From Brucellaceae bacterium (GTDB taxonomy: Bacteria > Pseudomonadota > Alphaproteobacteria > Rhizobiales > Rhizobiaceae): a DNA stretch of 64,000 nt. A program made the position numbers and the translations under genes. Positions 1-64,000 of this stretch are shown here, piece after piece. Location: positions 124,001 through 188,000 of the forward strand of contig JACKJV010000002.1 in the NCBI GenBank assembly GCA_020637775.1, in the 5' to 3' direction. Every line of letters starts with the position of its first letter. Within the stretch, counting starts at the first letter, position 1. The notes under the pieces were generated by a model that did no database searches, was not told where the DNA came from, and worked only from the letters and a program-made list of their open reading frames with translations.

Positions 1-219
1 CGGATCCGCCTCTTCCGGCGTCAGCGCGATCTTGGGATCGAGATCCCAGCCAATGATCACGATACGCTGGCGGGCGTGCGGCAACACACGCGCAAGCGCC
101 TCGAAATAGGCTTTCGCGTCGATGAGAAAGGCCGAGCGATCGCTTTCCCGGATGATCTGGCAGTTCCTGCCTTCGCGGGCTATGGGCCCGGAAGGCTCCC
201 CGGCATTCTTCATAGGCAT
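1..219 (-). CDS. Phospholipase D family protein, N-terminal part (cut by window edge)
   Basis: Only the first 73 codons are present; the gene runs off the left edge. The visible protein has the stretch SAFLIDAKAYFEALARVL followed by RIVIIGWDLDP. This matches the start of bacterial phospholipase D / cardiolipin-synthase-like proteins, where the chain opens with a short lead and then the first half of a PLD repeat. The HKD catalytic motifs would lie outside the window, so activity cannot be judged. Two in-frame ATGs lie two codons apart (219 and 213) and neither has a strong ribosome site. It lies 100 bases downstream of an endonuclease/exonuclease/phosphatase gene on the same strand. Those two families are often neighbours in proteobacteria, so a shared transcript is possible but not shown. 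Confidence 0.7.
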   Translation of the reverse strand, partial: MPMKNAGEPSGPIAREGRNCQIIRESDRSAFLIDAKAYFEALARVLPHARQRIVIIGWDLDPKIALTPEEADP

Positions 220-319
220 CCGTTCCGGTTGTTCCTGTTCACGAAGAGGTTGCGCTAGCCAAACTCCGGAACCGCCGAAAAGGTTTCCTTGCGCGGCCCC
301 GAAGGCCGGCCGTCCGCCC

Positions 320-1093
320 TCAGCCGATGGCGTTGCGCCGGTCCGTGCCGGGATGGATCTCGATGTCGGCGACCAGCGGCAGGTGGTCGGAGGCGATCGC
401 GGTGGCCGCATTGCGCACGGGCGCGATGGAATGAACGGTGATGTTTCCGCTCATGAAGATGTGGTCGAGGCGCAGGAACGGAAACCGGCTGGGAAAGGTG
501 GCGGCATGGTTGCGCCCGGCATTGGCGTCCTTCAGGTGACGAACCAGCCGCCGGTAGGCGCGCGAGCGCGGCACGGCGTTGAAGTCGCCCATCAGCAGCA
601 CCGGCTTGTGGCATTGCGGATCGCCGAGCCATTCCGGGCCCAGCAGGGCGTCCACCTGGATCGAGCGTTCGATTGCCAGGAGGCCCAGATGGGTATTGAC
701 CACCTGCAGGCTCGCCGGTGCCGTCTCGACCTCCACCCACAACGCGCCGCGCCGCTCCAGTTCGCGCCGCCGGATCGGGGCGGGCAGGCCGCCGCGCTTG
801 ACCAGCGTGTTTGGCAGGGCCGTGAAGATGGCATCGCCGAAATGCTCGTCCTGCACCTGGTAGGCCGGGTGGAAATGCATCTGCATGCCCAGCATGTGTG
901 CGATTTCGGAGGCCTGGTCGACACCGCCGGTGCGGGCGCGGCGCACATCCAGTTCCTGTAGCGATACGATGTCCGGCTTGCATGCGGCGATGACCTGCGC
1001 GATGCGTTCGGGGGAGAGAACCCGGTCGGTGCCCACGCAGCGATGCACGTTGTAGCTCATGACGCGGATGGTGCGGGCCCCGTGCCTGTCCAA
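320..1093 (-). CDS. Endonuclease/exonuclease/phosphatase family hydrolase
   Basis: Metal-dependent phosphodiesterase of the EEP (DNase I / exonuclease III) fold. Visible family marks are SYNVHRC near the start, the metal-binding LQELD, the catalytic region NTHLGLL, the GDFNAVP loop and the C-terminal SDHLPLVADI with the catalytic histidine. The frame stays open to 1162. I chose the TTG at 1093 because AAAGAGGAG lies six bases upstream of it, and homologous chains start just before the SYNVH strand. That gives 257 residues, normal for stand-alone members. No signal peptide is seen with this start. Substrate unknown: members cut DNA, phospholipids or inositol phosphates. It follows the cox operon by 95 bases on the same strand and precedes a phospholipase D gene, which would fit a role in lipid or nucleic acid turnover. 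Confidence 0.85.
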   Translation of the reverse strand: MDRHGARTIRVMSYNVHRCVGTDRVLSPERIAQVIAACKPDIVSLQELDVRRARTGGVDQASEIAHMLGMQMHFHPAYQVQDEHFGDAIFTALPNTLVKRGGLPAPIRRRELERRGALWVEVETAPASLQVVNTHLGLLAIERSIQVDALLGPEWLGDPQCHKPVLLMGDFNAVPRSRAYRRLVRHLKDANAGRNHAATFPSRFPFLRLDHIFMSGNITVHSIAPVRNAATAIASDHLPLVADIEIHPGTDRRNAIG

Positions 1094-1188
1094 TGCTTGC
1101 TCCTCTTTTCCCTCGCAATGCCAACCGCTGCAATGGTGCTTTGGTTCCGGCCGCCGGCGCAAGCCGCTTTCGTGTCTTTTCCCGCGTT

Positions 1189-1440
1189 TCAGCCGATCAG
1201 CGTCAATCCGTAGAGAATGCCGAGCCAGAGCAGCACGGCCGTGGCCGCGAGCCGCGGCAGCAGGCCCGGCCCGGCCAGATGCATGAAGACCATGGCGATG
1301 ATGACCGCCTTGGCCGCCGCGATCGCCAGGTTGAGCACCGGGTTGAAGGCACCGAGCTCGATGAATGAAAGCATCACCGTTGCTGCCAGCAGGACCAGCA
1401 GACAGAGCAGGGCCAGAACGGATTTGCCGATCTCGCTCAT
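1189..1440 (-). CDS. caa3-type cytochrome c oxidase subunit IV
   Basis: Small integral membrane subunit of the heme-copper oxidase, 83 residues with three predicted helices (about residues 7-28, 34-56 and 61-82). The pair ATVMLSFIELG and KAVIIAMVFMHL is characteristic of the prokaryotic cytochrome c oxidase subunit IV family, which packs against subunits I and III and helps assembly without binding a cofactor. Its ATG overlaps the stop codon of the subunit III frame (ATGA), so it is the last gene of the translationally coupled act-sco-cox operon. Because it depends on translation coming from subunit III, the internal stop in that gene could lower its expression. Downstream there are 95 bases before the next gene. 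Confidence 0.88.
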   Translation of the reverse strand: MSEIGKSVLALLCLLVLLAATVMLSFIELGAFNPVLNLAIAAAKAVIIAMVFMHLAGPGLLPRLAATAVLLWLGILYGLTLIG

Positions 1441-2075
1441 CGGTCGATCAGGTAGAGCACGGGGAAAAGAAACACCCAGACGATGTCGATGAAGTGCCAG
1501 TAGAGGCCGATGGCCTGCACCCGCCGCATGCGCCGGGCATTGTCGGAGGATCGCCACAGAAGGAGGATGACAAGCACGGCCAGGATGCCGGACAGCAGGT
1601 GCAGGGCATGCAGGCCGGTCATGGCGAAGTAGAGGTTGAAGAACAGTTCGGCCTGCGCGGGCGCCGGCCCGTGATAGCGGAAGGGCGCGCCAAACACCGG
1701 CGCCAGCCCCTCGGCATGTTCCATCGCATATTCGCTTGCCTTGATGGCAAGGAAGGCAGTGCCCAGAATGGCTGTGACGATCAGCGATCAGGCGGCAGGC
1801 CGGCCCTTGTGTCCCGCGGTGAAGATGTGCGCCAGCGCCATGAAGAAGCTGCTGGCGATCAGGACGGCCGTGTTGACGGTGCCGAGCGGCAGCGAGAGGT
1901 GCCCGGCCGCCTCGGCAAAGGCCTCGCCGTGCGCCAGCCGCGCGACGAGATAGACCAGCAGCACCGCGCCGAACAGCATGGCTTCCGAGGCGATGAAGAT
2001 CCACATGCCGAAGGCGTCCGCCTGGCGTTCGCGTTCGGCTGACCGGAAGGCTTCGCTGGAGACGGACGGGTTCAT
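1437..2075 (-). pseudogene. coxC: Cytochrome c oxidase subunit III, interrupted by one in-frame TGA
   Basis: Read straight through, the frame gives a normal five-helix subunit III of about 212 residues: helices near 23-46 and 61-83 before the break, and three more after it, ending in the family signature YWHFIDIVWVFLF. Codon 96 (bases 1788-1790 on the plus strand) is TGA, after HKGRPAA and before SLIVTAILG. The frame is the same on both sides (2075 minus 1724 is a multiple of three), so this is a nonsense change and not a frameshift. One base away lie TGG (Trp) or CGA (Arg), either acceptable there. The start overlaps coxA by ATGA and the end overlaps subunit IV by ATGA, and the sequence after the stop shows no decay. 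A recent mutation or a base-calling error therefore fits better than an old pseudogene. If real, the product would be a 95-residue two-helix fragment. Confidence 0.85.
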
Positions 2076-3682
2076 CGCTCACCCTCCGGCGGCGGATAGT
2101 CGTAGACAGGCCCGGTCGCCTCCGGCGTTTCCTCGAAATTGTGCGGCGGCGGCGGCGAGGGCGTCTGCCATTCAAGGCCGCTGGCGGCCCACGGATTGGC
2201 GCCGGCACGCTCGCCGCGGAACAGCGACCATGTGAGATAGCCGAGCGGCAGCAGGTAGCCGGCGGCCAGGATGACGGCACCGGCCGAGGACAGCACGTTC
2301 CAGAAGGCGAATTCCGGCGGATAGGCATGGTAGCGCCTCGGCATGCCGAGATAGCCGAGAATGTATTGCGGAAAGAAGGTGAGGTTGAAGCCGATGAAGG
2401 TCATGGCGGCGGCGATCTGCCCCCACAGTTCCGGATACATCCGGCCGGTCATCTTCGGCCACCAGAAATGCAGCCCGCCCATGAAGGCCGAGACCATGCC
2501 GCCGACCATGATGTAGTGGAAATGGGCGACCACGAAATAGGTGTCGTGCAGGTGAACATCCACCGCGATGGCGGCGACGAACAGGCCGGCCAGCCCGCCG
2601 AAGGTGAACAGCCCCAGGAAACCGAGCGCGTAGAGCATCGGCGCGGGAAAGCGCACATGGCCCTTGCGCAGGGTCAGGCTCCAGTTGAAGACCTTGATGG
2701 CCGAGGGAATGGCCACGCAATAGGACAGGAAGGAGAAGACGATGCCGGCATAGGCCGATTGGCCGCTGACGAACATGTGGTGGCCCCAGACCAGAAAGCC
2801 GAAGACGGCAATTGCCATGCTCGACAGTGCCACGGCCTTGTAGCCGAACAGCGGCCGGCGGCTGAAGCAGGGGATGAGTTCCGACACCACGCCCATGCCG
2901 GGCAGGATCATGATGTAGACGGCCGGGTGGGAATAGAACCAGAAGAGATGCTGGAACAGCAGCGGGTCGCCGCCGAGCTGCGGATCGAACACGCCGATGC
3001 CGATCACCCTCTCCAGCACGATCAGGATCAGCGTTGCGGCCAGAACCGGCGTTGCCAGCACCATCACAAGGCTCGTTGCATACATGGTCCAGACGAAGAT
3101 CGGCAGGCGGAACCATGTCAGCCCCGGCGCGCGCAGCTTGTGAATGGTGACGATGAAGTTGATGCCGGTCATGATCGAGGAAAAGCCGACGATGAACACC
3201 CCGAAGGCGGCGGCGCTGACATGGGAATTGGTCAGGCTGGACAGCGGCGTGTAGAACGTCCACCCCGTGTCCACCCCGCCGGCAACCACGGCGAACAGCG
3301 CGAACAGGCTGCCGGCCATGAAGACGTACCAGCTCGCCAGGTTGAGCCGCGGGAAGGCCAGGTCGCGGGCGCCCAGCATCAGCGGCAGCAGGAAATTGCC
3401 CAGCGTCGCCGGAATGGACGGCACCAGGAAGAACCAGATCATGATGATGCCGTGAATGGAGAAAAGGCGGTTGTAGATGTCGTCGCTGACGAGATCGCCG
3501 GCCGGACTGGCCAGTTCCAGCCGCATCGTCACCGCCATTGCGCCGCCGATGAAGAAGAAGAAGGTCAGGGCTGCGAAATAGAGCCAGGCCACGCGCTTGT
3601 GGTCCGTCGTTGCAAGCCATGCGCGCGCGCCCCAGCCGGTGGCGAAATAGCTTTGCGGCCGGTCTGCTGTCTCAACCGCCAT
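2072..3682 (-). CDS. ctaD: caa3-type cytochrome c oxidase subunit I (A2 / YSHP class)
   Basis: Catalytic subunit of the heme-copper oxygen reductase, 536 residues with 12 predicted helices. Metal ligands are visible: His77 (SIHGII) for low-spin heme, His252 with Tyr256 (HPAVY, the cross-linked His-Tyr pair), His301-His302 (GHHMF) for CuB, and the [11 protein letters not shown] helix carrying both heme ligands. The helix VI motif is [10 protein letters not shown]: the D-channel glutamate of A1 oxidases (HPEVY) is absent and replaced by the Tyr-Ser pair of A2 enzymes. The K-channel lysine is kept (PSAIKVFNW). A2 oxidases are typical partners of alternative complex III, which agrees with the upstream genes. 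The ATG at 3682 overlaps the end of subunit II, and the 3' end overlaps subunit III by ATGA. Confidence 0.97.
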
Positions 3683-4613
3683 CGCCGCCGCTCCCTCCCA
3701 TCGACCGGATGTATGCCACCAGCATCTGCAATTCGCTTTCCTCGATCAGCCCGTCGAAACTGGGCATGACCGGCGCATAGCCGGCCACGATCTGCTTTTG
3801 CGGCATCAGGATGGAATCGCGGATATAGGCCTCGTTCGCGATCACGGTCTGCCGGCTCTCCAGGGGAACCGGGCGCCCGAACAGGCCATCCAGCGAAGGC
3901 GCGCGAACCTGGCCTGATGGGCCGTGGCAGCCCGAACAGCCCAGCGCGCGGAACAGCGCCGCGCCCTGTTCGGCCAGCGAGGTGCTTTCCCCCTGCCGGG
4001 CCAGCCAGCCGGTGAAGTCCTCCGGCTTCATCACCACGATCCACCCGCCCATGGCCGAATGCTGGGTGCCGCAATATTCCGCGCAGAACAGGCGAAACCG
4101 GCCTTCCCTGGTCGGCGTGAACCAGACCCGCGTGGAGCGGCCCGGCACCGCGTCCTGCTTGACCCGGAAGGCCGGAACGAAGAAGGAATGGATCACGTCC
4201 TGACTGCCCAGCGTCACCTGCACCGGCTGGCCCAGCGGCACATGCAGCGTGTTGATCTCGCGCTGCCCGCCGGGATGGCGGAATTTCCACATCCGCTGCT
4301 TGCCGATGGCGGAGATGCGCAGCGCGTTTGCGGGCGGGCGCTGGTGGTCGACGAACAGGCGGGCGCCATAGGCGAAGATGATGAAGGCGATGACCACGCT
4401 GGCGCTGGTCCAGCCGATTTCCAGGGCCATGTTGCGCCTGCGCTGGCCGGACCGGTCGGCGGGCGAACCTTCGCGGTAGCGCACGGCATAGCCGATCACG
4501 AGTGCCGACAGGAACACGCCGAGCGCGCCCGAAAAGGCGACGAGAGCGAAGAACAGAACGTCGATTGACGGGGCGATGGAGGAGGCCTGCTCGGGGAACC
4601 AGCGAAACGTCAT
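3672..4613 (-). CDS. ctaC: Cytochrome c oxidase subunit II fused to cytochrome c (caa3 type)
   Basis: Electron-entry subunit, 313 residues. Two N-terminal helices (about 18-47 and 64-88) anchor a cupredoxin domain with the binuclear CuA site: His in [11 protein letters not shown], then [14 protein letters not shown] with both cysteines, the histidine and the methionine. A C-terminal class I cytochrome c domain follows, with CSGCH and a candidate axial methionine in APVMPSF. The fused heme domain defines the caa3 subtype and lets the enzyme take electrons directly from ACIII or soluble cytochrome c. No N-terminal cysteine lipobox is seen. The ATG overlaps the stop of the SCO gene by ATGA, which sets this start firmly although the same frame stays open much further upstream. 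Confidence 0.96.
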
Positions 4614-5371
4614 GGCCGCCTCCGCCAAACCAGGAAGCCCAGCGTCAGCGCCATGGCTGCCAGCATGCCCAGCGCTCCGGCACGCACGCCGGCCCATATC
4701 ACGGGCGTGTACTGGCCCTTGCTCGCGTCGAAGCCTGCACACAGCAGGAAGACCTGGTCCGCCAGGCTGCCGAGGCGGCCTTTCGAGGCCTCGGCCATGG
4801 CCAGCCGCAGGTCGCGCGGCGTCGCGTTCAGACCCGGCAGGGCCCGTGCGATCCGCCCGTCCGGCGTCAGCGCGGCGACAGCGACCGGATGCACGAACTG
4901 GCCGGCGCGCGGCCGTGCCGTGACATCCATTCCCGCCTGCGCCGCCAGCACCGGCCCCGCCGCGCCGGTCAGGAAGCGCCATGCCGCAAGACCGTCCGCA
5001 TCCGTCGCTCCGGCCATGGCATCCCTGGCGAAAACCGCATCGGCAGTGTCTTCCGAAGGGTCGATGGACACGAAAAGCACGCGATAGGTGTCCGGGGTGA
5101 GACCGGATCGGGTCAGGTCCGCCGCGACACCGCGCTGCATCACGCCGCACAGGTTGGGGCACCGGTCATAGCCGAAGATCAGGAAGGCAGGGCCGCCGCC
5201 CATGAATCGCGAAAGGGGTGCGCGGCGCGCCTGCGCATCGCTGAAGACAAGGCTGGTATCCAGCCGCTTTCCGATGGACGGATCGAAGCCGGGGCGTGAA
5301 ATGGCTTGCGCGCCCGCGGGGAGCGAAAGCATGAACAGCAGCAGCAGCGGGGCGAGGGCGGCACGGGTCAT
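4610..5371 (-). CDS. SCO1/SenC-family copper chaperone for CuA assembly
   Basis: Thioredoxin-fold periplasmic protein that delivers copper to, and reduces, the CuA site of subunit II, encoded by the next gene. It has 253 residues: a signal peptide (about 1-23, ending PAGAQA), the copper-binding CPNLC at 71-75 (a CxxxC motif) and the third ligand His161 in QFVHP. A C-terminal hydrophobic segment (about 224-249, followed by WRRRP) should anchor it to the membrane, as in other SCO proteins of oxidase clusters. Both ends overlap neighbours by ATGA (upstream unknown gene, downstream subunit II), so it should be made together with the oxidase. All metal-binding residues are present. Confidence 0.93.
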   Translation of the reverse strand: MTRAALAPLLLLFMLSLPAGAQAISRPGFDPSIGKRLDTSLVFSDAQARRAPLSRFMGGGPAFLIFGYDRCPNLCGVMQRGVAADLTRSGLTPDTYRVLFVSIDPSEDTADAVFARDAMAGATDADGLAAWRFLTGAAGPVLAAQAGMDVTARPRAGQFVHPVAVAALTPDGRIARALPGLNATPRDLRLAMAEASKGRLGSLADQVFLLCAGFDASKGQYTPVIWAGVRAGALGMLAAMALTLGFLVWRRRP

Positions 5372-5802
5372 GGTGCGCCCTCCCGGCATTTTGCGGCCTG
5401 CGGTGCCCGTGGCACGGCGTCCGCCAGCAATGCGCAGTCGTCTCCGGCCCGGTTCCGCGTGCCAGGGCGCGGCAGGCCGCGTTCTGCCACGATCCTCATC
5501 GCCTCTTCCACCGGAATGCGGGCAATGCCCGCTTTGCGGTCCACCCACTCAAGCCGTTCAAGCGCCTGCCGCTGGCGCGCGGCGAAAGCGGCTTGATCGC
5601 CGGCCGGATCATGTTGCAGGGCAGGCGTTGCGGCATTGCCCCGCGCTGCGCGGCCTTCCGGCTGCCATGGCGGTTCCGCGCCGAAGATGACGCGCAGCAG
5701 GACAAGCGCCACGAGGAGGAAGACGACGAGGCCGGCGGCGAACGCAAGCAGGGGCCTTGCGCGAACGTCGCGGGTTTCATGGGGTCGCGCGTTGTCAGCC
5801 AT
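5368..5802 (-). CDS. Unknown one-helix protein between actF and sco
   Basis: 144 residues, no name I can give with certainty. It has a short charged N-terminus, one strong transmembrane helix (about 19-40) and a periplasmic part rich in Gln/Arg/Ala (72-90). A conserved-looking C-terminal block follows, with WVDRKAGIARIPVEEAM around 87-103 and then ERGLPRPG. From memory, similar 'WVD..aG...IP...AM' blocks occur in small proteins beside SCO genes in other ACIII-caa3 clusters; this needs a search. One Cys (residue 123) and no heme motif. It starts at 5802 inside the end of actF and stops at an ATGA overlap with sco, so it is locked into the operon. An assembly or linker factor for the ACIII-caa3 complex is an inference from position only. 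Confidence 0.8.
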   Translation of the reverse strand: MADNARPHETRDVRARPLLAFAAGLVVFLLVALVLLRVIFGAEPPWQPEGRAARGNAATPALQHDPAGDQAAFAARQRQALERLEWVDRKAGIARIPVEEAMRIVAERGLPRPGTRNRAGDDCALLADAVPRAPQAAKCREGAP

Positions 5803-6934
5803 GGCGCACCTCCGGTCGGCAAGGCGAAAGGCGTGCGGATCGGAACAGGAGGGCCGTGAACAGCCCCGCCCAGAGACCGCCCGCGGCCAGAATGCCGGCG
5901 ATATCGGCGAGATGGACGTCGGACGGGCCCAACGGCAATGCCGGCCGCAAGCGCCACCATGTTGCCAGTGCCTGTCCGGCAAGCACGCAGGCCGCCAGCG
6001 CGATGATGCCGCGCCGCGACCCTTTCACGCGGGCCGAAAGGAAGCCGGCGAAAGGCACGGCAAAGCCGATCCCGATCATCAGCCACAGCAGATAGCGCCA
6101 TCCGCCCTCGACGCGGCGCAGATACCAGCGCGCCTCGTGCGGCAGGTCGCCGGCCCAGATGACGAGCCATTGCATATAGGCCATATAGGCCCAGATCAGC
6201 ATGAAGCCGAACAGGATGTTGGCAAGGTCGCGCGCCATCGTGGAATGGCTTTCGCCGCCCGGTTCCCGCGTCACGTTCTGGCGCAAGGCCGCCACCATCA
6301 CCGCCACTGCACAGGCCGATGCCGCCTGCGATGCCATGACCAGCATCGGATGGATCGTGGACAGGAAGCCGGGTTCCAGCGACATCATCCAGTCGGTGGT
6401 GAAAAACAGCATCGCCACCGCATGGGCGATCAGGGCGGCGGCACTGCCGCCCTTGTGCCGATGCCGCTGTCGCGCTTCACCGGGCGCGGTCCATGCCAGC
6501 GCGAGATGGCACAGCACCAGCCAGAGCAGGGCACAAAGGGTGAAGCGCAGCATGAAGAAGGGCAGGTTCAGATAGGCGAGCTTGTGACGCACCGCTTCCG
6601 GCATTGCGCTCTTGTCGGCCGCGGCCCACGGGAACAGGGCCTCGGCACCTGCCGCCAGCGGCACGAAAAGCAGCAGCGCCAGTGGCACCGTGGCGCTCAG
6701 GGCACGCAGTGCAGGTGAGAGCGCCCGGCCCCAGGCGCCGCCGGTCAGGATGTGGATGAAGAGCAATGTCATGGCGCCGAGCGCGAGGCCGAGAACGAAG
6801 GCCGACGCCGTGAACCAGCCCGCTGCCAGCCCCTGGGGTCCGAAGGCGGGGAGGGCGAGTGCCAGCACGGCAACGGCCGCGCCGCAAGAAACAGCGGCAA
6901 TTGCCGCCGGGGAGAGGAGGCGCGCACGGCTCAT
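5795..6934 (-). CDS. actF: Alternative complex III membrane subunit ActF
   Basis: Polytopic membrane protein of 379 residues with about ten predicted helices. It belongs to the ActC/ActF pair of quinol:cytochrome c oxidoreductase membrane subunits. ActF lacks cofactors; in known ACIII structures it packs next to ActC and, with ActD, shapes the membrane arm. Recognisable parts are FFTTDWMMSLEPGFLSTI and the late helix region PFAGFLSARVKGSRRG, both typical of this family. The ATG overlaps the actE stop by ATGA. The 3' end overlaps the next gene, of unknown function, by eight bases. Position as the last act gene before sco matches the standard actABCDEF order. Confidence 0.9.
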   Translation of the reverse strand: MSRARLLSPAAIAAVSCGAAVAVLALALPAFGPQGLAAGWFTASAFVLGLALGAMTLLFIHILTGGAWGRALSPALRALSATVPLALLLFVPLAAGAEALFPWAAADKSAMPEAVRHKLAYLNLPFFMLRFTLCALLWLVLCHLALAWTAPGEARQRHRHKGGSAAALIAHAVAMLFFTTDWMMSLEPGFLSTIHPMLVMASQAASACAVAVMVAALRQNVTREPGGESHSTMARDLANILFGFMLIWAYMAYMQWLVIWAGDLPHEARWYLRRVEGGWRYLLWLMIGIGFAVPFAGFLSARVKGSRRGIIALAACVLAGQALATWWRLRPALPLGPSDVHLADIAGILAAGGLWAGLFTALLFRSARLSPCRPEVRHG

Positions 6935-7476
6935 GACGAGTCTCCCGCCGGGCCAAGCTGATGGCGCAGCCGTTCTGGCAGGCTGTACACCGGCGCATGA
7001 TGGGCAAATTGCAGGGCGCGGATATAGGCGACGATCGCCCAGCGGTCGCGTGCCGGCACGCGTGAGGCATAGGAATACATCACGCCATAGCCGTCGGTGA
7101 TGACGTCGTAGAAATGCCGGTCCGGTGCCTGCCGCAGCGCTTCCCGGTGATAGCTGGGCGGTTTCGGAAAGCCGCGCTGGACGATCATCCCGTCGCCTTC
7201 GCCCGTACGTCCATGGCAGGGCGAGCAGAATACGTCGAAGCGCTCCTGCCCCCGGCGCAGCAGTTCCGGTGTGATGGCTTGCGGCATGGCGTCCGGGACC
7301 GGGGAAAGGTCGGCATCGCGCGCAACCGTTCCCGCGACGGGCGTCCGTGCAGAGGCGCCGTCGGCAAACAGGTCGCTTGCCTCCAGCGGGTCGTGGCGCG
7401 GTGCCTCGGCCATGTCCTGCTCGCAGCCCGAGACGAGAAGCGCGCACAGGAGGAGGGGCGGAAGCGGCGCCTTCAC
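6931..7476 (-). CDS. actE: Alternative complex III monoheme cytochrome c lipoprotein ActE
   Basis: 181 residues. The GTG at 7476 overlaps the actD stop (GTGA), and this start gives a short hydrophobic lead with lipobox LVSGC (Cys18), so the protein should be a lipid-anchored periplasmic cytochrome. One heme c site is present, CSPCH at 84-88, with GDGMI and later methionines (GVMYSYA) offering the sixth ligand. In ACIII the monoheme ActE passes electrons from the pentaheme ActA towards the oxidase. Starts further upstream would destroy the signal sequence, so the GTG start is favoured. Confidence 0.92.
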   Translation of the reverse strand: MKAPLPPLLLCALLVSGCEQDMAEAPRHDPLEASDLFADGASARTPVAGTVARDADLSPVPDAMPQAITPELLRRGQERFDVFCSPCHGRTGEGDGMIVQRGFPKPPSYHREALRQAPDRHFYDVITDGYGVMYSYASRVPARDRWAIVAYIRALQFAHHAPVYSLPERLRHQLGPAGDSS

Positions 7477-8000
7477 GGGTCCACCTCCGCCACTTCCCGC
7501 GCACCCATCCGGCGCAACAGGCTGGTGGTCTTCTCGCGGTCGAATGCCGGATCCCCGGCCTCGATCAGGATGCAGAAATTGCCCCCTGCTTCTGCCGAGA
7601 GCAGCGTCGAATTGAAGGCAGGATGATAGTATTGCGGCAGGCCGTTTGCTGCCAGCATGCCCAAAAAGGCCGCCAGGGCCGCGCCCAGGATGCCGCCTTC
7701 GAAGGCCAGCACGATGAAGGCCGGCCACGAATGCAGGCCGCGCCCGCCGGCATTGATCGGGTAGTCGGCGAGAACGGAATAGAGGATGAGGCCGTAGGTT
7801 GCGCCCGCGCCCAGCAAGGCTCCGGCGAGAACGATATAGGGCAGCCGCGTGGGCGCCATGCCCAGCGCCTCGGCAAGCCCTTCGACGGGGAAGGGCGAGA
7901 AGGCATCCATGCGCCGGTAACCGGCCTGGCGCAGGCGGCGCACCGCCTCGACCAGCGGATCGGGTCCGGAAAAGGAGGCAATGATCCCGAAGCAGGTCAT
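7473..8000 (-). CDS. actD: Alternative complex III subunit ActD (DUF3341)
   Basis: 175-residue DUF3341 protein. A small soluble alpha/beta N-terminal part (CFGIIASFSGPDPLVEAV and the DAFSPFPVEGL stretch, which marks this family) is followed by two membrane helices (about 55-78 and 92-119) and a C-terminal soluble tail. In ACIII structures ActD is a cofactor-free subunit that packs against ActC and ActF on the cytoplasmic side. The start overlaps actC by ATGA and the end overlaps actE by GTGA, so its production is tied to the complex. Length and layout are normal for the family. Confidence 0.93.
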   Translation of the reverse strand: MTCFGIIASFSGPDPLVEAVRRLRQAGYRRMDAFSPFPVEGLAEALGMAPTRLPYIVLAGALLGAGATYGLILYSVLADYPINAGGRGLHSWPAFIVLAFEGGILGAALAAFLGMLAANGLPQYYHPAFNSTLLSAEAGGNFCILIEAGDPAFDREKTTSLLRRMGAREVAEVDP

Positions 8001-9364
8001 GGCGCGGCCTCCTTCCGGTCATGCGCCAGTTCCTCCACCTCGAAGATCGTGATGGCAGGCAGGATGCGCACGAACAGGAAGACCAGCGCGAAAAACGTTC
8101 CGATGGATCCGAACAGGATGGCGAAATCGAGCCAGGTCAGCCAGCGTTCGTTCCATGCCGCGGGCAGGAAGCCGCGGCTCGGTCCCGTCACCACGATGAC
8201 GTAGCGCTCCAGCCACATGCCGACATTGACGATGAGCGAAATGGCGAACAACGCCTTCATGTTCAGCCGGACCCGTCGGAACCAGAGAACCGGCAGCACG
8301 CCCGCATTGCAGGTCAGCATGATCCAGAACAGCCAGCCATAGGGGCCGAAGGCGCGCTCCCACATCATGGTACGCTCATAGGCCTCGCCGGAATACCAGG
8401 CGAAGAAGGCTTCCGAGAGATAGCCATAGGCCACCACGAAACCGGCCGCCATCATGATGCGCGCCGCACTGTTCATGTGACGCAGCGTGATCAGATCCTT
8501 CACGTCGAACAGGTGGCGCAGCGGCACGGCGATGGTGATGACCATGGCGAAGCCCGAATAGAGCGCGCCGGCCACGAAATAGGGCGGGAAGATCGTCGAG
8601 TGATAGCCCGGCGCGATCGCGAAGGTGAAGTCGATGGAAACGATCGAATGCACGGAAACGACCAGCGGCGTGGCCAGCGCGGCCAGCAGGAAATAGCTTG
8701 CGTTGAAGCGCGCCCAGTGAAAGGCGGACCCGCGCCAGCCGAGCGCCAGGATGCCGTAGAAATAGCGTGCCGCGCGGCTTTTCGCCCGGTCGCGAAGGAT
8801 GGCGAGATCCGGCAGCAGTCCCATGTACCAGAACAGCAGCGAGACCGTCGCATAGGTCGCGATGGCCGCGAAATCCCAGACCAGCGGGCTGCGCCATTGC
8901 GGCCAGTGCATGTGGGTATTGGGCATGGGCAACAGCCAGTAGAAAAACCACGGCCGCCCGAGATGGAGGATGGGAAACAGCCCGGCCATGGCCACTGCGA
9001 ACAGCGTCATCGCCTCGGCAAAACGGTTGATCGAGGCCCGCCAGGGCTGGCGCAGCAGCAGGAGTACCGCCGAGATCAGTGTGCCGGCATGGCCTATGCC
9101 GACCCACCAGACGAAATTGGAGATCATCGTCCCCCAGGCGACCGGAATGTTGATGCCATAGGCGCCGACACCTGTCGCGATGAGGTAGACGATGGCATGC
9201 AGCAAGACGAGCACGAGCAGGAAAGCGGCAAGGAAGGCCAGCCAGAAATGGCGCGGCAGCCTGCCCGCCAGAACGACCGAACTGATCCGCCTGCTGATTT
9301 CCTCGCGGTCATGAAGCCCGCGCAGAACCGGAAACCGCTCCTGCCTGTCCGCCGCCTCAGCCAT
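7997..9364 (-). CDS. actC: Alternative complex III quinol-binding membrane subunit ActC (NrfD/PsrC family)
   Basis: 455 residues, about ten predicted helices, NrfD/PsrC family. ActC forms the quinol-oxidising site of ACIII next to the iron-sulfur part of ActB. Family landmarks visible are WWVGIGHAGTLISAVLLLLRQPWR, whose histidine is in the conserved quinone-site region, then NRFAEAMTLFAVAMAGLFPILHLGRPW and the HSIVSIDFTFA helix. I start it at the ATG at 9364, eight bases inside actB, because longer readings run through actB sequence. The end overlaps actD by ATGA. Confidence 0.94.
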   Translation of the reverse strand: MAEAADRQERFPVLRGLHDREEISRRISSVVLAGRLPRHFWLAFLAAFLLVLVLLHAIVYLIATGVGAYGINIPVAWGTMISNFVWWVGIGHAGTLISAVLLLLRQPWRASINRFAEAMTLFAVAMAGLFPILHLGRPWFFYWLLPMPNTHMHWPQWRSPLVWDFAAIATYATVSLLFWYMGLLPDLAILRDRAKSRAARYFYGILALGWRGSAFHWARFNASYFLLAALATPLVVSVHSIVSIDFTFAIAPGYHSTIFPPYFVAGALYSGFAMVITIAVPLRHLFDVKDLITLRHMNSAARIMMAAGFVVAYGYLSEAFFAWYSGEAYERTMMWERAFGPYGWLFWIMLTCNAGVLPVLWFRRVRLNMKALFAISLIVNVGMWLERYVIVVTGPSRGFLPAAWNERWLTWLDFAILFGSIGTFFALVFLFVRILPAITIFEVEELAHDRKEAAP

Positions 9365-12257
9365 CGGCCATGTCCTTGCCCTGCCGCTTCGCAAGGTCGG
9401 GATGCGGGTTCTTGATCTCGGCAAGATAGGTTGTGCGCGGGCGTGTGCCGAGATGGGCAAGCAGCGCGTAGTCATGCGGCGCGGCCTTGTCCGCGACGAC
9501 CTGCGCATCCGGGTCATTGAGATTGCCGAAGGTGATGGCCTGCGCCGGGCAGGCCTGCTGGCAGGCTGTGACCACCTCACCGTCCGCGATCGGCCGGTTG
9601 TCGATCTGCGCGTCGATCCGCGCCCGGCTGATGCGCTGGACGCAATAGGTGCATTTCTCCATCACGCCGCGCGAACGCACGGTGACATCCGGGTTTCGCC
9701 CCGCCTGTCTTGTGTCGGCCTCGTCGCCGAACGTCTGGTAGCCGAGGAAGTTGAAGCGGCGCACCTTGTAGGGGCAGTTCTGCGAACAGTACCGGGTGCC
9801 GATGCAGCGGTTGTAGACCTGTGCGTTCAGGCCGTCATGGGTATGCACGGTTGCATTGACAGGGCAGACCACCTCGCACGGCGCCTTCTCGCAATGCATG
9901 CAGGGCACTGGCTGGAAATGGGTCTCGGGCGCTTCGGGCGGCCCGGTATGGTAACGGTCGATGCGCAGCCAGTGCATTTCGTGGCCGATGGCGCATTCCT
10001 CCGGCCCGACGGCGGGAATGTTGTTCTCCGCCTGGCAGGCGCTCACGCAGGCCATGCAGCCGGTGCAGGCGGTCAGGTCGATCGACATGCCCCACGCTTC
10101 CTGCTCGTAGTCCCACTCGGGATAGAGTGATTCCGGCTCGGGCTCCGGCTCCGGCAAGCGGCCGTCGCGGACATCCTCCAGCGTCGCGGTCCGCAGGATG
10201 TCGCGTCCTTCCATGCGCTGGTGATGCTGCGTGGTCACGAGATCCATTTCACCATCGCTTGGCTCGATGGCGGCGCCGGTGGCCAGCCATGGCGTTCCGG
10301 CCTGGCGAAGCGGATAGGCATCATGGCCGAGCGCGTCGCGGGTGACCGTCTGGTCGGCACTGCGAATCTGGCCCAGTGTCAGTGTCAGCGTGTCCTCGGG
10401 CTGGCCCGGAACGATGAGTGCGGGCGCTGCCAGCCGCCTGTCGCCATGCGAGACCGTGATTGCCTGCCCGTCGGCAATGCCGAGCGACCGCGCCGTTGCC
10501 GGTGCCAGAAAGACCCCGTTGCCCCAGACGGTCTTGGTGACCGGATGCGGCAGTTCCTGCAGCATGGCGCAATTGGCATGGCGCCCGTCGCGCAGGAAGG
10601 GATGGGCAACGAAACGGATGTCCAGCCCGGAGGCCGGCCGCTCCTGCCGCAAGGTGGAGGGATCGCGGCCCCTCCCTCTCACGGGAAGCGGTGCGGCGGC
10701 GCTGCCGGAAATGGTGCCCCGCTTCAACGCCTGTTTCCAGACCGCGTCGTCGAGGTTCTCCCACGTCGCGCGCACAAGGGCACGCGAATCGCCGCCCGGT
10801 TCCGGCGCAAGCGTGGCCAGCATCTCCGGCAGCGTCCTTCCGCCGAAAAGCGGGCGGATCAGCGGTTGCTGGAGCGATGCGGTGCCGTCATGACCGCGCA
10901 GGTCGCCCCAGCTTTCCAGATCATGCGCGGCGGGAATGTGCCAATCGGCCAGCACGGCGGTATTGTTGCCACAAAGGCCCCAGTGGATGAGCGTGTCGAG
11001 GCTGGCAAACGCGCCTGCCGCGTCGGTATCGCCGGGCGCTGTGGCAACCGGATCATGCGCAAATGCGAAAACGGTGCGGATCCCGCCATTCCGAATGGTG
11101 TCGCAGAGGTCGCCGAGATCGCCGTCGGTCGAAAAGGCGCCCGGCCGCTCGATCAGGTCCACCGTGTGGCCAAGGCTGCCGAGCGCCGCATTCGCGCCCA
11201 TGGCCACGGCATGCACGAACGCGCTCTGATGTGCCCCGGCCACCACCAGCGCCTCGCGCCCGGCGGCGCGCAGGTCTTCCACCATGATACGGATGAAGGC
11301 CGCATCGACCGGAAGATCGTCGGAAAACGTGTCGCCCGCCAGGGCCGAAGCAATGGCGGCGGCAACGGCATCCGTGTTCGAAGGGCGCATGGCCTGCCGG
11401 TGATCCGCGCATGCACCCGTGATGGTTGGCGTCGTTTCCAGCATGTAGAGCCGGTTCATGCCGTCGCCGGCCTCGCGCACGCGCCGGTTTTCACTGAAGG
11501 CGCGCGCATGCGCCAGGCGGCCGGCGCCTTCGCCAAGAAAATCGCTGTCAAGGTTGAGAATGCGGCTTGCGCGGTCCAGCCGGGGCAGCGCCACAAGATC
11601 GCGGCCGAAGAGATGACGCATCGCCTGGCTTTCGCCCTGGGCGGCCAGCGGGTCGTGCATGAAGATGCGCAGGGCAGGGAAGGTTTCCCGCAAACCGGCG
11701 AGCTGGCGCAGCACGGTGGGCGATGTCGTGGCTTCGATCAGCAGTGCCGTCGAAGCGCCCCGGTCGGTGGCCATTTGCGCCCGCAGCCGCGCCGCATCGG
11801 CGAGAAAGTCACCGAAGGCGGCCATTTCGCCACGCTTCACCGGCGCGCGCGACCGGTCCGGGTCGAACAGTTCCCAGACCGCCGCCTGCATCACCGCATC
11901 CGTTGCGCCCAGCGAAGACGGGTGGTCCGGATTGCCTTCCACCTTGACCGGACGCCCCTCATGCGCTTCCACCAGCGCGCCGATGCCGAAGCCGCCGCTG
12001 GCAAGCGTCGTTGCATAGGTTACCGGGATCCCCGGCACCAGCGTCTCCGGCTGTTCGACATAGGGCACGATGGCATCCGGCGGGCTGCATGCGCCCAGAC
12101 CGGCGGCAGCGGTGGTCGCCGCCATCATCTTCAGCAGGCTGCGCCGCTCGATCCGGGGCGGGCCATATTCCGGCTCGCGAACGGAGGCTGCGCCGCCTGC
12201 CTCCTTGCCGGCATCGAGCTCGTCCAGACCGCGCCAGGGGTTATCGGTGGCAGACAT
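9357..12257 (-). CDS. actB: Alternative complex III iron-sulfur subunit ActB (molybdopterin-oxidoreductase-like)
   Basis: 966 residues joining a catalytically empty molybdopterin-oxidoreductase-like N-terminal half to an NrfC-like iron-sulfur C-terminal half. A twin-arginine signal (ERRSLLKMMAA, about 39-49) with GLGACS just after it suggests Tat export and perhaps a lipid anchor. The C-terminal part has four cysteine groups: CTGCMACVSACQ, CMHCEKAPCEVVC, CIGTRYCSQNCP and CTYCVQR with CQQACPA. The third lacks one cysteine (Thr in CIGT), as expected for the [3Fe-4S] cluster, leaving three [4Fe-4S]. These form the chain from the quinol site in ActC to ActA hemes. The start at 12257 overlaps actA by 17 bases and the end overlaps actC by 8. 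Confidence 0.96.
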   Translation of the reverse strand: MSATDNPWRGLDELDAGKEAGGAASVREPEYGPPRIERRSLLKMMAATTAAAGLGACSPPDAIVPYVEQPETLVPGIPVTYATTLASGGFGIGALVEAHEGRPVKVEGNPDHPSSLGATDAVMQAAVWELFDPDRSRAPVKRGEMAAFGDFLADAARLRAQMATDRGASTALLIEATTSPTVLRQLAGLRETFPALRIFMHDPLAAQGESQAMRHLFGRDLVALPRLDRASRILNLDSDFLGEGAGRLAHARAFSENRRVREAGDGMNRLYMLETTPTITGACADHRQAMRPSNTDAVAAAIASALAGDTFSDDLPVDAAFIRIMVEDLRAAGREALVVAGAHQSAFVHAVAMGANAALGSLGHTVDLIERPGAFSTDGDLGDLCDTIRNGGIRTVFAFAHDPVATAPGDTDAAGAFASLDTLIHWGLCGNNTAVLADWHIPAAHDLESWGDLRGHDGTASLQQPLIRPLFGGRTLPEMLATLAPEPGGDSRALVRATWENLDDAVWKQALKRGTISGSAAAPLPVRGRGRDPSTLRQERPASGLDIRFVAHPFLRDGRHANCAMLQELPHPVTKTVWGNGVFLAPATARSLGIADGQAITVSHGDRRLAAPALIVPGQPEDTLTLTLGQIRSADQTVTRDALGHDAYPLRQAGTPWLATGAAIEPSDGEMDLVTTQHHQRMEGRDILRTATLEDVRDGRLPEPEPEPESLYPEWDYEQEAWGMSIDLTACTGCMACVSACQAENNIPAVGPEECAIGHEMHWLRIDRYHTGPPEAPETHFQPVPCMHCEKAPCEVVCPVNATVHTHDGLNAQVYNRCIGTRYCSQNCPYKVRRFNFLGYQTFGDEADTRQAGRNPDVTVRSRGVMEKCTYCVQRISRARIDAQIDNRPIADGEVVTACQQACPAQAITFGNLNDPDAQVVADKAAPHDYALLAHLGTRPRTTYLAEIKNPHPDLAKRQGKDMADG

Positions 12258-12897
12258 AGCAATCGGTCATGGTTTCGGGGTGGATCTCTTCCTCCATCAT
12301 CAGAAGGGCGCGCAGCCGCGCGATGTCGGCGGGCGGCTGCCAGTCGGTGTCGAACACGTCCTTCCGTGGACGCAGGTTGGGTTCCGGATTGCGATGGCAG
12401 TCCAGGCACCAGCTCATCGTCAGCGGGCTGGCCTGCCAGGTCAGCGCCATCGTGTCGACGGGGCCATGACAGGTGGTGCAGGCCACGCCCTTGTTCACAT
12501 GGATGGCATGGTTGAAATAGACGAAGTCCGGCAGGTCATGCACGCGATTCCAGGAAATCGGCGTTCCGTTTGCCAGGCTGCTGCGCACCGGCTCCAGCAT
12601 GTCGGCATTGGTCCACAGTTGCGAATGGCATGTCATGCAGGTTTCCGTCGGAGGCAGTCCGGCGAAAGCGGAGGTCTCGACGCCGGTATGGCAATAGCGG
12701 CAGTCGATGCCGAGCGCCCCGGCATGATGCTTGTGGCTGAACGGCACCGGCTGGGTCATGTCGCGCTCCATTCCCGTCACCAGGGACGATCGTGGCAAGG
12801 CCGCCAGCACGAAAATGACGGCAAGGACGAGCGTCACGCCGCCCCACAGGACAAGACGTGCGATCTCGTTGGAATGTCGTCCGAAAAGCTGGCTCAT
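12241..12897 (-). CDS. actA: Alternative complex III pentaheme cytochrome c ActA
   Basis: 218 residues. One N-terminal membrane helix (about 13-35) anchors a periplasmic domain with exactly five CxxCH heme sites: CRYCH, CMTCH, CTTCH, CLDCH and CYVCH. Free histidines (SHKHH, NHAIH) can serve as bis-His ligands. This layout is that of ActA, which receives electrons from the ActB iron-sulfur chain and hands them to ActE or a soluble cytochrome. It is the first recognised gene of the operon. The GGAAGGGG ribosome site sits very close to the ATG, so starting may rely partly on coupling to a possible short upstream frame that ends in ATGA here. A signal peptidase site is not obvious, which supports a retained anchor. 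Confidence 0.94.
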   Translation of the reverse strand: MSQLFGRHSNEIARLVLWGGVTLVLAVIFVLAALPRSSLVTGMERDMTQPVPFSHKHHAGALGIDCRYCHTGVETSAFAGLPPTETCMTCHSQLWTNADMLEPVRSSLANGTPISWNRVHDLPDFVYFNHAIHVNKGVACTTCHGPVDTMALTWQASPLTMSWCLDCHRNPEPNLRPRKDVFDTDWQPPADIARLRALLMMEEEIHPETMTDCYVCHR

Positions 12898-13079
12898 CCC
12901 CTTCCGCCGCGCATCATCACGATCGGATAACCGGCGAAGGGATCGATTGTTCCCGTGGAAGCTGCTGCTGCCGGCGCGGCGCCCAGGCCCGACCGCACAA
13001 ATATGTCAGCAGGCGCGCCAAACGTGATCGCGGCCGGCCCATTGCAGCCACCTTCGCATGCCATTACCTGCAATGACAT
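12894..13079 (-). CDS. Possible short upstream frame coupled to actA (doubtful)
   Basis: An open frame of about 61 codons ends in GGA TGA exactly over the actA start (ATGA overlap), as all other junctions of this operon do. The peptide begins MSLQVMACEGGCNG and includes AAITFGAPADIFVRSGLG and a Gly/Arg-rich end. It has no signal peptide, helix or family I know. It fills the 202-base gap between actA and the divergent zinc-ribbon gene, so the promoter would have to lie inside or upstream of it. It may be a leader peptide, or only the untranslated promoter region with a chance frame. Confidence 0.25.
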   Translation of the reverse strand: MSLQVMACEGGCNGPAAITFGAPADIFVRSGLGAAPAAAASTGTIDPFAGYPIVMMRGGRG

Positions 13080-13099
13080 ACCGAGGAGAGAGAACCACG

Positions 13100-13333
13100 A
13101 TGGCATTCGACGAAATCAGGGTCCTGGACATGCTCTGCAACCATTGCGGTTCAAGGAACCGGCTGACCTTCGATGATGGCAGCGACAATTGCCGGCTCGA
13201 CTGCTCGAATTGTGGGCGAACCATCGGCTATATCGACGCCATCGGCCGCTACGGTCTTTACGAGGGCAAATCGGCGGCCCAACCTGTTCCCTCATGGATT
13301 CACGGACGCGAGAGGCCCGAGGCGGAAATCTGA
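13100..13333 (+). CDS. Small zinc-ribbon protein of unknown function
   Basis: 77 residues, no family name recognised. Two cysteine knuckles, CNHCGS (about 14-19) and CSNCG (about 35-39), are spaced like a zinc ribbon and should bind one zinc. Between them lies RLTFDDGSDNCRLDCSN with two more cysteines. The C-terminal half is polar (IGYIDAIGRYGLYEG). No membrane segment. GAGGAGAG at 13083-13090 gives a clear ribosome site for the ATG at 13100. It is transcribed divergently from the ACIII-caa3 operon across about 200 bases, a place where regulators are often found. A nucleic-acid-binding or metal-sensing role is a guess from the ribbon alone. Confidence 0.75.
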   Translation: MAFDEIRVLDMLCNHCGSRNRLTFDDGSDNCRLDCSNCGRTIGYIDAIGRYGLYEGKSAAQPVPSWIHGRERPEAEI

Positions 13334-13342
13334 TCGTGGCCC

Positions 13343-13366
13343 GGTGACGGGTTCGTGCCGGTCACC
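13343..13366. terminator. Hairpin between convergent genes
   Basis: GGTGACGG (13343-13350) can pair with CCGGTCACC (13358-13366) with one bulged G and a seven-base loop. It sits between the zinc-ribbon gene (plus) and the flavoprotein gene (minus), overlapping the last codons of the latter. There is no T-run, so a role as terminator is only suggested by position. Confidence 0.35.
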
Positions 13367-14774
13367 CGCCGGGCAGGAAGCCGTCGTCGCGCTCGCGCGG
13401 CCTCGGCGCACTCACGGCTTCGCAGATTTGCCGCAAGGCGTCTTTCAGCCCTTCCTCCACTGTCGGATGGTAGAAGGGCATGGACAGCAGGCCTTGCGCC
13501 GTCACGCCCTGCTGGATGCTCCAGGCCAGCGCATGGGCCAGATGCTCCATGTCCGGCCCGAACAGCGTGGCCCCGACAAGGCGGCCGCTCGCCGCATCCG
13601 CGTGGAGCTTGCTCAGGCCCGCCGTTCGCCCTTCCAGCCGCGCCCGGCCCTGGTTGTCGAACCGGGCGCGTCCCGAGACTGTCTTTCCTGCATGTTCTCC
13701 CGGCTGGTGGCCGACCATGGCGACGTTGGGATCGGTAAAGACGATGTTCAGCCGTGTCATCCGCGATGACGGCTTGACCACCGGATAGGACGCGGCATTC
13801 ATGCCGGCCGTCGCGCCTTCGGCCGCTGCTTCATGCAGGACAGGCCTGCTGCCATTGGCATCGCCGGCAATGAAGACCGGCGTGTCACCGCATTGCAGTG
13901 TCTGCGGATCGAAGCGCGGCAGGCCGTCTTCGCCGGTCACGAGGCCCGCCGCGTCAAGGCCGAGATCCTGCACATTGGGTGAACGTCCGGCGGCCACCAG
14001 AAGCCGATCGAAAACCTCGCTGGCACCATTTTCCCGGATGACGGCCACGCCACCGCCGGCCCGCTCTGCTCTCATGTCAACGCCCGTATGGACCGCGAAT
14101 TCGCGGCGCATGGCGACGAGGAAGGCGGCATTGATTTCGTCATCTTCGATCTGTGCCAGCCGTTCGCCCTTGTCATGGACGGCGACGCGCACACCAAGAC
14201 GGTGCAGCGCCTGTGCGATCTCGATACCCAACGGCCCCGCCCCGATCACCCCGACCGAGGCTGGCAGGCGGTCGAGGTCGAAAAGCGTCTCGTTGGTCAG
14301 GATCAGGTCGCCCAGGGCGGCGAACGGGCCGGGAACGCGCGGCGAGGCGCCGGTGGCAATCACCACCGCGCGGGCCGACACGCGTCTTCCATCGTCGAGC
14401 AGCAGCTCGGTCGGCCCCTGAAACCGGGCGCGCGCCCGCAGCGCCGTTCCGTCGGGCAACGCGTCGAACCCCGCTTTGACGCCCTCGACGAAGCGCCGGC
14501 GTTCGCCATGCAGACGTTGCATCACGTCTGCCGTGTCGATGTCGATATCGTCGGTCTGAATGCCGAACAGCGGTGCCCTCAATGCTCCATGCGCGGCCTT
14601 GCCCGCGGCAATGAGCAGTTTTGAAGGCATGCAGCCCACCGTGGCGCAGGTCGTTCCGGCAAAGGCGGGATCGATGAGAACCGTGCGTGCGCCCGCGCTG
14701 CGGGCCTTGCGTTCCGCCACGATACCGGCCGTGCCCGCGCCGATAACCGCCACATCGGTATCAATGGCGGTCAT
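13362..14774 (-). CDS. Dihydrolipoamide dehydrogenase-like flavoprotein disulfide reductase
   Basis: 470 residues, class I pyridine nucleotide-disulfide oxidoreductase. FAD-binding GAGTAGIVAERKA opens the chain, the redox pair is CATVGC (about 43-48, a CxxxxC), the NAD(P) fold is GVIGAGPLGIEIAQAL, and the second FAD contact is FIAGDANG. The C-terminal dimer domain carries the catalytic HPTVEEGLKDAL. All catalytic residues are present. The usual GGTCLNVGCIPSK is altered to GTTCATVGCMPSK, so it is a divergent paralogue and not the pyruvate dehydrogenase E3, which would sit with E1/E2 genes. Dihydrolipoamide, mycothione- or glutathione-like substrates, or a soluble transhydrogenase-like role, are all open. 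It lies convergent to the zinc-ribbon gene and upstream of small membrane protein genes on the same strand. Confidence 0.85.
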   Translation of the reverse strand: MTAIDTDVAVIGAGTAGIVAERKARSAGARTVLIDPAFAGTTCATVGCMPSKLLIAAGKAAHGALRAPLFGIQTDDIDIDTADVMQRLHGERRRFVEGVKAGFDALPDGTALRARARFQGPTELLLDDGRRVSARAVVIATGASPRVPGPFAALGDLILTNETLFDLDRLPASVGVIGAGPLGIEIAQALHRLGVRVAVHDKGERLAQIEDDEINAAFLVAMRREFAVHTGVDMRAERAGGGVAVIRENGASEVFDRLLVAAGRSPNVQDLGLDAAGLVTGEDGLPRFDPQTLQCGDTPVFIAGDANGSRPVLHEAAAEGATAGMNAASYPVVKPSSRMTRLNIVFTDPNVAMVGHQPGEHAGKTVSGRARFDNQGRARLEGRTAGLSKLHADAASGRLVGATLFGPDMEHLAHALAWSIQQGVTAQGLLSMPFYHPTVEEGLKDALRQICEAVSAPRPRERDDGFLPGG

Positions 14775-14820
14775 GGCGGCCAGCCGGGCGCCGTGCGGGC
14801 ATGGCGCGGATCATCGCCCA

Positions 14821-15063
14821 TCAGCGGGAATCGTCCTTGCTGAACAGGTGCGGGTAATAGTTGTTGCGAATCCGCAGCCTTGGTGCCAGCACCCAGGCCA
14901 CAGGCACCGTGAGCGCGAATGCCGCCGCCACCACGGCCGGCAGGACATACTCCATGTAGGGACGCAGCGCCGGGATCGACAGCACCAGCGTTGCAAAACT
15001 GCCGAACAGGACGGCATTGACGGGCAGGGCGAGCATTCCGGTCATGAATGTGCGGGTACGCAT
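14821..15063 (-). CDS. Small two-helix membrane protein, unknown
   Basis: 80 residues, not recognised. Two predicted membrane helices (about 8-30 and 37-60) lie between a basic N-terminus (MRTRTFMTG) and a C-terminal tail RLRIRNNYYPHLFSKDDSR, placing both ends probably on the same side. The start is chosen by a clean GGAGG six bases before the ATG at 15063; the frame stays open upstream without such a site. It lies 46 bases upstream of the flavoprotein gene on the same strand and could share its transcript. Confidence 0.65.
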   Translation of the reverse strand: MRTRTFMTGMLALPVNAVLFGSFATLVLSIPALRPYMEYVLPAVVAAAFALTVPVAWVLAPRLRIRNNYYPHLFSKDDSR

Positions 15064-15146
15064 GAAAAACCTCCATTGGTGTTCGGGAGAAAACGTCCGG
15101 CCTGCATGGCTGGTTCCGGCCGGCGGGCAAAACGCCGGCAGGGAAC

Positions 15147-15293
15147 TCACAGCGCCAGCAGCAGCGCCAGCAGGACGATGCCGGACAGGCCGGCAATGAA
15201 GACAATTTTCCGCTTCGCCGATCGCAGGACGATATGGCCCTGGCGCGTATCCTCGCCGCGATAGCTTCTCCGGTTCCGTCTGGACTGGCTCAT
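15147..15293 (-). CDS. Very small basic membrane peptide beside exoD
   Basis: 48 residues: an Arg-rich N-terminus (SQSRRNRRSYRGED) followed by RQGHIVLRSAKRKIVFIAGL and one membrane helix (about 30-48). From memory, short alphaproteobacterial proteins with an RQGxIVLR...FIAGL pattern are common and annotated without function; I cannot confirm by search. GGAG lies six bases before the ATG at 15293; an ATG four codons upstream is also possible. It is 65 bases downstream of exoD on the same strand. Confidence 0.6.
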   Translation of the reverse strand: MSQSRRNRRSYRGEDTRQGHIVLRSAKRKIVFIAGLSGIVLLALLLAL

Positions 15294-15358
15294 CGTTGTC
15301 TCCATGGTTTTCCTGCTGGAAACCGGCGAACCTGTTCGGGTGCCGTGATGTTCCGCGA

Positions 15359-15937
15359 TCAGTGGAGCGCCGCGATCGCCACCGTCACCGTCGCCCCGGC
15401 CAGCACCAGGCCGATTGCCGCGAGCAATCCGTCGCGAGCCAGGATGGCCGTTGCAAATGCGGCAATGGCACCGCCCAGTATCGAGGAGGAAAAGGGAATC
15501 ACCTCCAGGAAGGGCATGGCGAAGCCGCAGATCATGCACAGCACCTGAAGCAGCAGGCGCGCCGGCGGGCGCACAAGCCAGGACAGCCGCTCGCGCGTCA
15601 GCCGGTCCGCGAAACCTGCCGGCTTTCTCAGCGATCGCAACGTCCTCACGAGCTTGCGGCTTCCCACTTCCTGCCTGAGGATCCATTTCGGCAGCCAGAG
15701 CCGCCGGCGCCCCGCGATCATCTGCAGGGAAACGAGGCCGATGGTGATTCCCAGCAGGCTGGAAAGCCCGGGGATGCCGCTGAGCGGTGTCACCACGACC
15801 AGCGCCGGAAGCAGAACAAGGGCCGCATGCGACATGTGGCCGAGCCCGTCCAGCGCCTCGGCCACGGTCGTTGATTCGCCGGTCGCCGCCGCGCAGGTCT
15901 CGTCGATGATGGTCACAAGAGGCTGGGAATCGCTCAT
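15359..15937 (-). CDS. exoD: ExoD family membrane protein
   Basis: 192 residues of the exopolysaccharide synthesis ExoD family. The family pattern HMSHAALVLLPALVVVTPLSGIPG opens the membrane part, followed by ITIGLVSLQMIAGRRRLWLPKWI and three to four C-terminal helices with CMICGFAMPFLEVIPFSSS. In rhizobia exoD mutants are affected in exopolysaccharide production, alkali tolerance and nodule invasion; its biochemical activity is not known. Length is normal for the family. Transcribed towards the small basic membrane peptide and the flavoprotein, away from the lipoprotein gene after a strong hairpin. Confidence 0.88.
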   Translation of the reverse strand: MSDSQPLVTIIDETCAAATGESTTVAEALDGLGHMSHAALVLLPALVVVTPLSGIPGLSSLLGITIGLVSLQMIAGRRRLWLPKWILRQEVGSRKLVRTLRSLRKPAGFADRLTRERLSWLVRPPARLLLQVLCMICGFAMPFLEVIPFSSSILGGAIAAFATAILARDGLLAAIGLVLAGATVTVAIAALH

Positions 15938-15973
15938 GTCGTCAGGCCGGCCGCCGGGCGCGGCAGGTTGATG

Positions 15974-15999
15974 CCGGGCCGGCGCGTTTGCCGGCCCGG
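15974..15999 (-). terminator. Strong hairpin after the lipoprotein gene
   Basis: A perfect 10-base stem (15974-15983 with 15990-15999, CCGGGCCGGC and its complement) and a six-base loop lie 17 bases downstream of the lipoprotein stop codon. In that direction no T-run follows, so it may stop transcription weakly or protect the mRNA 3' end. Confidence 0.5.
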
Positions 16000-16016
16000 A
16001 TTGTCGTTTCAGTGTA

Positions 16017-16268
16017 TCAGCATTCCGCCCGGTAACGGCGGCCGTAGCGGTCCTCGTAAATGCACATGCCCGGCTCGCTGGCGCGTCCGATCAGCGCGCC
16101 GGCAGCCGCGCCGACCACGCCGCCGACAACGGCGCCCTCGACCGCGTCGTCGTTCACGGCGGCGCCGATGGCCGCACCGGATGCACCGCCGACCGTGGCA
16201 CCCCGTTCAGTGGCGGAGCAGCCGGCAAGGGCAAGCATGGCAAGGGCGGCAATCAGGACTTCTTTCAT
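16017..16268 (-). CDS. Glycine-zipper outer-membrane-type lipoprotein
   Basis: 83 residues. Lipoprotein signal with lipobox LALAGCS (Cys17), then a glycine zipper: GATVGGASGAAIGAAV and AVVGGVVGAAAGALIGRAS, two GxxxGxxxG runs that insert in membranes as paired helices. The C-terminus ends in CIYEDRYGRRYRAEC, a short conserved-looking tail with two cysteines. AGGAG seven bases before the ATG at 16268 fixes the start. Similar small lipoproteins are abundant in rhizobial envelopes and usually have no assigned function; stress-envelope roles have been shown for relatives such as SlyB. It is divergent from ku. Confidence 0.8.
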   Translation of the reverse strand: MKEVLIAALAMLALAGCSATERGATVGGASGAAIGAAVNDDAVEGAVVGGVVGAAAGALIGRASEPGMCIYEDRYGRRYRAEC

Positions 16269-16367
16269 GTCGCTTCTCCTGGGTTGGTCACATGCCATCC
16301 AACACGCCGGCGCCCGATTTGTTTCATGGTCTGTCCCTGTGCCTTCCGGCTGCGTGGAGGGCAGGAA

Positions 16368-16410
16368 TGGGAACAGCGCTGGCGCGTGGCGTGGGAACAG
16401 CGCTGGCGCG
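16368..16410. repeat. 19-base tandem direct repeat upstream of ku
   Basis: TGGGAACAGCGCTGGCGCG occurs at 16368-16386 and again at 16392-16410, identical, with a 24-base period. It lies in the 208-base gap between the divergent lipoprotein and ku genes, 67 bases before the ku start. Each copy holds the palindrome CAGCGCTG. Two identical copies about two helical turns apart would suit cooperative protein binding, but a chance duplication is equally possible. Confidence 0.7.
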
Positions 16411-16476
16411 CCGGCGTTGAGACCGCAAGGCAAAGCGCCCCGGACGCGCTGGCCGCAGCAAGGGAGGTGTTATCCG

Positions 16477-17352
16477 ATGGCAGCACGACCGGTATGGAAA
16501 GGGCAGTTGAGGCTGTCCTTGGTTTCGATCCCTGTCGAACTGTATTCGGCCAGGAAGACCGGCGCGCGCATCAGCTTCCGCCAGATCCATGAACCGAGCG
16601 GCAAGCCCGTCCAGTACCAGAAGGTTGTCTCCGGCGTCGGCCCGGTGAAGAGCGAGGACATCGTCAAGGGCTACGAATACAGCAAGGGCAAGTATCTGCT
16701 GATCGATCCCGAGGATGTCAGCGAGATCCGGCTGGAGACAAAAAAGACGCTTGAGCTGGTTCAGTTTGTCGAGGCCTGCGAGATCCCGCCGATCTATTTC
16801 GACAAGCCGTACTACATGGTTCCCGCCGACGAACTGGCCGAGGATGCCTATCGCGTGATCCGCGATGCCTTGCAGGAAACGCGCATGGCGGGCCTTGGCC
16901 AGTTGACCATGCGGGGCAGGGAATACCTTGTCGCCGTGCGCCCTTGCGGTGATGGCATGCTGATGGAAACCCTCCACTATGCCGAGGAAATTCGCGAGGC
17001 CGACCCGATGTTTTCGCAGGTCGAGGACAGGAAGGCGGACGCCGAACTGCTCGATGTCGCCACCACGCTGATTGGCCGAAAGACCGCTCCCTTCGATGCC
17101 GCCGCCTTCCGTGACAACTATGCCGAGGCGCTGCGCGACCTTATCGAGCGAAAGACGAAGAGCAAGGCAACCGGACGCGTGGAACTGGACAAGGACAGCG
17201 GGGAAAGCGGCGGTGGCGGACGCGAGAACGTGGTCGATCTCATGGCCGCGTTGAAACAGAGCCTGGAGAAGACCGGCAAGGGCGCCAAATCCGCAAGCAG
17301 CAAGTCATCCTCTGGCAAGTCATCCGCCCGCTCGCGCAGGAAATCTGCCTGA
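16477..17352 (+). CDS. ku: Ku, DNA end-binding protein of non-homologous end joining
   Basis: 291 residues. The Ku core is recognisable from WKGQLRLSLVSIPVELYSA through SGKPVQYQKVV, KGYEYSKGKYLLIDPEDV and YYMVPADELAEDAYRVIRDAL to ALRDLIERK. Ku dimers encircle broken DNA ends and recruit the ligase LigD. The C-terminal tail (about 255-291) is a Lys/Ser/Arg-rich low-complexity stretch, typical of bacterial Ku and involved in DNA and ligase contacts. The start at 16477 follows GGGAGG by nine bases. No ligD gene is in the window, so the partner must be elsewhere in the genome. A 19-base tandem repeat lies just upstream. Confidence 0.95.
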   Translation: MAARPVWKGQLRLSLVSIPVELYSARKTGARISFRQIHEPSGKPVQYQKVVSGVGPVKSEDIVKGYEYSKGKYLLIDPEDVSEIRLETKKTLELVQFVEACEIPPIYFDKPYYMVPADELAEDAYRVIRDALQETRMAGLGQLTMRGREYLVAVRPCGDGMLMETLHYAEEIREADPMFSQVEDRKADAELLDVATTLIGRKTAPFDAAAFRDNYAEALRDLIERKTKSKATGRVELDKDSGESGGGGRENVVDLMAALKQSLEKTGKGAKSASSKSSSGKSSARSRRKSA

Positions 17353-17497
17353 ACCGGCGCGGCCCGCTTGCGGCGCCCCGCGTCATTTCCGAAGCGCGCG
17401 ATGTCGCAAACAGGCCCACATTCCATGTCACTTTGGCATTGATAGGATTTTCAAATCGCCTGACGGAACGCCATTATTGATCCGCGGCGCCGATCCC

Positions 17498-17511
17498 GCG
17501 ACAATTGTCGC
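17498..17511. promoter_or_regulatory. Perfect 14-base palindrome before fdsG
   Basis: GCGACAATTGTCGC is a perfect dyad ending 18 bases before the fdsG ATG, just ahead of its GGGAGGA ribosome site. Its position would let a bound dimer block transcription or the start region of the formate dehydrogenase operon. The half-sites GCGACA / TGTCGC reappear, in the opposite order, at 28148-28165. Which regulator binds is unknown. Confidence 0.5.
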
Positions 17512-17529
17512 CTCAACGGGAGGAATCCG

Positions 17530-18009
17530 ATGCCGAACCTGGATCCGGCCAGCGATATTGTGGAACGCACACGCGAGATTGTCGCCGGCCATGCCGGCCG
17601 TCTGGGTCCGCTCCTGCCGATCCTGCACGATGTACAGCATGCCTTCGGCCATCTTCCGGAAGAATCGCTGCGCACCATTGCCGACCGCCTGAACCTCAGC
17701 CGCGCGGAAGTGCACGGTGTCGCCAGTTTCTACCATGATTTCCGCCAGGCCCCTGCGGGCAGGCATGTGCTGAAAATCTGCCGCGCCGAGGCCTGCCAGG
17801 CATCGGGCGGCGAGGCTGTTGCCGGCCGCGCGGCGTCGCGCCTGAAGATCGGTTTCGGCGAGACGACCGCCGACGGCGCGGTCACGCTGGAAGCCGTCTA
17901 CTGCCTTGGCCTGTGCGCCTGCGGCCCTGCGGCCATGGTGGACGGGCGGGTTGTCGGCCGCGTCGACGACGCCGGATTGGATGCATTGCTCGCGGAGGTC
18001 GGCCAATGA
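17530..18009 (+). CDS. fdsG: NAD-dependent formate dehydrogenase gamma subunit FdsG
   Basis: 159-residue thioredoxin-like [2Fe-2S] protein related to NuoE. Four cluster cysteines are visible: CRAEAC (CxxxxC) and CLGLCAC (CxxxC). N-terminal helices include PLLPILHDVQHAFGHLPEESL, the usual NuoE-like start. In FdsGBA it is part of the NADH-side electron module with FdsB. GGGAGGA precedes the ATG at 17530. The stop overlaps the fdsB start by ATGA, so the two are made together. First gene of the fds operon. Confidence 0.94.
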   Translation: MPNLDPASDIVERTREIVAGHAGRLGPLLPILHDVQHAFGHLPEESLRTIADRLNLSRAEVHGVASFYHDFRQAPAGRHVLKICRAEACQASGGEAVAGRAASRLKIGFGETTADGAVTLEAVYCLGLCACGPAAMVDGRVVGRVDDAGLDALLAEVGQ

Positions 18010-19562
18010 CCGTGACTGTCTATGTACCCCGCGATGCCGCGGCGCTGGCGCTGGGCGCCGATGCGGTCGCGGCTGCCGTCGCCACGCAAGCGAAGGCCCG
18101 TGGCGCGGACGTGAAGATCGTACGCAATGGTTCGCGCGGCATGGTCTGGCTGGAGCCGCTGGTCGAGGTGGAGACGCCGGCTGGCCGCATCGCCTATGGC
18201 CCCGTTGCAGCCGAAGACGTGGCCGGTCTTTTCGATGCGGGGTTTCTGGAAGGCGGCGATCATCCGCTCGGCCATGGCCTGACAGGGGAAATTCCCTTCT
18301 TCAAGGGCCAGACGCGGCTGACCTTTGCCCGTTGCGGCCTGACCGATCCGCTTTCGCTGGCCGATTACGAAGCCCACGGCGGGTTGGCCGGCCTGAAGAA
18401 TGCCCTGGCCATGGAGCCGGCGGCCATCGTCGCGCAGGTCACCGATTCCGGTCTGCGCGGGCGCGGTGGCGCGGGCTTCCCGACCGGCATCAAGTGGAAG
18501 ACGGTGCTGGACGCCCCTGCCGACCGGAAATTCATCGTCTGCAATGCCGACGAGGGTGACAGTGGCACTTTCGCCGACCGCATGATCATGGAGGGCGACC
18601 CGTTCGTGCTGATCGAGGGCATGGCCATTGCCGGCCTCGCCACCGGCGCGACCATGGGCTTCGTTTACCTGCGCTCCGAATATCCCCAGGCCATCGAGGT
18701 GATGAACGAGGCGGTGCGCCGGGCGCGCGCGGCCGGCGTCCTCGGGCCGGATGTGCTGGGATCCGGCAAGGCCTTCGACATGGAGATCCGCGTCGGCGCG
18801 GGTGCCTATGTCTGTGGCGAGGAGACCTCGTTGCTCAATTCGCTGGAAGGCAAGCGCGGCGTGGTGCGCGCCAAGCCGCCGCTGCCCGCCATCGAGGGCC
18901 TGTTCGGCAAGCCGACCGTCGTCAACAATGTCATTTCGCTGGCCTCCGTACCGGTTGTCATGGACAAGGGCGCGGAATTCTACCGCGACTTCGGCATGGG
19001 CCGGTCGCGCGGCACGATCCCGTTGCAGATCGCCGGCAATGTGAAGCATGGCGGCCTGTTCGAGACCGCTTTCGGCCTGACGCTGGGCGAGATCGTCGAT
19101 GATCTGGCCGGTGGCACGGCTTCCGGCCGCCCGGTCAAGGCGGTGCAGGTGGGCGGTCCGCTCGGCGCCTATTTCCCGCGCGCTCTGTTCGACACACCTT
19201 TCGACTACGAGGCCTTCGCCGCGAAGGACGGACTGATCGGCCATGCCGGCATCGTCGTTTTCGATGACACCGCCGACATGCTGAAACAGGCCCGTTTCGC
19301 CTTCGAGTTCTGCGCCGTGGAAAGCTGCGGCAAGTGCACGCCCTGCCGCATCGGCGCGGTGCGTGGCGTCGAGACGCTGGACAAGCTGGCCGCCGGCATC
19401 GAGCCGGATGCGCAGAAGCAACTGGCGGAAGACCTTTGCAATACGATGAAATTCGGCTCGCTTTGCGCGCTGGGCGGTTTCACGCCCTATCCGGTGATGA
19501 GCGCGATGACCCATTTTCCGGACGATTTTTCGCCGCGAAGCATGAAGGAGGCAGCGGAATGA
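18006..19562 (+). CDS. fdsB: NAD-dependent formate dehydrogenase beta subunit FdsB
   Basis: 518 residues, NuoF-like NAD(H)/FMN and iron-sulfur subunit. A thioredoxin-like N-terminal domain (about 1-110) precedes the core with GLRGRGGAGFPTGIKWK (NAD/FMN binding), NADEGDSGTFADR and GAYVCGEETSLLNSLEG. The [4Fe-4S] ligands are ESCGKCTPCR and the later LCALGG cysteine. It passes electrons from FdsA to NAD. The ATG overlaps fdsG by ATGA, and longer readings upstream would run back through fdsG. It ends 38 bases before fdsA, with a GGGAGG site for that gene. Confidence 0.95.
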   Translation: MTVTVYVPRDAAALALGADAVAAAVATQAKARGADVKIVRNGSRGMVWLEPLVEVETPAGRIAYGPVAAEDVAGLFDAGFLEGGDHPLGHGLTGEIPFFKGQTRLTFARCGLTDPLSLADYEAHGGLAGLKNALAMEPAAIVAQVTDSGLRGRGGAGFPTGIKWKTVLDAPADRKFIVCNADEGDSGTFADRMIMEGDPFVLIEGMAIAGLATGATMGFVYLRSEYPQAIEVMNEAVRRARAAGVLGPDVLGSGKAFDMEIRVGAGAYVCGEETSLLNSLEGKRGVVRAKPPLPAIEGLFGKPTVVNNVISLASVPVVMDKGAEFYRDFGMGRSRGTIPLQIAGNVKHGGLFETAFGLTLGEIVDDLAGGTASGRPVKAVQVGGPLGAYFPRALFDTPFDYEAFAAKDGLIGHAGIVVFDDTADMLKQARFAFEFCAVESCGKCTPCRIGAVRGVETLDKLAAGIEPDAQKQLAEDLCNTMKFGSLCALGGFTPYPVMSAMTHFPDDFSPRSMKEAAE

Positions 19563-19600
19563 CCGCGCCTCGCACAACGACATCCGGGAGGTTCTGAGCC

Positions 19601-22471
19601 ATGGGACTGGTCCACGAAATCGACTATGGAACGCCGGAATCGAGGTCTGAAAAGCAGGTCACCCTGACCATTGACGGCTTCGAGGTCACCGTGCCCGAGG
19701 GCACCTCCGTCATGCGCGCGTCCATGGAGGCCGGCATCCAGATCCCGAAACTGTGCGCCACCGACATGGTGGATGCCTTCGGCTCCTGCCGGCTCTGCCT
19801 TGTCGAGGTGGAGGGGCGCAACGGCACGCCGTCCTCCTGCACCCTGCCGGCCACCGAGGGCATGGTGGTCCACACCCAGACCGGCCGCCTGAAGCAGCTT
19901 CGCAAGGGCGTGATGGAGCTCTACATCTCCGACCACCCGCTCGATTGCCTGACCTGCGCGGCCAATGGTGATTGCGAATTGCAGGACATGGCGGGCGCCG
20001 TCGGCCTGCGCGATGTGCGCTATGGCTATGAGGGCGACAACCACGTCAAGGCGCGCGATAATGCCGGCGACATCAACATGCGCTGGATGCCCAAGGACGA
20101 AACCAATCCCTATTTCACCTATGATCCGTCCAAATGCATCGTCTGTTCGCGTTGCGTGCGCGCCTGCGAGGAAGTGCAGGGCACATTCGCGCTGACGATC
20201 GAGGGCCGGGGCTTTGGCAGCCGCGTTTCGGCCGGCATGCATGAAGCCTTCCTGGAATCCGAATGCGTCTCCTGCGGCGCATGCGTCCAGGCCTGCCCGA
20301 CAGCGACGCTCCAGGAAAAGTCCGTCATCGAGATTGGCCAGCCGGAGCATTCCGTGGTCACCACCTGCGCCTATTGCGGCGTCGGCTGCTCCTTCAAGGC
20401 GGAAATGCGCGGCGATGAACTGGTGCGCATGGTGCCGTGGAAGGATGGCAAGGCCAATCGCGGCCATTCCTGCGTCAAGGGCCGCTTCGCCTGGGGCTAT
20501 GCCAATCACCAGGACCGCATTCTCAACCCGATGATCCGCGACAGCATTGACGAGCCGTGGCGTGAAGTGTCCTGGGGCGAGGCGCTGACCTTCGCCGGTT
20601 CGCGCCTGCGCGCGCTCCAGGAGAAGCACGGCAAGGAATCCGTCGGCGTCATCACCTCGTCGCGCTGCACCAACGAGGAAACCTTCCTGGTGCAGAAGCT
20701 GGCCCGCGCCGTGTTCGGCAACAACAACACCGATACCTGCGCCCGCGTCTGCCATTCGCCCACCGGCTATGGCCTCGGCCAGACCTTCGGCACGTCGGCC
20801 GGAACACAGGATTTCGACAGCGTCGAGCATACCGATGTCGTCATCGTCATGGGGGCCAACCCGACCGACGGCCACCCGGTCTTTGCTTCACGCCTGAAGA
20901 AGCGGCTGCGCAAGGGCGCCAAGCTGATCGTCATCGATCCGCGCCGCATCGACCTCGTCAAGTCGCCGCATATTCGCGCTTCGCACCACCTGGCGCTCAA
21001 GCCCGGCACCAATGTCGCCGTGGTCACGGCCCTGGCCCATGTCATCGTCACCGAAGGCCTGTTCGACGAGGCCTTCATCCGCGAGCGCTGCGACTGGGAC
21101 GAGTTCCAGGATTATGCCGAATTCGTCGCCGACCCGGCCCACAGCCCGGAAGCCGTGGAAGCGCTGACCGGCGTGCCGGCCGAAGAAATGCGCGCGGCGG
21201 CACGGCTTTATGCGCGTGGCGGCAATGGTGCGATCTATTACGGCCTCGGCGTCACCGAGCACAGCCAGGGTTCCACCACCGTCATCGGCATTGCCAATCT
21301 CGCCATGCTGACAGGCAATATCGGCCGGCCGGGCGTCGGCGTGAACCCGCTGCGCGGCCAGAACAACGTGCAGGGTTCCTGCGACATGGGCTCCTTCCCG
21401 CATGAATTGCCGGGCTATCGCCATGTGAAGAATGCCGATGTGCGCCAGCTTTTCGAGGAGATGTGGAACGTCCCCATTTCCGACGAGCCGGGCCTGCGCA
21501 TTCCCAACATGCTGGACGCCGCCGTGGAAGGCACGTTCAAGGGCATCTACATCCAGGGCGAGGACATTCTCCAGTCCGATCCGGACACGAAGCATGTCTC
21601 CGCCGGCCTTGCCGCCATGGAATGCGTCATTGTCCACGATCTCTTCCTCAACGAGACAGCCAATTACGCCCACGTCTTCCTGCCCGGCTCCACCTTCCTT
21701 GAGAAGGATGGCACCTTCACCAATGCCGAGCGCCGGATCAACCGCGTGCGCCGCGTGATGGCGCCGAAGAACGGCTATGCGGACTGGGAAGTGACCCAGA
21801 TGCTGGCCAATGCCATGGGGGCCGGCTGGGCCTATACCCATCCCTCGCAGATCATGGCGGAAATCGCGGCCACCACGCCAAGCTTTGCCAATGTCACCTA
21901 TGACCTGCTGGAAGAGCGCGGTTCGGTGCAGTGGCCCTGCAATGACAAGACGCCGGACGGCTCGCCGGTCATGCACGTGGAAGGCTTCGTGCGCGGCAAG
22001 GGACGGTTCATCCGCACCGACTATGTGGCGACCGACGAGAAGACCGGCCCGCGCTTCCCGCTGCTGCTCACCACCGGGCGCATTCTCAGCCAGTACAATG
22101 TCGGCGCACAGACCCGGCGCACGGCAAACACCGTCTGGCATGGTGAGGACCGGCTGGAAATCCATCCCCATGACGCCGAGCAGCGCGGCATCAAGGACGG
22201 CGACTGGGTCAAGCTGGCCAGCCGTTCGGGCGAAACCAGCCTGCGCGCCGAGATCACCGACCGCGTGGCGCCGGGCGTGGTTTACACCACGTTCCATCAT
22301 CCCGGCACGCAGGCCAATGTCATCACCACCGACTATTCCGACTGGGCGACCAACTGCCCGGAATACAAGGTAACGGCAGTGCAGGTGGCACCCTCCAATG
22401 GTCCGACTGAATGGCAACGGACCTATGAGGACTTTGCCGGACGCGCGCGCCGGATCGAGGCGGCCGAGTAA
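19601..22471 (+). CDS. fdsA: NAD-dependent formate dehydrogenase molybdenum subunit FdsA
   Basis: 956 residues. It oxidises formate to CO2 at a bis-MGD molybdenum centre. Order: NuoG-like [2Fe-2S] domain (LCATDMVDAFGSCRLC and a later Cys), His/Cys [4Fe-4S] (DHPLDCLTCAANGDCEL), two ferredoxin clusters (CIVCSRCVRACEE and CVSCGACVQACP), the proximal cluster CAYCGVGCSFKAE, then the molybdopterin domains. The metal-binding Cys384 and catalytic His385 are in RVCHSPTGYG, so it is a Cys enzyme, not selenocysteine. No Tat signal: it is cytoplasmic. The MGD dinucleotide regions NPTDGHP and GQNNVQGSCDMG are intact. Length is normal for the family, and the start is supported by GGGAGG upstream. Confidence 0.97.
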   Translation: MGLVHEIDYGTPESRSEKQVTLTIDGFEVTVPEGTSVMRASMEAGIQIPKLCATDMVDAFGSCRLCLVEVEGRNGTPSSCTLPATEGMVVHTQTGRLKQLRKGVMELYISDHPLDCLTCAANGDCELQDMAGAVGLRDVRYGYEGDNHVKARDNAGDINMRWMPKDETNPYFTYDPSKCIVCSRCVRACEEVQGTFALTIEGRGFGSRVSAGMHEAFLESECVSCGACVQACPTATLQEKSVIEIGQPEHSVVTTCAYCGVGCSFKAEMRGDELVRMVPWKDGKANRGHSCVKGRFAWGYANHQDRILNPMIRDSIDEPWREVSWGEALTFAGSRLRALQEKHGKESVGVITSSRCTNEETFLVQKLARAVFGNNNTDTCARVCHSPTGYGLGQTFGTSAGTQDFDSVEHTDVVIVMGANPTDGHPVFASRLKKRLRKGAKLIVIDPRRIDLVKSPHIRASHHLALKPGTNVAVVTALAHVIVTEGLFDEAFIRERCDWDEFQDYAEFVADPAHSPEAVEALTGVPAEEMRAAARLYARGGNGAIYYGLGVTEHSQGSTTVIGIANLAMLTGNIGRPGVGVNPLRGQNNVQGSCDMGSFPHELPGYRHVKNADVRQLFEEMWNVPISDEPGLRIPNMLDAAVEGTFKGIYIQGEDILQSDPDTKHVSAGLAAMECVIVHDLFLNETANYAHVFLPGSTFLEKDGTFTNAERRINRVRRVMAPKNGYADWEVTQMLANAMGAGWAYTHPSQIMAEIAATTPSFANVTYDLLEERGSVQWPCNDKTPDGSPVMHVEGFVRGKGRFIRTDYVATDEKTGPRFPLLLTTGRILSQYNVGAQTRRTANTVWHGEDRLEIHPHDAEQRGIKDGDWVKLASRSGETSLRAEITDRVAPGVVYTTFHHPGTQANVITTDYSDWATNCPEYKVTAVQVAPSNGPTEWQRTYEDFAGRARRIEAAE

Positions 22472-22472
22472 G

Positions 22473-23282
22473 ATGAAGGGCGCGCGGCCTTTTCCCGCCC
22501 TTGCCTGGCGCAAGGGGCGTTTTGAAACGGCATCGCGCAACCTTGCCGCCGAGGTTGCCGTGGCCATCAGCTACAATGGCACGTCCCATGCCGTGCTGAT
22601 GGCATCGCCCGGCGACCTTGAAGACCTGGCACGCGGTTTCTCCATTTCCGAAGGCATTGCCACGGGCGACGAGATCGACGCGGTGACCGTGCTGGAGGAT
22701 GCGCGCGGCTTCGATGTCCAGGTGCGCCTTGCAAACGACGCGGAAGACCGGCTGGCGGCGCGCCGGCGCGCCATGGCCGGGCCGGTGGGTTGCGGCATGT
22801 GCGGGCTGGAGAGCATCGACGCGGCACTGCGCGAACCGCCGGTCGTGGAAACGGCCGCACGGATCCGGCCTGACGATGTCGCCGAGGCCTGCGAAGCGCT
22901 GACCCGCGCCCAGGCGCTCAACCAGGCCACGCGGTCGGTGCATGGCTCCGGCTACTATGTCGCCGGCCGCGGCCTTGTTGCCATCCGCGAGGATGTCGGC
23001 CGCCACAACGCGCTCGACAAGCTGGTCGGCGCCATGGCGGGCGAGGGCGGCATGGGTGAGGGCGCCATCGTGACTTCCAGCCGCGTGTCGATAGAACTGG
23101 TCCAGAAGGCGGCCGCAGCCGGTTGCGGCATTCTCGTCGCCGTCTCCGCCCCCACGCTGCTGGCAGTCGAAATGGCCGATCGCGCCAATATCACGCTGGC
23201 CGCCATCGCGCGCGGCGACGAGTTCGAGATTTTCACCCATCCCGAGAGGATCAAGGAGGGAGCGCTCCCCCATGTCGCCTGA
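22473..23282 (+). CDS. fdhD: Formate dehydrogenase sulfurtransferase FdhD
   Basis: 269 residues. FdhD takes sulfur from a cysteine desulfurase and places it on the molybdenum cofactor, which formate dehydrogenases need for activity. The essential pair is CGMC in GPVGCGMCGLESID. Other family marks are REDVGRHNALDKLVG and the GAIVTSSRVSIELVQKAA region, with VSAPTLLAVEMA near the end. I start at the ATG at 22473, immediately after the fdsA stop; an earlier in-frame start at 22398 would overlap fdsA by 74 bases. It sits between fdsA and fdsD, the usual fdsGBACD order. Confidence 0.95.
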   Translation: MKGARPFPALAWRKGRFETASRNLAAEVAVAISYNGTSHAVLMASPGDLEDLARGFSISEGIATGDEIDAVTVLEDARGFDVQVRLANDAEDRLAARRRAMAGPVGCGMCGLESIDAALREPPVVETAARIRPDDVAEACEALTRAQALNQATRSVHGSGYYVAGRGLVAIREDVGRHNALDKLVGAMAGEGGMGEGAIVTSSRVSIELVQKAAAAGCGILVAVSAPTLLAVEMADRANITLAAIARGDEFEIFTHPERIKEGALPHVA

Positions 23283-23490
23283 CAAGCTTGCCCGCATGGC
23301 CAACCAGATTGCCTCGTTCTTCCGCACCCGTCCCCATGACGAAGCGGTGACGGGAATTGCCGCCCACCTGTCCGATTTCTGGGAGCCGCGCATGCGCGCG
23401 CAATTCTTCGCGCTGCTGGAGGAAAAGCCGGATCTGTTCGATCCGCTGGTGCGTGAGGCGTCGCCGCAGGTGCGTCCGGTCTCCGGATAA
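23272..23490 (+). CDS. fdsD: Formate dehydrogenase delta subunit FdsD
   Basis: 72-residue helical protein: LARMANQIASFFRTRPHDEAV, then GIAAHLSDFWEPRMRAQF and LFDPLVREA, the pattern of the FdsD family. It is the small delta subunit, which helps keep or mature active FdsGBA and stays with the complex in some species. No cofactor residues. The start overlaps the end of fdhD by 11 bases. Between its AAGGAGG and the ATG lies a perfect 12-base palindrome (23258-23269), which could fold over the ribosome site. Confidence 0.93.
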   Translation: MSPDKLARMANQIASFFRTRPHDEAVTGIAAHLSDFWEPRMRAQFFALLEEKPDLFDPLVREASPQVRPVSG

Positions 23491-23587
23491 TCCTCTTGAA
23501 AAACAGGTGTCCAACTGGACGCGGCGCCTACTTGCCGCTAGCGTCCCGGCCGGTTTGCGAAGATCTGGAAATGCCGGGAGCGATGCC

Positions 23588-24709
23588 ATGCTGGACAGCA
23601 ATGAAATGAAGGGTTTGTGGCTTGGCCGCGTCTGGCGTGAAGGCGTCGGCCCGGCCGTTGTCACCCTGCGCGACGGCAATGTGGTGGACATCACCTCGCG
23701 CGCTGCACCCACCACCCGCGACATCCTCGAATTCGACGATGCCGCCGGTTTCGTGCGTGATGCACCCGGTGAGGTGATCGGATCGCTGGACGCCCTGGGC
23801 GATCATGGTGCCCGGCTACTGGCACCCTGTGACCTGCAGCCGGTCAAGGCCTGCGGTGTCACCTTCGCCCGCTCCATGGTCGAGCGCGTGATCGAGGAGC
23901 AGGCGGCCGGCGACCCGGACAAGGCGCAGGCCATCCGCGTCCGCATTTCCGAGAAGATCGGCGATACGCTGGACAATATCGAGGCCGGGTCCGAACAGGC
24001 CGCCAAGGTCAAGCAGGAGCTGATTGCGCTCGGCGTCTGGTCGCAATATCTGGAAGTCGGCATTGGCCCGGATGCCGAGGTCTTTTCCAAGGCGCAGGTC
24101 CTGTCCTCCGTCGGCCACGGCGCCGAAGTCGGGCTGCATCCGGTTTCGCGCTGGAACAATCCGGAGCCGGAAGTCGTGCTGGCGGTCGATAGCCAGGGCC
24201 GCATTCGCGGTGCCACGCTGGGCAATGACGTGAACCTGCGCGACGTGGAAGGCCGGTCAGCCCTGCTGCTTTCCAAGGCCAAGGACAACAACGCCTCCTG
24301 CGCCATCGGGCCGATGATCCGGCTTTTCGACGAGACCTTCTCACTCGATGACGTGCGCAGGGCCGAACTCACGCTGACGGTGGAGGGGGAAGACGGCTTC
24401 GTGCTCAACGGTCACTCTTCCATGCGCGAGATCAGCCGCGATCCGGAAAACCTCGTTGCCCAGACCATTGGCAGGCATCACCAGTATCCCGACGGGTTCA
24501 TGCTTTTCCTCGGCACGCTGTTTGCACCGACCGAGGACCGCGATCATGCCGGCCAGGGCTTCACCCACAAGCTGGGCGACCGCGTCACCATTGCCTGTCC
24601 GGGCCTGGGGCGGCTGCAAAACACGGTGCGCCTGTCCACCGAATGCGCCCCGTGGACATTTGGCGCGGCCGCGCTGATGCGCAATCTGGCCGGGCGCGGC
24701 CTGCTCTGA
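23588..24709 (+). CDS. Fumarylacetoacetate hydrolase-fold protein
   Basis: 373 residues with a C-terminal FAH-type domain. Seen are KACGVTFARSMVER, a long helical insertion (about 105-150), EVFSKAQVLSSVGHGAEVGLHPVSRWNNPEPEVVLAVD with acidic metal ligands, and GNDVNLRDVEGRSALLLSKAKDNNASCAIGP. The NNPEPEV and NDVxxRDxEG patterns resemble sugar-acid dehydratases of this fold (2-keto-3-deoxy-pentonate dehydratase type) more than true fumarylacetoacetase. Substrate not provable here. Start 23588 is supported by GGGAG seven bases upstream. It lies 97 bases after fdsD on the same strand and just before a strong terminator, so it may be co-transcribed with fds, though a metabolic link to formate is not obvious. 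Confidence 0.85.
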   Translation: MLDSNEMKGLWLGRVWREGVGPAVVTLRDGNVVDITSRAAPTTRDILEFDDAAGFVRDAPGEVIGSLDALGDHGARLLAPCDLQPVKACGVTFARSMVERVIEEQAAGDPDKAQAIRVRISEKIGDTLDNIEAGSEQAAKVKQELIALGVWSQYLEVGIGPDAEVFSKAQVLSSVGHGAEVGLHPVSRWNNPEPEVVLAVDSQGRIRGATLGNDVNLRDVEGRSALLLSKAKDNNASCAIGPMIRLFDETFSLDDVRRAELTLTVEGEDGFVLNGHSSMREISRDPENLVAQTIGRHHQYPDGFMLFLGTLFAPTEDRDHAGQGFTHKLGDRVTIACPGLGRLQNTVRLSTECAPWTFGAAALMRNLAGRGLL

Positions 24710-24723
24710 TTGTCCGGTGCCGG

Positions 24724-24754
24724 GGGCAGGGCATCGCTGCCTTGCCCTTTTCCT
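24724..24754 (+). terminator. Rho-independent terminator after the FAH-fold gene
   Basis: GGGCAGGGCA (24724-24733) pairs with TGCCTTGCCC (24738-24747), ten pairs with one G-U, loop TCGC, followed by TTTTCCTTT. It lies 15 bases after the stop codon and ends the fds-FAH transcription unit ahead of the ABC exporter. Confidence 0.8.
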
Positions 24755-24811
24755 TTCTGCCGGCCGCTCCATGTGCTACCCGTTGCCACCAGTGAAAAAT
24801 GGGGACAGGCC

Positions 24812-25738
24812 GTGACCGCAATCGTTGAAGTCGAAAACCTGTCCAAGATCTATGAGGGCGGATTCGCGGCCCTCAAGGGCGTGGACCTGACGATTCGCGA
24901 CGGCGAGATCCTGGCCCTGCTCGGACCGAACGGCGCCGGCAAGACCACGCTCATTTCCATCATCTGCGGCATCGTCACCGCGACATCGGGCAGCGTGCGT
25001 GTCGGCGGGCACGATATCGGGACGGACTATCGCGCCGCCCGCTCGATGATCGGCCTCGTGCCCCAGGAAGTGGCGCTGGAGCCGTTCGAGACCGTTCTTT
25101 CCACCGTCCGCCTGACACGTGGCCTGTTCGGCAAGAAGCGCGACGACGCCCATATCGAGAAGGTGCTGACCAGCCTCTCGCTCTGGGACAAGCGCGATAC
25201 GCCCACCAAGGCGCTCTCGGGTGGCATGAAGCGCCGCGTGCTGATCGCCAAGGCGCTGTCACATGAACCGCGCGTCATCTTCCTCGATGAGCCGACCGCC
25301 GGGGTGGACGTGGAATTGCGCAAGGGCATGTGGGACATCGTCCGCCAGTTGAAGGCCGACGGCGCCACCATCATCCTCACCACCCACTATATCGAGGAGG
25401 CCGAGGCCATGGCCGACCGCGTCGGCGTCATCAATGACGGCAGGATTCTGCTCGTCGAGGACAAGGACACGCTGATCCGCGATCTCGGCCGCAAGGACCT
25501 GACGCTGACCTTGGCAGAACCGCTGGCGGGCCTTCCGGCAGCGCTTGCAGGCCATGACCTGGCGCTGATCGATGACGGCTGCAAGATCCGCTATTCCTTC
25601 GACAGCGCGGCCGGAAAGACCGGCGTCACCCGTCTGCTCAACGATCTTGCCACGGCCGGCCTCACCGTGACCGATCTGGACACGCGCCAGAGTTCGCTGG
25701 AGGAAATCTTCGTGGGCCTGGTCAAGGAGACGGCATGA
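24812..25738 (+). CDS. ABC-2 type exporter ATP-binding protein
   Basis: 308 residues, ABC ATPase of the drug/polysaccharide exporter (CcmA/YadG-like) group. Walker A is [10 protein letters not shown]-loop VPQE, signature LSGGMKRR, Walker [13 protein letters not shown] and switch histidine [17 protein letters not shown]-terminal extension of about 80 residues follows the ATPase core, usual in this group. The GTG at 24812 is chosen with GGGGACAGG just upstream; an earlier start would run into the terminator region. Its stop overlaps the permease ATG by ATGA. Substrate unknown. Confidence 0.93.
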
Positions 25739-26496
25739 ATTTCACCGCCATCGCAGCCATCTACCGCTTCGAGATGGCGCGCACCGCGCGCACGCTGCTG
25801 CAATCCATCATCTCGCCGGTTCTTTCCACCGCGCTGTACTTCATTGTTTTCGGCGCGGCGATCGGTTCGCGCATCGAGCAGGTCGACGGTGTCGATTACG
25901 GTGCCTTCATCGTGCCGGGCCTCATCATGCTCACCGTGCTCACGCAATCGGTCACCAATGCTGCCTTCGGCATCTACTTTCCGAAGTTCATCGGCACGGT
26001 CTACGAATTGCTGTCCGCGCCGGTCTCGTTCATCGAGATCGTGATCGGCTATGTCGGCGCCGCTGCCACCAAGGCCTTCATCATCGGGTCTATCATCTTC
26101 GCCACGGCGCATCTTTTCGTGACCCTGCCGGTTGCCCATCCGGTCTGGGCGCTGGCATTTCTCGTGGCCACCTGCGTCAGTTTCGCCCTGCTGGGCTTCA
26201 TCATCGGCATCTGGGCAGCCAATTTCGAGCAATTGCAACTGGTGCCGCTGCTCATCATCTCGCCGCTCGTCTTCCTCGGCGGCAGTTTCTATTCGATCAC
26301 CATGTTGCCGCCCTTCTGGCAGACGGTGTCGCTGTTCAATCCGGTCGTCTACCTGATCTCGGGTTTTCGCTGGGCCTTTTTCGGCCTGTCGGATGTTCCG
26401 GTTGCCGCAAGCCTGGCCGCCATACTTGCCTTCATGTCCCTGTGCATCGCGGTGATCTGGCTGATCTTTCGCACCGGTTGGCGCCTGCGCGCCTGA
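25735..26496 (+). CDS. ABC-2 type exporter permease
   Basis: 253 residues with six predicted membrane helices, ABC-2 transporter family. It pairs with the ATPase encoded just upstream (ATGA overlap). Family marks are the N-terminal amphipathic region before helix 1 ([15 protein letters not shown]), [16 protein letters not shown] and the C-terminal LNPxxYxxxxxR-like [19 protein letters not shown]. YadH-like carriers of this type export small lipids, drugs or polysaccharides; nothing here indicates which. It is followed by a GC-rich hairpin and a convergent gene. Confidence 0.92.
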
Positions 26497-26504
26497 CACG
26501 CGAC

Positions 26505-26529
26505 GGGCGGCCAGGACAAGAGGCCGCCC
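26505..26529. terminator. GC-rich hairpin between convergent genes
   Basis: GGGCGGCC (26505-26512) and GGCCGCCC (26522-26529) form a perfect eight-base stem with a nine-base loop, directly after the permease stop and before the convergent 80-residue gene. No T-run on either side; likely a shared 3'-end structure. Confidence 0.5.
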
Positions 26530-26553
26530 CGCTGGCATGCAATGTTGCCGGCT

Positions 26554-26796
26554 TCAGGTCCGCACGAACAGGATGTCGGCGATTTCCCCGTGGTCATAAA
26601 CCCAGGCGGCGCGGTCGCCGCGCTCCACGATCATGTCAGGCGGGCAGGTCTCGCCATCCAGATCGCCTGCCTCGAACAGGAAGTCCTCGGGCAGCAGGCT
26701 GCCAGCCAGCGGCGGCAGGTCGTCGGGCGCCAACGGCGGCGTGTTGACGATCTGGATACGGGAACGCGGCTCTGACTCGTCACGGACTGGCAACAC
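26554..26796 (-). CDS. Hypothetical acidic protein
   Basis: 80 residues, not recognised. Acidic, with no membrane helix or signal and one cysteine; segments include PPLAPDDLPPLAGSLLPEDF and PPDMIVERGDRAAWVYDHGEIADILFVR. The end resembles short beta hairpins of small soluble proteins. The start is GTG at 26796 with AGGAG nine bases upstream; no ATG offers a longer chain. It lies between the convergent ABC permease and the thiosulfate-importer gene on its own strand, 103 bases after that gene's end. Codon use looks normal for the region. Confidence 0.55.
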   Translation of the reverse strand: MLPVRDESEPRSRIQIVNTPPLAPDDLPPLAGSLLPEDFLFEAGDLDGETCPPDMIVERGDRAAWVYDHGEIADILFVRT

Positions 26797-26899
26797 GGGT
26801 GTGGGCTCCTGCTTCTCGATGGCGCTGGCCGGAGCGAATCGCCCGGCCCGTCGGGAAGGAGCATTTTCCCCCGCTGGTATCGGAAGGGTTAACGCCGCA

Positions 26900-27997
26900 T
26901 CAGGTTCCCAGCATGGCCGGTGCCTGTTCCGGGCGGTCCGCCGGCATCGCGGTTTCGCGGTGGTAGTCGAGCAGGCGGTCGGTAATGCCTGCCGAAAGCC
27001 ACATGGCGCCCAGCGTCACCCAGGCGGTCAGCGCGAAGACCGATCCGCCCGTCACGCCCGCGCCCACCGCGCAGCCGCCGGCCAGCATTCCGCCAAAGCC
27101 CATTAGGGCCGCGCCCAGAATGTAGCGGCGCATCGAATAGCCGTCCTGCCAGCCCTGGATCTTCAACTCGCCAGAAAGCCATGCGGCGGTGAACGAGCCG
27201 AGGAAGACACCCGGAACGAGCCCGACATCGAAATCAAGCTCCGAGGCTTCCAAGAAGAACATCAGCGTCTTGGCCGACGGCCCGGTGAAGGTCAGGCTGG
27301 TCATGTTGACCGGCTCGAAGGCGATGGCCGAAAGCTGGGCGGTGTACCACCACGCCGCCGGCACCATCAGCCCGGTGAGGATGGCGGCAACCGCTATGAC
27401 CGTTCGCGTGCGCTGGCGCCAGGCAAACCACAGCCCGGCCGCCAGCCAGATGGCCGAGAAGGCGATGGCCGCGCCCGTGGAGGCACCGAAACGCTCCAGG
27501 AGGTCGTTGCCGCCAATGGCATTGCTGGTCATGCCGCCGGCGATCCAGTTGCGAAGCGGCGAAAGGAAGCCGTGCAGGCTGGCCTGCGCCACAACGGCAA
27601 AGACGAGCCCTGACAGCAGCGCGCGCAGGTTTCCCGTCGCCGAGAGCACGAGAAGGCGCGAGGCGCAGCCGCGCGCCATCACCATGCCGGTGCCGAACAG
27701 GAGCCCCCCGATGGCGGCGCCCGAAACCGATTGCGGCGAGGCAAGCTGGCGCGCTTCCTTCAGGTTCACATCCGCCAGAAGATAAAGCGCCTGCGTCCCG
27801 ATCAGCGCCGTGGCGAAGACCAGCAGCCAGACCGCCACCTTGGAAGTGATATGCCCGCGGGCGAAATCCACTGTCGCCGCGCGCAGGCAGAACCGGCTTT
27901 TCTGGGCAAAGGCCCCGAACAGGAAACCGATGGCCAAGGCTCCCGCCGTTGCCAGTGCAGGCTCGCCATAGCGATCGGCAAGCGCGATCAGATCCAT
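26900..27997 (-). CDS. tsuA: YeeE/YedE family thiosulfate transporter (TsuA-like)
   Basis: 365 residues, about nine to ten helices, YeeE/YedE family. The three cysteine motifs that relay thiosulfate through the pore in TsuA are all visible: SRFCLR near residue 37, ARGCASRLLV near 109 and LAGGCAVGAG in the last third, with the repeated GxxxGxG helices around them. It is the full-length, two-repeat form. No TsuB (TusA-like) gene is adjacent. GAGGTAGAGG precedes the ATG. A perfect FNR/FixK box lies 60 bases upstream, so oxygen-limited expression is predicted. Thiosulfate is the tested substrate for close relatives; other sulfur compounds are possible. Confidence 0.88.
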   Translation of the reverse strand: MDLIALADRYGEPALATAGALAIGFLFGAFAQKSRFCLRAATVDFARGHITSKVAVWLLVFATALIGTQALYLLADVNLKEARQLASPQSVSGAAIGGLLFGTGMVMARGCASRLLVLSATGNLRALLSGLVFAVVAQASLHGFLSPLRNWIAGGMTSNAIGGNDLLERFGASTGAAIAFSAIWLAAGLWFAWRQRTRTVIAVAAILTGLMVPAAWWYTAQLSAIAFEPVNMTSLTFTGPSAKTLMFFLEASELDFDVGLVPGVFLGSFTAAWLSGELKIQGWQDGYSMRRYILGAALMGFGGMLAGGCAVGAGVTGGSVFALTAWVTLGAMWLSAGITDRLLDYHRETAMPADRPEQAPAMLGT

Positions 27998-28056
27998 GCC
28001 TCTACCTCGTTCAGCTACAAGAATTGCAATATTTGCATGTGAATTGGAAACACGTC

Positions 28057-28070
28057 TTGATTGAAATCAA
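28057..28070 (-). promoter_or_regulatory. FNR/FixK-type anaerobox upstream of tsuA
   Basis: TTGATTGAAATCAA fits TTGAT-N4-ATCAA exactly. Its centre (28063.5) is about 41.5 bases upstream of a transcription start near 28022, which an AAATAT -10-like hexamer at 28034-28029 on the minus strand would give. This is the standard class II activation geometry for FNR/FixK proteins. The surrounding 100 bases are strikingly AT-rich for this genome, as in a promoter. Confidence 0.7.
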
Positions 28071-28147
28071 AAAGCCTTTTGTGTTGGAAAATTTTCGAAA
28101 TTTCAGCGGAACTGAATGGTTCGGCGAACGTTGAGTCCCGGTGTATT

Positions 28148-28165
28148 CTGTCGCAATCGCGACAG
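28148..28165. promoter_or_regulatory. Inverted repeat upstream of the BCCT gene
   Basis: CTGTCGC (28148-28154) and GCGACAG (28159-28165) form perfect seven-base arms around AATC. It lies 127 bases before the BCCT start in the tsuA-BCCT divergent region, a likely operator. The hexamer is shared with the palindrome in front of fdsG. Confidence 0.45.
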
Positions 28166-28242
28166 CAACGCGCCTGGCATGTCGCGAGCAGGAGACCATT
28201 GGCAGCCGGATGCGTTCAGTGTTTCCATCAGGGAGAAGCAGA

Positions 28243-28269
28243 CCCGGATAAAGCAATCATTTGTCCGGG
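28243..28269 (+). promoter_or_regulatory. Hairpin in the BCCT leader
   Basis: CCCGGATAAA (28243-28252) pairs with TTTGTCCGGG (28260-28269): ten pairs, one of them U-G, with loop GCAATCA. It lies nine bases before the GGGGAGGG ribosome site of the BCCT gene. It is not followed by a T-run, so control of translation or mRNA stability is likelier than termination. Confidence 0.4.
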
Positions 28270-28291
28270 CCAGAAAAGGGGAGGGAAATCC

Positions 28292-29917
<1,626 letters not shown>

Positions 29918-29948
29918 ACCGGCGTCTGTCCGGTCACCTGTTATGGAG

Positions 29949-29985
29949 AAGGGGGCGATGTGCCATGCGCGCCGCCCCCTTTTTT
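29949..29985 (+). terminator. Rho-independent terminator after the BCCT gene
   Basis: AAGGGGGCG (29949-29957) and CGCCCCCTT (29973-29981) form a perfect nine-base stem, and the T-run continues to 29985. It lies 31 bases after the stop and before the convergent MAPEG gene. Confidence 0.88.
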
Positions 29986-29994
29986 GGGCTTGCC

Positions 29995-30405
29995 TCAGGC
30001 CAGCAGCAGCCGCGCCGCGTGGGCCAGAAGGCCGATGCTCAGGACGATGAAGGCAAGGAAGGAAAGGCCGAAACCGGCGCCGCGCTGCCAGGCTGGCGCA
30101 TCCTTCTGGATGAAATGCCAGGCATGCAGCGCCCGCCCGATGGTGAAGGGAAGGCCGAGCGCATGCACGGCGAGGGCCGGCGCGCCGAGGGCCACGCCCG
30201 CGCCCAGCATGACGAAAAACATCGGCATGGCCTCGATGGCATTGGCATGGCCGCGCAACAGGCGCACGAGATGGGCATCGCCGCCATCGCCCATCATGAT
30301 TCGCATCCGCACGCGGTGGCGGCCGGTCGCGCCGGTCAGCGCGAGCAGGATCAGGGCATTGAGCGCGGCATAGAGGGCCGTCGCGGCGAGGGCGGTTGTC
30401 GCCAT
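29995..30405 (-). CDS. MAPEG family membrane protein
   Basis: 136 residues, four predicted helices, MAPEG family (membrane-associated proteins in eicosanoid and glutathione metabolism). Family marks: TGRHRVRMRIMMGDGGDAHLVRLLRGHANAIEAMPMFFVML, including the RxxxNxxE-type loop (RGHANAIEAMP) that binds glutathione in active members. Bacterial members are mostly uncharacterised; a glutathione-dependent detoxification role is a family-level inference. AAGGAG precedes the ATG. It is divergent from the MFS gene and convergent with the BCCT gene. Confidence 0.9.
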   Translation of the reverse strand: MATTALAATALYAALNALILLALTGATGRHRVRMRIMMGDGGDAHLVRLLRGHANAIEAMPMFFVMLGAGVALGAPALAVHALGLPFTIGRALHAWHFIQKDAPAWQRGAGFGLSFLAFIVLSIGLLAHAARLLLA

Positions 30406-30564
30406 GGAAAACTCCTTGCTGATGATGAATGGGATACGCGCAATGGATGCGGCGGATCATTTCCGCCCGTGGGCCATGGCACATCGGGTAAAAATGCCGC
30501 GTTGAACCGACCCATCAGAAAAGTGCATTTGTCGGCCGGGTTGAAGACCTGATAAGGGCAAGCC

Positions 30565-31734
30565 ATGACCGAGACAATTTCCTCCGGCCGGCGGCCGGTC
30601 CTTCTCTACGGCTTTGGCGGGCTGGCTGGCATGGCGGCAGCCATGGGCATCGGCCGGTTCGTCTACACGCCCATCCTGCCGTCCATGATGGATGCGCTTG
30701 GCCTGTCGGCCTCCGATGCAGGGCTCGTCGCATCGGCGAACTATGTCGGCTATCTCGCGGGGGCGCTCTTGGCCTCGGGCGGCGGCGCGCAGGGCCGGGA
30801 GCGCACCATCGCATTGGCCGCGCTGGCAGCCTCGACGGTACTTTGCGCCGCCATGGCGCTTTCCGGCAGCCTCGTCGCCTTCCTTCTGGTGCGTTTTCTC
30901 GCCGGCGTGGCCAGCGCCTATATCATGGTGTTCCTGTCGGCCATCGTTCTTGGCAAGGCGGCCAGTGCCGGCAGGCCCGGCATCCAGGCGCTGCATTTCG
31001 GCGGGGTCGGAACGGGCATCAGCCTGTCCGCGCTGATCACCGGCGCGGTCTATCTGGCCGGCCATGGCTGGCAGGAAAGCTGGCTCGCCGCCGCGCTGGT
31101 CTCGGCCCTGGCGCTTGTTGTGGTCGCATTCCTCATCGAACCCGCGCCGCGCGCCGCCGCGCGTCCGGCGCCCGAGCCCCGCCTGACATGGACCGCTCCG
31201 CTGGCGCGCATCGCGCTGGCCTACGGCCTGTTCGGCGCCGGCTACATCGTCACGGCCACCTTCCTTGTCGCCATCGTGCGTCAGGGCGATGGCGGGCCGC
31301 TGTTCGAGTCGGCCGTCTGGCTGGCGACCGGGATCGCCGCGGCCCCCTCCGTCTGGGCCTGGGGCTTCATCCAGCGCCGCCTCGGCCTGACGGCAACCTT
31401 TGCCGTGGGCTGCGTGGTGGAGGCCGTCGGCGTGGGCGCGTCCGTCTCGCTTGGTGGTTATCCCGGTCCGTTGCTGGGCGGCATTCTCCTTGGCGGCACC
31501 TTCGTCGCCATCACGGCCTTCGGCCTCCAGGCCGGACGCGCCCTTGCCGGCAAGACGCCGCGCCGGGCGCTGGCCTTCATGACGGCAGCCTTCGGCACGG
31601 GCCAGATCGTCGGTCCGCTCCTGGCCGGTTATGCCGCCGACTGGACCGGCAGTTTCACGCTGCCTTCGCTGGGCGCCTCGGTCGTTCTGCTATTGGCTGC
31701 GGGTGCCGCGCTCAGTGCGGGGAAGATCCGGTAA
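30565..31734 (+). CDS. MFS transporter, YbfB/YjiJ family
   Basis: 389 residues, twelve predicted helices. Starts with a short tail, then GMAAAMGIGRFVYTPILPSMM, the recognised N-terminal pattern of the YbfB/YjiJ group, followed by DAGLVASANYVGYLAGAL and, in the middle loop, EPAPRAAARPAPEP. LHFGGVGTGISLSAL and FGTGQIVGPLLAGYAAD are also typical. The substrate of this group is not established; a proton-coupled efflux or uptake carrier is expected. It ends 15 bases from the convergent deacetylase gene. Confidence 0.9.
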   Translation: MTETISSGRRPVLLYGFGGLAGMAAAMGIGRFVYTPILPSMMDALGLSASDAGLVASANYVGYLAGALLASGGGAQGRERTIALAALAASTVLCAAMALSGSLVAFLLVRFLAGVASAYIMVFLSAIVLGKAASAGRPGIQALHFGGVGTGISLSALITGAVYLAGHGWQESWLAAALVSALALVVVAFLIEPAPRAAARPAPEPRLTWTAPLARIALAYGLFGAGYIVTATFLVAIVRQGDGGPLFESAVWLATGIAAAPSVWAWGFIQRRLGLTATFAVGCVVEAVGVGASVSLGGYPGPLLGGILLGGTFVAITAFGLQAGRALAGKTPRRALAFMTAAFGTGQIVGPLLAGYAADWTGSFTLPSLGASVVLLLAAGAALSAGKIR

Positions 31735-31749
31735 CGCGCCGGCAAGGGG

Positions 31750-32739
31750 TCAGTAGCGCAGCTCCGCAATCGCCGAATCCGCGTTGCGCATGGCGACATG
31801 GGCACCGATCGGCCGGCAGATGACGTCAGCCTCGCCGCAAACGCCAGTGACGAAACGCTCCAGCGCCCGCCAATAGGCGCCGTCATTCATGAGCGTGAAA
31901 TGGAAACCGGCCTGCACCGGCTTGCGGTCGCCGGAGCGCGCGCGCGTGTATTGCGCCATCATCGCGCGGTAGGCGCGCTCTTCATAGGTATCGGCATTGG
32001 CGGCGTCTTCCTTCGCGCCGGAATGGCGGGCGAACCAGTTGTAGTCCATGGCGATGATGCGCTTGCCCCTCGGCCCTTCGGGTATCATCGGCAGCGGCAT
32101 GTGCCAAAGTCCGTCCTTCTCCACGGCCGGCGCGGGATCGCGCCCCACGGTGGACGCATCGTAGCGAAAGCCTTGCGCCTTGAGCGCCGCGAACAGGGCA
32201 GCATTGGTGGAAAGGTAGGGCGCGCGGAATCCGGTTACGGCACTGGCCATTTGTGCCCAGCCATCGGGTGCCGGTCCGAAACCGTTGATCGTCCAGGCAT
32301 CGCGCAAGATCCGGGCGAAACTGTTGAATTCCTGCTCCCAGTCGGCCTTGCGCCAGGTCTTGCCGTCGAAATGGCCGCAGCCATGGCTGGCGAACTCGTG
32401 GCCTTCGCGCCAGGCGGTCAGGATGTGCCCGAGACGGGTACGCACCTCCTGTGCCGTCTGCCCGAAGCCGACATTGGAGGCCGCGCGGCCGTGATGCGGG
32501 GCCGTGTAAAGCCCCTTCGTTTCCGGCGTGAGCAGGAAGGTGCAGGACAGGAAGAAGGTGAAGCGCGCGCCTGTCGCGCGTCCCAGCGCCAGCGCGCGCT
32601 CCCACTGCGCATTGTCATGCGCGCCGTCAAAGGAAATCAGCACGTCCTGGAGGCGCGGCTGATCGCCGCCCGCGCCGGCATTGGAAACGGCTGCCAGGAA
32701 AAGGAAAAGGCCGGAAACAAGGGTCGCAAGGAAACGCAT
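31750..32739 (-). CDS. Secreted polysaccharide deacetylase family protein
   Basis: 329 residues with an N-terminal signal peptide (about 1-23). The NodB-homology fold is shown by LISFDGAHDNAQW (first motif with the metal/catalytic Asp), then EFASHGCGHFDG (the HxxxH zinc pair) and a late GFHFTLMNDGAYW block. The first motif reads DGAHD, not the usual DDG, so the catalytic aspartate arrangement is altered. The spacing is that of a chitooligosaccharide/peptidoglycan deacetylase-like group in which family members keep zinc binding. The start is ATG 32739; a GTG two codons upstream is possible. No clear ribosome site. Confidence 0.82.
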   Translation of the reverse strand: MRFLATLVSGLFLFLAAVSNAGAGGDQPRLQDVLISFDGAHDNAQWERALALGRATGARFTFFLSCTFLLTPETKGLYTAPHHGRAASNVGFGQTAQEVRTRLGHILTAWREGHEFASHGCGHFDGKTWRKADWEQEFNSFARILRDAWTINGFGPAPDGWAQMASAVTGFRAPYLSTNAALFAALKAQGFRYDASTVGRDPAPAVEKDGLWHMPLPMIPEGPRGKRIIAMDYNWFARHSGAKEDAANADTYEERAYRAMMAQYTRARSGDRKPVQAGFHFTLMNDGAYWRALERFVTGVCGEADVICRPIGAHVAMRNADSAIAELRY

Positions 32740-32840
32740 GAACACTCGAACGCTGTGGGCCGCGAAAGGTTGCGGGGAGGGCGGAGCGAATCACTGTCGC
32801 CGCCAAATATGGCGTCCATGGGGTCGCACCGTCTTTCCGG

Positions 32841-33176
32841 TCAACGGCCGGCGCAGTGGACACATTTCTCCGCCATCGGATCGATGGCCAGCCGTCCGTC
32901 GGGAATTTCCTCGCCGCATTCGGCGCACCAGCCATAGTCTCCCTCGCGCAGGCGGCGTTCGGCCAGCTCGATGCGGGTGAGTTCGCGCCGGCGGGATCGC
33001 TCCGCGGCCTGGGCCATGGCCTGTTGCTGCATCGCGTCCATGCGGCTCAGCCGTCCGACCGATTGCTGGTCCAGTTCGACGGGCCTGCGCGATTCCGTCG
33101 CCAGGTCCGATTGCGCTTCCAGTTCGGCCCTGCGCGCATCGAGCCGGGCGCGCGCTTTTTCCGTGTCCACAGTCAT
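32841..33176 (-). CDS. DksA/TraR-type C4 zinc-finger protein
   Basis: 111 residues. A long N-terminal helical part rich in Arg/Glu/Ala (1-80) leads to the C-terminal C4 zinc finger WCAECGEEIPDGRLAIDPMAEKCVHCA, the TraR/DksA signature. DksA family proteins insert the helical arm into the RNA polymerase secondary channel to tune rRNA and amino-acid promoters with ppGpp. This one lacks the typical coiled-coil tip of full DksA (about 150 residues) and is closer to short DksA-like/TraR members. It is divergent from nnrU, 81 bases apart. Confidence 0.88.
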   Translation of the reverse strand: MTVDTEKARARLDARRAELEAQSDLATESRRPVELDQQSVGRLSRMDAMQQQAMAQAAERSRRRELTRIELAERRLREGDYGWCAECGEEIPDGRLAIDPMAEKCVHCAGR

Positions 33177-33257
33177 GGAACTGAGGCTAAGTCTGCTTTA
33201 AGTAAGGCACAAGGCCTGCCGGTGGCGGCGGGCGGACAGGGATTGAAGGGGCCGTTC

Positions 33258-33833
33258 ATGCTGTATCTGATTCTGGGTCTTGTCCTGTTTCTGGGCATTC
33301 ATTCCGTGCGCATCGTCGCGCCGGGCTGGGCCCAGGGCAGAAAGGCATCCATGGGCGAAGGACCGTGGAAGGGGCTCTATTCGCTCGTTTCCGTCATCGG
33401 CTTCGTGCTCATTGTCTGGGGCTTTGGCCAGGCCCGCTGGTCCGCCCCGGTCGTCTGGTCGCCGCCCTTCTGGCTCGGCCATGTCACGGCGCTGCTGATG
33501 GTCTTCGCCATGATCGCGCTGGCCGCCTACATGCTGCCCGCCGGGCGCATCAAGGCAATGCTGAAACACCCGATGCTGGTCGCGGTGAAGATCTGGGCGC
33601 TTGGCCATCTTCTCATCAACGGCGACCTGGCTTCCATCATCCTCTTTGGCAGCTTCCTTGCCTGGGCCGTGCTCGACCGCATATCGCTCAAGCGCCGCGG
33701 TGCCGCGGTGCCGCCTGCCGGGCCGGTCACCTGGGACATCGCAACGCTCGTCCTTGGTCTTGCGCTCTATGGCCTGTTCATCTGGAAACTGCATCTCTGG
33801 CTGTTCGGTGTGGTGCCGCTGACGACGCCCTGA
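33258..33833 (+). CDS. NnrU family membrane protein
   Basis: 191 residues, five to six predicted helices. The family pattern LGIHSVRIVAPGWAQGRKASMGEGPWKGLYSLVSVIGFVLIVWGFGQAR opens the chain, with HPMLVAVKIWALGHLLINGDLAS in the middle. NnrU was named from a nitrite/nitric oxide reductase cluster; the family is widely found without it, and a link with heme or isoprenoid metabolism has been proposed for relatives such as 15-cis-zeta-carotene isomerase (Z-ISO). Here no denitrification gene is adjacent. The start ATG at 33258 has AAGGGG six bases upstream. Confidence 0.88.
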   Translation: MLYLILGLVLFLGIHSVRIVAPGWAQGRKASMGEGPWKGLYSLVSVIGFVLIVWGFGQARWSAPVVWSPPFWLGHVTALLMVFAMIALAAYMLPAGRIKAMLKHPMLVAVKIWALGHLLINGDLASIILFGSFLAWAVLDRISLKRRGAAVPPAGPVTWDIATLVLGLALYGLFIWKLHLWLFGVVPLTTP

Positions 33834-33969
33834 TGCGGCGTCCGCCTCAAATTCGCCATGCGCCCCCTTACAAGGGCGACAAAATCCGCTAGAACGCGGA
33901 AGTTTTTCCGTCAGGGTGCCGGTTTTCCACGGCGCCCGGCCAACAGATTCAGCAGGTGTGAAACCGGCC

Positions 33970-34635
33970 ATGTCCGACGACAGCTTCATTCGCGAGGTCA
34001 ACGAGGAACTTCGCCAGGACCAGCTCAAGGCCTTCTGGGACCGCTTCGGCGCCATCCTGATTGCCATCGTGGTCATCATCGTGGCGGGTACGGCGGCCTG
34101 GCGCGGCTATGTCTGGTACACCGAAAGCCAGGCAAACGCATCCGGCGACCGTTTCCTCGCCGCCCTCACCATGGCCGAACAGGGCAGGACGCAGGAGGCA
34201 ATGGCCGCGCTGGAAGCCCTGCAGGCGGACGGCTACGGTTCCTATCCGCTTCTGGCGCGCATGCGCGCCGCCACGCTGATGGCGCAGGACGGCAGGATCG
34301 ACGATGCGGTCGCCGCCTTCGATTCCGTGGCCGCGGATGGCTCCGTGCCGCAGTCGATCCGCGACATGGCCCGCCTGCGCGCGGCTTTCCTGCTAGTCGA
34401 TCATGGCTCGTATGGCGATGTGGCGCAACGGGCCGAGCCGCTGTCGGGCGAAAGCAACGCCCTGCGTCATTCCGCCCGCGAGGCGCTGGGCCTGGCAGCC
34501 TGGAAAGCCGGCGACGCCAGTGACGCGCTGGCGCTTTTCCAGCAGATCGCCGACGATCAGCAGGCGCCCGCAAGCCTGCGCCAGCGCGCCCGGACGATGT
34601 CCGAACTGATCGCCGGTTCCGGCGCCGCATCCTGA
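33970..34635 (+). CDS. YfgM-like tetratricopeptide membrane protein
   Basis: 221 residues. Short cytoplasmic head (FIREVNEELRQDQLKAFWDRFG), one membrane helix (about 29-50) and a periplasmic helical TPR-like region (60-215) with repeats of the type GRTQEAMAALEAL and GRIDDAVAAFDSV. This is the YfgM / ancillary SecYEG subunit family, which helps secreted proteins pass from the translocon to chaperones. It sits 17 bases before der, as yfgM sits near bamB-der in many proteobacteria, though BamB is not in between here. Confidence 0.88.
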   Translation: MSDDSFIREVNEELRQDQLKAFWDRFGAILIAIVVIIVAGTAAWRGYVWYTESQANASGDRFLAALTMAEQGRTQEAMAALEALQADGYGSYPLLARMRAATLMAQDGRIDDAVAAFDSVAADGSVPQSIRDMARLRAAFLLVDHGSYGDVAQRAEPLSGESNALRHSAREALGLAAWKAGDASDALALFQQIADDQQAPASLRQRARTMSELIAGSGAAS

Positions 34636-34652
34636 AGGAATGATCCGCCGCC

Positions 34653-36095
34653 ATGGGCTTCACCGTCGCCATCATAGGCCGTCCCAATGTCGGCAAATCC
34701 ACGCTGTTCAATCGTCTGGCCGGACAGAAGCTGGCGCTTGTCGATGACACGCCGGGTGTGACGCGCGACCGGCGGATGCATGCCGCGCGCCTGTATGATC
34801 TGAAATTCGATGTCATCGACACGGCCGGTCTTGAAGAGGCGGGGCCGGCGACGCTGGAAGGGCGCATGCGTGCCCAGACGGAGACGGCCATGGACGAGGC
34901 CGATCTCATCCTCTTTGTCATCGATTCCAAGAGCGGGATCATGCCCGGCGACCGCACCTTTGCCGATCTGGCCCGCCGCTCGGGAAAGCCGACGGTTCTG
35001 GTGGCCAACAAGGCCGAGGCCCGCGATGCGCTGGGCGGCATGCTGGAGGCATGGGAACTGGGGCTGGGCGAGCCCTGTCCGATTTCCGCCGAGCATGGCC
35101 AGGGCCTGCCCGACTTGCGCGAGGCGATGATCGAGGCGCTCGGCGAGGAGCGCGCCTTTGCCGAGGACCCGCTGGACAAGGTGCTGGAAGCCGCGCCTTC
35201 CGGCGAAGGGCTGATCGGAGACGATATCGAGGATCCGGAAGCCGAGGATGTCCCGGCCTATGACGAGACCAGGCCGCTCCGGATCGCGGTAGTCGGCCGT
35301 CCCAATGCCGGCAAGTCCACGCTCATCAATGCACTGGTTGGCGAGGAGCGCCTGCTGACCGGGCCGGAAGCCGGCATCACGCGCGATTCCATTTCGGTCG
35401 ACTGGGAATGGAAGGGCCGCCGCATCCGCCTGTTCGATACGGCTGGCATGCGCCGCAAGTCGCGTGTCCAGGAGAAGCTCGAAAAGCTGTCGGTCGCCGA
35501 TGGCCTGCGTGCCGTCCGTTTTGCCGAAGTGGTGGTGATCGTGCTGGACGTGACGATCCCCTTCGAAAAGCAGGATTTGCAGATCGCGGATCTGGTGATC
35601 CGCGAGGGCAGGGCGCCGGTCATCGCCTTCAACAAGTGGGATCTGGTCGAGAACAAGCAGGAACTGCTGGCGGAACTGCGCGAGAAGACCGAACGCCTGC
35701 TGCCGCAGGTGCGCGGGTTGCGCGCGGTCACCATTTCGGCCGAATCCGGCAAGGGCCTGGACAAGCTGATGGAGGCCATTGCGCTGACCCACCGGGTCTG
35801 GAACACGCGCATTTCCACCGGCCGCCTCAATCGCTGGCTGGAAGGGGTGCTCACCCGCCATCCCCCTCCGGCCGTGGCGGGCCGCCGGCTGAAGATCAAG
35901 TACATCACACAGGTCAAGACCCGTCCGCCCGGTTTCGTGGTTTCCTGCTCGCGACCGGACGCGATGCCGGCCTCCTATATCCGCTACCTGACCAACGCGC
36001 TGCGCGAGAGTTTCGCCATGCCCGGCGTGCCGATTCGCCTTGCCCTGCGCGCGCCCGACAATCCGTTTGCGCCCAAGGCGAAGAAGCGGAAATAG
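34653..36095 (+). CDS. der: GTPase Der (EngA), 50S ribosome assembly
   Basis: 480 residues with the twin GTPase domains unique to Der. G1 motifs are [14 protein letters not shown] (near the start) and [14 protein letters not shown] (middle); G3 motifs are DTAGLE and DTAGMR; NKXD motifs are NKAE and NKWD. The C-terminal KH-like domain follows (about 380-470), with [17 protein letters not shown]. Essential factor for maturation of the large ribosomal subunit. It is probably co-transcribed with the YfgM-like gene. The C-terminal basic end [11 protein letters not shown] is typical. Confidence 0.97.
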
Positions 36096-36250
36096 CTGCG
36101 CACGGCACTGCGTTTGCAACGGACATGATCGCGTGGCGCGCGCGCATGTGCGCTTTGTCTTGCAAAGCTGAAAGGCATTAACGGCCTGTCAAGGTTAATC
36201 CTTCATTGTGGGCTCCAGTCGAGTTTGTATGCGTCTTCCGGAGTCCTGTC

Positions 36251-37432
36251 TTGCGCCGTTCCCGTTCCAAGCACGCCCGCCTTGTGCGCAGCCGCCAATC
36301 CCTTGTCACACCGCTCGTTCTGGGCCTTGCCGCCTGGATCGCCTTTCCCGCCACCGCCGCGCGCCAGGATGTGACGGCCTTCGTTTCCGGCCTTGAAGGC
36401 GGAAACGCCCAATGGAGCGCCGTGGTGGAGAAGGCGGTCGCCGGCTCGACCCACGCCGCCGAATTGCCCTTTGTCACCGACAGCACGGTGACCGGTTCCG
36501 TGTCGGGTGCCGGCCTGCGGGCGCGCGGCATCGGCGAGGTTGCCTTTCGCGGCAAGGGCGGCAAGGCACCGGCCACGCCCGATGAAGCGCGCATCAACCG
36601 GTCGGACAAGCAGGGCCGTCTGGTCCAGGTCGCACCGGTGGCGCCGCCCAAATCCTTCAATGCCGGTTCGGTCAATGAACGCACCTCTTCGCTCCTGCGT
36701 CCGGCCATCGACACAGGCGTGAAGATGGCCTTCGCAAACCCGGAAATTGCGGGACAGGAACTGCGCCTTGCCTCCACGTTCTTTCCCAGGAAGGAAAAGA
36801 AGCCCGCGCCCGACCTTCCGGTCATGATCGCCGCGCTGGTGAACAACGATACGCCGGACGTCCTGGCCACCGCCTATGCGCCGCCGGAACCGGACTATGC
36901 CCGCCAGTCGCCCTTTGCCAGCCTTCTCAAGGACGAGAAGAAGACCGCCGGGCGATTCGTTCCGCCGGTGCCGCGCAACGATCACGACTGGGCAGCCCGT
37001 CCGCTGCCCGCGCACGTCTTTTCCGCCCGTGAGCAGCAATGCCTTGCCGCCGGTATCTATTTCGAGGCGCGCGGCGAACCGGTGAAGGGGCAGGCAGCCG
37101 TCGCGCAGGTGATTCTCAACCGGGTGCGCAATCCGCAATATCCCAACACGATTTGCGGCGTGGTCTACCAGAACGACAATTGGCGCAACCGCTGCCAGTT
37201 CTCCTTCGCCTGCGACGGCATCCGCGACCGAATCGCAAGCCCGGCCCACTGGCAAACGGCAACCGAAGTGGCCATGGCCGTGACCGCCGGGCGCATCTGG
37301 CTGCCCGGTGTCGGTTCTTCCACCCACTACCATGCGACCTATGTGAACCCGCGCTGGGCCCACACGATGAAGCGGATGAAGAAGATCGGCCGCCACATCT
37401 TCTATCGCACCTATGGCGGCGGCTGGAGCTGA
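36251..37432 (+). CDS. SleB-type cell-wall hydrolase
   Basis: 393 residues. A basic head and hydrophobic stretch (about 20-36, ending FPATAA) form a signal peptide or anchor. A disordered middle (40-270) has Pro/Ala/Lys-rich segments. The C-terminal Hydrolase_2 (SleB) domain begins at CLAAGIYFEARGEPVKGQAAVAQVILNRVRNPQYPNTICGVVYQN, where Glu in FEARGE is the presumed catalytic acid, and ends with HYHATYVNPRWAHTMKRMKKIGRH. It should cut peptidoglycan glycan strands (lytic transglycosylase-like). The TTG at 36251 with GGAG seven bases upstream is preferred; the frame is open to a TTG at 36206. Confidence 0.85.
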   Translation: MRRSRSKHARLVRSRQSLVTPLVLGLAAWIAFPATAARQDVTAFVSGLEGGNAQWSAVVEKAVAGSTHAAELPFVTDSTVTGSVSGAGLRARGIGEVAFRGKGGKAPATPDEARINRSDKQGRLVQVAPVAPPKSFNAGSVNERTSSLLRPAIDTGVKMAFANPEIAGQELRLASTFFPRKEKKPAPDLPVMIAALVNNDTPDVLATAYAPPEPDYARQSPFASLLKDEKKTAGRFVPPVPRNDHDWAARPLPAHVFSAREQQCLAAGIYFEARGEPVKGQAAVAQVILNRVRNPQYPNTICGVVYQNDNWRNRCQFSFACDGIRDRIASPAHWQTATEVAMAVTAGRIWLPGVGSSTHYHATYVNPRWAHTMKRMKKIGRHIFYRTYGGGWS

Positions 37433-37615
37433 CCGGTCGTTCCCGCGGGGAGAAGGAAGGCGCGGCGACAGCCGCGTCTTTCCGGCATTTCGGACCCGGC
37501 TTTGGCGGATTCGCTGCCCCGGCCTTACAACTTCCGTGCTAAGCCGCCCGGCGAAATTTCTTAAATATCTGGAATCAAACGAAAAACCGGTTCGTTTTGC
37601 ACTGCGCAAGGCGTC

Positions 37616-37644
37616 TTGACTGGCAGGGGTCCCGTCACTATGGT
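37616..37644 (+). promoter_or_regulatory. Sigma-70-like promoter of the F0 ATP synthase operon
   Basis: TTGACT (37616-37621) and TATGGT (37639-37644) are separated by 17 bases, a good -35/-10 pair, 61 bases before the atpI start. Just upstream, AAACGAA (37577-37583) and TTCGTTT (37591-37597) form a dyad that could bind a regulator or end the preceding transcript. Confidence 0.55.
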
Positions 37645-37704
37645 GCGCCCGACTTTGGAGCGGGCGGCCAATCTGGCCTTGCCTGACGGGAGCGCGCAAA
37701 AGCC

Positions 37705-38097
37705 ATGGTGCCAGATCAGGGCAGGAGCGGACGCACACCGCAGGACGACGGAAACAGGACCGTCCGTGACGAAGGCCTCGAAAACCGGCTGCGCCAGCTC
37801 GACGCGAAATTGTCGAAACGGCAGACGGTTGAACGGGAAAGGGAAGCGGCCCGCTCCGGAAAGAACACCGGATGGGGCAATGCGCTGCGCTTGTCGAGCG
37901 AGTTCATCGCTGCGGTGATCGTGGGTGCCGCCCTTGGCTGGGTGCTGGACAAATGGGCCGGCACGTCGCCATGGGGTCTGATCGTTTTCCTACTTCTCGG
38001 GTTCGCGGCCGGCGTCGTGAATGTCATGCGGGCGACCGGCCAGATGGCCGAGTTTGGCCAGCAGGGCGGAAAAGACCCCGGCAAGGGCGGGGAATGA
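37705..38097 (+). CDS. atpI: ATP synthase protein I (AtpI)
   Basis: 130 residues. A charged N-terminal part (1-65) with GLENRLRQLDAKLSKRQ precedes two helices (about 66-85 and 90-112). RLSSEFIAAVIVGAALGWVLDKWAGTSPWGLIVFLLLGFAAGVVNVMR is the AtpI family core. AtpI helps assemble the c-ring and is not part of the finished enzyme. It is the first gene of the F0 operon, as is usual in alphaproteobacteria. Length is a little above the family norm because of the charged head. Confidence 0.92.
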   Translation: MVPDQGRSGRTPQDDGNRTVRDEGLENRLRQLDAKLSKRQTVEREREAARSGKNTGWGNALRLSSEFIAAVIVGAALGWVLDKWAGTSPWGLIVFLLLGFAAGVVNVMRATGQMAEFGQQGGKDPGKGGE

Positions 38098-38179
38098 GGG
38101 TTTGGGTGTCCGGAAACGGGCGCAACGATGTGTCTAACGGGTGCGGGGGACCGCGCCGGTGATAACGGGGTTACGAGAC

Positions 38180-38941
38180 GTGGCTGATCCGAACAAGGTC
38201 GATCCGATCCACCAGTTCCATATCAACAAGCTGATCGATCTCCAGGTCGGCGGGCTGGATTTCTCCTTCACCAATTCGTCCCTGTTCATGGTGGTCACCG
38301 TGGTCCTGGCCGGGGCGTTTCTGGTGCTGACCACGTCGAACCGCGGGCTGGTGCCGAGCCGGATGCAATCCGTGTCCGAGATGGCCTACGAATTCGTCGC
38401 GAACATGCTGCGCGATGCCGCCGGTTCGCATGGGATGAAGTTCTTCCCGCTGGTCTTTTCTCTGTTCATGTTCGTGCTGGTCGCCAACCTGCTCGGCATG
38501 TTCCCCTATTTCTTCACCATCACCTCGCACATCATCGTCACCTTCGCGCTGGCCATGCTGGTGATCCTGACGGTGGTGGTCTACGGCTTCATGAAGCATG
38601 GTCTTGGTTTCCTGAAGCTGTTCGTTCCCTCCGGCGTTCCCGCCATTCTCACGCCGCTGGTTGTCGCGATCGAGGTGATTTCCTTCCTCTCGCGCCCGGT
38701 CAGCCTTTCCGTCCGTCTTTTCGCCAACATGCTGGCCGGTCACATCACGCTGAAGGTCTTTGCCGGCTTCGTGGTGTCGCTTGGCGCCATGGGCGGCATC
38801 GGCATAGCAGGTGCGGTTCTGCCCCTGCTCATGGCCGTGGCCTTGACGGGCCTGGAATTCCTCGTGGCCTTCCTTCAGGCTTACGTCTTCGCGGTCCTGA
38901 CCTGCATGTACCTGAACGACGCTCTTCATCCGAGCCACTAG
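38180..38941 (+). CDS. atpB: F0F1 ATP synthase subunit a
   Basis: 253 residues with five to six helices. It holds the two half-channels through which protons reach the c-ring. The essential arginine lies in [17 protein letters not shown], and the C-terminal [26 protein letters not shown] is conserved. The GTG at 38180 begins [15 protein letters not shown], matching the usual PIHQF start of alphaproteobacterial subunit a. The frame is open to a GTG at 38141 but that extension is not family-like. A hairpin separates it from atpE. Confidence 0.95.
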
Positions 38942-38954
38942 GAAACACCCAACC

Positions 38955-38971
38955 GGCGGGTCCGTCCCGCC
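38955..38971 (+). other. Hairpin between atpB and atpE
   Basis: GGCGGG (38955-38960) and CCCGCC (38966-38971) with loop TCCGT form a small stable stem 45 bases before the atpE ATG. Its position ahead of the highly translated c-subunit gene suggests an mRNA processing or stability element. Confidence 0.45.
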
Positions 38972-39015
38972 AGTCACCAAACCGCATCAATTCGATCCAA
39001 CAAGGAGTTCTCAAA

Positions 39016-39240
39016 ATGGAAGCGGAAGCAGCAAAGTACATCGGCGCCGGTATCGCTTGCCTTGGCATGGGCGGCGCGGGCATCGGCCTGGGCACCATTT
39101 TCGGCAACTATCTGGCGGGCGCCCTGCGCAACCCGTCGGCAGCCGACGGCCAGTTCGGCCGCCTCATCTTCGGCTTCGCCGTCACGGAAGCTCTGGGCAT
39201 CTTCTCGCTCCTGGTTGCCCTGCTGGCCCTGTTCGGCTGA
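39016..39240 (+). CDS. atpE: F0F1 ATP synthase subunit c
   Basis: 74-residue two-helix hairpin forming the proton-driven c-ring. Helix 1 is [28 protein letters not shown] with the glycine-rich packing motif, the polar loop is RNPSA, and helix 2 holds the proton-carrying Glu in [15 protein letters not shown]. No sodium-binding signature (no Gln/Ser set) is evident, so a proton ring is likely. A very strong AAGGAG eight bases before the ATG matches the high copy number needed. It is flanked on both sides by hairpins. Confidence 0.97.
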
Positions 39241-39266
39241 TCTGCCCTTCGGGTAGTCGAGAACCT

Positions 39267-39298
39267 GCCGGCCGCACGGCATACCGCCAGCGGCCGGC
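39267..39298 (+). other. Hairpin between atpE and the b' gene
   Basis: GCCGGCCGC (39267-39275) and GCGGCCGGC (39290-39298) form a perfect nine-base stem with a 14-base loop, 27 bases after the atpE stop. No T-run. Likely protects the 3' end of atpE mRNA or partly attenuates the genes for subunits needed in fewer copies. Confidence 0.6.
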
Positions 39299-39319
39299 CC
39301 GAGTTTCAGGGAAAAAACC

Positions 39320-39910
39320 ATGTTCGTGACCACCGCTTTTGCGGCCCCGGAGGGCGATGCCCATAACGCCGCGGCCGGAGAAACACATACCGAGACCGGC
39401 GTACCGCACGGCGACGGGCATTCGGGCATGTTCCCGCCCTTCGATTCCAGCACGTTTCCGTCTCAGCTGTTGTGGCTGGCAATCACCTTCGGCCTCTTCT
39501 ATCTCTTCCTGAAGAACGCCGTGGTGCCGCGCATTGCCGGTATTCTGGAAGTCCGCCACGACCGGATCGCCCAGGATCTGGACCAGGCCGCCCGCATGAA
39601 GCAGGAGGCCGACGAGGCCATTGCAGCTTACGAGCAGGAATTGGCAGATGCCCGCGGCAAGGCCAACCAGATCGGTCAGGAAGCGCGCGACGCAGCCAAG
39701 GCGGAAGCTGATGGCGAACGCCGGGAAACCGAGGCTGCGCTTGAAAAGAAGCTGGCCGACGCCGAATCCCGCATTGCCTCGATCAAGGCCGAAGCAATGA
39801 AGGAAGTCGGAACGATTGCCGAGGACACAGCCACGGCGCTTGTCGAACAGCTGGTCGGCAAGGCAACAAAGTCCGAGATCGCCCAGGCGGTCAAGGCTGT
39901 CAACGGATAA
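39320..39910 (+). CDS. atpG: F0F1 ATP synthase subunit b' (second b subunit)
   Basis: 196 residues. A polar, His/Glu-rich N-terminal tail of about 40 residues is followed by one membrane helix (about 48-67) and a long coiled-coil stalk rich in Ala/Glu/Lys (75-190). Paired with subunit b it makes the peripheral stalk that holds F1 against rotation; the split b/b' pair is standard in alphaproteobacteria and phototrophs. It lies 12 bases before atpF. The symbol atpG is used for b' in these genomes and should not be confused with the gamma subunit. Confidence 0.94.
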
Positions 39911-39922
39911 GGACCAGAGGTC

Positions 39923-40414
39923 ATGGACGCCACATCCCTTGCATCCGTTTGGGCAACCGTCGCCCTGTTCATCTTCCTGGGTCTTTTGCTCTGGCTCAAG
40001 GTCCCGGCCACCATGGCCAAGTCACTGGATGCGCGCGCCGACAAGATCCGCAACGATCTCGACGAGGCGCGCAAGCTGCGCGAGGAAGCGCAGCAGGTGC
40101 TTGCCGAATACCAGCGCAAGCGCAAGGAGGCCGAGGAAGAGGCCGAGACGATCGTCGCCGCCGCCAAGCGCGATGCCGAATTGCTCAAGGCCGAGGCCAA
40201 GCAGAAGGCAGATGAGTATGTCGCGCGCCGCACCGCTGTGGCCGAGCAGAAGATTGCGCAGGCCGAGCGCGATGCCGTCAACGAGGTTCGCGCCACCGCT
40301 GTCGACATCGCTGTCGAGGCAGCGCGCTCCGTCCTTGGCAGCAAGGTCGATGCCGCGACTGCCAGCAATCTCTTCAAGTCATCGCTGGCCGAAGTGAAGA
40401 ACCGGATGAACTGA
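39923..40414 (+). CDS. atpF: F0F1 ATP synthase subunit b
   Basis: 163 residues: one N-terminal helix (about 7-27, WATVALFIFLGLLLWLKVP), then a long charged coiled coil (35-155) with DARADKIRNDLDEARKLREEAQ. With b' it forms the peripheral stalk. It ends the F0 operon, followed after 26 bases by a strong terminator. The F1 genes are not in the window, as expected for alphaproteobacteria where F1 forms a second operon. Confidence 0.95.
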   Translation: MDATSLASVWATVALFIFLGLLLWLKVPATMAKSLDARADKIRNDLDEARKLREEAQQVLAEYQRKRKEAEEEAETIVAAAKRDAELLKAEAKQKADEYVARRTAVAEQKIAQAERDAVNEVRATAVDIAVEAARSVLGSKVDAATASNLFKSSLAEVKNRMN

Positions 40415-40440
40415 CGCTTGTCAGAAAATCAGGTATCTGG

Positions 40441-40471
40441 AACGCCGCGGAGCCTCTTCGCGGCGTTTTTT
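40441..40471 (+). terminator. Rho-independent terminator of the F0 operon
   Basis: AACGCCGCG (40441-40449) pairs perfectly with CGCGGCGTT (40459-40467), loop GAGCCTCTT, followed by a run of six T (40466-40471). It lies 26 bases after atpF. Confidence 0.92.
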
Positions 40472-40570
40472 GCTGCCCGGGTGGCTGCACGGCAAGCCGG
40501 CACCTGCCGGACGGGGCCAACCTTGAAGCTTCGCCTTGGCAGGCGTCTTGGCGATGGCCCGAACCGTTTC

Positions 40571-41245
40571 TCAGGAGCCGTTCCGATGACGCAAGGGCGC
40601 GAAACTGAACCGGTGCAACCGTGCCACGCCGCCGTGCCGGGCAATCGCCTCCTGATGACGCTTGGTCGCATAGCCGGCATGTGAGGACAGACCGTAAGCC
40701 GGATGGGCGAGGCATGTCCGGGTCATCATCCGGTCGCGGGTCACCTTGGCAAGGATGGAGGCTGCGGCAATCGACATCGACCGCTGGTCGCCCTTGACCA
40801 GGGCATGGCCTGCGCAAGGCAGGCCCGGTGGCACATCGCGGCCATCCACGAGAACGTGTCCGGGCGTGATGGAAAGCGCGTGAGCCGCGCGGGTCATGGC
40901 CAGCAGGCTGGCCAGCCGAATGTCGGTCCTGTCGATATTTTCAGCCGATACAGAGACGATGGCGGTCGCAACTGCCTTGGCCAGGATGCAGTCGAACAGG
41001 CTGGCGCGGTCATCGGCTGACAGACGCTTGGAATCGTCGAGACCGTCGGGAAGATCGTCCGGATCGAGAATGACGGCAGCAGCGACCACCGGACCGGCCA
41101 GCGGCCCGCGACCCGCTTCATCCAGGCCGGCCACATGTGCGCAGCCGTCACGAACAAGGCTCTGCTCAAGGGAAAAATCCGGGGCAGGGGGGACCAGGTC
41201 GAAAAGAAGCGGGGAATCGGAACGGTTGCGCGCCATCGGCGGCAT
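40571..41245 (-). CDS. rnhB: Ribonuclease HII
   Basis: 224 residues. Removes ribonucleotides and RNA primers from DNA-RNA hybrids. The type 2 RNase H motif [23 protein letters not shown] carries the first catalytic Asp-Glu, DDSKRLS follows, and GHVLVDGRD and the later [15 protein letters not shown] supply the remaining acidic and substrate residues. Two close ATGs (41245 and 41236) are possible starts. It is 123 bases downstream of the radical SAM gene on the same strand. Confidence 0.95.
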
Positions 41246-41368
41246 GCTTGCACCGTATTCCGATTCCCCGCAAGACCCTGCCGGGAAGGTTGCGGCGAAC
41301 CCGGCAAGGAAGCCGCCGGACGGGGACAGGGGAATGACCGGCGGAAAAGGATGTCAGATACGGACAGA

Positions 41369-42523
41369 TTACAGCAGCGAAAGTTGCTGCCCCTCCGGCT
41401 CCGGTGGGGTAAAAAGGTCTGTCCGCAGCCGCAGCTTGGCCGTATTCAACCCGAGCCGCCGCGCCGCAATTTCAAAACGGCGGCCGATTTGCCAGGCATA
41501 GGGGCCCTTGCCCTTCATGCGCCGGCCCCATTCCGCATCGTAATCCTTGCCGTCACGCATCGAGCGGATCAGCGAAAGGACATGCCGGTACCGGTCGGGA
41601 TAGTGGCGCAGCAGCCATTCCTTGAACACCGGCGCCACTTCCAGCGGCAGGCGCAGGATGATGAAGCCTGCTTCCGTCGCCCCTGCCGCCGCAGCCGAGT
41701 CGAGAATGCGCTCGACCTCGTGATCGTTCAGGCCAGGGATCAGCGGCGCCGCCATGACCGAAACGGGAATCCCGGCCTCCGAAAGGCGTTTCATCGCTTC
41801 CAGCCGGCGCGTCGGCGATGCCGCGCGCGGCTCCATCGTCCGCGACAGGCGGTGATCGAGCGTTGTTACCGATAGCGCGACCTTGACGAGACCCTTGGCG
41901 GCCATGCGCTTGAGGATATCCATGTCGCGCAAGACGAGTGCGGACTTGGTCACGATGCCGACCGGGTGATTGGCAGCCTCGAGCACCTCCAGAACCTCGC
42001 GCATGATGCGCCATTTCCGTTCGATCGGCTGATAGGGATCGGTATTCGTGCCGATGGCGATGGTGCGTGGATCATAGCCTTTCCTTGCCAGTTCGCGCAC
42101 CAGCAGTTTCGGCGCATCCGGCTTTGCGAAAAGCTTCGATTCGAAATCCAGTCCGGCTGAAAGGCCCATGAAGGCATGGGTAGGCCGGGCGAAACAATAG
42201 ACGCAGCCGTGTTCACACCCACGATAGGGATTGATCGAGCGGTCGAAGGAAATGTCGGGCGAACTGTTGCGCGTGATGATCGTGCGCGGCTTCTCGACCT
42301 GGGTCGTCGTCTGGAAAGGGGCCAGTTCCTCATCCAGATCCCAGCCGTCGTCGAAGACATGCCGGCTCAGCGCTTCGTAGCGCCCGGTCGGGTTGATGGC
42401 CGAAGCACGCCCGCGCCGGCGCGCCTCATCCAGCCGCATGCCGCTGGCATTGATGAGTGCATTGGCCATGTCCACGCCGCCTTCGCTGAAGGCGGATCGG
42501 TCCGCTTTGGCAATCGGTTCCAT
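41369..42523 (-). CDS. PA0069-family radical SAM protein (SplB-like)
   Basis: 384 residues. The radical SAM [4Fe-4S] motif CEHGCVYC (CxxxCxxC) appears in NPYRGCEHGCVYCFARP; then TIAIGTNTDPYQPIE and SVTTLDHRLSRTMEPRAASPTRRLEAMK, the pattern of the PA0069 / Rv2578c group related to spore photoproduct lyase. The reaction is unknown; DNA repair or RNA modification have been guessed. Start at ATG 42523 is chosen because family chains begin with a short tail before this block, with GGAG nine bases upstream; the frame is open further. A perfect LexA box 62 bases upstream suggests SOS control, which fits a DNA damage role. Confidence 0.9.
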   Translation of the reverse strand: MEPIAKADRSAFSEGGVDMANALINASGMRLDEARRRGRASAINPTGRYEALSRHVFDDGWDLDEELAPFQTTTQVEKPRTIITRNSSPDISFDRSINPYRGCEHGCVYCFARPTHAFMGLSAGLDFESKLFAKPDAPKLLVRELARKGYDPRTIAIGTNTDPYQPIERKWRIMREVLEVLEAANHPVGIVTKSALVLRDMDILKRMAAKGLVKVALSVTTLDHRLSRTMEPRAASPTRRLEAMKRLSEAGIPVSVMAAPLIPGLNDHEVERILDSAAAAGATEAGFIILRLPLEVAPVFKEWLLRHYPDRYRHVLSLIRSMRDGKDYDAEWGRRMKGKGPYAWQIGRRFEIAARRLGLNTAKLRLRTDLFTPPEPEGQQLSLL

Positions 42524-42584
42524 GGGGTCTGTCTCCGGCTGTTCGCGAATCCCTGTCACGACAATATTCCTACAGCCGCAAAAC

Positions 42585-42599
42585 GAACAAAGCAAGAAC
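42585..42599 (-). promoter_or_regulatory. LexA (SOS) box upstream of the radical SAM gene
   Basis: On the minus strand the sequence is GTTC-TTGCTTT-GTTC, an exact match to the alphaproteobacterial GTTC-N7-GTTC LexA site. It lies 62 bases before the start of the radical SAM gene, within promoter distance, in a 229-base divergent intergenic region that it shares with the small glycosyltransferase gene. Confidence 0.7.
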
Positions 42600-42752
42600 A
42601 TTGTTCCGGACTGATTTGACCGGGCATCACGGCCCAGCCGGCAGAAAGCGCGCCGGGTGGGCATTTGCATCTAAAAAGTGCTTTGAATCCGGAGGATTAG
42701 TCCCAAGAGCCATCTGGATTTGCAGGGCAGCTTCGGCTAAGGCACTGGCATC

Positions 42753-43271
42753 ATGCTGACAGTTTTGATCGAAACGCACAATGACGAGGAGCCTCTGGCG
42801 CGCACGCTTGCATCGCTGGTTCCTGCTGCGGTCGAGGGGCTGGTCCGCGACGTGATCGTCTGCGACCGCCAATCGCTGGACCATACCCACCAGGTGGCCG
42901 AGCATGCGGGCTGTCTTTTCCTTGCCAATGGCGAGATTCACACGGCGCTGCGCCGGGCGCGTGGGGAGTGGGTCCTGTTTCTTGAGCCGGGTGCGCGCCT
43001 GATCGACGGATGGATGGACCCGGTGGTTGCCCATGCCGCGAAAATGGCGACGCCGGCCCGTTTCACCCGTGCCAGGGAAGACTGGCCCGGATTTTTCACC
43101 CGCGTCTTTTCCGCCCGCCGTCCCCTGGCCGACGGCCTGGTCATGACACGCCGCCAGGCCATGGCGCTTGGCAAGTCGGCTGCTTCGCCGGAGGCGATTG
43201 CGCGCGGTCTGTCTGCGCGCCGCCTCTCAGCGCTCATCAGCCCCGCCCCTGTCCGTGCCGCCAAGGTGTAA
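42753..43271 (+). CDS. Small glycosyltransferase family 2-like protein
   Basis: 172 residues. A GT-A start: LTVLIETHNDEEPLARTLASLVPAAVEGLVRDVIVCDRQSLDHT with the nucleotide-binding acidic residues, then RARGEWVLFLEPGARL in the position of the DxD region. The chain is short for the family and the second acidic motif is changed (LEPGA for the usual DADT), so catalysis is doubtful. Basic C-terminal half without membrane helix. Divergent from the radical SAM gene and convergent with moaB, 14 bases apart. Confidence 0.75.
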   Translation: MLTVLIETHNDEEPLARTLASLVPAAVEGLVRDVIVCDRQSLDHTHQVAEHAGCLFLANGEIHTALRRARGEWVLFLEPGARLIDGWMDPVVAHAAKMATPARFTRAREDWPGFFTRVFSARRPLADGLVMTRRQAMALGKSAASPEAIARGLSARRLSALISPAPVRAAKV

Positions 43272-43285
43272 CGGCAGCGCGCCGG

Positions 43286-43843
43286 TCAGGCGCCCTGGCT
43301 CGCGCCGCGCTTCAGGTGTTCGTCGAGCCGCGGCATGATTTCCACGAAGTTGCAGGGCATGTGCCGGTAGTCGAATTGCAGCTTGAGTATGCCGTCCCAC
43401 GCATCCTTGCAGGCACCCGGCGAACCTGGCAGCACGAACACGAAGGTCTGGTCGATGATCCCGGCGGTCGCGCGTGACTGGATGGTCGACGTGCCGATCT
43501 TGTCATAGGAAATCCGGTGAAAGACCTCGGAAAATCCGTCCATGCGCTTGTCGAACAGCGGTTCCAGCGCTTCCGGCGTCACGTCCCGTCCCGTGAAACC
43601 GGTGCCGCCGGTCGTGATCACGGCGTCGATGGTGCCGTCCTGCGTCCATGCCTTCACGCGGGCCCGGATCGCCGCCACCTCATCGGTCACGATGGCCCGG
43701 TCTGCAAGCCGGTGCCCCGCCGCCTCGATCCGTCCGGCAAGCGTCAGGCCCGATTTGTCATCGGCCAGCGCGCGCGTGTCCGACACGGTCAGAACCGCAA
43801 AACCCACGGGAATGAACGGGCGTGTATCGTCGATGCGGCTCAT
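43286..43843 (-). CDS. moaB: Molybdenum cofactor biosynthesis protein B
   Basis: 185 residues, MoaB/Mog fold. VGFAVLTVSDTRALADDKSG opens the chain, AVITTGGTGFTGRDVTPEAL is the conserved substrate loop and FVLPGSPGACKDAWDGIL the second one. The protein adenylylates molybdopterin before metal insertion or acts as a related factor. It connects with the molybdenum formate dehydrogenase and FdhD elsewhere in the window. GGAGG precedes the ATG at 43843, which overlaps the ispE stop by ATGA. Confidence 0.92.
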   Translation of the reverse strand: MSRIDDTRPFIPVGFAVLTVSDTRALADDKSGLTLAGRIEAAGHRLADRAIVTDEVAAIRARVKAWTQDGTIDAVITTGGTGFTGRDVTPEALEPLFDKRMDGFSEVFHRISYDKIGTSTIQSRATAGIIDQTFVFVLPGSPGACKDAWDGILKLQFDYRHMPCNFVEIMPRLDEHLKRGASQGA

Positions 43844-44733
43844 GGGTTTCCTCCACTGCTGGCAAATGTTTCGGTGGCGATGACAAACCATGCCGGACGG
43901 GTCGCGGCAATCGTCCGGGCGGCCTTTTCCGCCGCGCGTTCATCCTCGAACAAGGCGAAACAGGTCGCGCCGGACCCCGACATGCGCGAGAAGAGCGGTC
44001 GTTCGCCTTCGAGCGCCTCCAGTGCTTGCACAATCGCAGGGCAGATGCCGATGGCTGCATCCTGCATGTCGTTGCGTGTCGACGCCAGCCACTCGACCAC
44101 CTGTCCCGCCGTCCCCAGGCCATCCGGCGCCGGCAAGGGCGGATTGTCCCGGCTCTGCAAGGCGCGGAAGACATCCGGAGTCGAGACATACTCGCCCGGA
44201 TTGACCAGCACGATGGCCAGTGAGGGAAAGCCTTTCAGCGGCCGGACAACCTCGCCGATGCCGCTCGCCCGCAAAGGCAGGCCATGCACGCACATGGGCA
44301 GATCGGCCCCCAGCGGAGCGGCAATTGCAGCCAGGTCCGCCACGTCAAGCCCGAGCGAGAAGGCGGCATCGAGCGCACGCAGCGTGGCCGCCGCGTCGGA
44401 CGATCCGCCGCCGATGCCGGACGCGACCGGCAGGTTCTTTTCCAGTCGGATGGAAACGGGAGGGAAATAACGGACGGTGCGCAGCAGATCGCGTGCCCGC
44501 GTCACGAGATTGGCGCCGCCCGCATCTAGCCCGCTTGCCATCGGTCCTGACAGGCAAAACCGGTCTTCCCCGGCAGGCTCGATGTGGATCCTGTCGCCAT
44601 AGCCCGTGAAGACGGCGAGCGTATCGAGCGCATGATAGCCGTCGCCGCGCCGCCCCGTGATGTGCAGCGCAAGATTGATCTTGGCCGGCGCAAGCGCATG
44701 CCAGCGCCCTCCGGCATCCTGAACGGGATGCAA
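43840..44733 (-). CDS. ispE: 4-diphosphocytidyl-2-C-methyl-D-erythritol kinase
   Basis: 297 residues, GHMP kinase fold. Step of the MEP isoprenoid pathway. Motifs: APAKINLALHITGRRGDGYHAL (substrate loop), LEKNLPVASGIGGGSSDAAATLRAL (ATP-binding glycine-rich loop) and RMSGSGATCFALFE (motif 3). The start is a TTG at 44733, six bases after the stop of the preceding small gene; no ATG or GTG gives a full N-terminus. The end overlaps moaB by ATGA. Confidence 0.94.
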   Translation of the reverse strand: MHPVQDAGGRWHALAPAKINLALHITGRRGDGYHALDTLAVFTGYGDRIHIEPAGEDRFCLSGPMASGLDAGGANLVTRARDLLRTVRYFPPVSIRLEKNLPVASGIGGGSSDAAATLRALDAAFSLGLDVADLAAIAAPLGADLPMCVHGLPLRASGIGEVVRPLKGFPSLAIVLVNPGEYVSTPDVFRALQSRDNPPLPAPDGLGTAGQVVEWLASTRNDMQDAAIGICPAIVQALEALEGERPLFSRMSGSGATCFALFEDERAAEKAARTIAATRPAWFVIATETFASSGGNP

Positions 44734-44739
44734 GCGCGG

Positions 44740-44925
44740 TCAGTCCTTCTTGATGCGGTATTCGCCGGTCTCGGGATCCCGGACAAGCGTGCCATGGGCG
44801 CGGTTCTTCATCTCCGCTTCCTCGCGGCGCACCTTTGCCGACACGCGCTCGGCTTCACGGACGAAGGACTTGTAACCGTACCAGGCGACAAGGCCGACTG
44901 CGCCCAACAAAAGAACCTGGGCCAT
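44740..44925 (-). CDS. Small one-helix membrane protein, unknown
   Basis: 61 residues. An N-terminal helix (about 2-19) is followed by a charged helix-forming segment VREAERVSAKVRREEAEMKNRA and a short tail GTLVRDPETGEYRI. Similar short proteins with a DPxTGxY(R/K) tail are widespread in alphaproteobacteria without assigned function; this is from memory. A strong GGAAGGAGG precedes the ATG. It is six bases upstream of the ispE TTG start, so the two are probably translated together. Confidence 0.75.
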   Translation of the reverse strand: MAQVLLLGAVGLVAWYGYKSFVREAERVSAKVRREEAEMKNRAHGTLVRDPETGEYRIKKD

Positions 44926-45002
44926 GTTTTCCTCCTTCCGGCGTGCTGGGGGTATCGGCCGGCTGTTTGATCGCCCTCATTCTATCCGCCCCAGGCCCGC
45001 TC

Positions 45003-45854
45003 TCAAAGCCCCAACCGTCCCCACCAGGCGCGTTCATCCGCCGCATCGGCAAGCGCGTGGACGGTTTCCGCGCCAAATCCGGATCGCAGGCCGAACAGGC
45101 CGCGCCGCCCGAAAAGCCCGCGCGGCGGACTGATCAGCTTGAGGCTGGTCTTCTCCCCATAGCGGTCCTTCAGGAACGAGCGCATGTCGCCGAGGCCGTC
45201 GACAAGGCCGCGGCGCAAGGCGCCTTCACCGGCCCAGAACGCGCCTGTAAACAGGTCCGGATCGTCCGCCAGCCGGTCGCCGCGCCTCGATTTCACCAGG
45301 TCGATGAAGGTCTTGTGCACATCGAGCTGTAGGCTTTTTAGCCGCTCGATGTCTTCGGCCTTTTCCGGCTGGAACGGGTCGAGCACCGATTTGTTCTCGC
45401 CGGCTGTGTAGACGCGCCGCTCCACGCCGATCTTCTTGAGCATTTCAGGAAATCCGAAACCGGCCGATATCACGCCGATCGAGCCGACAATGGAGGAGGG
45501 ATCGGCGATGATCTCGTCGCCGGCACAGGCGATCATGTAGCCGCCGGACGCCGCTGCATCCTCCACGAAGACAATCACCTTCTTGTCTTTTTCCTTCGCC
45601 AGGTCGCGGATACGCCGGAAGATCAGGCGCGACTGGACCGGCGATCCGCCCGGTGAATTGACGGAAATGGCGATGGCGGGCGCCTGCCGGTAGGAAAAGG
45701 CCTTTTCCAGCGTGCCGGCCACGCTGGCCAGGTTCAGCGCCGGCCTGCCGAGCGAGCCGCTTGACGCGATGACGCCATGCAGGCGGATCACGGGAACGGT
45801 CTTGCCTTCCGGGCGCAGTTTCTTCGGAAGCAGTCGGGTCAGCGCATTGGCCAC
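45003..45854 (-). CDS. S49 family peptidase (SppA/SohB-like)
   Basis: 283 residues. ClpP-like serine protease core: VPVIRLHGVIASSG, the SVNSPGGSPVQS oxyanion loop, then VEDAAASGGYMIACAGDEIIADPSSIVGSIGVISAGFG with the catalytic Ser (ASGGY) and its neighbouring conserved region. The start is GTG at 45854 with GGAGAG six bases upstream. No signal peptide or membrane helix is visible, unlike long SppA, so this short form may be cytoplasmic or peripherally bound. Family members cut leftover signal peptides. Confidence 0.88.
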   Translation of the reverse strand: MANALTRLLPKKLRPEGKTVPVIRLHGVIASSGSLGRPALNLASVAGTLEKAFSYRQAPAIAISVNSPGGSPVQSRLIFRRIRDLAKEKDKKVIVFVEDAAASGGYMIACAGDEIIADPSSIVGSIGVISAGFGFPEMLKKIGVERRVYTAGENKSVLDPFQPEKAEDIERLKSLQLDVHKTFIDLVKSRRGDRLADDPDLFTGAFWAGEGALRRGLVDGLGDMRSFLKDRYGEKTSLKLISPPRGLFGRRGLFGLRSGFGAETVHALADAADERAWWGRLGL

Positions 45855-45928
45855 GGGTCTCTCCGGTCGTATCGTGTCTCGACTGAAATGTAAGAAGGAA
45901 CAGGGGCTGCACAATGGGCCGGGGCTGC

Positions 45929-46714
45929 TCAATCGCCGAAAAGCGAAGCCCTGCCGTTGTTGATGGCGTCCGCCCCGGCTGAAAACAGGTCGCTGCCGGA
46001 CTCGTGCAGGAAAAGCGGCGGTGCGAAGACAAGGCGCTTGCGCGAGGCCCGGACGCCGCGAATGACGATGCGGATGGCTGCCGTGTCGTCGCGCGGATGG
46101 ATCGGCTTGATCTCCAGCCCGCCGAAACGCCCCTCCAACGCGTCAAGCGCCGGGCCGATGGCATCGGGCCGGACGATGAGCGCGATGAGACCGCGTGTCC
46201 GCGTGATCGCCGCGGCGGTTCGGATCCAGGCTTCCAGCAGGCCGTCCGCCATCACATGCGCCTCCGCCTTCAGCCCGTCCGGGGTCTGCCGGTCGTGTCC
46301 GGCATTGAAGGGCGGGTTCATCAGCACTGCCTCGAAGCCGTTGTCGGCCAGGCCGGCTTTGGCGCGCGCCGGACCACGCAGCGTCACATCCGCCTGAATC
46401 ACGGCGGCACGGTCCGCCAGCCACGCGTTCTGCGCCAGGGCAAGCGTCTGCCGAGCGAAACCGGCCATTTCGGCGGAGCGCTCGAACAGCACCGTCCGCG
46501 CCTCGCGGCAGCGCGAGACGGCAGCCAGGCCGGCTGCGCCCGCACCGGCACCCAGATCGGCAATCCGCCCGGCAAATCCCGAGGGCAGGGCGGCGGCCAG
46601 CATCATCGCATCCATGCCGGCCCTGTGCCCGCGCCGCGCCGGCTGCTTCAGCCAGAAATCGCCGCGATGAAAGGCGTCCAGGGTGAAATCCGTCGCCAGA
46701 CTTTCAGCCGTCAC
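45929..46714 (-). CDS. tRNA1(Val) adenine-37 N6-methyltransferase-like protein
   Basis: 261 residues, Rossmann-fold methylase of the TrmN6 (YfiC) group. N-terminal GDFWLKQPARRGHRAGMDAMMLAAAL is the family opening, IADLGAGAGAAGLAAVSR is motif I for S-adenosylmethionine, and AVLMNPPFNAGHD is the NPPF catalytic motif of N6-adenine methylases. The start is GTG at 46714, 11 bases inside the upstream DUF2007 gene, so translation is coupled. The target (tRNA1Val A37) is known for the E. coli member, not for this one. Confidence 0.88.
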   Translation of the reverse strand: MTAESLATDFTLDAFHRGDFWLKQPARRGHRAGMDAMMLAAALPSGFAGRIADLGAGAGAAGLAAVSRCREARTVLFERSAEMAGFARQTLALAQNAWLADRAAVIQADVTLRGPARAKAGLADNGFEAVLMNPPFNAGHDRQTPDGLKAEAHVMADGLLEAWIRTAAAITRTRGLIALIVRPDAIGPALDALEGRFGGLEIKPIHPRDDTAAIRIVIRGVRASRKRLVFAPPLFLHESGSDLFSAGADAINNGRASLFGD

Positions 46715-46928
46715 GCGCTTCGGTCCCGATCCCGGCGTCTTGCAACAGGCGGCGCGCCTCCTCGATCCGCTCGTCTTCCACGAGCAGCCGCCGGGGCAGG
46801 ACGCCCAGCGATCCTTCCATCACGCTCATGTTTCCGTCCGCCACGAAATGCGCGATGCCGGCATCGCGCATGAGGGATTCGGCGAACGAGATGACGACGA
46901 CGTCATTGGTGCGAATGAGTTCCTTCAT
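46704..46928 (-). CDS. DUF2007 putative signal-transducing protein
   Basis: 74 residues. KELIRTNDVVVISFAESLMRDAGI, then HFVADGNMSVMEGSLGVLPRRLLVEDERIEEARRLLQDAG, the pattern of the DUF2007 family (two ferredoxin-like alpha/beta units, no catalytic residue known). It starts the operon with the TrmN6-like gene, overlapping it by 11 bases, a frequent pairing in rhizobia. Divergent from the polyprenyl synthase gene across 195 bases. Confidence 0.88.
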   Translation of the reverse strand: MKELIRTNDVVVISFAESLMRDAGIAHFVADGNMSVMEGSLGVLPRRLLVEDERIEEARRLLQDAGIGTEARDG

Positions 46929-47123
46929 GGCCGCGACTATGGCCGCATGCCGCGGCCGCGTAAAGGCGCCGGCGCCTTGTTGCGGGCCATTTGCCGCGCC
47001 GATTTGCAGGCAGTCGGCACGGCTCCAGCCTTGCGGCAAGGGCGACAAGCGACTATCAGACAAGACGTCCGTGTATGGTGGAAACGCTGCTGGCGTCGAT
47101 GGAGTAGGGCCTTGGGAGTAGTG

Positions 47124-48128
47124 GTGTCGATTGACGAGCGCAAGAGAACGGCTGCCTCTGTCAAGCCGTTGATGGATCTGACGGCCGCGGGCATGGCCCG
47201 GGTCAACGAGCTGATCCTGTCCAAGGCCGGCTCGGATGTGGAACTGATCCCGGAAATATCGCGCCATCTCGTGGCCGCCGGCGGCAAGCGCCTGCGCCCG
47301 ATGCTGACCCTGGCCGCCGCCGAGTCGTTCGGCTACGAGGGCGAGGGGCACGTCAAACTGGCCACAGCGGTGGAATTCATGCACACGGCCACGCTGCTGC
47401 ATGACGATGTGGTCGACGAGAGCGATCTGCGCCGCGGCTCCGAAACCGCGCGTGTGATCTGGGGCAATCAGGCGTCCGTTCTGGTCGGCGATTTCCTGCT
47501 TGGCCAGGCCTTCCGCATGATGGTCGATGTCGGTTCGCTTGCCGCGCTGGACGTCCTGTCAACGGCCGCTTCGGTCATTGCCGAGGGCGAGGTGTGGCAA
47601 TTGTCCGCCGCCAAGGACCTGGAGACCACGGAAGACGATTACCTGGGCGTCATCAATGCCAAGACGGCCGCGCTCTTTTCCGCCGCCGCCGAGGTCGGCC
47701 CGATCATCGCCGGCAAGGGCAAGGCGGAGCGCGCGGCATTGCGGTCCTACGGCACCAATCTGGGCCTGGCCTTCCAGCTTGTGGACGACGCGCTGGATTA
47801 CGGCGGCTCGGCCGCCGATCTCGGCAAGAATGTCGGTGACGATTTCCGCGAAGGCAAGGTCACCTTGCCTGTCATCCTCGCCTATCGCCGCGGCACGATG
47901 GATGAGCGCGCTTTCTGGAAACGCGCCATCGAGGGCGGCGAGAGCGACGACAAGAACCTGGAAATCGCGCTGGGATGCCTCCAGCGCCACAGCGCCATCG
48001 CCGACACCATTCAGCGGGCCCGCCACTATGGCGAGATCGCCCGCGATGCCCTGGCGCCGCTGCCCGCCGGCATGCACAAGGATGCCATGGTCGAGGTCAT
48101 CGACTTCTGTATCTCGCGTGTCGTCTGA
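47124..48128 (+). CDS. ispB: Long-chain polyprenyl diphosphate synthase (octaprenyl type)
   Basis: 334 residues, trans-isoprenyl diphosphate synthase. GGKRLRPMLTLAAAE, first aspartate-rich motif LLHDDVVDESDLRRG, second motif FQLVDDALDYGG and basic patches are intact. It makes the side chain of ubiquinone; UbiA in this window attaches it to 4-hydroxybenzoate. Chain length is not readable with certainty: the residues before the first motif (EFMHTAT) lack a bulky stop, consistent with a long chain. GTG starts at 47121 or 47124, with GGGAG just upstream; I use 47124. Confidence 0.92.
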   Translation: MSIDERKRTAASVKPLMDLTAAGMARVNELILSKAGSDVELIPEISRHLVAAGGKRLRPMLTLAAAESFGYEGEGHVKLATAVEFMHTATLLHDDVVDESDLRRGSETARVIWGNQASVLVGDFLLGQAFRMMVDVGSLAALDVLSTAASVIAEGEVWQLSAAKDLETTEDDYLGVINAKTAALFSAAAEVGPIIAGKGKAERAALRSYGTNLGLAFQLVDDALDYGGSAADLGKNVGDDFREGKVTLPVILAYRRGTMDERAFWKRAIEGGESDDKNLEIALGCLQRHSAIADTIQRARHYGEIARDALAPLPAGMHKDAMVEVIDFCISRVV

Positions 48129-48281
48129 CGCGCATCCGGATCGGCCGGACCTTGCGGCATCGCAGGCACCGGGGCGCATTGCGCTGCGACCGTAAAAAGG
48201 CCATCCTTTGCTGAATTGAGTCACCGACCGGCGCGCGGCGGAGAGGCGTGGTCACGGGCTTTGAAAGCGGGAAGGAAAGAC

Positions 48282-50057
48282 ATGCGATTGGGTTGGAAAG
48301 CAACGGTTCCGGTCATGGCGGCCCTTGCGGGTCTCTCGCTGGCGGCGACGCAGGGATTGGCGAAGGAAACCGTCGAGCAACCGGAAAAGCCCGTTTTCGC
48401 CACCTCGCTCGCCGGCGCGTTTCTCGCCGCCCGCACAGCCGAGGCCGATAACGATTTCGACGATGCCATTGCCTTTTACCAACGGGCGCTGGCTTTCGAT
48501 CCGGCCAACGAAACCATGCAGCAATCGCTGCTTCTCGCGCTCATCGCCTCCGGCCGGTTCAACGATGCGCTGCCCGTTGCCGAAAAACTCAAGACCGTGG
48601 CCGAGGCGGAGCGCTATTCCCGGCTGGCCCTCGGCGTGGATTCCATCCGCGCCAAGCAATACCGGTCGGCGACCAATTACTTCAAGCTGGCGCTGTCGTC
48701 CGATCTGGACAACCTGATCACGGGCATTTTGACGGGCTGGGCGATGGCCGGCTCCGGCGACACGCAGGGCGCCATCGAGCATATCGTGCGCCTCGACGGT
48801 CCGCCATGGTTCGAGGTGTTCCGCAATTACCATGCCGCGCTGGTGGCGGACATGGCCGGCGATCCTTCCGCCGGCGAGCGTTACCAGAAGGTGATCGACG
48901 ACCGTGCATCCGCCGGCGCGGCGCCGGACACGTGGTTGCGAGCCGTCGACGCCTATGCCGCTTGGGCGGCGCGCAACGGGCGCCAGCAGAAGGCCGGTGA
49001 GGTTGTCGGACTTGGCCTTGAGGTTTCCGCCGGCCGGCCCTCCACGGTCGCGCTGAAAGAGGCCATCGCGTCCGGCAAGACCGTTCCGCCGCTGGTGCGC
49101 ACGCCCCAGGAAGGCGGTGCGGAAATCCTTCTGAACGTGGCTGCCGCGCTCAACCGCAGCGGCGGCGAAAGCTTCGTGCGCCTTTACCTGCAATACGCCC
49201 TTGCGCTCGATCCCGACAATGACATCGCCCTCGCCACGCTGGGTTCGGTGGCCGAGAAACTGGGCGAATCCCAGATCGCCATCGACACCTATTCCAGGGT
49301 TCCGGCCAATTCGCCCTTCAGGCGGCTGGCGGAATTGCAGCTCGGGCTGAACCTTGCCGACCTGGACCGCTACGACGAGGCCGTCGAGCATCTCAAGGCA
49401 GCGATCGCCAGCGATGAAACCGACACGCGCGCCTGGCTGTCGCTTGGCGGCGTCTATGCCGCGAAAGAGGATTTCGCGTCCGCGGCCGCCCTTTATGACG
49501 AGGCTGTGGCCAAGATCGGGGAGCCGAAGCCGGAAGACTGGACGTTGTTCTATCGCCGCGGCATCGCCTACGAGCGCACCAGGCAATGGGACAAGGCCGA
49601 ACCGAATTTCCGCAAGGCACTGGAGCTTTTCCCCGACCAGCCGCAAGTGCTCAATTACCTCGGATATTCCTGGGTCGACATGAACATGAACCTGGAGGAA
49701 GGGCTGGAGATGATCCGCAAGGCCGTCGATCTGCGCCCGCAGGACGGCTATATCGTCGACTCGCTGGGCTGGGCCTATTACAGGCTCGGCCGTTATGACG
49801 AAGCGGTGGAGGAACTGGAAAAGGCCGTTCGCCTGCGCCCGGAAGATCCCACGATCAACGATCATCTGGGCGACGCCTACTGGCAGGTCGGCCGCCGGCT
49901 GGAGGCAACCTTCCAGTGGTCGCATGCGCTCGCCCTTGATCCCGACGAGGATTTGAAACCAAAGGTGCAGGCCAAGCTGCGGTCCGGATTGCCGGATGAA
50001 AAGGCCGGCGAGGTGGCCGAGCCGGACATGGCGGATACCGGCGGCGAAAAGGGCTGA
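48282..50057 (+). CDS. Periplasmic tetratricopeptide repeat protein
   Basis: 591 residues. Signal peptide (about 1-26, ALAGLSLAATQGLA) and then an array of TPR units over most of the chain: DFDDAIAFYQRALAFDP near 50, DRYDEAVEHLKAAIASDE near 370, WDKAEPNFRKALELFPDQPQVLNYLGYSWVDM near 445 and GRYDEAVEELEKAVRLRPEDPTINDHLGDAYWQVGRR near 510. The C-terminal LNYLGYSWVD / DSLGWAYY pattern is common to alphaproteobacterial TPR lipoprotein-like proteins of unknown role. GGAAGG precedes the ATG at 48282. Confidence 0.85.
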   Translation: MRLGWKATVPVMAALAGLSLAATQGLAKETVEQPEKPVFATSLAGAFLAARTAEADNDFDDAIAFYQRALAFDPANETMQQSLLLALIASGRFNDALPVAEKLKTVAEAERYSRLALGVDSIRAKQYRSATNYFKLALSSDLDNLITGILTGWAMAGSGDTQGAIEHIVRLDGPPWFEVFRNYHAALVADMAGDPSAGERYQKVIDDRASAGAAPDTWLRAVDAYAAWAARNGRQQKAGEVVGLGLEVSAGRPSTVALKEAIASGKTVPPLVRTPQEGGAEILLNVAAALNRSGGESFVRLYLQYALALDPDNDIALATLGSVAEKLGESQIAIDTYSRVPANSPFRRLAELQLGLNLADLDRYDEAVEHLKAAIASDETDTRAWLSLGGVYAAKEDFASAAALYDEAVAKIGEPKPEDWTLFYRRGIAYERTRQWDKAEPNFRKALELFPDQPQVLNYLGYSWVDMNMNLEEGLEMIRKAVDLRPQDGYIVDSLGWAYYRLGRYDEAVEELEKAVRLRPEDPTINDHLGDAYWQVGRRLEATFQWSHALALDPDEDLKPKVQAKLRSGLPDEKAGEVAEPDMADTGGEKG

Positions 50058-50135
50058 TCCTGTCCGCTTGATCCTTATCAGGGCGTCAACGGCAAGGGCC
50101 TGCTTTGTTTCGGACCGGCTGAGCGGGGACAGAAC

Positions 50136-50843
50136 ATGGCCGATCCGGTCTTCATTGCCGACGATGTGACCAAGGTCTACCGGACTGAAAGCGTGACGGT
50201 GCATGCCCTGCGGGGCGTGGACCTGACCCTATGTCAAGGCGAGATGGCGGTCCTGCTCGGGCCGTCGGGGTCGGGCAAGTCGACGCTTCTCAATATCCTG
50301 GGCGGGCTTGACACGGCGACATCGGGCAAGGTCCTGTTCCGCGATCTCGACCTGACCCGTTGCAGCGAACGGGAATTGACCCGGTACCGGCGCGACCATG
50401 TCGGTTTCGTTTTCCAGTTCTACAACCTGATCCCCAGTCTCTCGGCCTGGGAAAACGTCGCCCTGGTCACTGAAATCGCGCCCGATCCCATGGCGCCGTC
50501 CGAGGCGCTGGAAATGGTCGGCCTGCACGAGCGCCAGCGCCATTTCCCCGCTGAATTGTCCGGCGGCGAACAGCAGCGCGTCGCCATCGCCCGCGCCATC
50601 GCCAAGCGGCCGGACGTCCTGCTGTGCGACGAGCCCACTGGCGCGCTCGACTCCGCAACCGGCGTCAAGGTGCTGGACGCGCTCCAGCGCATCAATGCCG
50701 AACTGGGCACGACAACCGCGATCATCACCCACAACGCGGCCATACAGGCCATGGCGCACCGCGTTTTCAACTTCCATGACGGGCGCATCGTGTCCGAACA
50801 TGAAAACGAGACGCGGCTGGCGGCTTCGGAGGTGGAATGGTGA
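50136..50843 (+). CDS. ABC exporter ATP-binding protein (LolD/MacB-like)
   Basis: 235 residues. Walker [11 protein letters not shown]-loop [17 protein letters not shown], signature LSGGEQQR, Walker [13 protein letters not shown] and His switch IITHNAAI: the type VII ABC group (LolD, MacB, DevA). It powers the FtsX-like permease encoded next. The end overlaps that gene by seven bases. The third gene, for a HlyD-type adaptor, completes a DevBCA-like tripartite inner part. Confidence 0.93.
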
Positions 50844-53209
50844 GGCTCGCCATGCTCGACCGCAAGGTGCTGCGCGATCTGGCCCGCCTGTGGGCGCAAG
50901 GCCTGGCCATTGCGCTGGTCATGGCCTGCGGCGTCATGACCATCGTTCTGGCCGTCGGCGCCTGGCGCTCGCTGGAGGAAACGCGCCAGGCCTACTATGA
51001 CCGCTACCGCTTTGGCCATGTCTTCGCGACGGCCAGCCGGGCGCCGGTGACGCTCGGCCGCGAGATCGCGCGCATCGATGGCGTTGCCGCGGCGGGAATG
51101 CGCATCGTAAAGCCGGCCGTGCTCGACATTCCCGGCATGTCGGTGCCGGCCACGGGCCTGGCCATCTCGCTGCCCGCATCGGGCGAGCCGCCGGTCAACG
51201 CGCTCTACCTGCGCGAGGGCCGCCTGCCGCGCGCCGGCTCCACGCGCGAGGTGGCCGTCGACGAGCGCTTTGCCAGGGCCCATGGCTTTGCGCCCGGTGA
51301 CAGCTTCTCTGCCGTTCTCGGCGGCCACAAGCTCGATCTTGCCATCACGGCCATCGTCCTGTCGCCGGAATATGTCTATGCGATAGGCCCTGGTGACATG
51401 GTGCCCGACGACCGCCGCTTCGCTGTCTTCTGGATGCCGCGCCGCGCCATGGAAGGCCTGTTCGACATGGCTGGCGCCTTCAACGACCTCTCGCTGATCC
51501 TGCTGCGCGGCGCATCCGGGCCGCGCGTGATCGAGGCTGTCGACCGTCTTCTCGAACCCTATGGCGGACGCGGCGCCTATGACCGCGAGGAACAGACCTC
51601 CAACGCCTTCCTGTCCAGCGAACTGACGCAACTGAATGCCATGGCGCGGGTCATACCGCCGGTTTTCCTGTTCGTCTCCGCCTTTCTGGTCAACATGATC
51701 CTGTCGCGCCTCGTGGCGCTCGAACGTGAGCAGATCGGCCTTCTCAAGGCCTGCGGCTATTCGTCCGCGGCCATCGCCTGGCACTATGCCAAGCTGGTCA
51801 TCGCCATCGCCCTCGTCGGATTGGCCATCGGCGGCATTGCCGGCAACTGGCTGGGCCAGGCGCTGACGCGGCTCTACGCCGATTTCTTTTCCTTTCCCTT
51901 CCTGATCTTCCGCCAGAGCGTCGATCTCTATCTTCTTGCGGCCCTTGTCTCCGTCGCTGCCGCGCTGGCCGGCGCCGCCAGGGCGATCTGGACAGCGGTC
52001 AGCCTGCCGCCGGCGGTTGCCATGCGCCCGCCTGCGCCCGCCCGCTACCGCTCCGTCCTGTCAGGCCGCAAGGGCGTGCCGGCACTGATGTCGCGCCTGA
52101 CCACCATGGCGATGCGCCAGATGCTGCATCGCCCGTTGCGCACGGCGCTGACGACGCTTGGCCTGTCCTTTTCCGTCGCGCTTCTGGTGACGGCCCTGTT
52201 TTCCAACGATTCCATCGAGGTGATGATCGACACGGTCTTTTTCCGCGCCGAGCGCGCTGATGCCCGCCTGTCCTTCGGGCAGGAGCAGGCGCCGGAAATC
52301 ATCCACGATGTCGCCCGCCTGCCGGGTGTCTTGCGCGCCGAGACTTTTCGCACCGTGCCGGTCATCATCCGCAATGCGGGCACGCAGAAGCGCGTGGCCA
52401 TCACCGGCATCGCGCCCGGAACGCGCCTGTCGCAAGTGCTCGATCTGGATGGCAACCCGGTGGGCATGCCGGACCGTGGCCTCCTGTTGACAGACCGGCT
52501 GGCCCGCCAGCTTCAAGCCCCGCCCGGCACACGGGTCTCCGTCGAACTGATCGGCCAGGGCAGGCGGGTGGCCGAAGTGCCCGTCACTGCCATTGTTGAA
52601 AGCTATGTCGGCCTTGGCGCCCACATGCACCTCGATGCGCTGGACCGTCTGGCCGGTCCCGGCCCGCGTGTCTCCGGCGCCTGGGTGGAAGCCGATGCCG
52701 CACGGCTCGATGAACTCTATGGAAAGATAAAGGCGCTGCCGGCACTGGGATCCATCGCGCTGCAGAATGTCTCGCGCGAGAAGTTCCGCGAAACCATCGG
52801 CGACAACATCCTCACCATGATGACGGTCTACGTGGCCATCGCGGTCATTGTCGCTTTTGGCGTCGTTTACAATTCCGCGCGCATCCAGCTCTCCGAGCGT
52901 GGCCGCGAATTGGCCAGCCTGCGCGTGCTGGGCTTCACCCGGGCCGAGGTCAGCCGCGTTCTGCTCACCGAGATGGCCATCGTGGCACTGGCCGCCCAGC
53001 CGCTTGGCTGGGCCATCGGCTACGGCTTCTCGCTGTCTGTCATCGAGGGCTTCGCCAGCGATCTGTTCCGAATTCCCTTCGTCATTCATCCGTCAACCTA
53101 TGCCTTTGCCAGCCTGGTGGTTCTTGCGGCCGCTGGCGCATCGGCCCTGATCGTGCGCCGCCGTGTCAACCGGCTGGACATGATCCGCGTCCTGAAAACC
53201 CGGGAGTAG
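50837..53209 (+). CDS. FtsX-like ABC permease (DevC/MacB type)
   Basis: 790 residues with two FtsX-like membrane blocks. An N-terminal helix (about 21-43), a large extracytoplasmic domain, three helices near 270-390, a second extracytoplasmic domain (about 455-640), and a final set of three helices near 665-775. This eight-helix double-block layout is that of large lipoprotein-release or mechanotransmission permeases, not the four-helix MacB. Export substrate unknown. The ATG at 50837 lies inside the ATPase gene end. Next gene (HlyD adaptor) follows after five bases. Confidence 0.9.
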
Positions 53210-53214
53210 TCCTC

Positions 53215-54411
53215 ATGCATGGTCACTGGCTGCGCAACGCCATCATTCTGGCCGTCCTCGTTGTCGTGGGCGCGGGGTTCTGGTGGGCCTTCAAGCCGCG
53301 CCCCGTTGCCGCGGACATGGTCTCGGTAACGCGGGGGCCGATGACGGTGACCATCGAGGAGGATGGCGAAACCCGGGTGCGCGAGATTTACCGCATTTCG
53401 GCGCCCGTCGCGGGCAATGTCGGCCGCTCGCTGCTGGAAGTGGGCGACCCGGTCAAGGCCGGGGAAACGGTTGTCGCCACCATCAACCCCGTGACCCCGC
53501 CGATCATCGACGAGCGCACCCGTGCCGAGGCCCGTGCCCGGGTGGAAGCCGCCCGCGCCGCTGTCGCGGTGGCCGAGGCGCAGGCCGAAAGCGCCCGCGC
53601 CGCGCTCGATCTGGCGACATCGGAGCAGGACCGCGCCATGCGACTGGCCGACCAGGGCACGATCTCCGAAAGCCGGCTGGAAAGCGCGCGCATTGACGTG
53701 GATGTGAAACAGGCGGCCGTGCAGAGCGCACAGGCGCAGGTGGCGCTGCGCAAGAGCGAACTGGCCAGCGCTCGCGCAGCCCTCATCCAGCCCGGCGACG
53801 CGGTGCTGAAGGAGCCGGAAGAGGATTGCTGCTACCGCCTCCGTTCGCCGGCCGATGGCGTCATCCTGTCGCTGGCGGTGAAGAGCGAACAGGTCGTGCA
53901 GGCAGGCATGGAACTGGCGACCGTCGGCGATCCGTCGAGGCTTGAAGTGGTTGCCGAGCTTCTGTCATCGGATGCAACACGCCTGAAGCCCGGCGCCCGC
54001 GCCACCATTCGCGGCTGGGGCGGCGATCCGGTGCCGGCCACGCTGCGCCGCGTCGATCCGGCCGGTTTCACCAAGGTCTCCGCGCTCGGGATCGAGGAAA
54101 AGCGCGTCAATGCGGTGCTCGACCTCGAACGCCCGGAGCCGGCGCTCGGCCATGGTTTCCGTGTGCGCGTGGCGCTGGAGACCTGGAGCGAGCCGGATGT
54201 GCTGGCCGTGCCCATTGCCGCCCTGTTCCGCACCGGCGGTGACTGGACCGTCTTCGTTGTGGAGGACGGGCGGGCGCAGGTGCGCCGCGTCGAACTCGGT
54301 CACATGAACGACGAGAAGGCACAGGTGCGTTCCGGATTGGAGGCGGGCGACACAGTCATCGTCTATCCCGGCGACCAGGTGGCCGATGGCGTGCTGGTGG
54401 AGCGGCGGTGA
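53215..54411 (+). CDS. HlyD-family periplasmic adaptor
   Basis: 398 residues. One N-terminal helix (about 8-25), barrel-sandwich halves around APVAGNVGRSLLEVGDPVKAGETV and RLRSPADGVILSLAVKSEQVVQAG, a long coiled-coil hairpin between them (about 95-190, Ala/Glu/Arg rich) and a C-terminal beta-barrel. It links an inner-membrane ABC permease to an outer-membrane channel. No TolC-like gene is adjacent, so the system must borrow one or works differently. The stop lies four bases from the convergent STAS gene. Confidence 0.9.
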   Translation: MHGHWLRNAIILAVLVVVGAGFWWAFKPRPVAADMVSVTRGPMTVTIEEDGETRVREIYRISAPVAGNVGRSLLEVGDPVKAGETVVATINPVTPPIIDERTRAEARARVEAARAAVAVAEAQAESARAALDLATSEQDRAMRLADQGTISESRLESARIDVDVKQAAVQSAQAQVALRKSELASARAALIQPGDAVLKEPEEDCCYRLRSPADGVILSLAVKSEQVVQAGMELATVGDPSRLEVVAELLSSDATRLKPGARATIRGWGGDPVPATLRRVDPAGFTKVSALGIEEKRVNAVLDLERPEPALGHGFRVRVALETWSEPDVLAVPIAALFRTGGDWTVFVVEDGRAQVRRVELGHMNDEKAQVRSGLEAGDTVIVYPGDQVADGVLVERR

Positions 54412-54415
54412 GGCA

Positions 54416-54778
54416 TCATTGCCGCGCCTGTGAAAGCACCCATTTCTTGGCTTCTTCGCGCTCGCCGGCGTCGAAATGGCGCATCGGTTCCTTGAAAAAA
54501 GCCTTTGAGAGTTTCGTCGCCCACGCCTTCCAGCCGCCACCGCTGATGATGGCCGCCGGGCCGATCTGATCGCGGTGCGTCGTGTCGAATTTCATGTCGT
54601 GCCAGAGGGCAGCCGGTTCGTAGCCCTCAAGGTCGGTGGCGTCGATGACCATGGGCACCTTGCCCTGCATGTCGGCGAATTGCTCGAAAACCGGTTCGAA
54701 AGCTTCGATGTCAGCCGCTGAAATGTGGCCCGAGGCGTCCAGGAACATGACGCCGTCTTCCCGTTCGATTGTCAGCAT
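54416..54778 (-). CDS. STAS / SpoIIAA-like domain protein
   Basis: 120 residues. LTIEREDGVMFLDASGHISAADIEAFEPVFEQFADM and VPMVIDATDLEGYEPAALWHDMKFDTTHRDQIGPAAIISGGGWKAW mark the SpoIIAA-like STAS/SEC14-type family (small alpha/beta proteins binding lipids or nucleotides in some members). No serine for phosphorylation can be assigned. GGAGG precedes the ATG. It is followed downstream by the convergent HlyD gene and preceded by the enoyl-CoA hydratase operon on the same strand, 60 bases away. Confidence 0.82.
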   Translation of the reverse strand: MLTIEREDGVMFLDASGHISAADIEAFEPVFEQFADMQGKVPMVIDATDLEGYEPAALWHDMKFDTTHRDQIGPAAIISGGGWKAWATKLSKAFFKEPMRHFDAGEREEAKKWVLSQARQ

Positions 54779-54838
54779 GTGGACCTCCTGTTTTCAGGAT
54801 AACGGGAGGCCGTCGCCGAATGTTTCGGGTGACGCCGG

Positions 54839-55603
54839 TCAAAATGCCTTGAGCAGGCGCGTGGTCTCCGGATCCATGAAGCCGGCGACGGTGGCCTCGG
54901 TTTCGAGGTCCAGCGCGCGGCGGATATCGGCCATGGCCGACTGGTTGAGCACCCGTTTCATGGCGCGCACCGAAAGCGGCGGCAATTGCGCCAGCTTCGA
55001 TGCCATTTCCTCTGCCACTTCCATCACCATGTCGTCGCCCACCACCCGGTTGGCAAGGCCGAGACCGAGCAGCGCTTCGGCATCGTAGCGCTCGCCGAGG
55101 AACAGCATCTCCCGCGCCTTTGCCAGCCCCACCATGGCAGGCAGCATGGAGGTGACGGCGCCTGTGACGAAAAGGTTGAGCGACACCTCCGGGAAGAAGC
55201 CTTTCGCGCTCTTGCCCCAAACGGAGAAATCGCAATTGATCGCCCATTCGAACCCGCCGCCGACTGCCCAGCCCTTGATGGCGCCGACCACCGGCTTGGC
55301 GCCGAAGACAATGGAAACCGTCGCCCGCTGGATGGCATCCACGAGGTCGCGCGCCTGTTCCGCGCTTTCCGGGTGAACGTGGTCGCGCCGGTCGTCGCCT
55401 GCGCAAAAGGCACGACCCTCGCCGGTGAACACGATGGCGCGCGTTCGCGGATCCGCATTCGCGTCATCGAAAGCGCGCGCCACGTCGTTGATCAGCGCCC
55501 GGTTCATGGCGTTCAGGCTGTCTGGCCGGTTGAGCGCGATGATGCGCACGCCATCATGCTTGCCCATGCGGCTGTTGATGGTGGCATAGGAAAAATCGCT
55601 CAT
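54839..55603 (-). CDS. Enoyl-CoA hydratase/isomerase family protein
   Basis: 254 residues, crotonase fold. Oxyanion-hole segments are GRAFCAGDDRRDHVH and GWAVGGGFEWAINCDFSVWGKSAKGFFPEVSLNLFVTG. The usual acidic catalytic residue positions are occupied (EWAINCD, FPEV), so hydration or isomerisation of a CoA ester is expected; the DD-R-H cluster after the first loop is unusual. It begins at ATG 55603, overlapping the CoA ligase stop by ATGA. Substrate unknown, presumably the acid activated by that ligase. Confidence 0.87.
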   Translation of the reverse strand: MSDFSYATINSRMGKHDGVRIIALNRPDSLNAMNRALINDVARAFDDANADPRTRAIVFTGEGRAFCAGDDRRDHVHPESAEQARDLVDAIQRATVSIVFGAKPVVGAIKGWAVGGGFEWAINCDFSVWGKSAKGFFPEVSLNLFVTGAVTSMLPAMVGLAKAREMLFLGERYDAEALLGLGLANRVVGDDMVMEVAEEMASKLAQLPPLSVRAMKRVLNQSAMADIRRALDLETEATVAGFMDPETTRLLKAF

Positions 55604-56910
55604 GCATGGCTCCTGATCACGCGTTTCGTCTTGCCTTCGGTGACAGGGAAATGGCCGGGCGGCACGATCTCCACCCGTGCGCTGGCGCCAAGGATGCGCT
55701 TGATGGCGTCCTCCACCGCCCGCGCCAGCGTGTTCCTGTCGGCCACGTCCGCGCCCTGTCTCATCTCGGCCTGCACCGGCAGGTGATCGTATGGTGGCGG
55801 CGTGTCGAGCACGATGCGGTAGTCGCCGGAAAGCGCGTCGAACCCGCCGATCACCGCGGCCACCATGGTCGGAAACATGTTCAGCCCGCGCACCACCACC
55901 ATGTCGTCGGAGCGGCCGACGACGCGAAACCGGAAGCCGTGCCGGCCGCAGGCACACGGCGCGGTTTCGTCCACCGCGATGATGTCGCCGGTGCGGAAGC
56001 GGACCAGCGGCTGGCACTCCTTCATCAGATGGGTGAGCACCAGTTCGCCCTCCACCCCCGGTTCGAACGCCAGCGCGGCGCCGCTTTCCGGGTCGATGAT
56101 CTCGGGATACAGGATGTCCGAGGCGAGAAAGTGCAGCCGCGTGTCGTGCTCGCATTGCGCGGCGAAATTCGACAGCACGTCCGACACGCCATAATTGGCA
56201 TTGCGCGCGGCCATGCCCCACGTCTCTTCCACGCGGGCGCGGAAGGCCGGATCGTCCAGCCCCGGCTCGCCGCCGAACAGGCCGAGCCGAAGGCCCAGGT
56301 CGCGCGGGTCAAGGCCGGGATGGCGCTCGCGGATGACCTTTTCCAGAACGGAAGGATAGGAGGGCGTGCAGGAAATGGCAGTGATGCCGGTTTCGCGGAT
56401 GGTGCGGATCAGGAGGTCCGTGGAGCCGGTGCCAAAGGGCACCACCGCCGCGCCCGTCGCCTCCAGCGTCATGTGGTCCGATACCCCGCCCATCCACATC
56501 TGGTAATTGAGGCAGTGAACGACCATGTGCGACGGGGTCAGACCCGCCGCCCGGTGGCTGCGCCCGCCCACCTGCGCCGTCATGTGCGCATCGCGCGCCG
56601 ACAGCGCGATATTCATCGCCTGGCCGGTCGTGCCGGAGGTGCGATGCAGGCGGTTGACCGTTTCAAGCCCGGTGGCGAGATAATCGCCGAAGGGCGGATG
56701 CGCACCCTGCGACAGGCGAAGCCCCGCCTTGTCGCAAAAGGGCAGCGCGGCAAGATCGGCCAGTTTTTCCGGCGGCGTCGTGCCCTGCCAGAGAGCGTTA
56801 AGGAAGGGCGAATGCGCCATCACGTGCCGCCGCTGCTCGTCCCATGCGGCCTGCTGGTGCGGGCCAAGCTCCGCCGCGCTCATCCGCTCGGCATTCTCGA
56901 TCAGGCTCAT
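55600..56910 (-). CDS. Phenylacetate-CoA ligase-like AMP-forming enzyme
   Basis: 436 residues, PaaK-like branch of the ANL superfamily. P-loop RTSGTTGQAMNI, adenine-binding region CTPSYPSVLEKVIRE, nearby NYGVSDVLSNFAAQCE, and the hinge GRSDDMVVVRGLNMFPTMV are present; the C-terminal lysine lies in EGKTKRVI. It would activate an aryl or alkyl carboxylate to a CoA ester. The acid is not identifiable. The ATG at 56910 overlaps the TetR stop by ATGA; a start seven codons upstream is possible. Confidence 0.87.
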   Translation of the reverse strand: MSLIENAERMSAAELGPHQQAAWDEQRRHVMAHSPFLNALWQGTTPPEKLADLAALPFCDKAGLRLSQGAHPPFGDYLATGLETVNRLHRTSGTTGQAMNIALSARDAHMTAQVGGRSHRAAGLTPSHMVVHCLNYQMWMGGVSDHMTLEATGAAVVPFGTGSTDLLIRTIRETGITAISCTPSYPSVLEKVIRERHPGLDPRDLGLRLGLFGGEPGLDDPAFRARVEETWGMAARNANYGVSDVLSNFAAQCEHDTRLHFLASDILYPEIIDPESGAALAFEPGVEGELVLTHLMKECQPLVRFRTGDIIAVDETAPCACGRHGFRFRVVGRSDDMVVVRGLNMFPTMVAAVIGGFDALSGDYRIVLDTPPPYDHLPVQAEMRQGADVADRNTLARAVEDAIKRILGASARVEIVPPGHFPVTEGKTKRVIRSHA

Positions 56911-57623
56911 GGCTCCATGCCCTTCTTCCACAGGGTTGTCAGCGTTTCGATGACTGTGTCTTCATCGGTCGAAAGGCGCCCGAGCGCCTCGTCCTCCAGC
57001 AGCAGCCATTGCACCAGGTATTGATCCACCATGCCGCCCAGCGCATAGGCGCGTCGCGTGATCTCGTCCGCGTTCAGGCAAGGCGGGCCGGCCTTGCGCC
57101 GCATCGCAGCGGTCACCGTGGCCGCCCATTGCGCGTTGAGCGCGTGAAATGCCGCGCGGCATTGCGGCATGGCGTCCAGCCCGCCAGCCATATGGCGCAT
57201 CAGCCCGGCATGGGCGCGGAAAAGCCGCACATAGGCCGCGGTGGCTGCGCGCACCGGATCGCCGCCGGGCTCGGCGGATGCCGCATGCATGCGCACTCTC
57301 AGGAAGTCCGCGAAGCCGCTCAGCACCGCGCCCGCGCAGTCGGCCCGGTCAGCGAAATGCAGATAGAACGTGCCATGCGCCACGCCCGCTGCCTTGCAGA
57401 TGGCCGCAACCGTGGGCACGGGCGCGCCCGGCAACTGCATCAGGCGGGCGCAAGCGGCGAGCAGGCGCGCGCGCGTTCGCTCCGTCTTGCTGCCTTCGCC
57501 TGTCGCCGCATCCAGTACGGCGAGATAGGCCGCCGGCCTGTCATCGCCGTGCAACGCCGCTGTCTCGCCCGGACCGGTATCGCGGCTGTGGTCCGCAACG
57601 GCATTTGCCACCTGTTTCGCCAT
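56907..57623 (-). CDS. TetR family regulator of the CoA-ligase cassette
   Basis: 238 residues. The helix-turn-helix is unusually far in (about 45-90) after a tail of some 45 residues: RARLLAACARLMQ, then VPTVAAICKAAGVAHGTFYLHFADRADC. The C-terminal ligand domain (90-230) has no close match in memory. It is the first gene of a three-gene operon with the CoA ligase and the hydratase, ATGA overlap to the next. Start is ATG 57623 (a TTG at 57635 is possible). The dyad at 57646-57667 lies directly upstream, which suggests autoregulation released by the substrate or its CoA ester. Confidence 0.88.
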   Translation of the reverse strand: MAKQVANAVADHSRDTGPGETAALHGDDRPAAYLAVLDAATGEGSKTERTRARLLAACARLMQLPGAPVPTVAAICKAAGVAHGTFYLHFADRADCAGAVLSGFADFLRVRMHAASAEPGGDPVRAATAAYVRLFRAHAGLMRHMAGGLDAMPQCRAAFHALNAQWAATVTAAMRRKAGPPCLNADEITRRAYALGGMVDQYLVQWLLLEDEALGRLSTDEDTVIETLTTLWKKGMEP

Positions 57624-57645
57624 GTGCCAATTCAACTCCAGAATG

Positions 57646-57667
57646 AAAATGATATCAGTGTCATTTT
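57646..57667. promoter_or_regulatory. Operator-like dyad before the TetR gene
   Basis: AAAATGA (57646-57652) and TCATTTT (57661-57667) are perfect inverted arms around TATCAGTG, and the inner TGATATCA (57650-57657) is itself palindromic. It ends 23 bases before the TetR ATG, in an AT-rich stretch, the usual spot for an autoregulated TetR operator. Confidence 0.55.
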
Positions 57668-57715
57668 TGAGCGGGAGTCAAGAGGGCCCGATCGCGGCGA
57701 ACGGCGGGTCAGGGA

Positions 57716-58072
57716 TCAGAGGATTTCCAGAATGCGCTCGGTGGGGCGTCCGAGTCGGGCGCCCTTTTCCGTCACAATGACCGGCCGGTTCAAAAGGGAA
57801 GGGTGTTCGGCCATGAAGTCGAGCAGCGCATCGTCGCTCCATTTCCCATCGTCCAGGCCGAGGTCTTCGTAAGGGGAACCCTGTTTGCGCAGCAATGCGC
57901 GCACCGGCTCGCCCGTCGCCTTGACGATGGCTGCCAGTTCGTCGCGCGTCGGCGGTGTTTTCAGATACTCGACCACACGCGGCTCAAGGCCCTTTTCCTG
58001 GAGCAGGGCCAGCGCCTGCCGCGACTTGGAGCAGCGCGGATTGTGATAGATCGTGACATCCATGGCGCTCAT
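57716..58072 (-). CDS. arsC: Arsenate reductase ArsC family protein
   Basis: 118 residues, thioredoxin-like ArsC of the glutaredoxin-linked type. The catalytic motif [16 protein letters not shown] holds the active cysteine, [12 protein letters not shown] follows, and [23 protein letters not shown] closes the chain with the substrate-binding arginines. Reduces arsenate to arsenite with glutathione and glutaredoxin. No other ars gene is near. The start at 58072 overlaps the purD stop by ATGA, a coupling often seen without functional link. Confidence 0.9.
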
Positions 58073-59352
58073 GCCTTTGCCTGTTCGCGTGCGATTGCCC
58101 GCCAGCCGATGTCGGAGCGGGTAAAGCCGTCGGCCCAGCGAATGCACCCGACCGCCTCATAGGCCCGCTTGCGCGCCTGCGTCACCGTTGCGCCCGTCGC
58201 GGTGACATTGAGAACCCGTCCGCCATTGCCGACGACATGACCGTCCTTCTCCGCCGTGCCCGCATGGAACACCTTCACGCCAGCCAGCGCGTCGGCCTCG
58301 GCAAGGCCCTCGATCACGCCGCCCTTTTTCGGTGTGCCGGGATAGCCGGCCCCGGCCATGACGACTGTCAGCGCCACGTCGTCCTTCCACCCGACGGTCT
58401 TTCCGGCAAGGTGGCCGGTCGCCGCCGCCATCAGCAGCGGCAGCAGGTCGCTTTCCATGCGCATCATCAGCACCTGGCATTCCGGGTCGCCGAAGCGAAC
58501 ATTGTATTCGATCAGCTTCGGCCCCTTGTCGGTGATCATCAGCCCGGCATAGAGCACGCCTGCAAAGGGTGCGCCGGCTTCCGCCATGCCGGCCATGGTC
58601 GGCGCGACGATGGTATCCATTACCTCCGCCACCAGCGCGTCGCTCATCACCGGGGCTGGCGAATAGGCACCCATGCCGCCCGTGTTCGGCCCGGTGTCGC
58701 CGTCGCCCACGCGCTTGTGGTCCTGCGCCGTGGTCAGCGGCAGGGCGGTGGTACCGTCGCACAGGCAGAAGAAGCTTGCTTCTTCGCCGACAAGGCATTC
58801 CTCGATGACCACACGGGCGCCGGCCTCGCCGAAGGCGCCCTCGAAACAGTCGTCGATGGCCGCGCAGGCTTCATCCACCGTTTCGGCGACCGTGACGCCC
58901 TTGCCGGCGGCCAGCCCGTCCGCCTTGATGACGATGGGCGCACCCTGCGCGCGTATATGCGCCTTGGCCTTGGGCGCATTGTTGAACGAGGCCCAGGCGG
59001 CGGTGGGGATGGCCTTCCGGTCGCACAACGCCTTGGTATATTCCTTGGAGCCTTCCAGTTGCGCCGCCTCGCGCGAAGCGCCGAACACGGCAATCCCGGC
59101 CGCCTTCAGATCGTCGGCAAGACCCGCGACAAGCGGAGCTTCCGGGCCGACGACCACCAGCCCGATTTCCTTTTCCTTGCAGAACCTCGCAACGGCGTCA
59201 TGGTCGCAGACATCCAGCGCGACACAGGTTGCGTCCTGTGCGATTCCGGGATTGCCCGGCGCGGCATAGAGCGTGCCGAGCCGTGGCGATTGCGCGATCT
59301 TCCATGCCAGGGCGTGTTCGCGCCCGCCCGATCCGATCAGCAGCACATTCAT
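58069..59352 (-). CDS. purD: Phosphoribosylamine-glycine ligase
   Basis: 427 residues, ATP-grasp enzyme of purine synthesis (GAR synthetase). [12 protein letters not shown] opens the chain; PSG-like [13 protein letters not shown], the ATP-grasp [17 protein letters not shown] and [12 protein letters not shown] motifs are intact. Start at ATG 59352 with GGAG eight bases upstream. The end overlaps arsC by ATGA. Divergent from ubiA across 138 bases. Confidence 0.97.
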
Positions 59353-59490
59353 GCGGTCCACTCCGTTCCAAGCCATGTTCGGCGGGTTTGCCCCCCGCAC
59401 GCGCTCACGTCAAGCACTGCCCGGCAGGGATCAACCGCAATTGGCCGGTCCCGCTTGACGCGGGCGCGCCTGCCTGTCACTCAGGCGGGC

Positions 59491-60474
59491 ATGGAGACAG
59501 TGCAGTCAAGAGACAAGCAGGGCCGGGTGGCCGACGCGCCGTCGGGCCATTGGGTCTATCGGGTTCTGCCGCGCCCCGTCTGGCCCTATGCGCAACTGGC
59601 CCGCTGGGACCGGCCCATCGGCTGGTGGCTGCTGCTCTGGCCGTGCTGGTGGTCGACGGCGATGGCCGCCTCCGCCGGCGGCAGGCTGGGCGCATCCCTG
59701 GCGGACATGCTGCCTTCGCCTCTCGTGCTGGCGCTTTTCCTCGTCGGCGCCGTCGCCATGCGCGGGGCCGGCTGCACCTACAACGATCTGGTGGATCAGC
59801 GCATCGACGAGCAGGTGGCGCGCACACGTTCGCGTCCGCTGCCGTCGGGCCAGGTCAGCCGCAGGCAGGCCTGGGCATTCCTTGCCGCCCAGGCGCTGGC
59901 CGGCCTCCTGGTGCTGCTCCAGTTCAATGGCTTCACTATCCTGCTCGGCATCGCCTCGCTGGCCGTGGTCGCCATCTATCCCTTTGCGAAACGCTTTACC
60001 AATTGGCCGCAATTCTTTCTGGGACTTGCCTTTTCCTGGGGTGCGCTGATGGGTTGGGCCGTCGAGTTCGCAACGCTCGCCGCGCCGGCCCTGCTGCTCT
60101 ATGCGGGTGCCATCCTGTGGACCATCGGCTATGACACCATCTATGCCCATCAGGACAAGGAGGATGACGCGCTGGTCGGCGTCAAATCCACCGCGCGCCT
60201 GTTCGGCAGCCGCACGAAATTCGCGCTGACCATGCTCTATTCGGGTGCGCTTCTGTTCTTCGCCATGGCCTTCATGGAAGCCGACGTGCCATTCCCGGCG
60301 CTGGCCGGGCTTGTCGCCGCCGCCTTTCACATGGTCCGCCAGATTCGCGTGCTCGACATCGACGATCCCGACCAGTGCCTCAGGCTGTTCAAGTCGAACA
60401 GCCATCTGGGATGGCTGGTCTTCCTCGGCCTCCTGGGCGGGGCGGTGTGGGCAGGCATTTCGCCCGGCCTGTGA
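59491..60474 (+). CDS. ubiA: 4-hydroxybenzoate octaprenyltransferase
   Basis: 327 residues, eight to nine helices. The two aspartate-rich loops are NDLVDQRIDEQVARTRSRPLPSG and YDTIYAHQDKEDDALVGVKSTA. It joins the polyprenyl chain to 4-hydroxybenzoate in ubiquinone synthesis, using the product of the polyprenyl synthase encoded at 47124. ATG at 59491; the frame stays open far upstream on the purD antisense strand, which is not coding. Convergent with the DUF6101 gene. Confidence 0.95.
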   Translation: METVQSRDKQGRVADAPSGHWVYRVLPRPVWPYAQLARWDRPIGWWLLLWPCWWSTAMAASAGGRLGASLADMLPSPLVLALFLVGAVAMRGAGCTYNDLVDQRIDEQVARTRSRPLPSGQVSRRQAWAFLAAQALAGLLVLLQFNGFTILLGIASLAVVAIYPFAKRFTNWPQFFLGLAFSWGALMGWAVEFATLAAPALLLYAGAILWTIGYDTIYAHQDKEDDALVGVKSTARLFGSRTKFALTMLYSGALLFFAMAFMEADVPFPALAGLVAAAFHMVRQIRVLDIDDPDQCLRLFKSNSHLGWLVFLGLLGGAVWAGISPGL

Positions 60475-60489
60475 GCCGGGCTGACCGCA

Positions 60490-61050
60490 TCAGGACCGGG
60501 CGATGATTTCCTCGCCCTCGATGACGAGCCGGAACGCGCTGTCGCCGACGCGCCGGCGCATCAGGAAGCGGGCCCGCGGCCGGCGCGGCGTGCGGCGGGG
60601 ACGCCGGTCCTGCGGGTCGGCGGTCTTCACCGCGCCGAGGCTGTCTTCCAGCGAACGGGCGACGCCATCGGCCTCGAACAGCAGCATGGGCAGCTTGCAA
60701 TGGTCGGCCCAGGCCCGCCAGTCGGCAGCGATGTCGTAGAGGTCGCCGGCCACCAGCAGCGGCACGCAGAGCGCGGGATCGCCATGCAGCAATTCCAGCG
60801 TCACGGTCACATCGCCGAACTCGTCCTCGATGGCGCGTGCCGCGACTCCGCGATAGGCCTTGAACGGCAGAGCCAGCGAGCAGGGCAACCCGGAGCGCAC
60901 CAGGACCTTTCGCACCGAAACGCCCGTTGCGTGGATCGTGAACGTGACGTCACTGTCGTCCGGCGCCGCATAGCTGGCGATCTGGGGCAATCGGGCCGGG
61001 TCGAGACGCATGTCGCGTCCGGCCCATGCGGGCTTGGTATTGGTCTGCAT
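60490..61050 (-). CDS. DUF6101 family protein
   Basis: 186 residues, soluble. The pattern RLDPARLPQIASYAAPDDS, then VLVRSGLPCSLALPFKAYRGVAARA and ELLHGDPALCVPLLVAGDLYDIAADWRAWAD, is that of DUF6101 proteins, found mostly in Hyphomicrobiales. No catalytic motif known. A basic Arg-rich patch (about 148-167, RRPRRTPRRPRARFLMRR) suggests nucleic acid or ribosome contact; inference only. Convergent with ubiA; 248 bases upstream to the next gene hold no gene I can support. Confidence 0.85.
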   Translation of the reverse strand: MQTNTKPAWAGRDMRLDPARLPQIASYAAPDDSDVTFTIHATGVSVRKVLVRSGLPCSLALPFKAYRGVAARAIEDEFGDVTVTLELLHGDPALCVPLLVAGDLYDIAADWRAWADHCKLPMLLFEADGVARSLEDSLGAVKTADPQDRRPRRTPRRPRARFLMRRRVGDSAFRLVIEGEEIIARS

Positions 61051-61298
61051 TTGACGCCTTCCTGTAAAACTTCCCCGGGCCGTTTTGGCTCCGGCGGACC
61101 GGTTTTCCGGTCTCGTTGACAGGGATATTAGCGCCCGCTGTTTCCGGAGCGCTTAAGGAAGACGGTTAAGAAATACTCGCCAGACCACAGGGTTAGCACT
61201 TCGTGACCCGGTGTAAGGAAGTGGCAGGAAATATAATCAAATCGTTTATGATTGATACCGGAAGGGCTTGGCGAGGCGTTCGACCGGAGCGGTCCGTT

Positions 61299-62705
61299 CT
61301 AGATGACCTTGCCGGGATTCATGATGCCCGCCGGATCGAACGCTGCCTTGATCCGCCGCATGAGATCGATCCCCACCGGCGGCGCGGTTTCGATCAGTTC
61401 CGCGCGCTTCATCTGTCCTATGCCGTGCTCGGCGGAGATGGAGCCGTTCATCGTCCGCACCACATCATGAACAGCCTTGTTCATCGGCTTGTAAAGTTTA
61501 AGGAAATCAGGATCGCCGGATGCGGGTTCGGAAATGTTGTAATGCAGGTTTCCGTCACCCATGTGGCCGAAGCAGACCACCCGCGCCTGCGGACTGACGG
61601 TCTTCACCGCCGCTTCCGCCTCGCGGATGAAGGCGGGAATGGCGGCGACGGGCACCGAGATGTCATGCTTGATGGAAGCGCCGGCCGGCTTTTGCGCATC
61701 CGACAGCGTTTCGCGCAGACGCCAGAAAGCCTGTGCCTGCGCCAGCGAGGCGGCCAGGACGGCGTCCTGCACCAGCCCCTTTTCGAAGGCTGTTTCCAGA
61801 ATGCTTTCCGTCACCGCCCGCGCATCCTCGGCCGACCGCCCGGAGGAAATCTCCATCAGGACCAGCCATGGGTGATGGCCGCCGAGCGGCGCCATATTGC
61901 CTGGAATGTGTGTGACGGCAAAATCCATGGCCAGATCGCGGACCAGTTCGAAAGCGGTCAGCCCGCTGCCGGCCTGTGCCGTCGCCAGGTTGAACAGGGC
62001 AAGAGCTGCCTCCGGGCTTTCCACGCCGATCCAGGCCACTTCCTGTCCCTTCGGCTTGGGAAACAGCTTCATCACCGCTGCGGTGATGACGCCCAGCGTG
62101 CCCTCGGCGCCGACGAAGAGGTTCTTGAGGTCGTAGCCGGTATTGTCCTTTTTCAGCTTTCGCAGATCGTCCAGCAGCTCGCCGGTCGGCAGCACCACCT
62201 CGACGCCCAGGCAAAGCTCGCGCGCATTGCCATAGGCCAGCACCCCGGTACCGCCGGCATTGGAGGAAAGGTTGCCGCCGATCTGGCAGGAACCCTGGCT
62301 GCCGAGCGACAGCGGGAACAGCAGGCCGGCCCCGTCGGCTGCCTCCTGGATGGTTTGCAGCACCGTGCCCGCCTCGACGGTGATCGTGGCGCTGTCGCGG
62401 TCGAGTTCGCGAATGCGGTTCAGGCGCGAAAGCGACAGGATCAGGGCCTTGCCGGACTGGTCGGGCATCTGGCCGCCGACAAGGCCCGTATTGCCGCCCT
62501 GCGGCACGACAGGCGTGCCGGTCTCGCTGGCGAGCCTGAGAATGGCGGAAACCTCCTGCGTGTTGCCGGGCCTGAGCACCATGGCGGCCTTGCCGCCCCA
62601 CAGGCCGCGCGGCTCCTTCAGGTGCGGCGCCATGGCATCGTTGCCGGTCAGCGCGTGGGGCTCGCCGACAAGGGCGGCAAAACGGCTCTTCAATGTCGCG
62701 TCCAT
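61299..62705 (-). CDS. FAD-linked D-2-hydroxyacid dehydrogenase
   Basis: 468 residues, VAO/PCMH flavoprotein of the D-lactate / D-2-hydroxyglutarate dehydrogenase type. FAD-binding VVPQGGNTGLVGGQMPDQSGK and GSCQIGGNLSSNAGGTGVLAYG, then the C-terminal catalytic region VVCFGHMGDGNLHYNI with zinc-binding histidines and NGSISAEHGIGQMKR. Passes electrons to a quinone or ETF. The GSxGVLAYGNARELCLG pattern and NPGKVI end resemble D-2-hydroxyglutarate dehydrogenases. It lies six bases downstream of the Sua5 gene on the same strand. Confidence 0.9.
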   Translation of the reverse strand: MDATLKSRFAALVGEPHALTGNDAMAPHLKEPRGLWGGKAAMVLRPGNTQEVSAILRLASETGTPVVPQGGNTGLVGGQMPDQSGKALILSLSRLNRIRELDRDSATITVEAGTVLQTIQEAADGAGLLFPLSLGSQGSCQIGGNLSSNAGGTGVLAYGNARELCLGVEVVLPTGELLDDLRKLKKDNTGYDLKNLFVGAEGTLGVITAAVMKLFPKPKGQEVAWIGVESPEAALALFNLATAQAGSGLTAFELVRDLAMDFAVTHIPGNMAPLGGHHPWLVLMEISSGRSAEDARAVTESILETAFEKGLVQDAVLAASLAQAQAFWRLRETLSDAQKPAGASIKHDISVPVAAIPAFIREAEAAVKTVSPQARVVCFGHMGDGNLHYNISEPASGDPDFLKLYKPMNKAVHDVVRTMNGSISAEHGIGQMKRAELIETAPPVGIDLMRRIKAAFDPAGIMNPGKVI

Positions 62706-62711
62706 CGGGTG

Positions 62712-63716
62712 TCAGTCCTTGTCGTTGCGCGCGCCCGCGCCCTCGCGCGGCGCTGCGGCCCGGGCCAGCCGGTCGTTGATGGCTTCGCCAAGTCCGTTCA
62801 TCGGAACCGGTTCCACCGCGATCCGCGTTGCGCCCGTCGCATCCAGCGCATGCATGTAGGCAAAAAGGTTGGCCGCTGCCTCTGTGAGATCGCTGGCCGG
62901 CGACAGGTTGAGCACCGCCGCCGCCTTTTCGTGGCCCGCCGCCCGCACCGGGCCGAAGGCCAGCAGCGCTTCGCCGGGTGCCACCCGGTCCGCGTTGAGC
63001 CGCACGGCCGCGGCGGGCGCATAATGCGACGCCAGCATGCCAGGCGCTTGCACCGCCGCGCCGGGCCGGTTGCGGATCACGGTCAGGCCCGTCGCCTCGA
63101 TATCCTCTGCGGCGATGCCGCCGGGCCGAAGCAGGCGCACCGCGCCGTCCTCTACCTTCACGATGGTCGATTCCACGCCCACCGGGGCAGGTCCGGCATT
63201 GATGATCAGCGGAATGCGGTCGCCGAGGTCGGCCGACACATTTTCCGCGCTTGTCGGCGAGATGCGCCCCGAGCGGTTGGCCGAGGGCGCGGCGACCGGT
63301 CGGCCGAGCCTTGCGACGACATCCGCGCCGAAACCGCGCGGCATGCGCAGCGCCACCGTGTCCTGCCCGGCGGTGACGAGCGGATGAATGGCTGTTCCTG
63401 CGGCGAGTGGCACGACGATGGTCAGCGGTCCGGGCCAGAAGTGCCGGGCCAGCGCAAGCGAGGTATCGTCGAAAACGCCGATTGTGCGCGCCATGTCCAG
63501 CGAAGCCACATGCGCGATGAGTGGATTGAAACGGGGCCGGCCCTTGGCGGCGAAGATTTCAGCCACGGCGGCGCCATTGGTGGCATCGGCGGCCAGCCCG
63601 TAAACGGTCTCCGTCGGAATGGCGACGAGACCGCCGGCTGCCAGTGTCTCGGCCGCCCGGTTCAGGCTTTCCGGATCGTCAGCGTTCAGGATCTCGGCCA
63701 CGGGTCCCTTGTCCAT
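62712..63716 (-). CDS. Threonylcarbamoyl-AMP synthase (Sua5/TsaC)
   Basis: 334 residues. Makes threonylcarbamoyl-AMP for the universal t6A37 modification of tRNA. The N-terminal YrdC domain shows AIPTETVYGLAADATN, KGRPRFNPLI, FWPGPLTIVV and APSANRSGRISPTSA; the C-terminal Sua5 domain (about 215-334) begins near PGMLASHYAPAA. The long Sua5 form is usual in alphaproteobacteria. First gene of a pair with the hydroxyacid dehydrogenase, six bases apart. Confidence 0.96.
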   Translation of the reverse strand: MDKGPVAEILNADDPESLNRAAETLAAGGLVAIPTETVYGLAADATNGAAVAEIFAAKGRPRFNPLIAHVASLDMARTIGVFDDTSLALARHFWPGPLTIVVPLAAGTAIHPLVTAGQDTVALRMPRGFGADVVARLGRPVAAPSANRSGRISPTSAENVSADLGDRIPLIINAGPAPVGVESTIVKVEDGAVRLLRPGGIAAEDIEATGLTVIRNRPGAAVQAPGMLASHYAPAAAVRLNADRVAPGEALLAFGPVRAAGHEKAAAVLNLSPASDLTEAAANLFAYMHALDATGATRIAVEPVPMNGLGEAINDRLARAAAPREGAGARNDKD

Positions 63717-63862
63717 TCATGGAGGCCCGGTTCCTAGCGCCTGGCCGGGGCCTCTGCAAGCGCCGTGCAAATGCTTCAAATTTGATTCGTTTCCAAAACC
63801 GCATTTTCAGCAGCCCTTGCTAGGGTCATGTCACGAAAAAGGGATTCCACGGGGTTTGTACG

Positions 63863-64000
63863 ATGAAATTTCTCCTTCTCACGGGCGGTCTGCTGCTGGC
63901 GGCCACGGGGGCTCATGCCGGCATGCTGCCGAACGGCACGCCGGTCACGCAGATATCGGCATCTGTCTTCCTGATGGGCGCGCCGGCAGAACCGGTGGAA
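63863..64000 (+). CDS. Secreted protein, N-terminal part (cut by window edge)
   Basis: 46 codons to the window edge. A signal peptide is evident: KFLLLTGGLLLAATGAHA with a cleavage site after AHA, then GMLPNGTPVTQISASVFLMG. Too short to name. Divergent from the Sua5 gene across 146 bases of AT-richer sequence. Confidence 0.65.
   Translation, partial: MKFLLLTGGLLLAATGAHAGMLPNGTPVTQISASVFLMGAPAEPVE

Follow-up and report, generated by a model that had tools for sequence, protein, structure and literature searches.

The operon and the interrupted coxC frame

The 64-kb stretch of DNA analysed here (the window; 65% GC) carries an operon in the order ActA, ActB, ActC, ActD, ActE, a gene at the ActF position, a small gene, SCO, coxB, coxA, coxC and coxD, and this succession of Act-type genes followed by SCO and the four cox genes on a single strand identifies it as an ACIII-caa3 operon. 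Pfam matches along the operon are to multiheme c, Fe-S protein, NrfD, ActD, cytochrome c, SCO1, COX2, COX1, COX3 and COX4_pro; neither the small gene nor the one at the ActF position matched a Pfam family, and both were placed by gene order alone. The features are as follows.

1189..1440, minus strand: coxD (ctaF, COX4_pro); its ATG overlaps the natural stop of coxC (ATGA), with a modest ribosome site (-5.8 kcal/mol)
2075..1437, minus strand: coxC (ctaE, caa3 subunit III), whole frame of 212 codons; start ATG at 2075, natural stop TGA at 1439..1437
1788..2075, minus strand: N part of coxC, 95 aa with two predicted helices; GGAGG precedes the ATG at 2075 (-11.1 kcal/mol)
1790..1788, minus strand: premature TGA at coxC codon 96, which reads TCA at 1788-1790 on the plus strand
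1437..1787, minus strand: C part of coxC, 116 open codons and the natural stop TGA; predicted helices 3-5
2072..3682, minus strand: coxA (ctaD, subunit I), intact, 536 aa
3672..4586, minus strand: coxB (ctaC, subunit II with a cytochrome c domain), intact; upstream end approximate
4610..5371, minus strand: SCO1/SenC copper chaperone gene, intact
5368..5802, minus strand: small operon gene, no Pfam match; start approximate; 5371-5700 open in comparison with the sister genome G130
5795..6934, minus strand: gene at the ActF position, intact; no Pfam match, named from gene order only
6931..7473, minus strand: ActE (cytochrome c domain), intact; start approximate
7473..8000, minus strand: ActD, intact; Pfam ActD 183.7 bits
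7997..9517, minus strand: ActC (NrfD), intact; upstream end approximate
9357..12257, minus strand: ActB (iron-sulphur domains), intact; named from order and domains
12241..12897, minus strand: ActA (multiheme cytochrome c domains), intact; named from order

Both the coxA/coxC and the coxC/coxD junctions are ATGA overlaps. Apart from codon 96 the coxC frame is open throughout and its C part lies in the same frame as its N part, which bears out the sequence-only reading of a TGA at codon 96 between two halves of one frame. Five helices are predicted from hydropathy at about residues 26-44, 70-88, 93-111, 155-173 and 189-207, placing the TGA at the beginning of helix 3. The C half had been described as having three helices, which holds when it is counted from the stop (helices 3-5) but not when it is counted from the internal ATG, after which two helices remain. 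Pfam COX3 matches in the C part (36.5 bits, cut-off 23.8) and the N part alone has no Pfam COX3 match, while a coxC profile built from 120 listed relatives matches both parts of the window frame (137.5 and 195.7 bits). The proposal that the other 11 genes of the operon are whole also stood, as none has an internal stop in comparison with G130 (5371-5700 only in the case of the small gene).

Comparison with a sister genome and other relatives

The sister genome G130 shares synteny with the window, aligning by blastn at 11-13333 (84% identity), 14821-15127 (80%) and 15368-63998 (84%), with 92% identity over coxA-coxC. Between positions 13334 and 15367 the window has about 2.0 kb of DNA compared to only about 0.4 kb at that place in G130, and a 470-aa ORF within the extra DNA (13362-14774), FAD/NAD oxidoreductase-like by eye, has no counterpart there in G130. 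The coxC gene of G130 is an open frame with Trp at codon 96. The dN/dS of coxC relative to G130 is 0.209 before the stop, 0.190 after it and 0.199 for the whole frame, and this similar constraint on both sides, with no relaxation, suggests that the stop is recent, although these ratios span the entire divergence from G130 and hold little information on the time elapsed since the stop arose. Relative to most other frames, dS is low in coxC (0.28), coxD (0.30) and coxA (0.31), covering 1189-3682, which could reflect either exchange between lineages or codon bias.

Stops were scored across the window in 62 conserved non-overlapping frames with a dN/dS under 0.45 relative to G130, some of them still non-genes; the overlap filter had removed coxC and ActD, which were scored separately against G130. 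Four of the 62 frames contain a window stop, in no case inside a window gene. One (1636-1926, plus strand) is antisense to coxC, and the stops in 25330-26493 (plus), 50360-53206 (plus) and 44743-45021 (minus) precede the starts of window ORFs at 25735, 50837 and 44925, respectively. With all four frames being antisense to a gene or having their stops upstream of ORF starts, an error-ridden assembly is unsupported.

A search of a protein database with coxC returned 2963 matches, of which the best 120 were listed. P0001 (212 aa; nine member sequences on three contigs, the longest of 1,253,175 bp) differs from the window coxC solely in having Trp at residue 96, the remaining 211 residues being identical; residue 96 is Trp in P0002 and P0004 as well. 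Across the best 120 of the 2963 matches this residue is Trp in 73, Leu in 20, Arg in seven and something else in 20 (Cys in only three of the 120 listed, which gives little reason to think of selenocysteine here), suggesting that residue 96 is not itself critical. The Trp anticipated at this codon by the sequence-only reading is found in the nearest kin (P0001, P0002 and G130) as well as in those 73 proteins. The letters of P0001 would also fit a TGA-bearing contig like the window translated under another genetic code with the stop read through; in a GC-rich genome we judge this unlikely.

We also compared 100 relative loci that contain coxA (L001-L100), which are partly non-independent as some genomes are counted twice. 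The gene for subunit III lies in one open frame in 96 of them, with 92 giving a single match of at least 170 of the 212 profile columns and four giving two matches in one frame, and is interrupted in none; of the remainder, one is ended by a contig edge and three have no coxC. A COX3 subunit encoded in one uninterrupted frame is accordingly found at 96 of 96 usable relative loci, but not in the window. The frame resembles the ACIII-caa3 CtaE/coxC proteins of Mesorhizobium and its kin in its 212 aa, five predicted helices and COX3 match in the C part, and the named Mesorhizobium and Aquibium coxC proteins among the matches listed are about 55-67% identical to it; it differs from them in being broken by the TGA at codon 96.

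Origin of the stop at codon 96

When the 95-aa N part was used as the query, three matches were obtained. The best of these, P0121, is exactly 95 aa long, ends at the same residue as the window N part and is represented on five contigs, the longest of 2303 bp. At residues 48 and 50 it departs from the window and agrees with G130. P0122 shares these G130-like residues, carries Trp at 96 and shows one further difference at 135, such that Trp or a stop is found on both residue-48/50 haplotypes (window, P0001, P0121 and P0122). Either the stop is present on two haplotypes or the P0121 contigs end where a base of codon 96 varies, and under both readings P0121 points to real variation at this codon. 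The P0122 fragment stops at residue 140 and P0127 (61 aa) begins at residue 152; the longest contig is 953 bp for each, perhaps one and the same, and the pair may reflect either a fault of assembly or a further broken coxC.

The explanation that we consider likely is that the window carries a recent natural nonsense allele of coxC, the subunit III gene of the caa3 oxidase linked to ACIII. It is supported by P0121 together with the intact alleles alongside, since G130 and P0001 provide the unbroken gene in close kin that a pseudogene or nonsense allele should have, and the mutation is probably segregating in the population. Known nonsense and frameshift pseudogenes of dispensable genes are similar in combining a single inactivating change with an intact allele in kin, and in that the function is probably covered here by other oxidases; unlike them, both halves of the window coxC are still conserved, which indicates that the change is very recent. 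If P0001 is a true Trp allele, the occurrence of stop and Trp on both haplotypes would need repeat mutation or recombination. Three options had been offered by the sequence-only reading, of which lack of a full subunit III is the best supported, with readthrough or suppression and a base error both less likely.

A single-base sequencing or assembly error within an intact coxC would account for the similar constraint on the two halves, for P0001 matching everywhere except residue 96 and for the 96 usable relative loci among which none is broken. We nevertheless regard it as unlikely, because none of the stops scored lies convincingly inside another gene of the 64 kb and because P0121 ends at the same codon on five other contigs and on a different haplotype; the window TGA is probably not a lone base error. 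Readthrough of the TGA, by a suppressor or by tRNA-Trp misreading UGA, would yield some full-length subunit III with Trp at residue 96. Near-cognate misreading of UGA would insert Trp, which is the very residue lost, and the C half of coxC is conserved, as this reading would have it. Set against these points, no in-frame UGA is kept in relatives (coxC is interrupted at none of the 96 usable loci), as UGA recoding would lead one to expect; P0121, on a near-identical haplotype, may alone share the stop. Nor is UGA reassigned, given that TGA terminates 38 of 47 listed ORFs of the window, coxC among them (a list picked by hand, with a few possibly non-genes), and an altered genetic code is ruled out by TGA being the main terminator. 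The 64-kb window contains no tRNA genes, and the one tRNA-Trp found in G130 by exact pattern is ordinary, with anticodon CCA and, from its letters, a 5-bp anticodon stem. It differs in this from the bacterial tRNA-Trp with a 4-bp stem which can read UGA, as reported in PMC13092985. On balance we find readthrough improbable. A further reading, in which the stop has arisen or been exchanged repeatedly to give an on/off polymorphism of coxC, with a trace of full-length protein still made through misreading of UGA by tRNA-Trp, strikes us as very improbable.

The sequence-only reading had further raised the possibility of a subunit split in two, for which there are two candidate restarts.

1722..1724, minus strand: internal ATG at coxC codon 118, which would yield 95 aa with helices 4-5 only; ribosome site -2.8 kcal/mol
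1695..1697, minus strand: internal GTG at coxC codon 127, which would yield 86 aa with helices 4-5 only; ribosome site -9.1 kcal/mol

Translated separately from either codon, the C part would have to assemble with the N part. An open 95-aa frame with an internal ATG is available for this, and a fair ribosome site precedes the GTG at 1697. The site of the ATG at 1724 is weak compared to that of the true coxC start (-2.8 versus -11.1 kcal/mol), which alone decides nothing and is no bar, as two of 13 assumed gene starts are weaker still (ActB, -1.7, and the gene starting at 56931, -1.9). A two-gene subunit III (CtaE and CtaF) is also described for M. smegmatis, though divided elsewhere, in PMC8361435. 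Opposing these points, the ATG at 1724 lies in the main body of values for 65 ATGs internal to four operon genes (-12.6 to 0.9), and helix 3 sits between the TGA and this ATG, so that both internal starts follow helix 3 and a core helix would be missing. There is consequently no start of its own ahead of a complete second part, as a gene split into two should have. Furthermore, none of the 96 usable relative loci is split, and the window's exact 95-aa N and C pieces are absent among the matches listed (for the C piece, 120 of 121 matches). A two-piece subunit III thus seems scarcely credible, and the claim of a split subunit is unsupported given the unsplit relatives and the helix omitted by both starts.

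Probable consequences for the oxidase

With the favoured nonsense allele, ribosomes would make a fragment of 95 aa comprising helices 1-2 of 5 and then stop. Translation of coxD would probably be lowered too, given that it starts by an ATGA overlap with coxC and that its own ribosome site is only modest (-5.8). The caa3 oxidase would be impaired or lost. An oxidase without subunit III may still retain activity. The loss may be tolerated where other terminal oxidases carry respiration. In G130 there are three COX1 matches and two COX3 matches, comprising beyond caa3 two additional subunit I genes of heme-copper oxidases, one near the second COX3 gene, and no match to cytochrome bd oxidase. By kinship with G130 only, the cell from which the window derives probably has other oxidases as well, making caa3 probably dispensable.

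According to PMC8361435, many oxidases lose activity during turnover when subunit III is removed, and in the F. johnsoniae ACIII-oxidase supercomplex contact with ACIII is made by a subunit III of five helices. From these roles, as given there, the 95-aa fragment should harm caa3. The F. johnsoniae subunit, like that of the window, has five helices and lacks canonical helices 1-2, but according to the same text it is complete and contacts ACIII, whereas helices 3-5 of the window subunit are cut off. If real, the window allele amounts to a natural knock-out, an ACIII-linked oxidase deprived of its subunit III, for which close kin have an intact allele that is otherwise identical, and in light of what PMC8361435 reports the pair would make a convenient natural test of subunit III in ACIII contact and turnover stability. 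As a genome feature it would be an ordinary inactivating mutation and not a novel type of split gene.

Three other coxC-like proteins, P0123 and P0126 (Mesorhizobium NFR06 and M1403, respectively) and P0124 (on a 900-bp contig), have ends that look foreign, as though they were chimeric or had been cut or frameshifted; that of P0123 looks frameshifted by eye. Loss of caa3 subunit III may be recurrent in Mesorhizobium and its kin.
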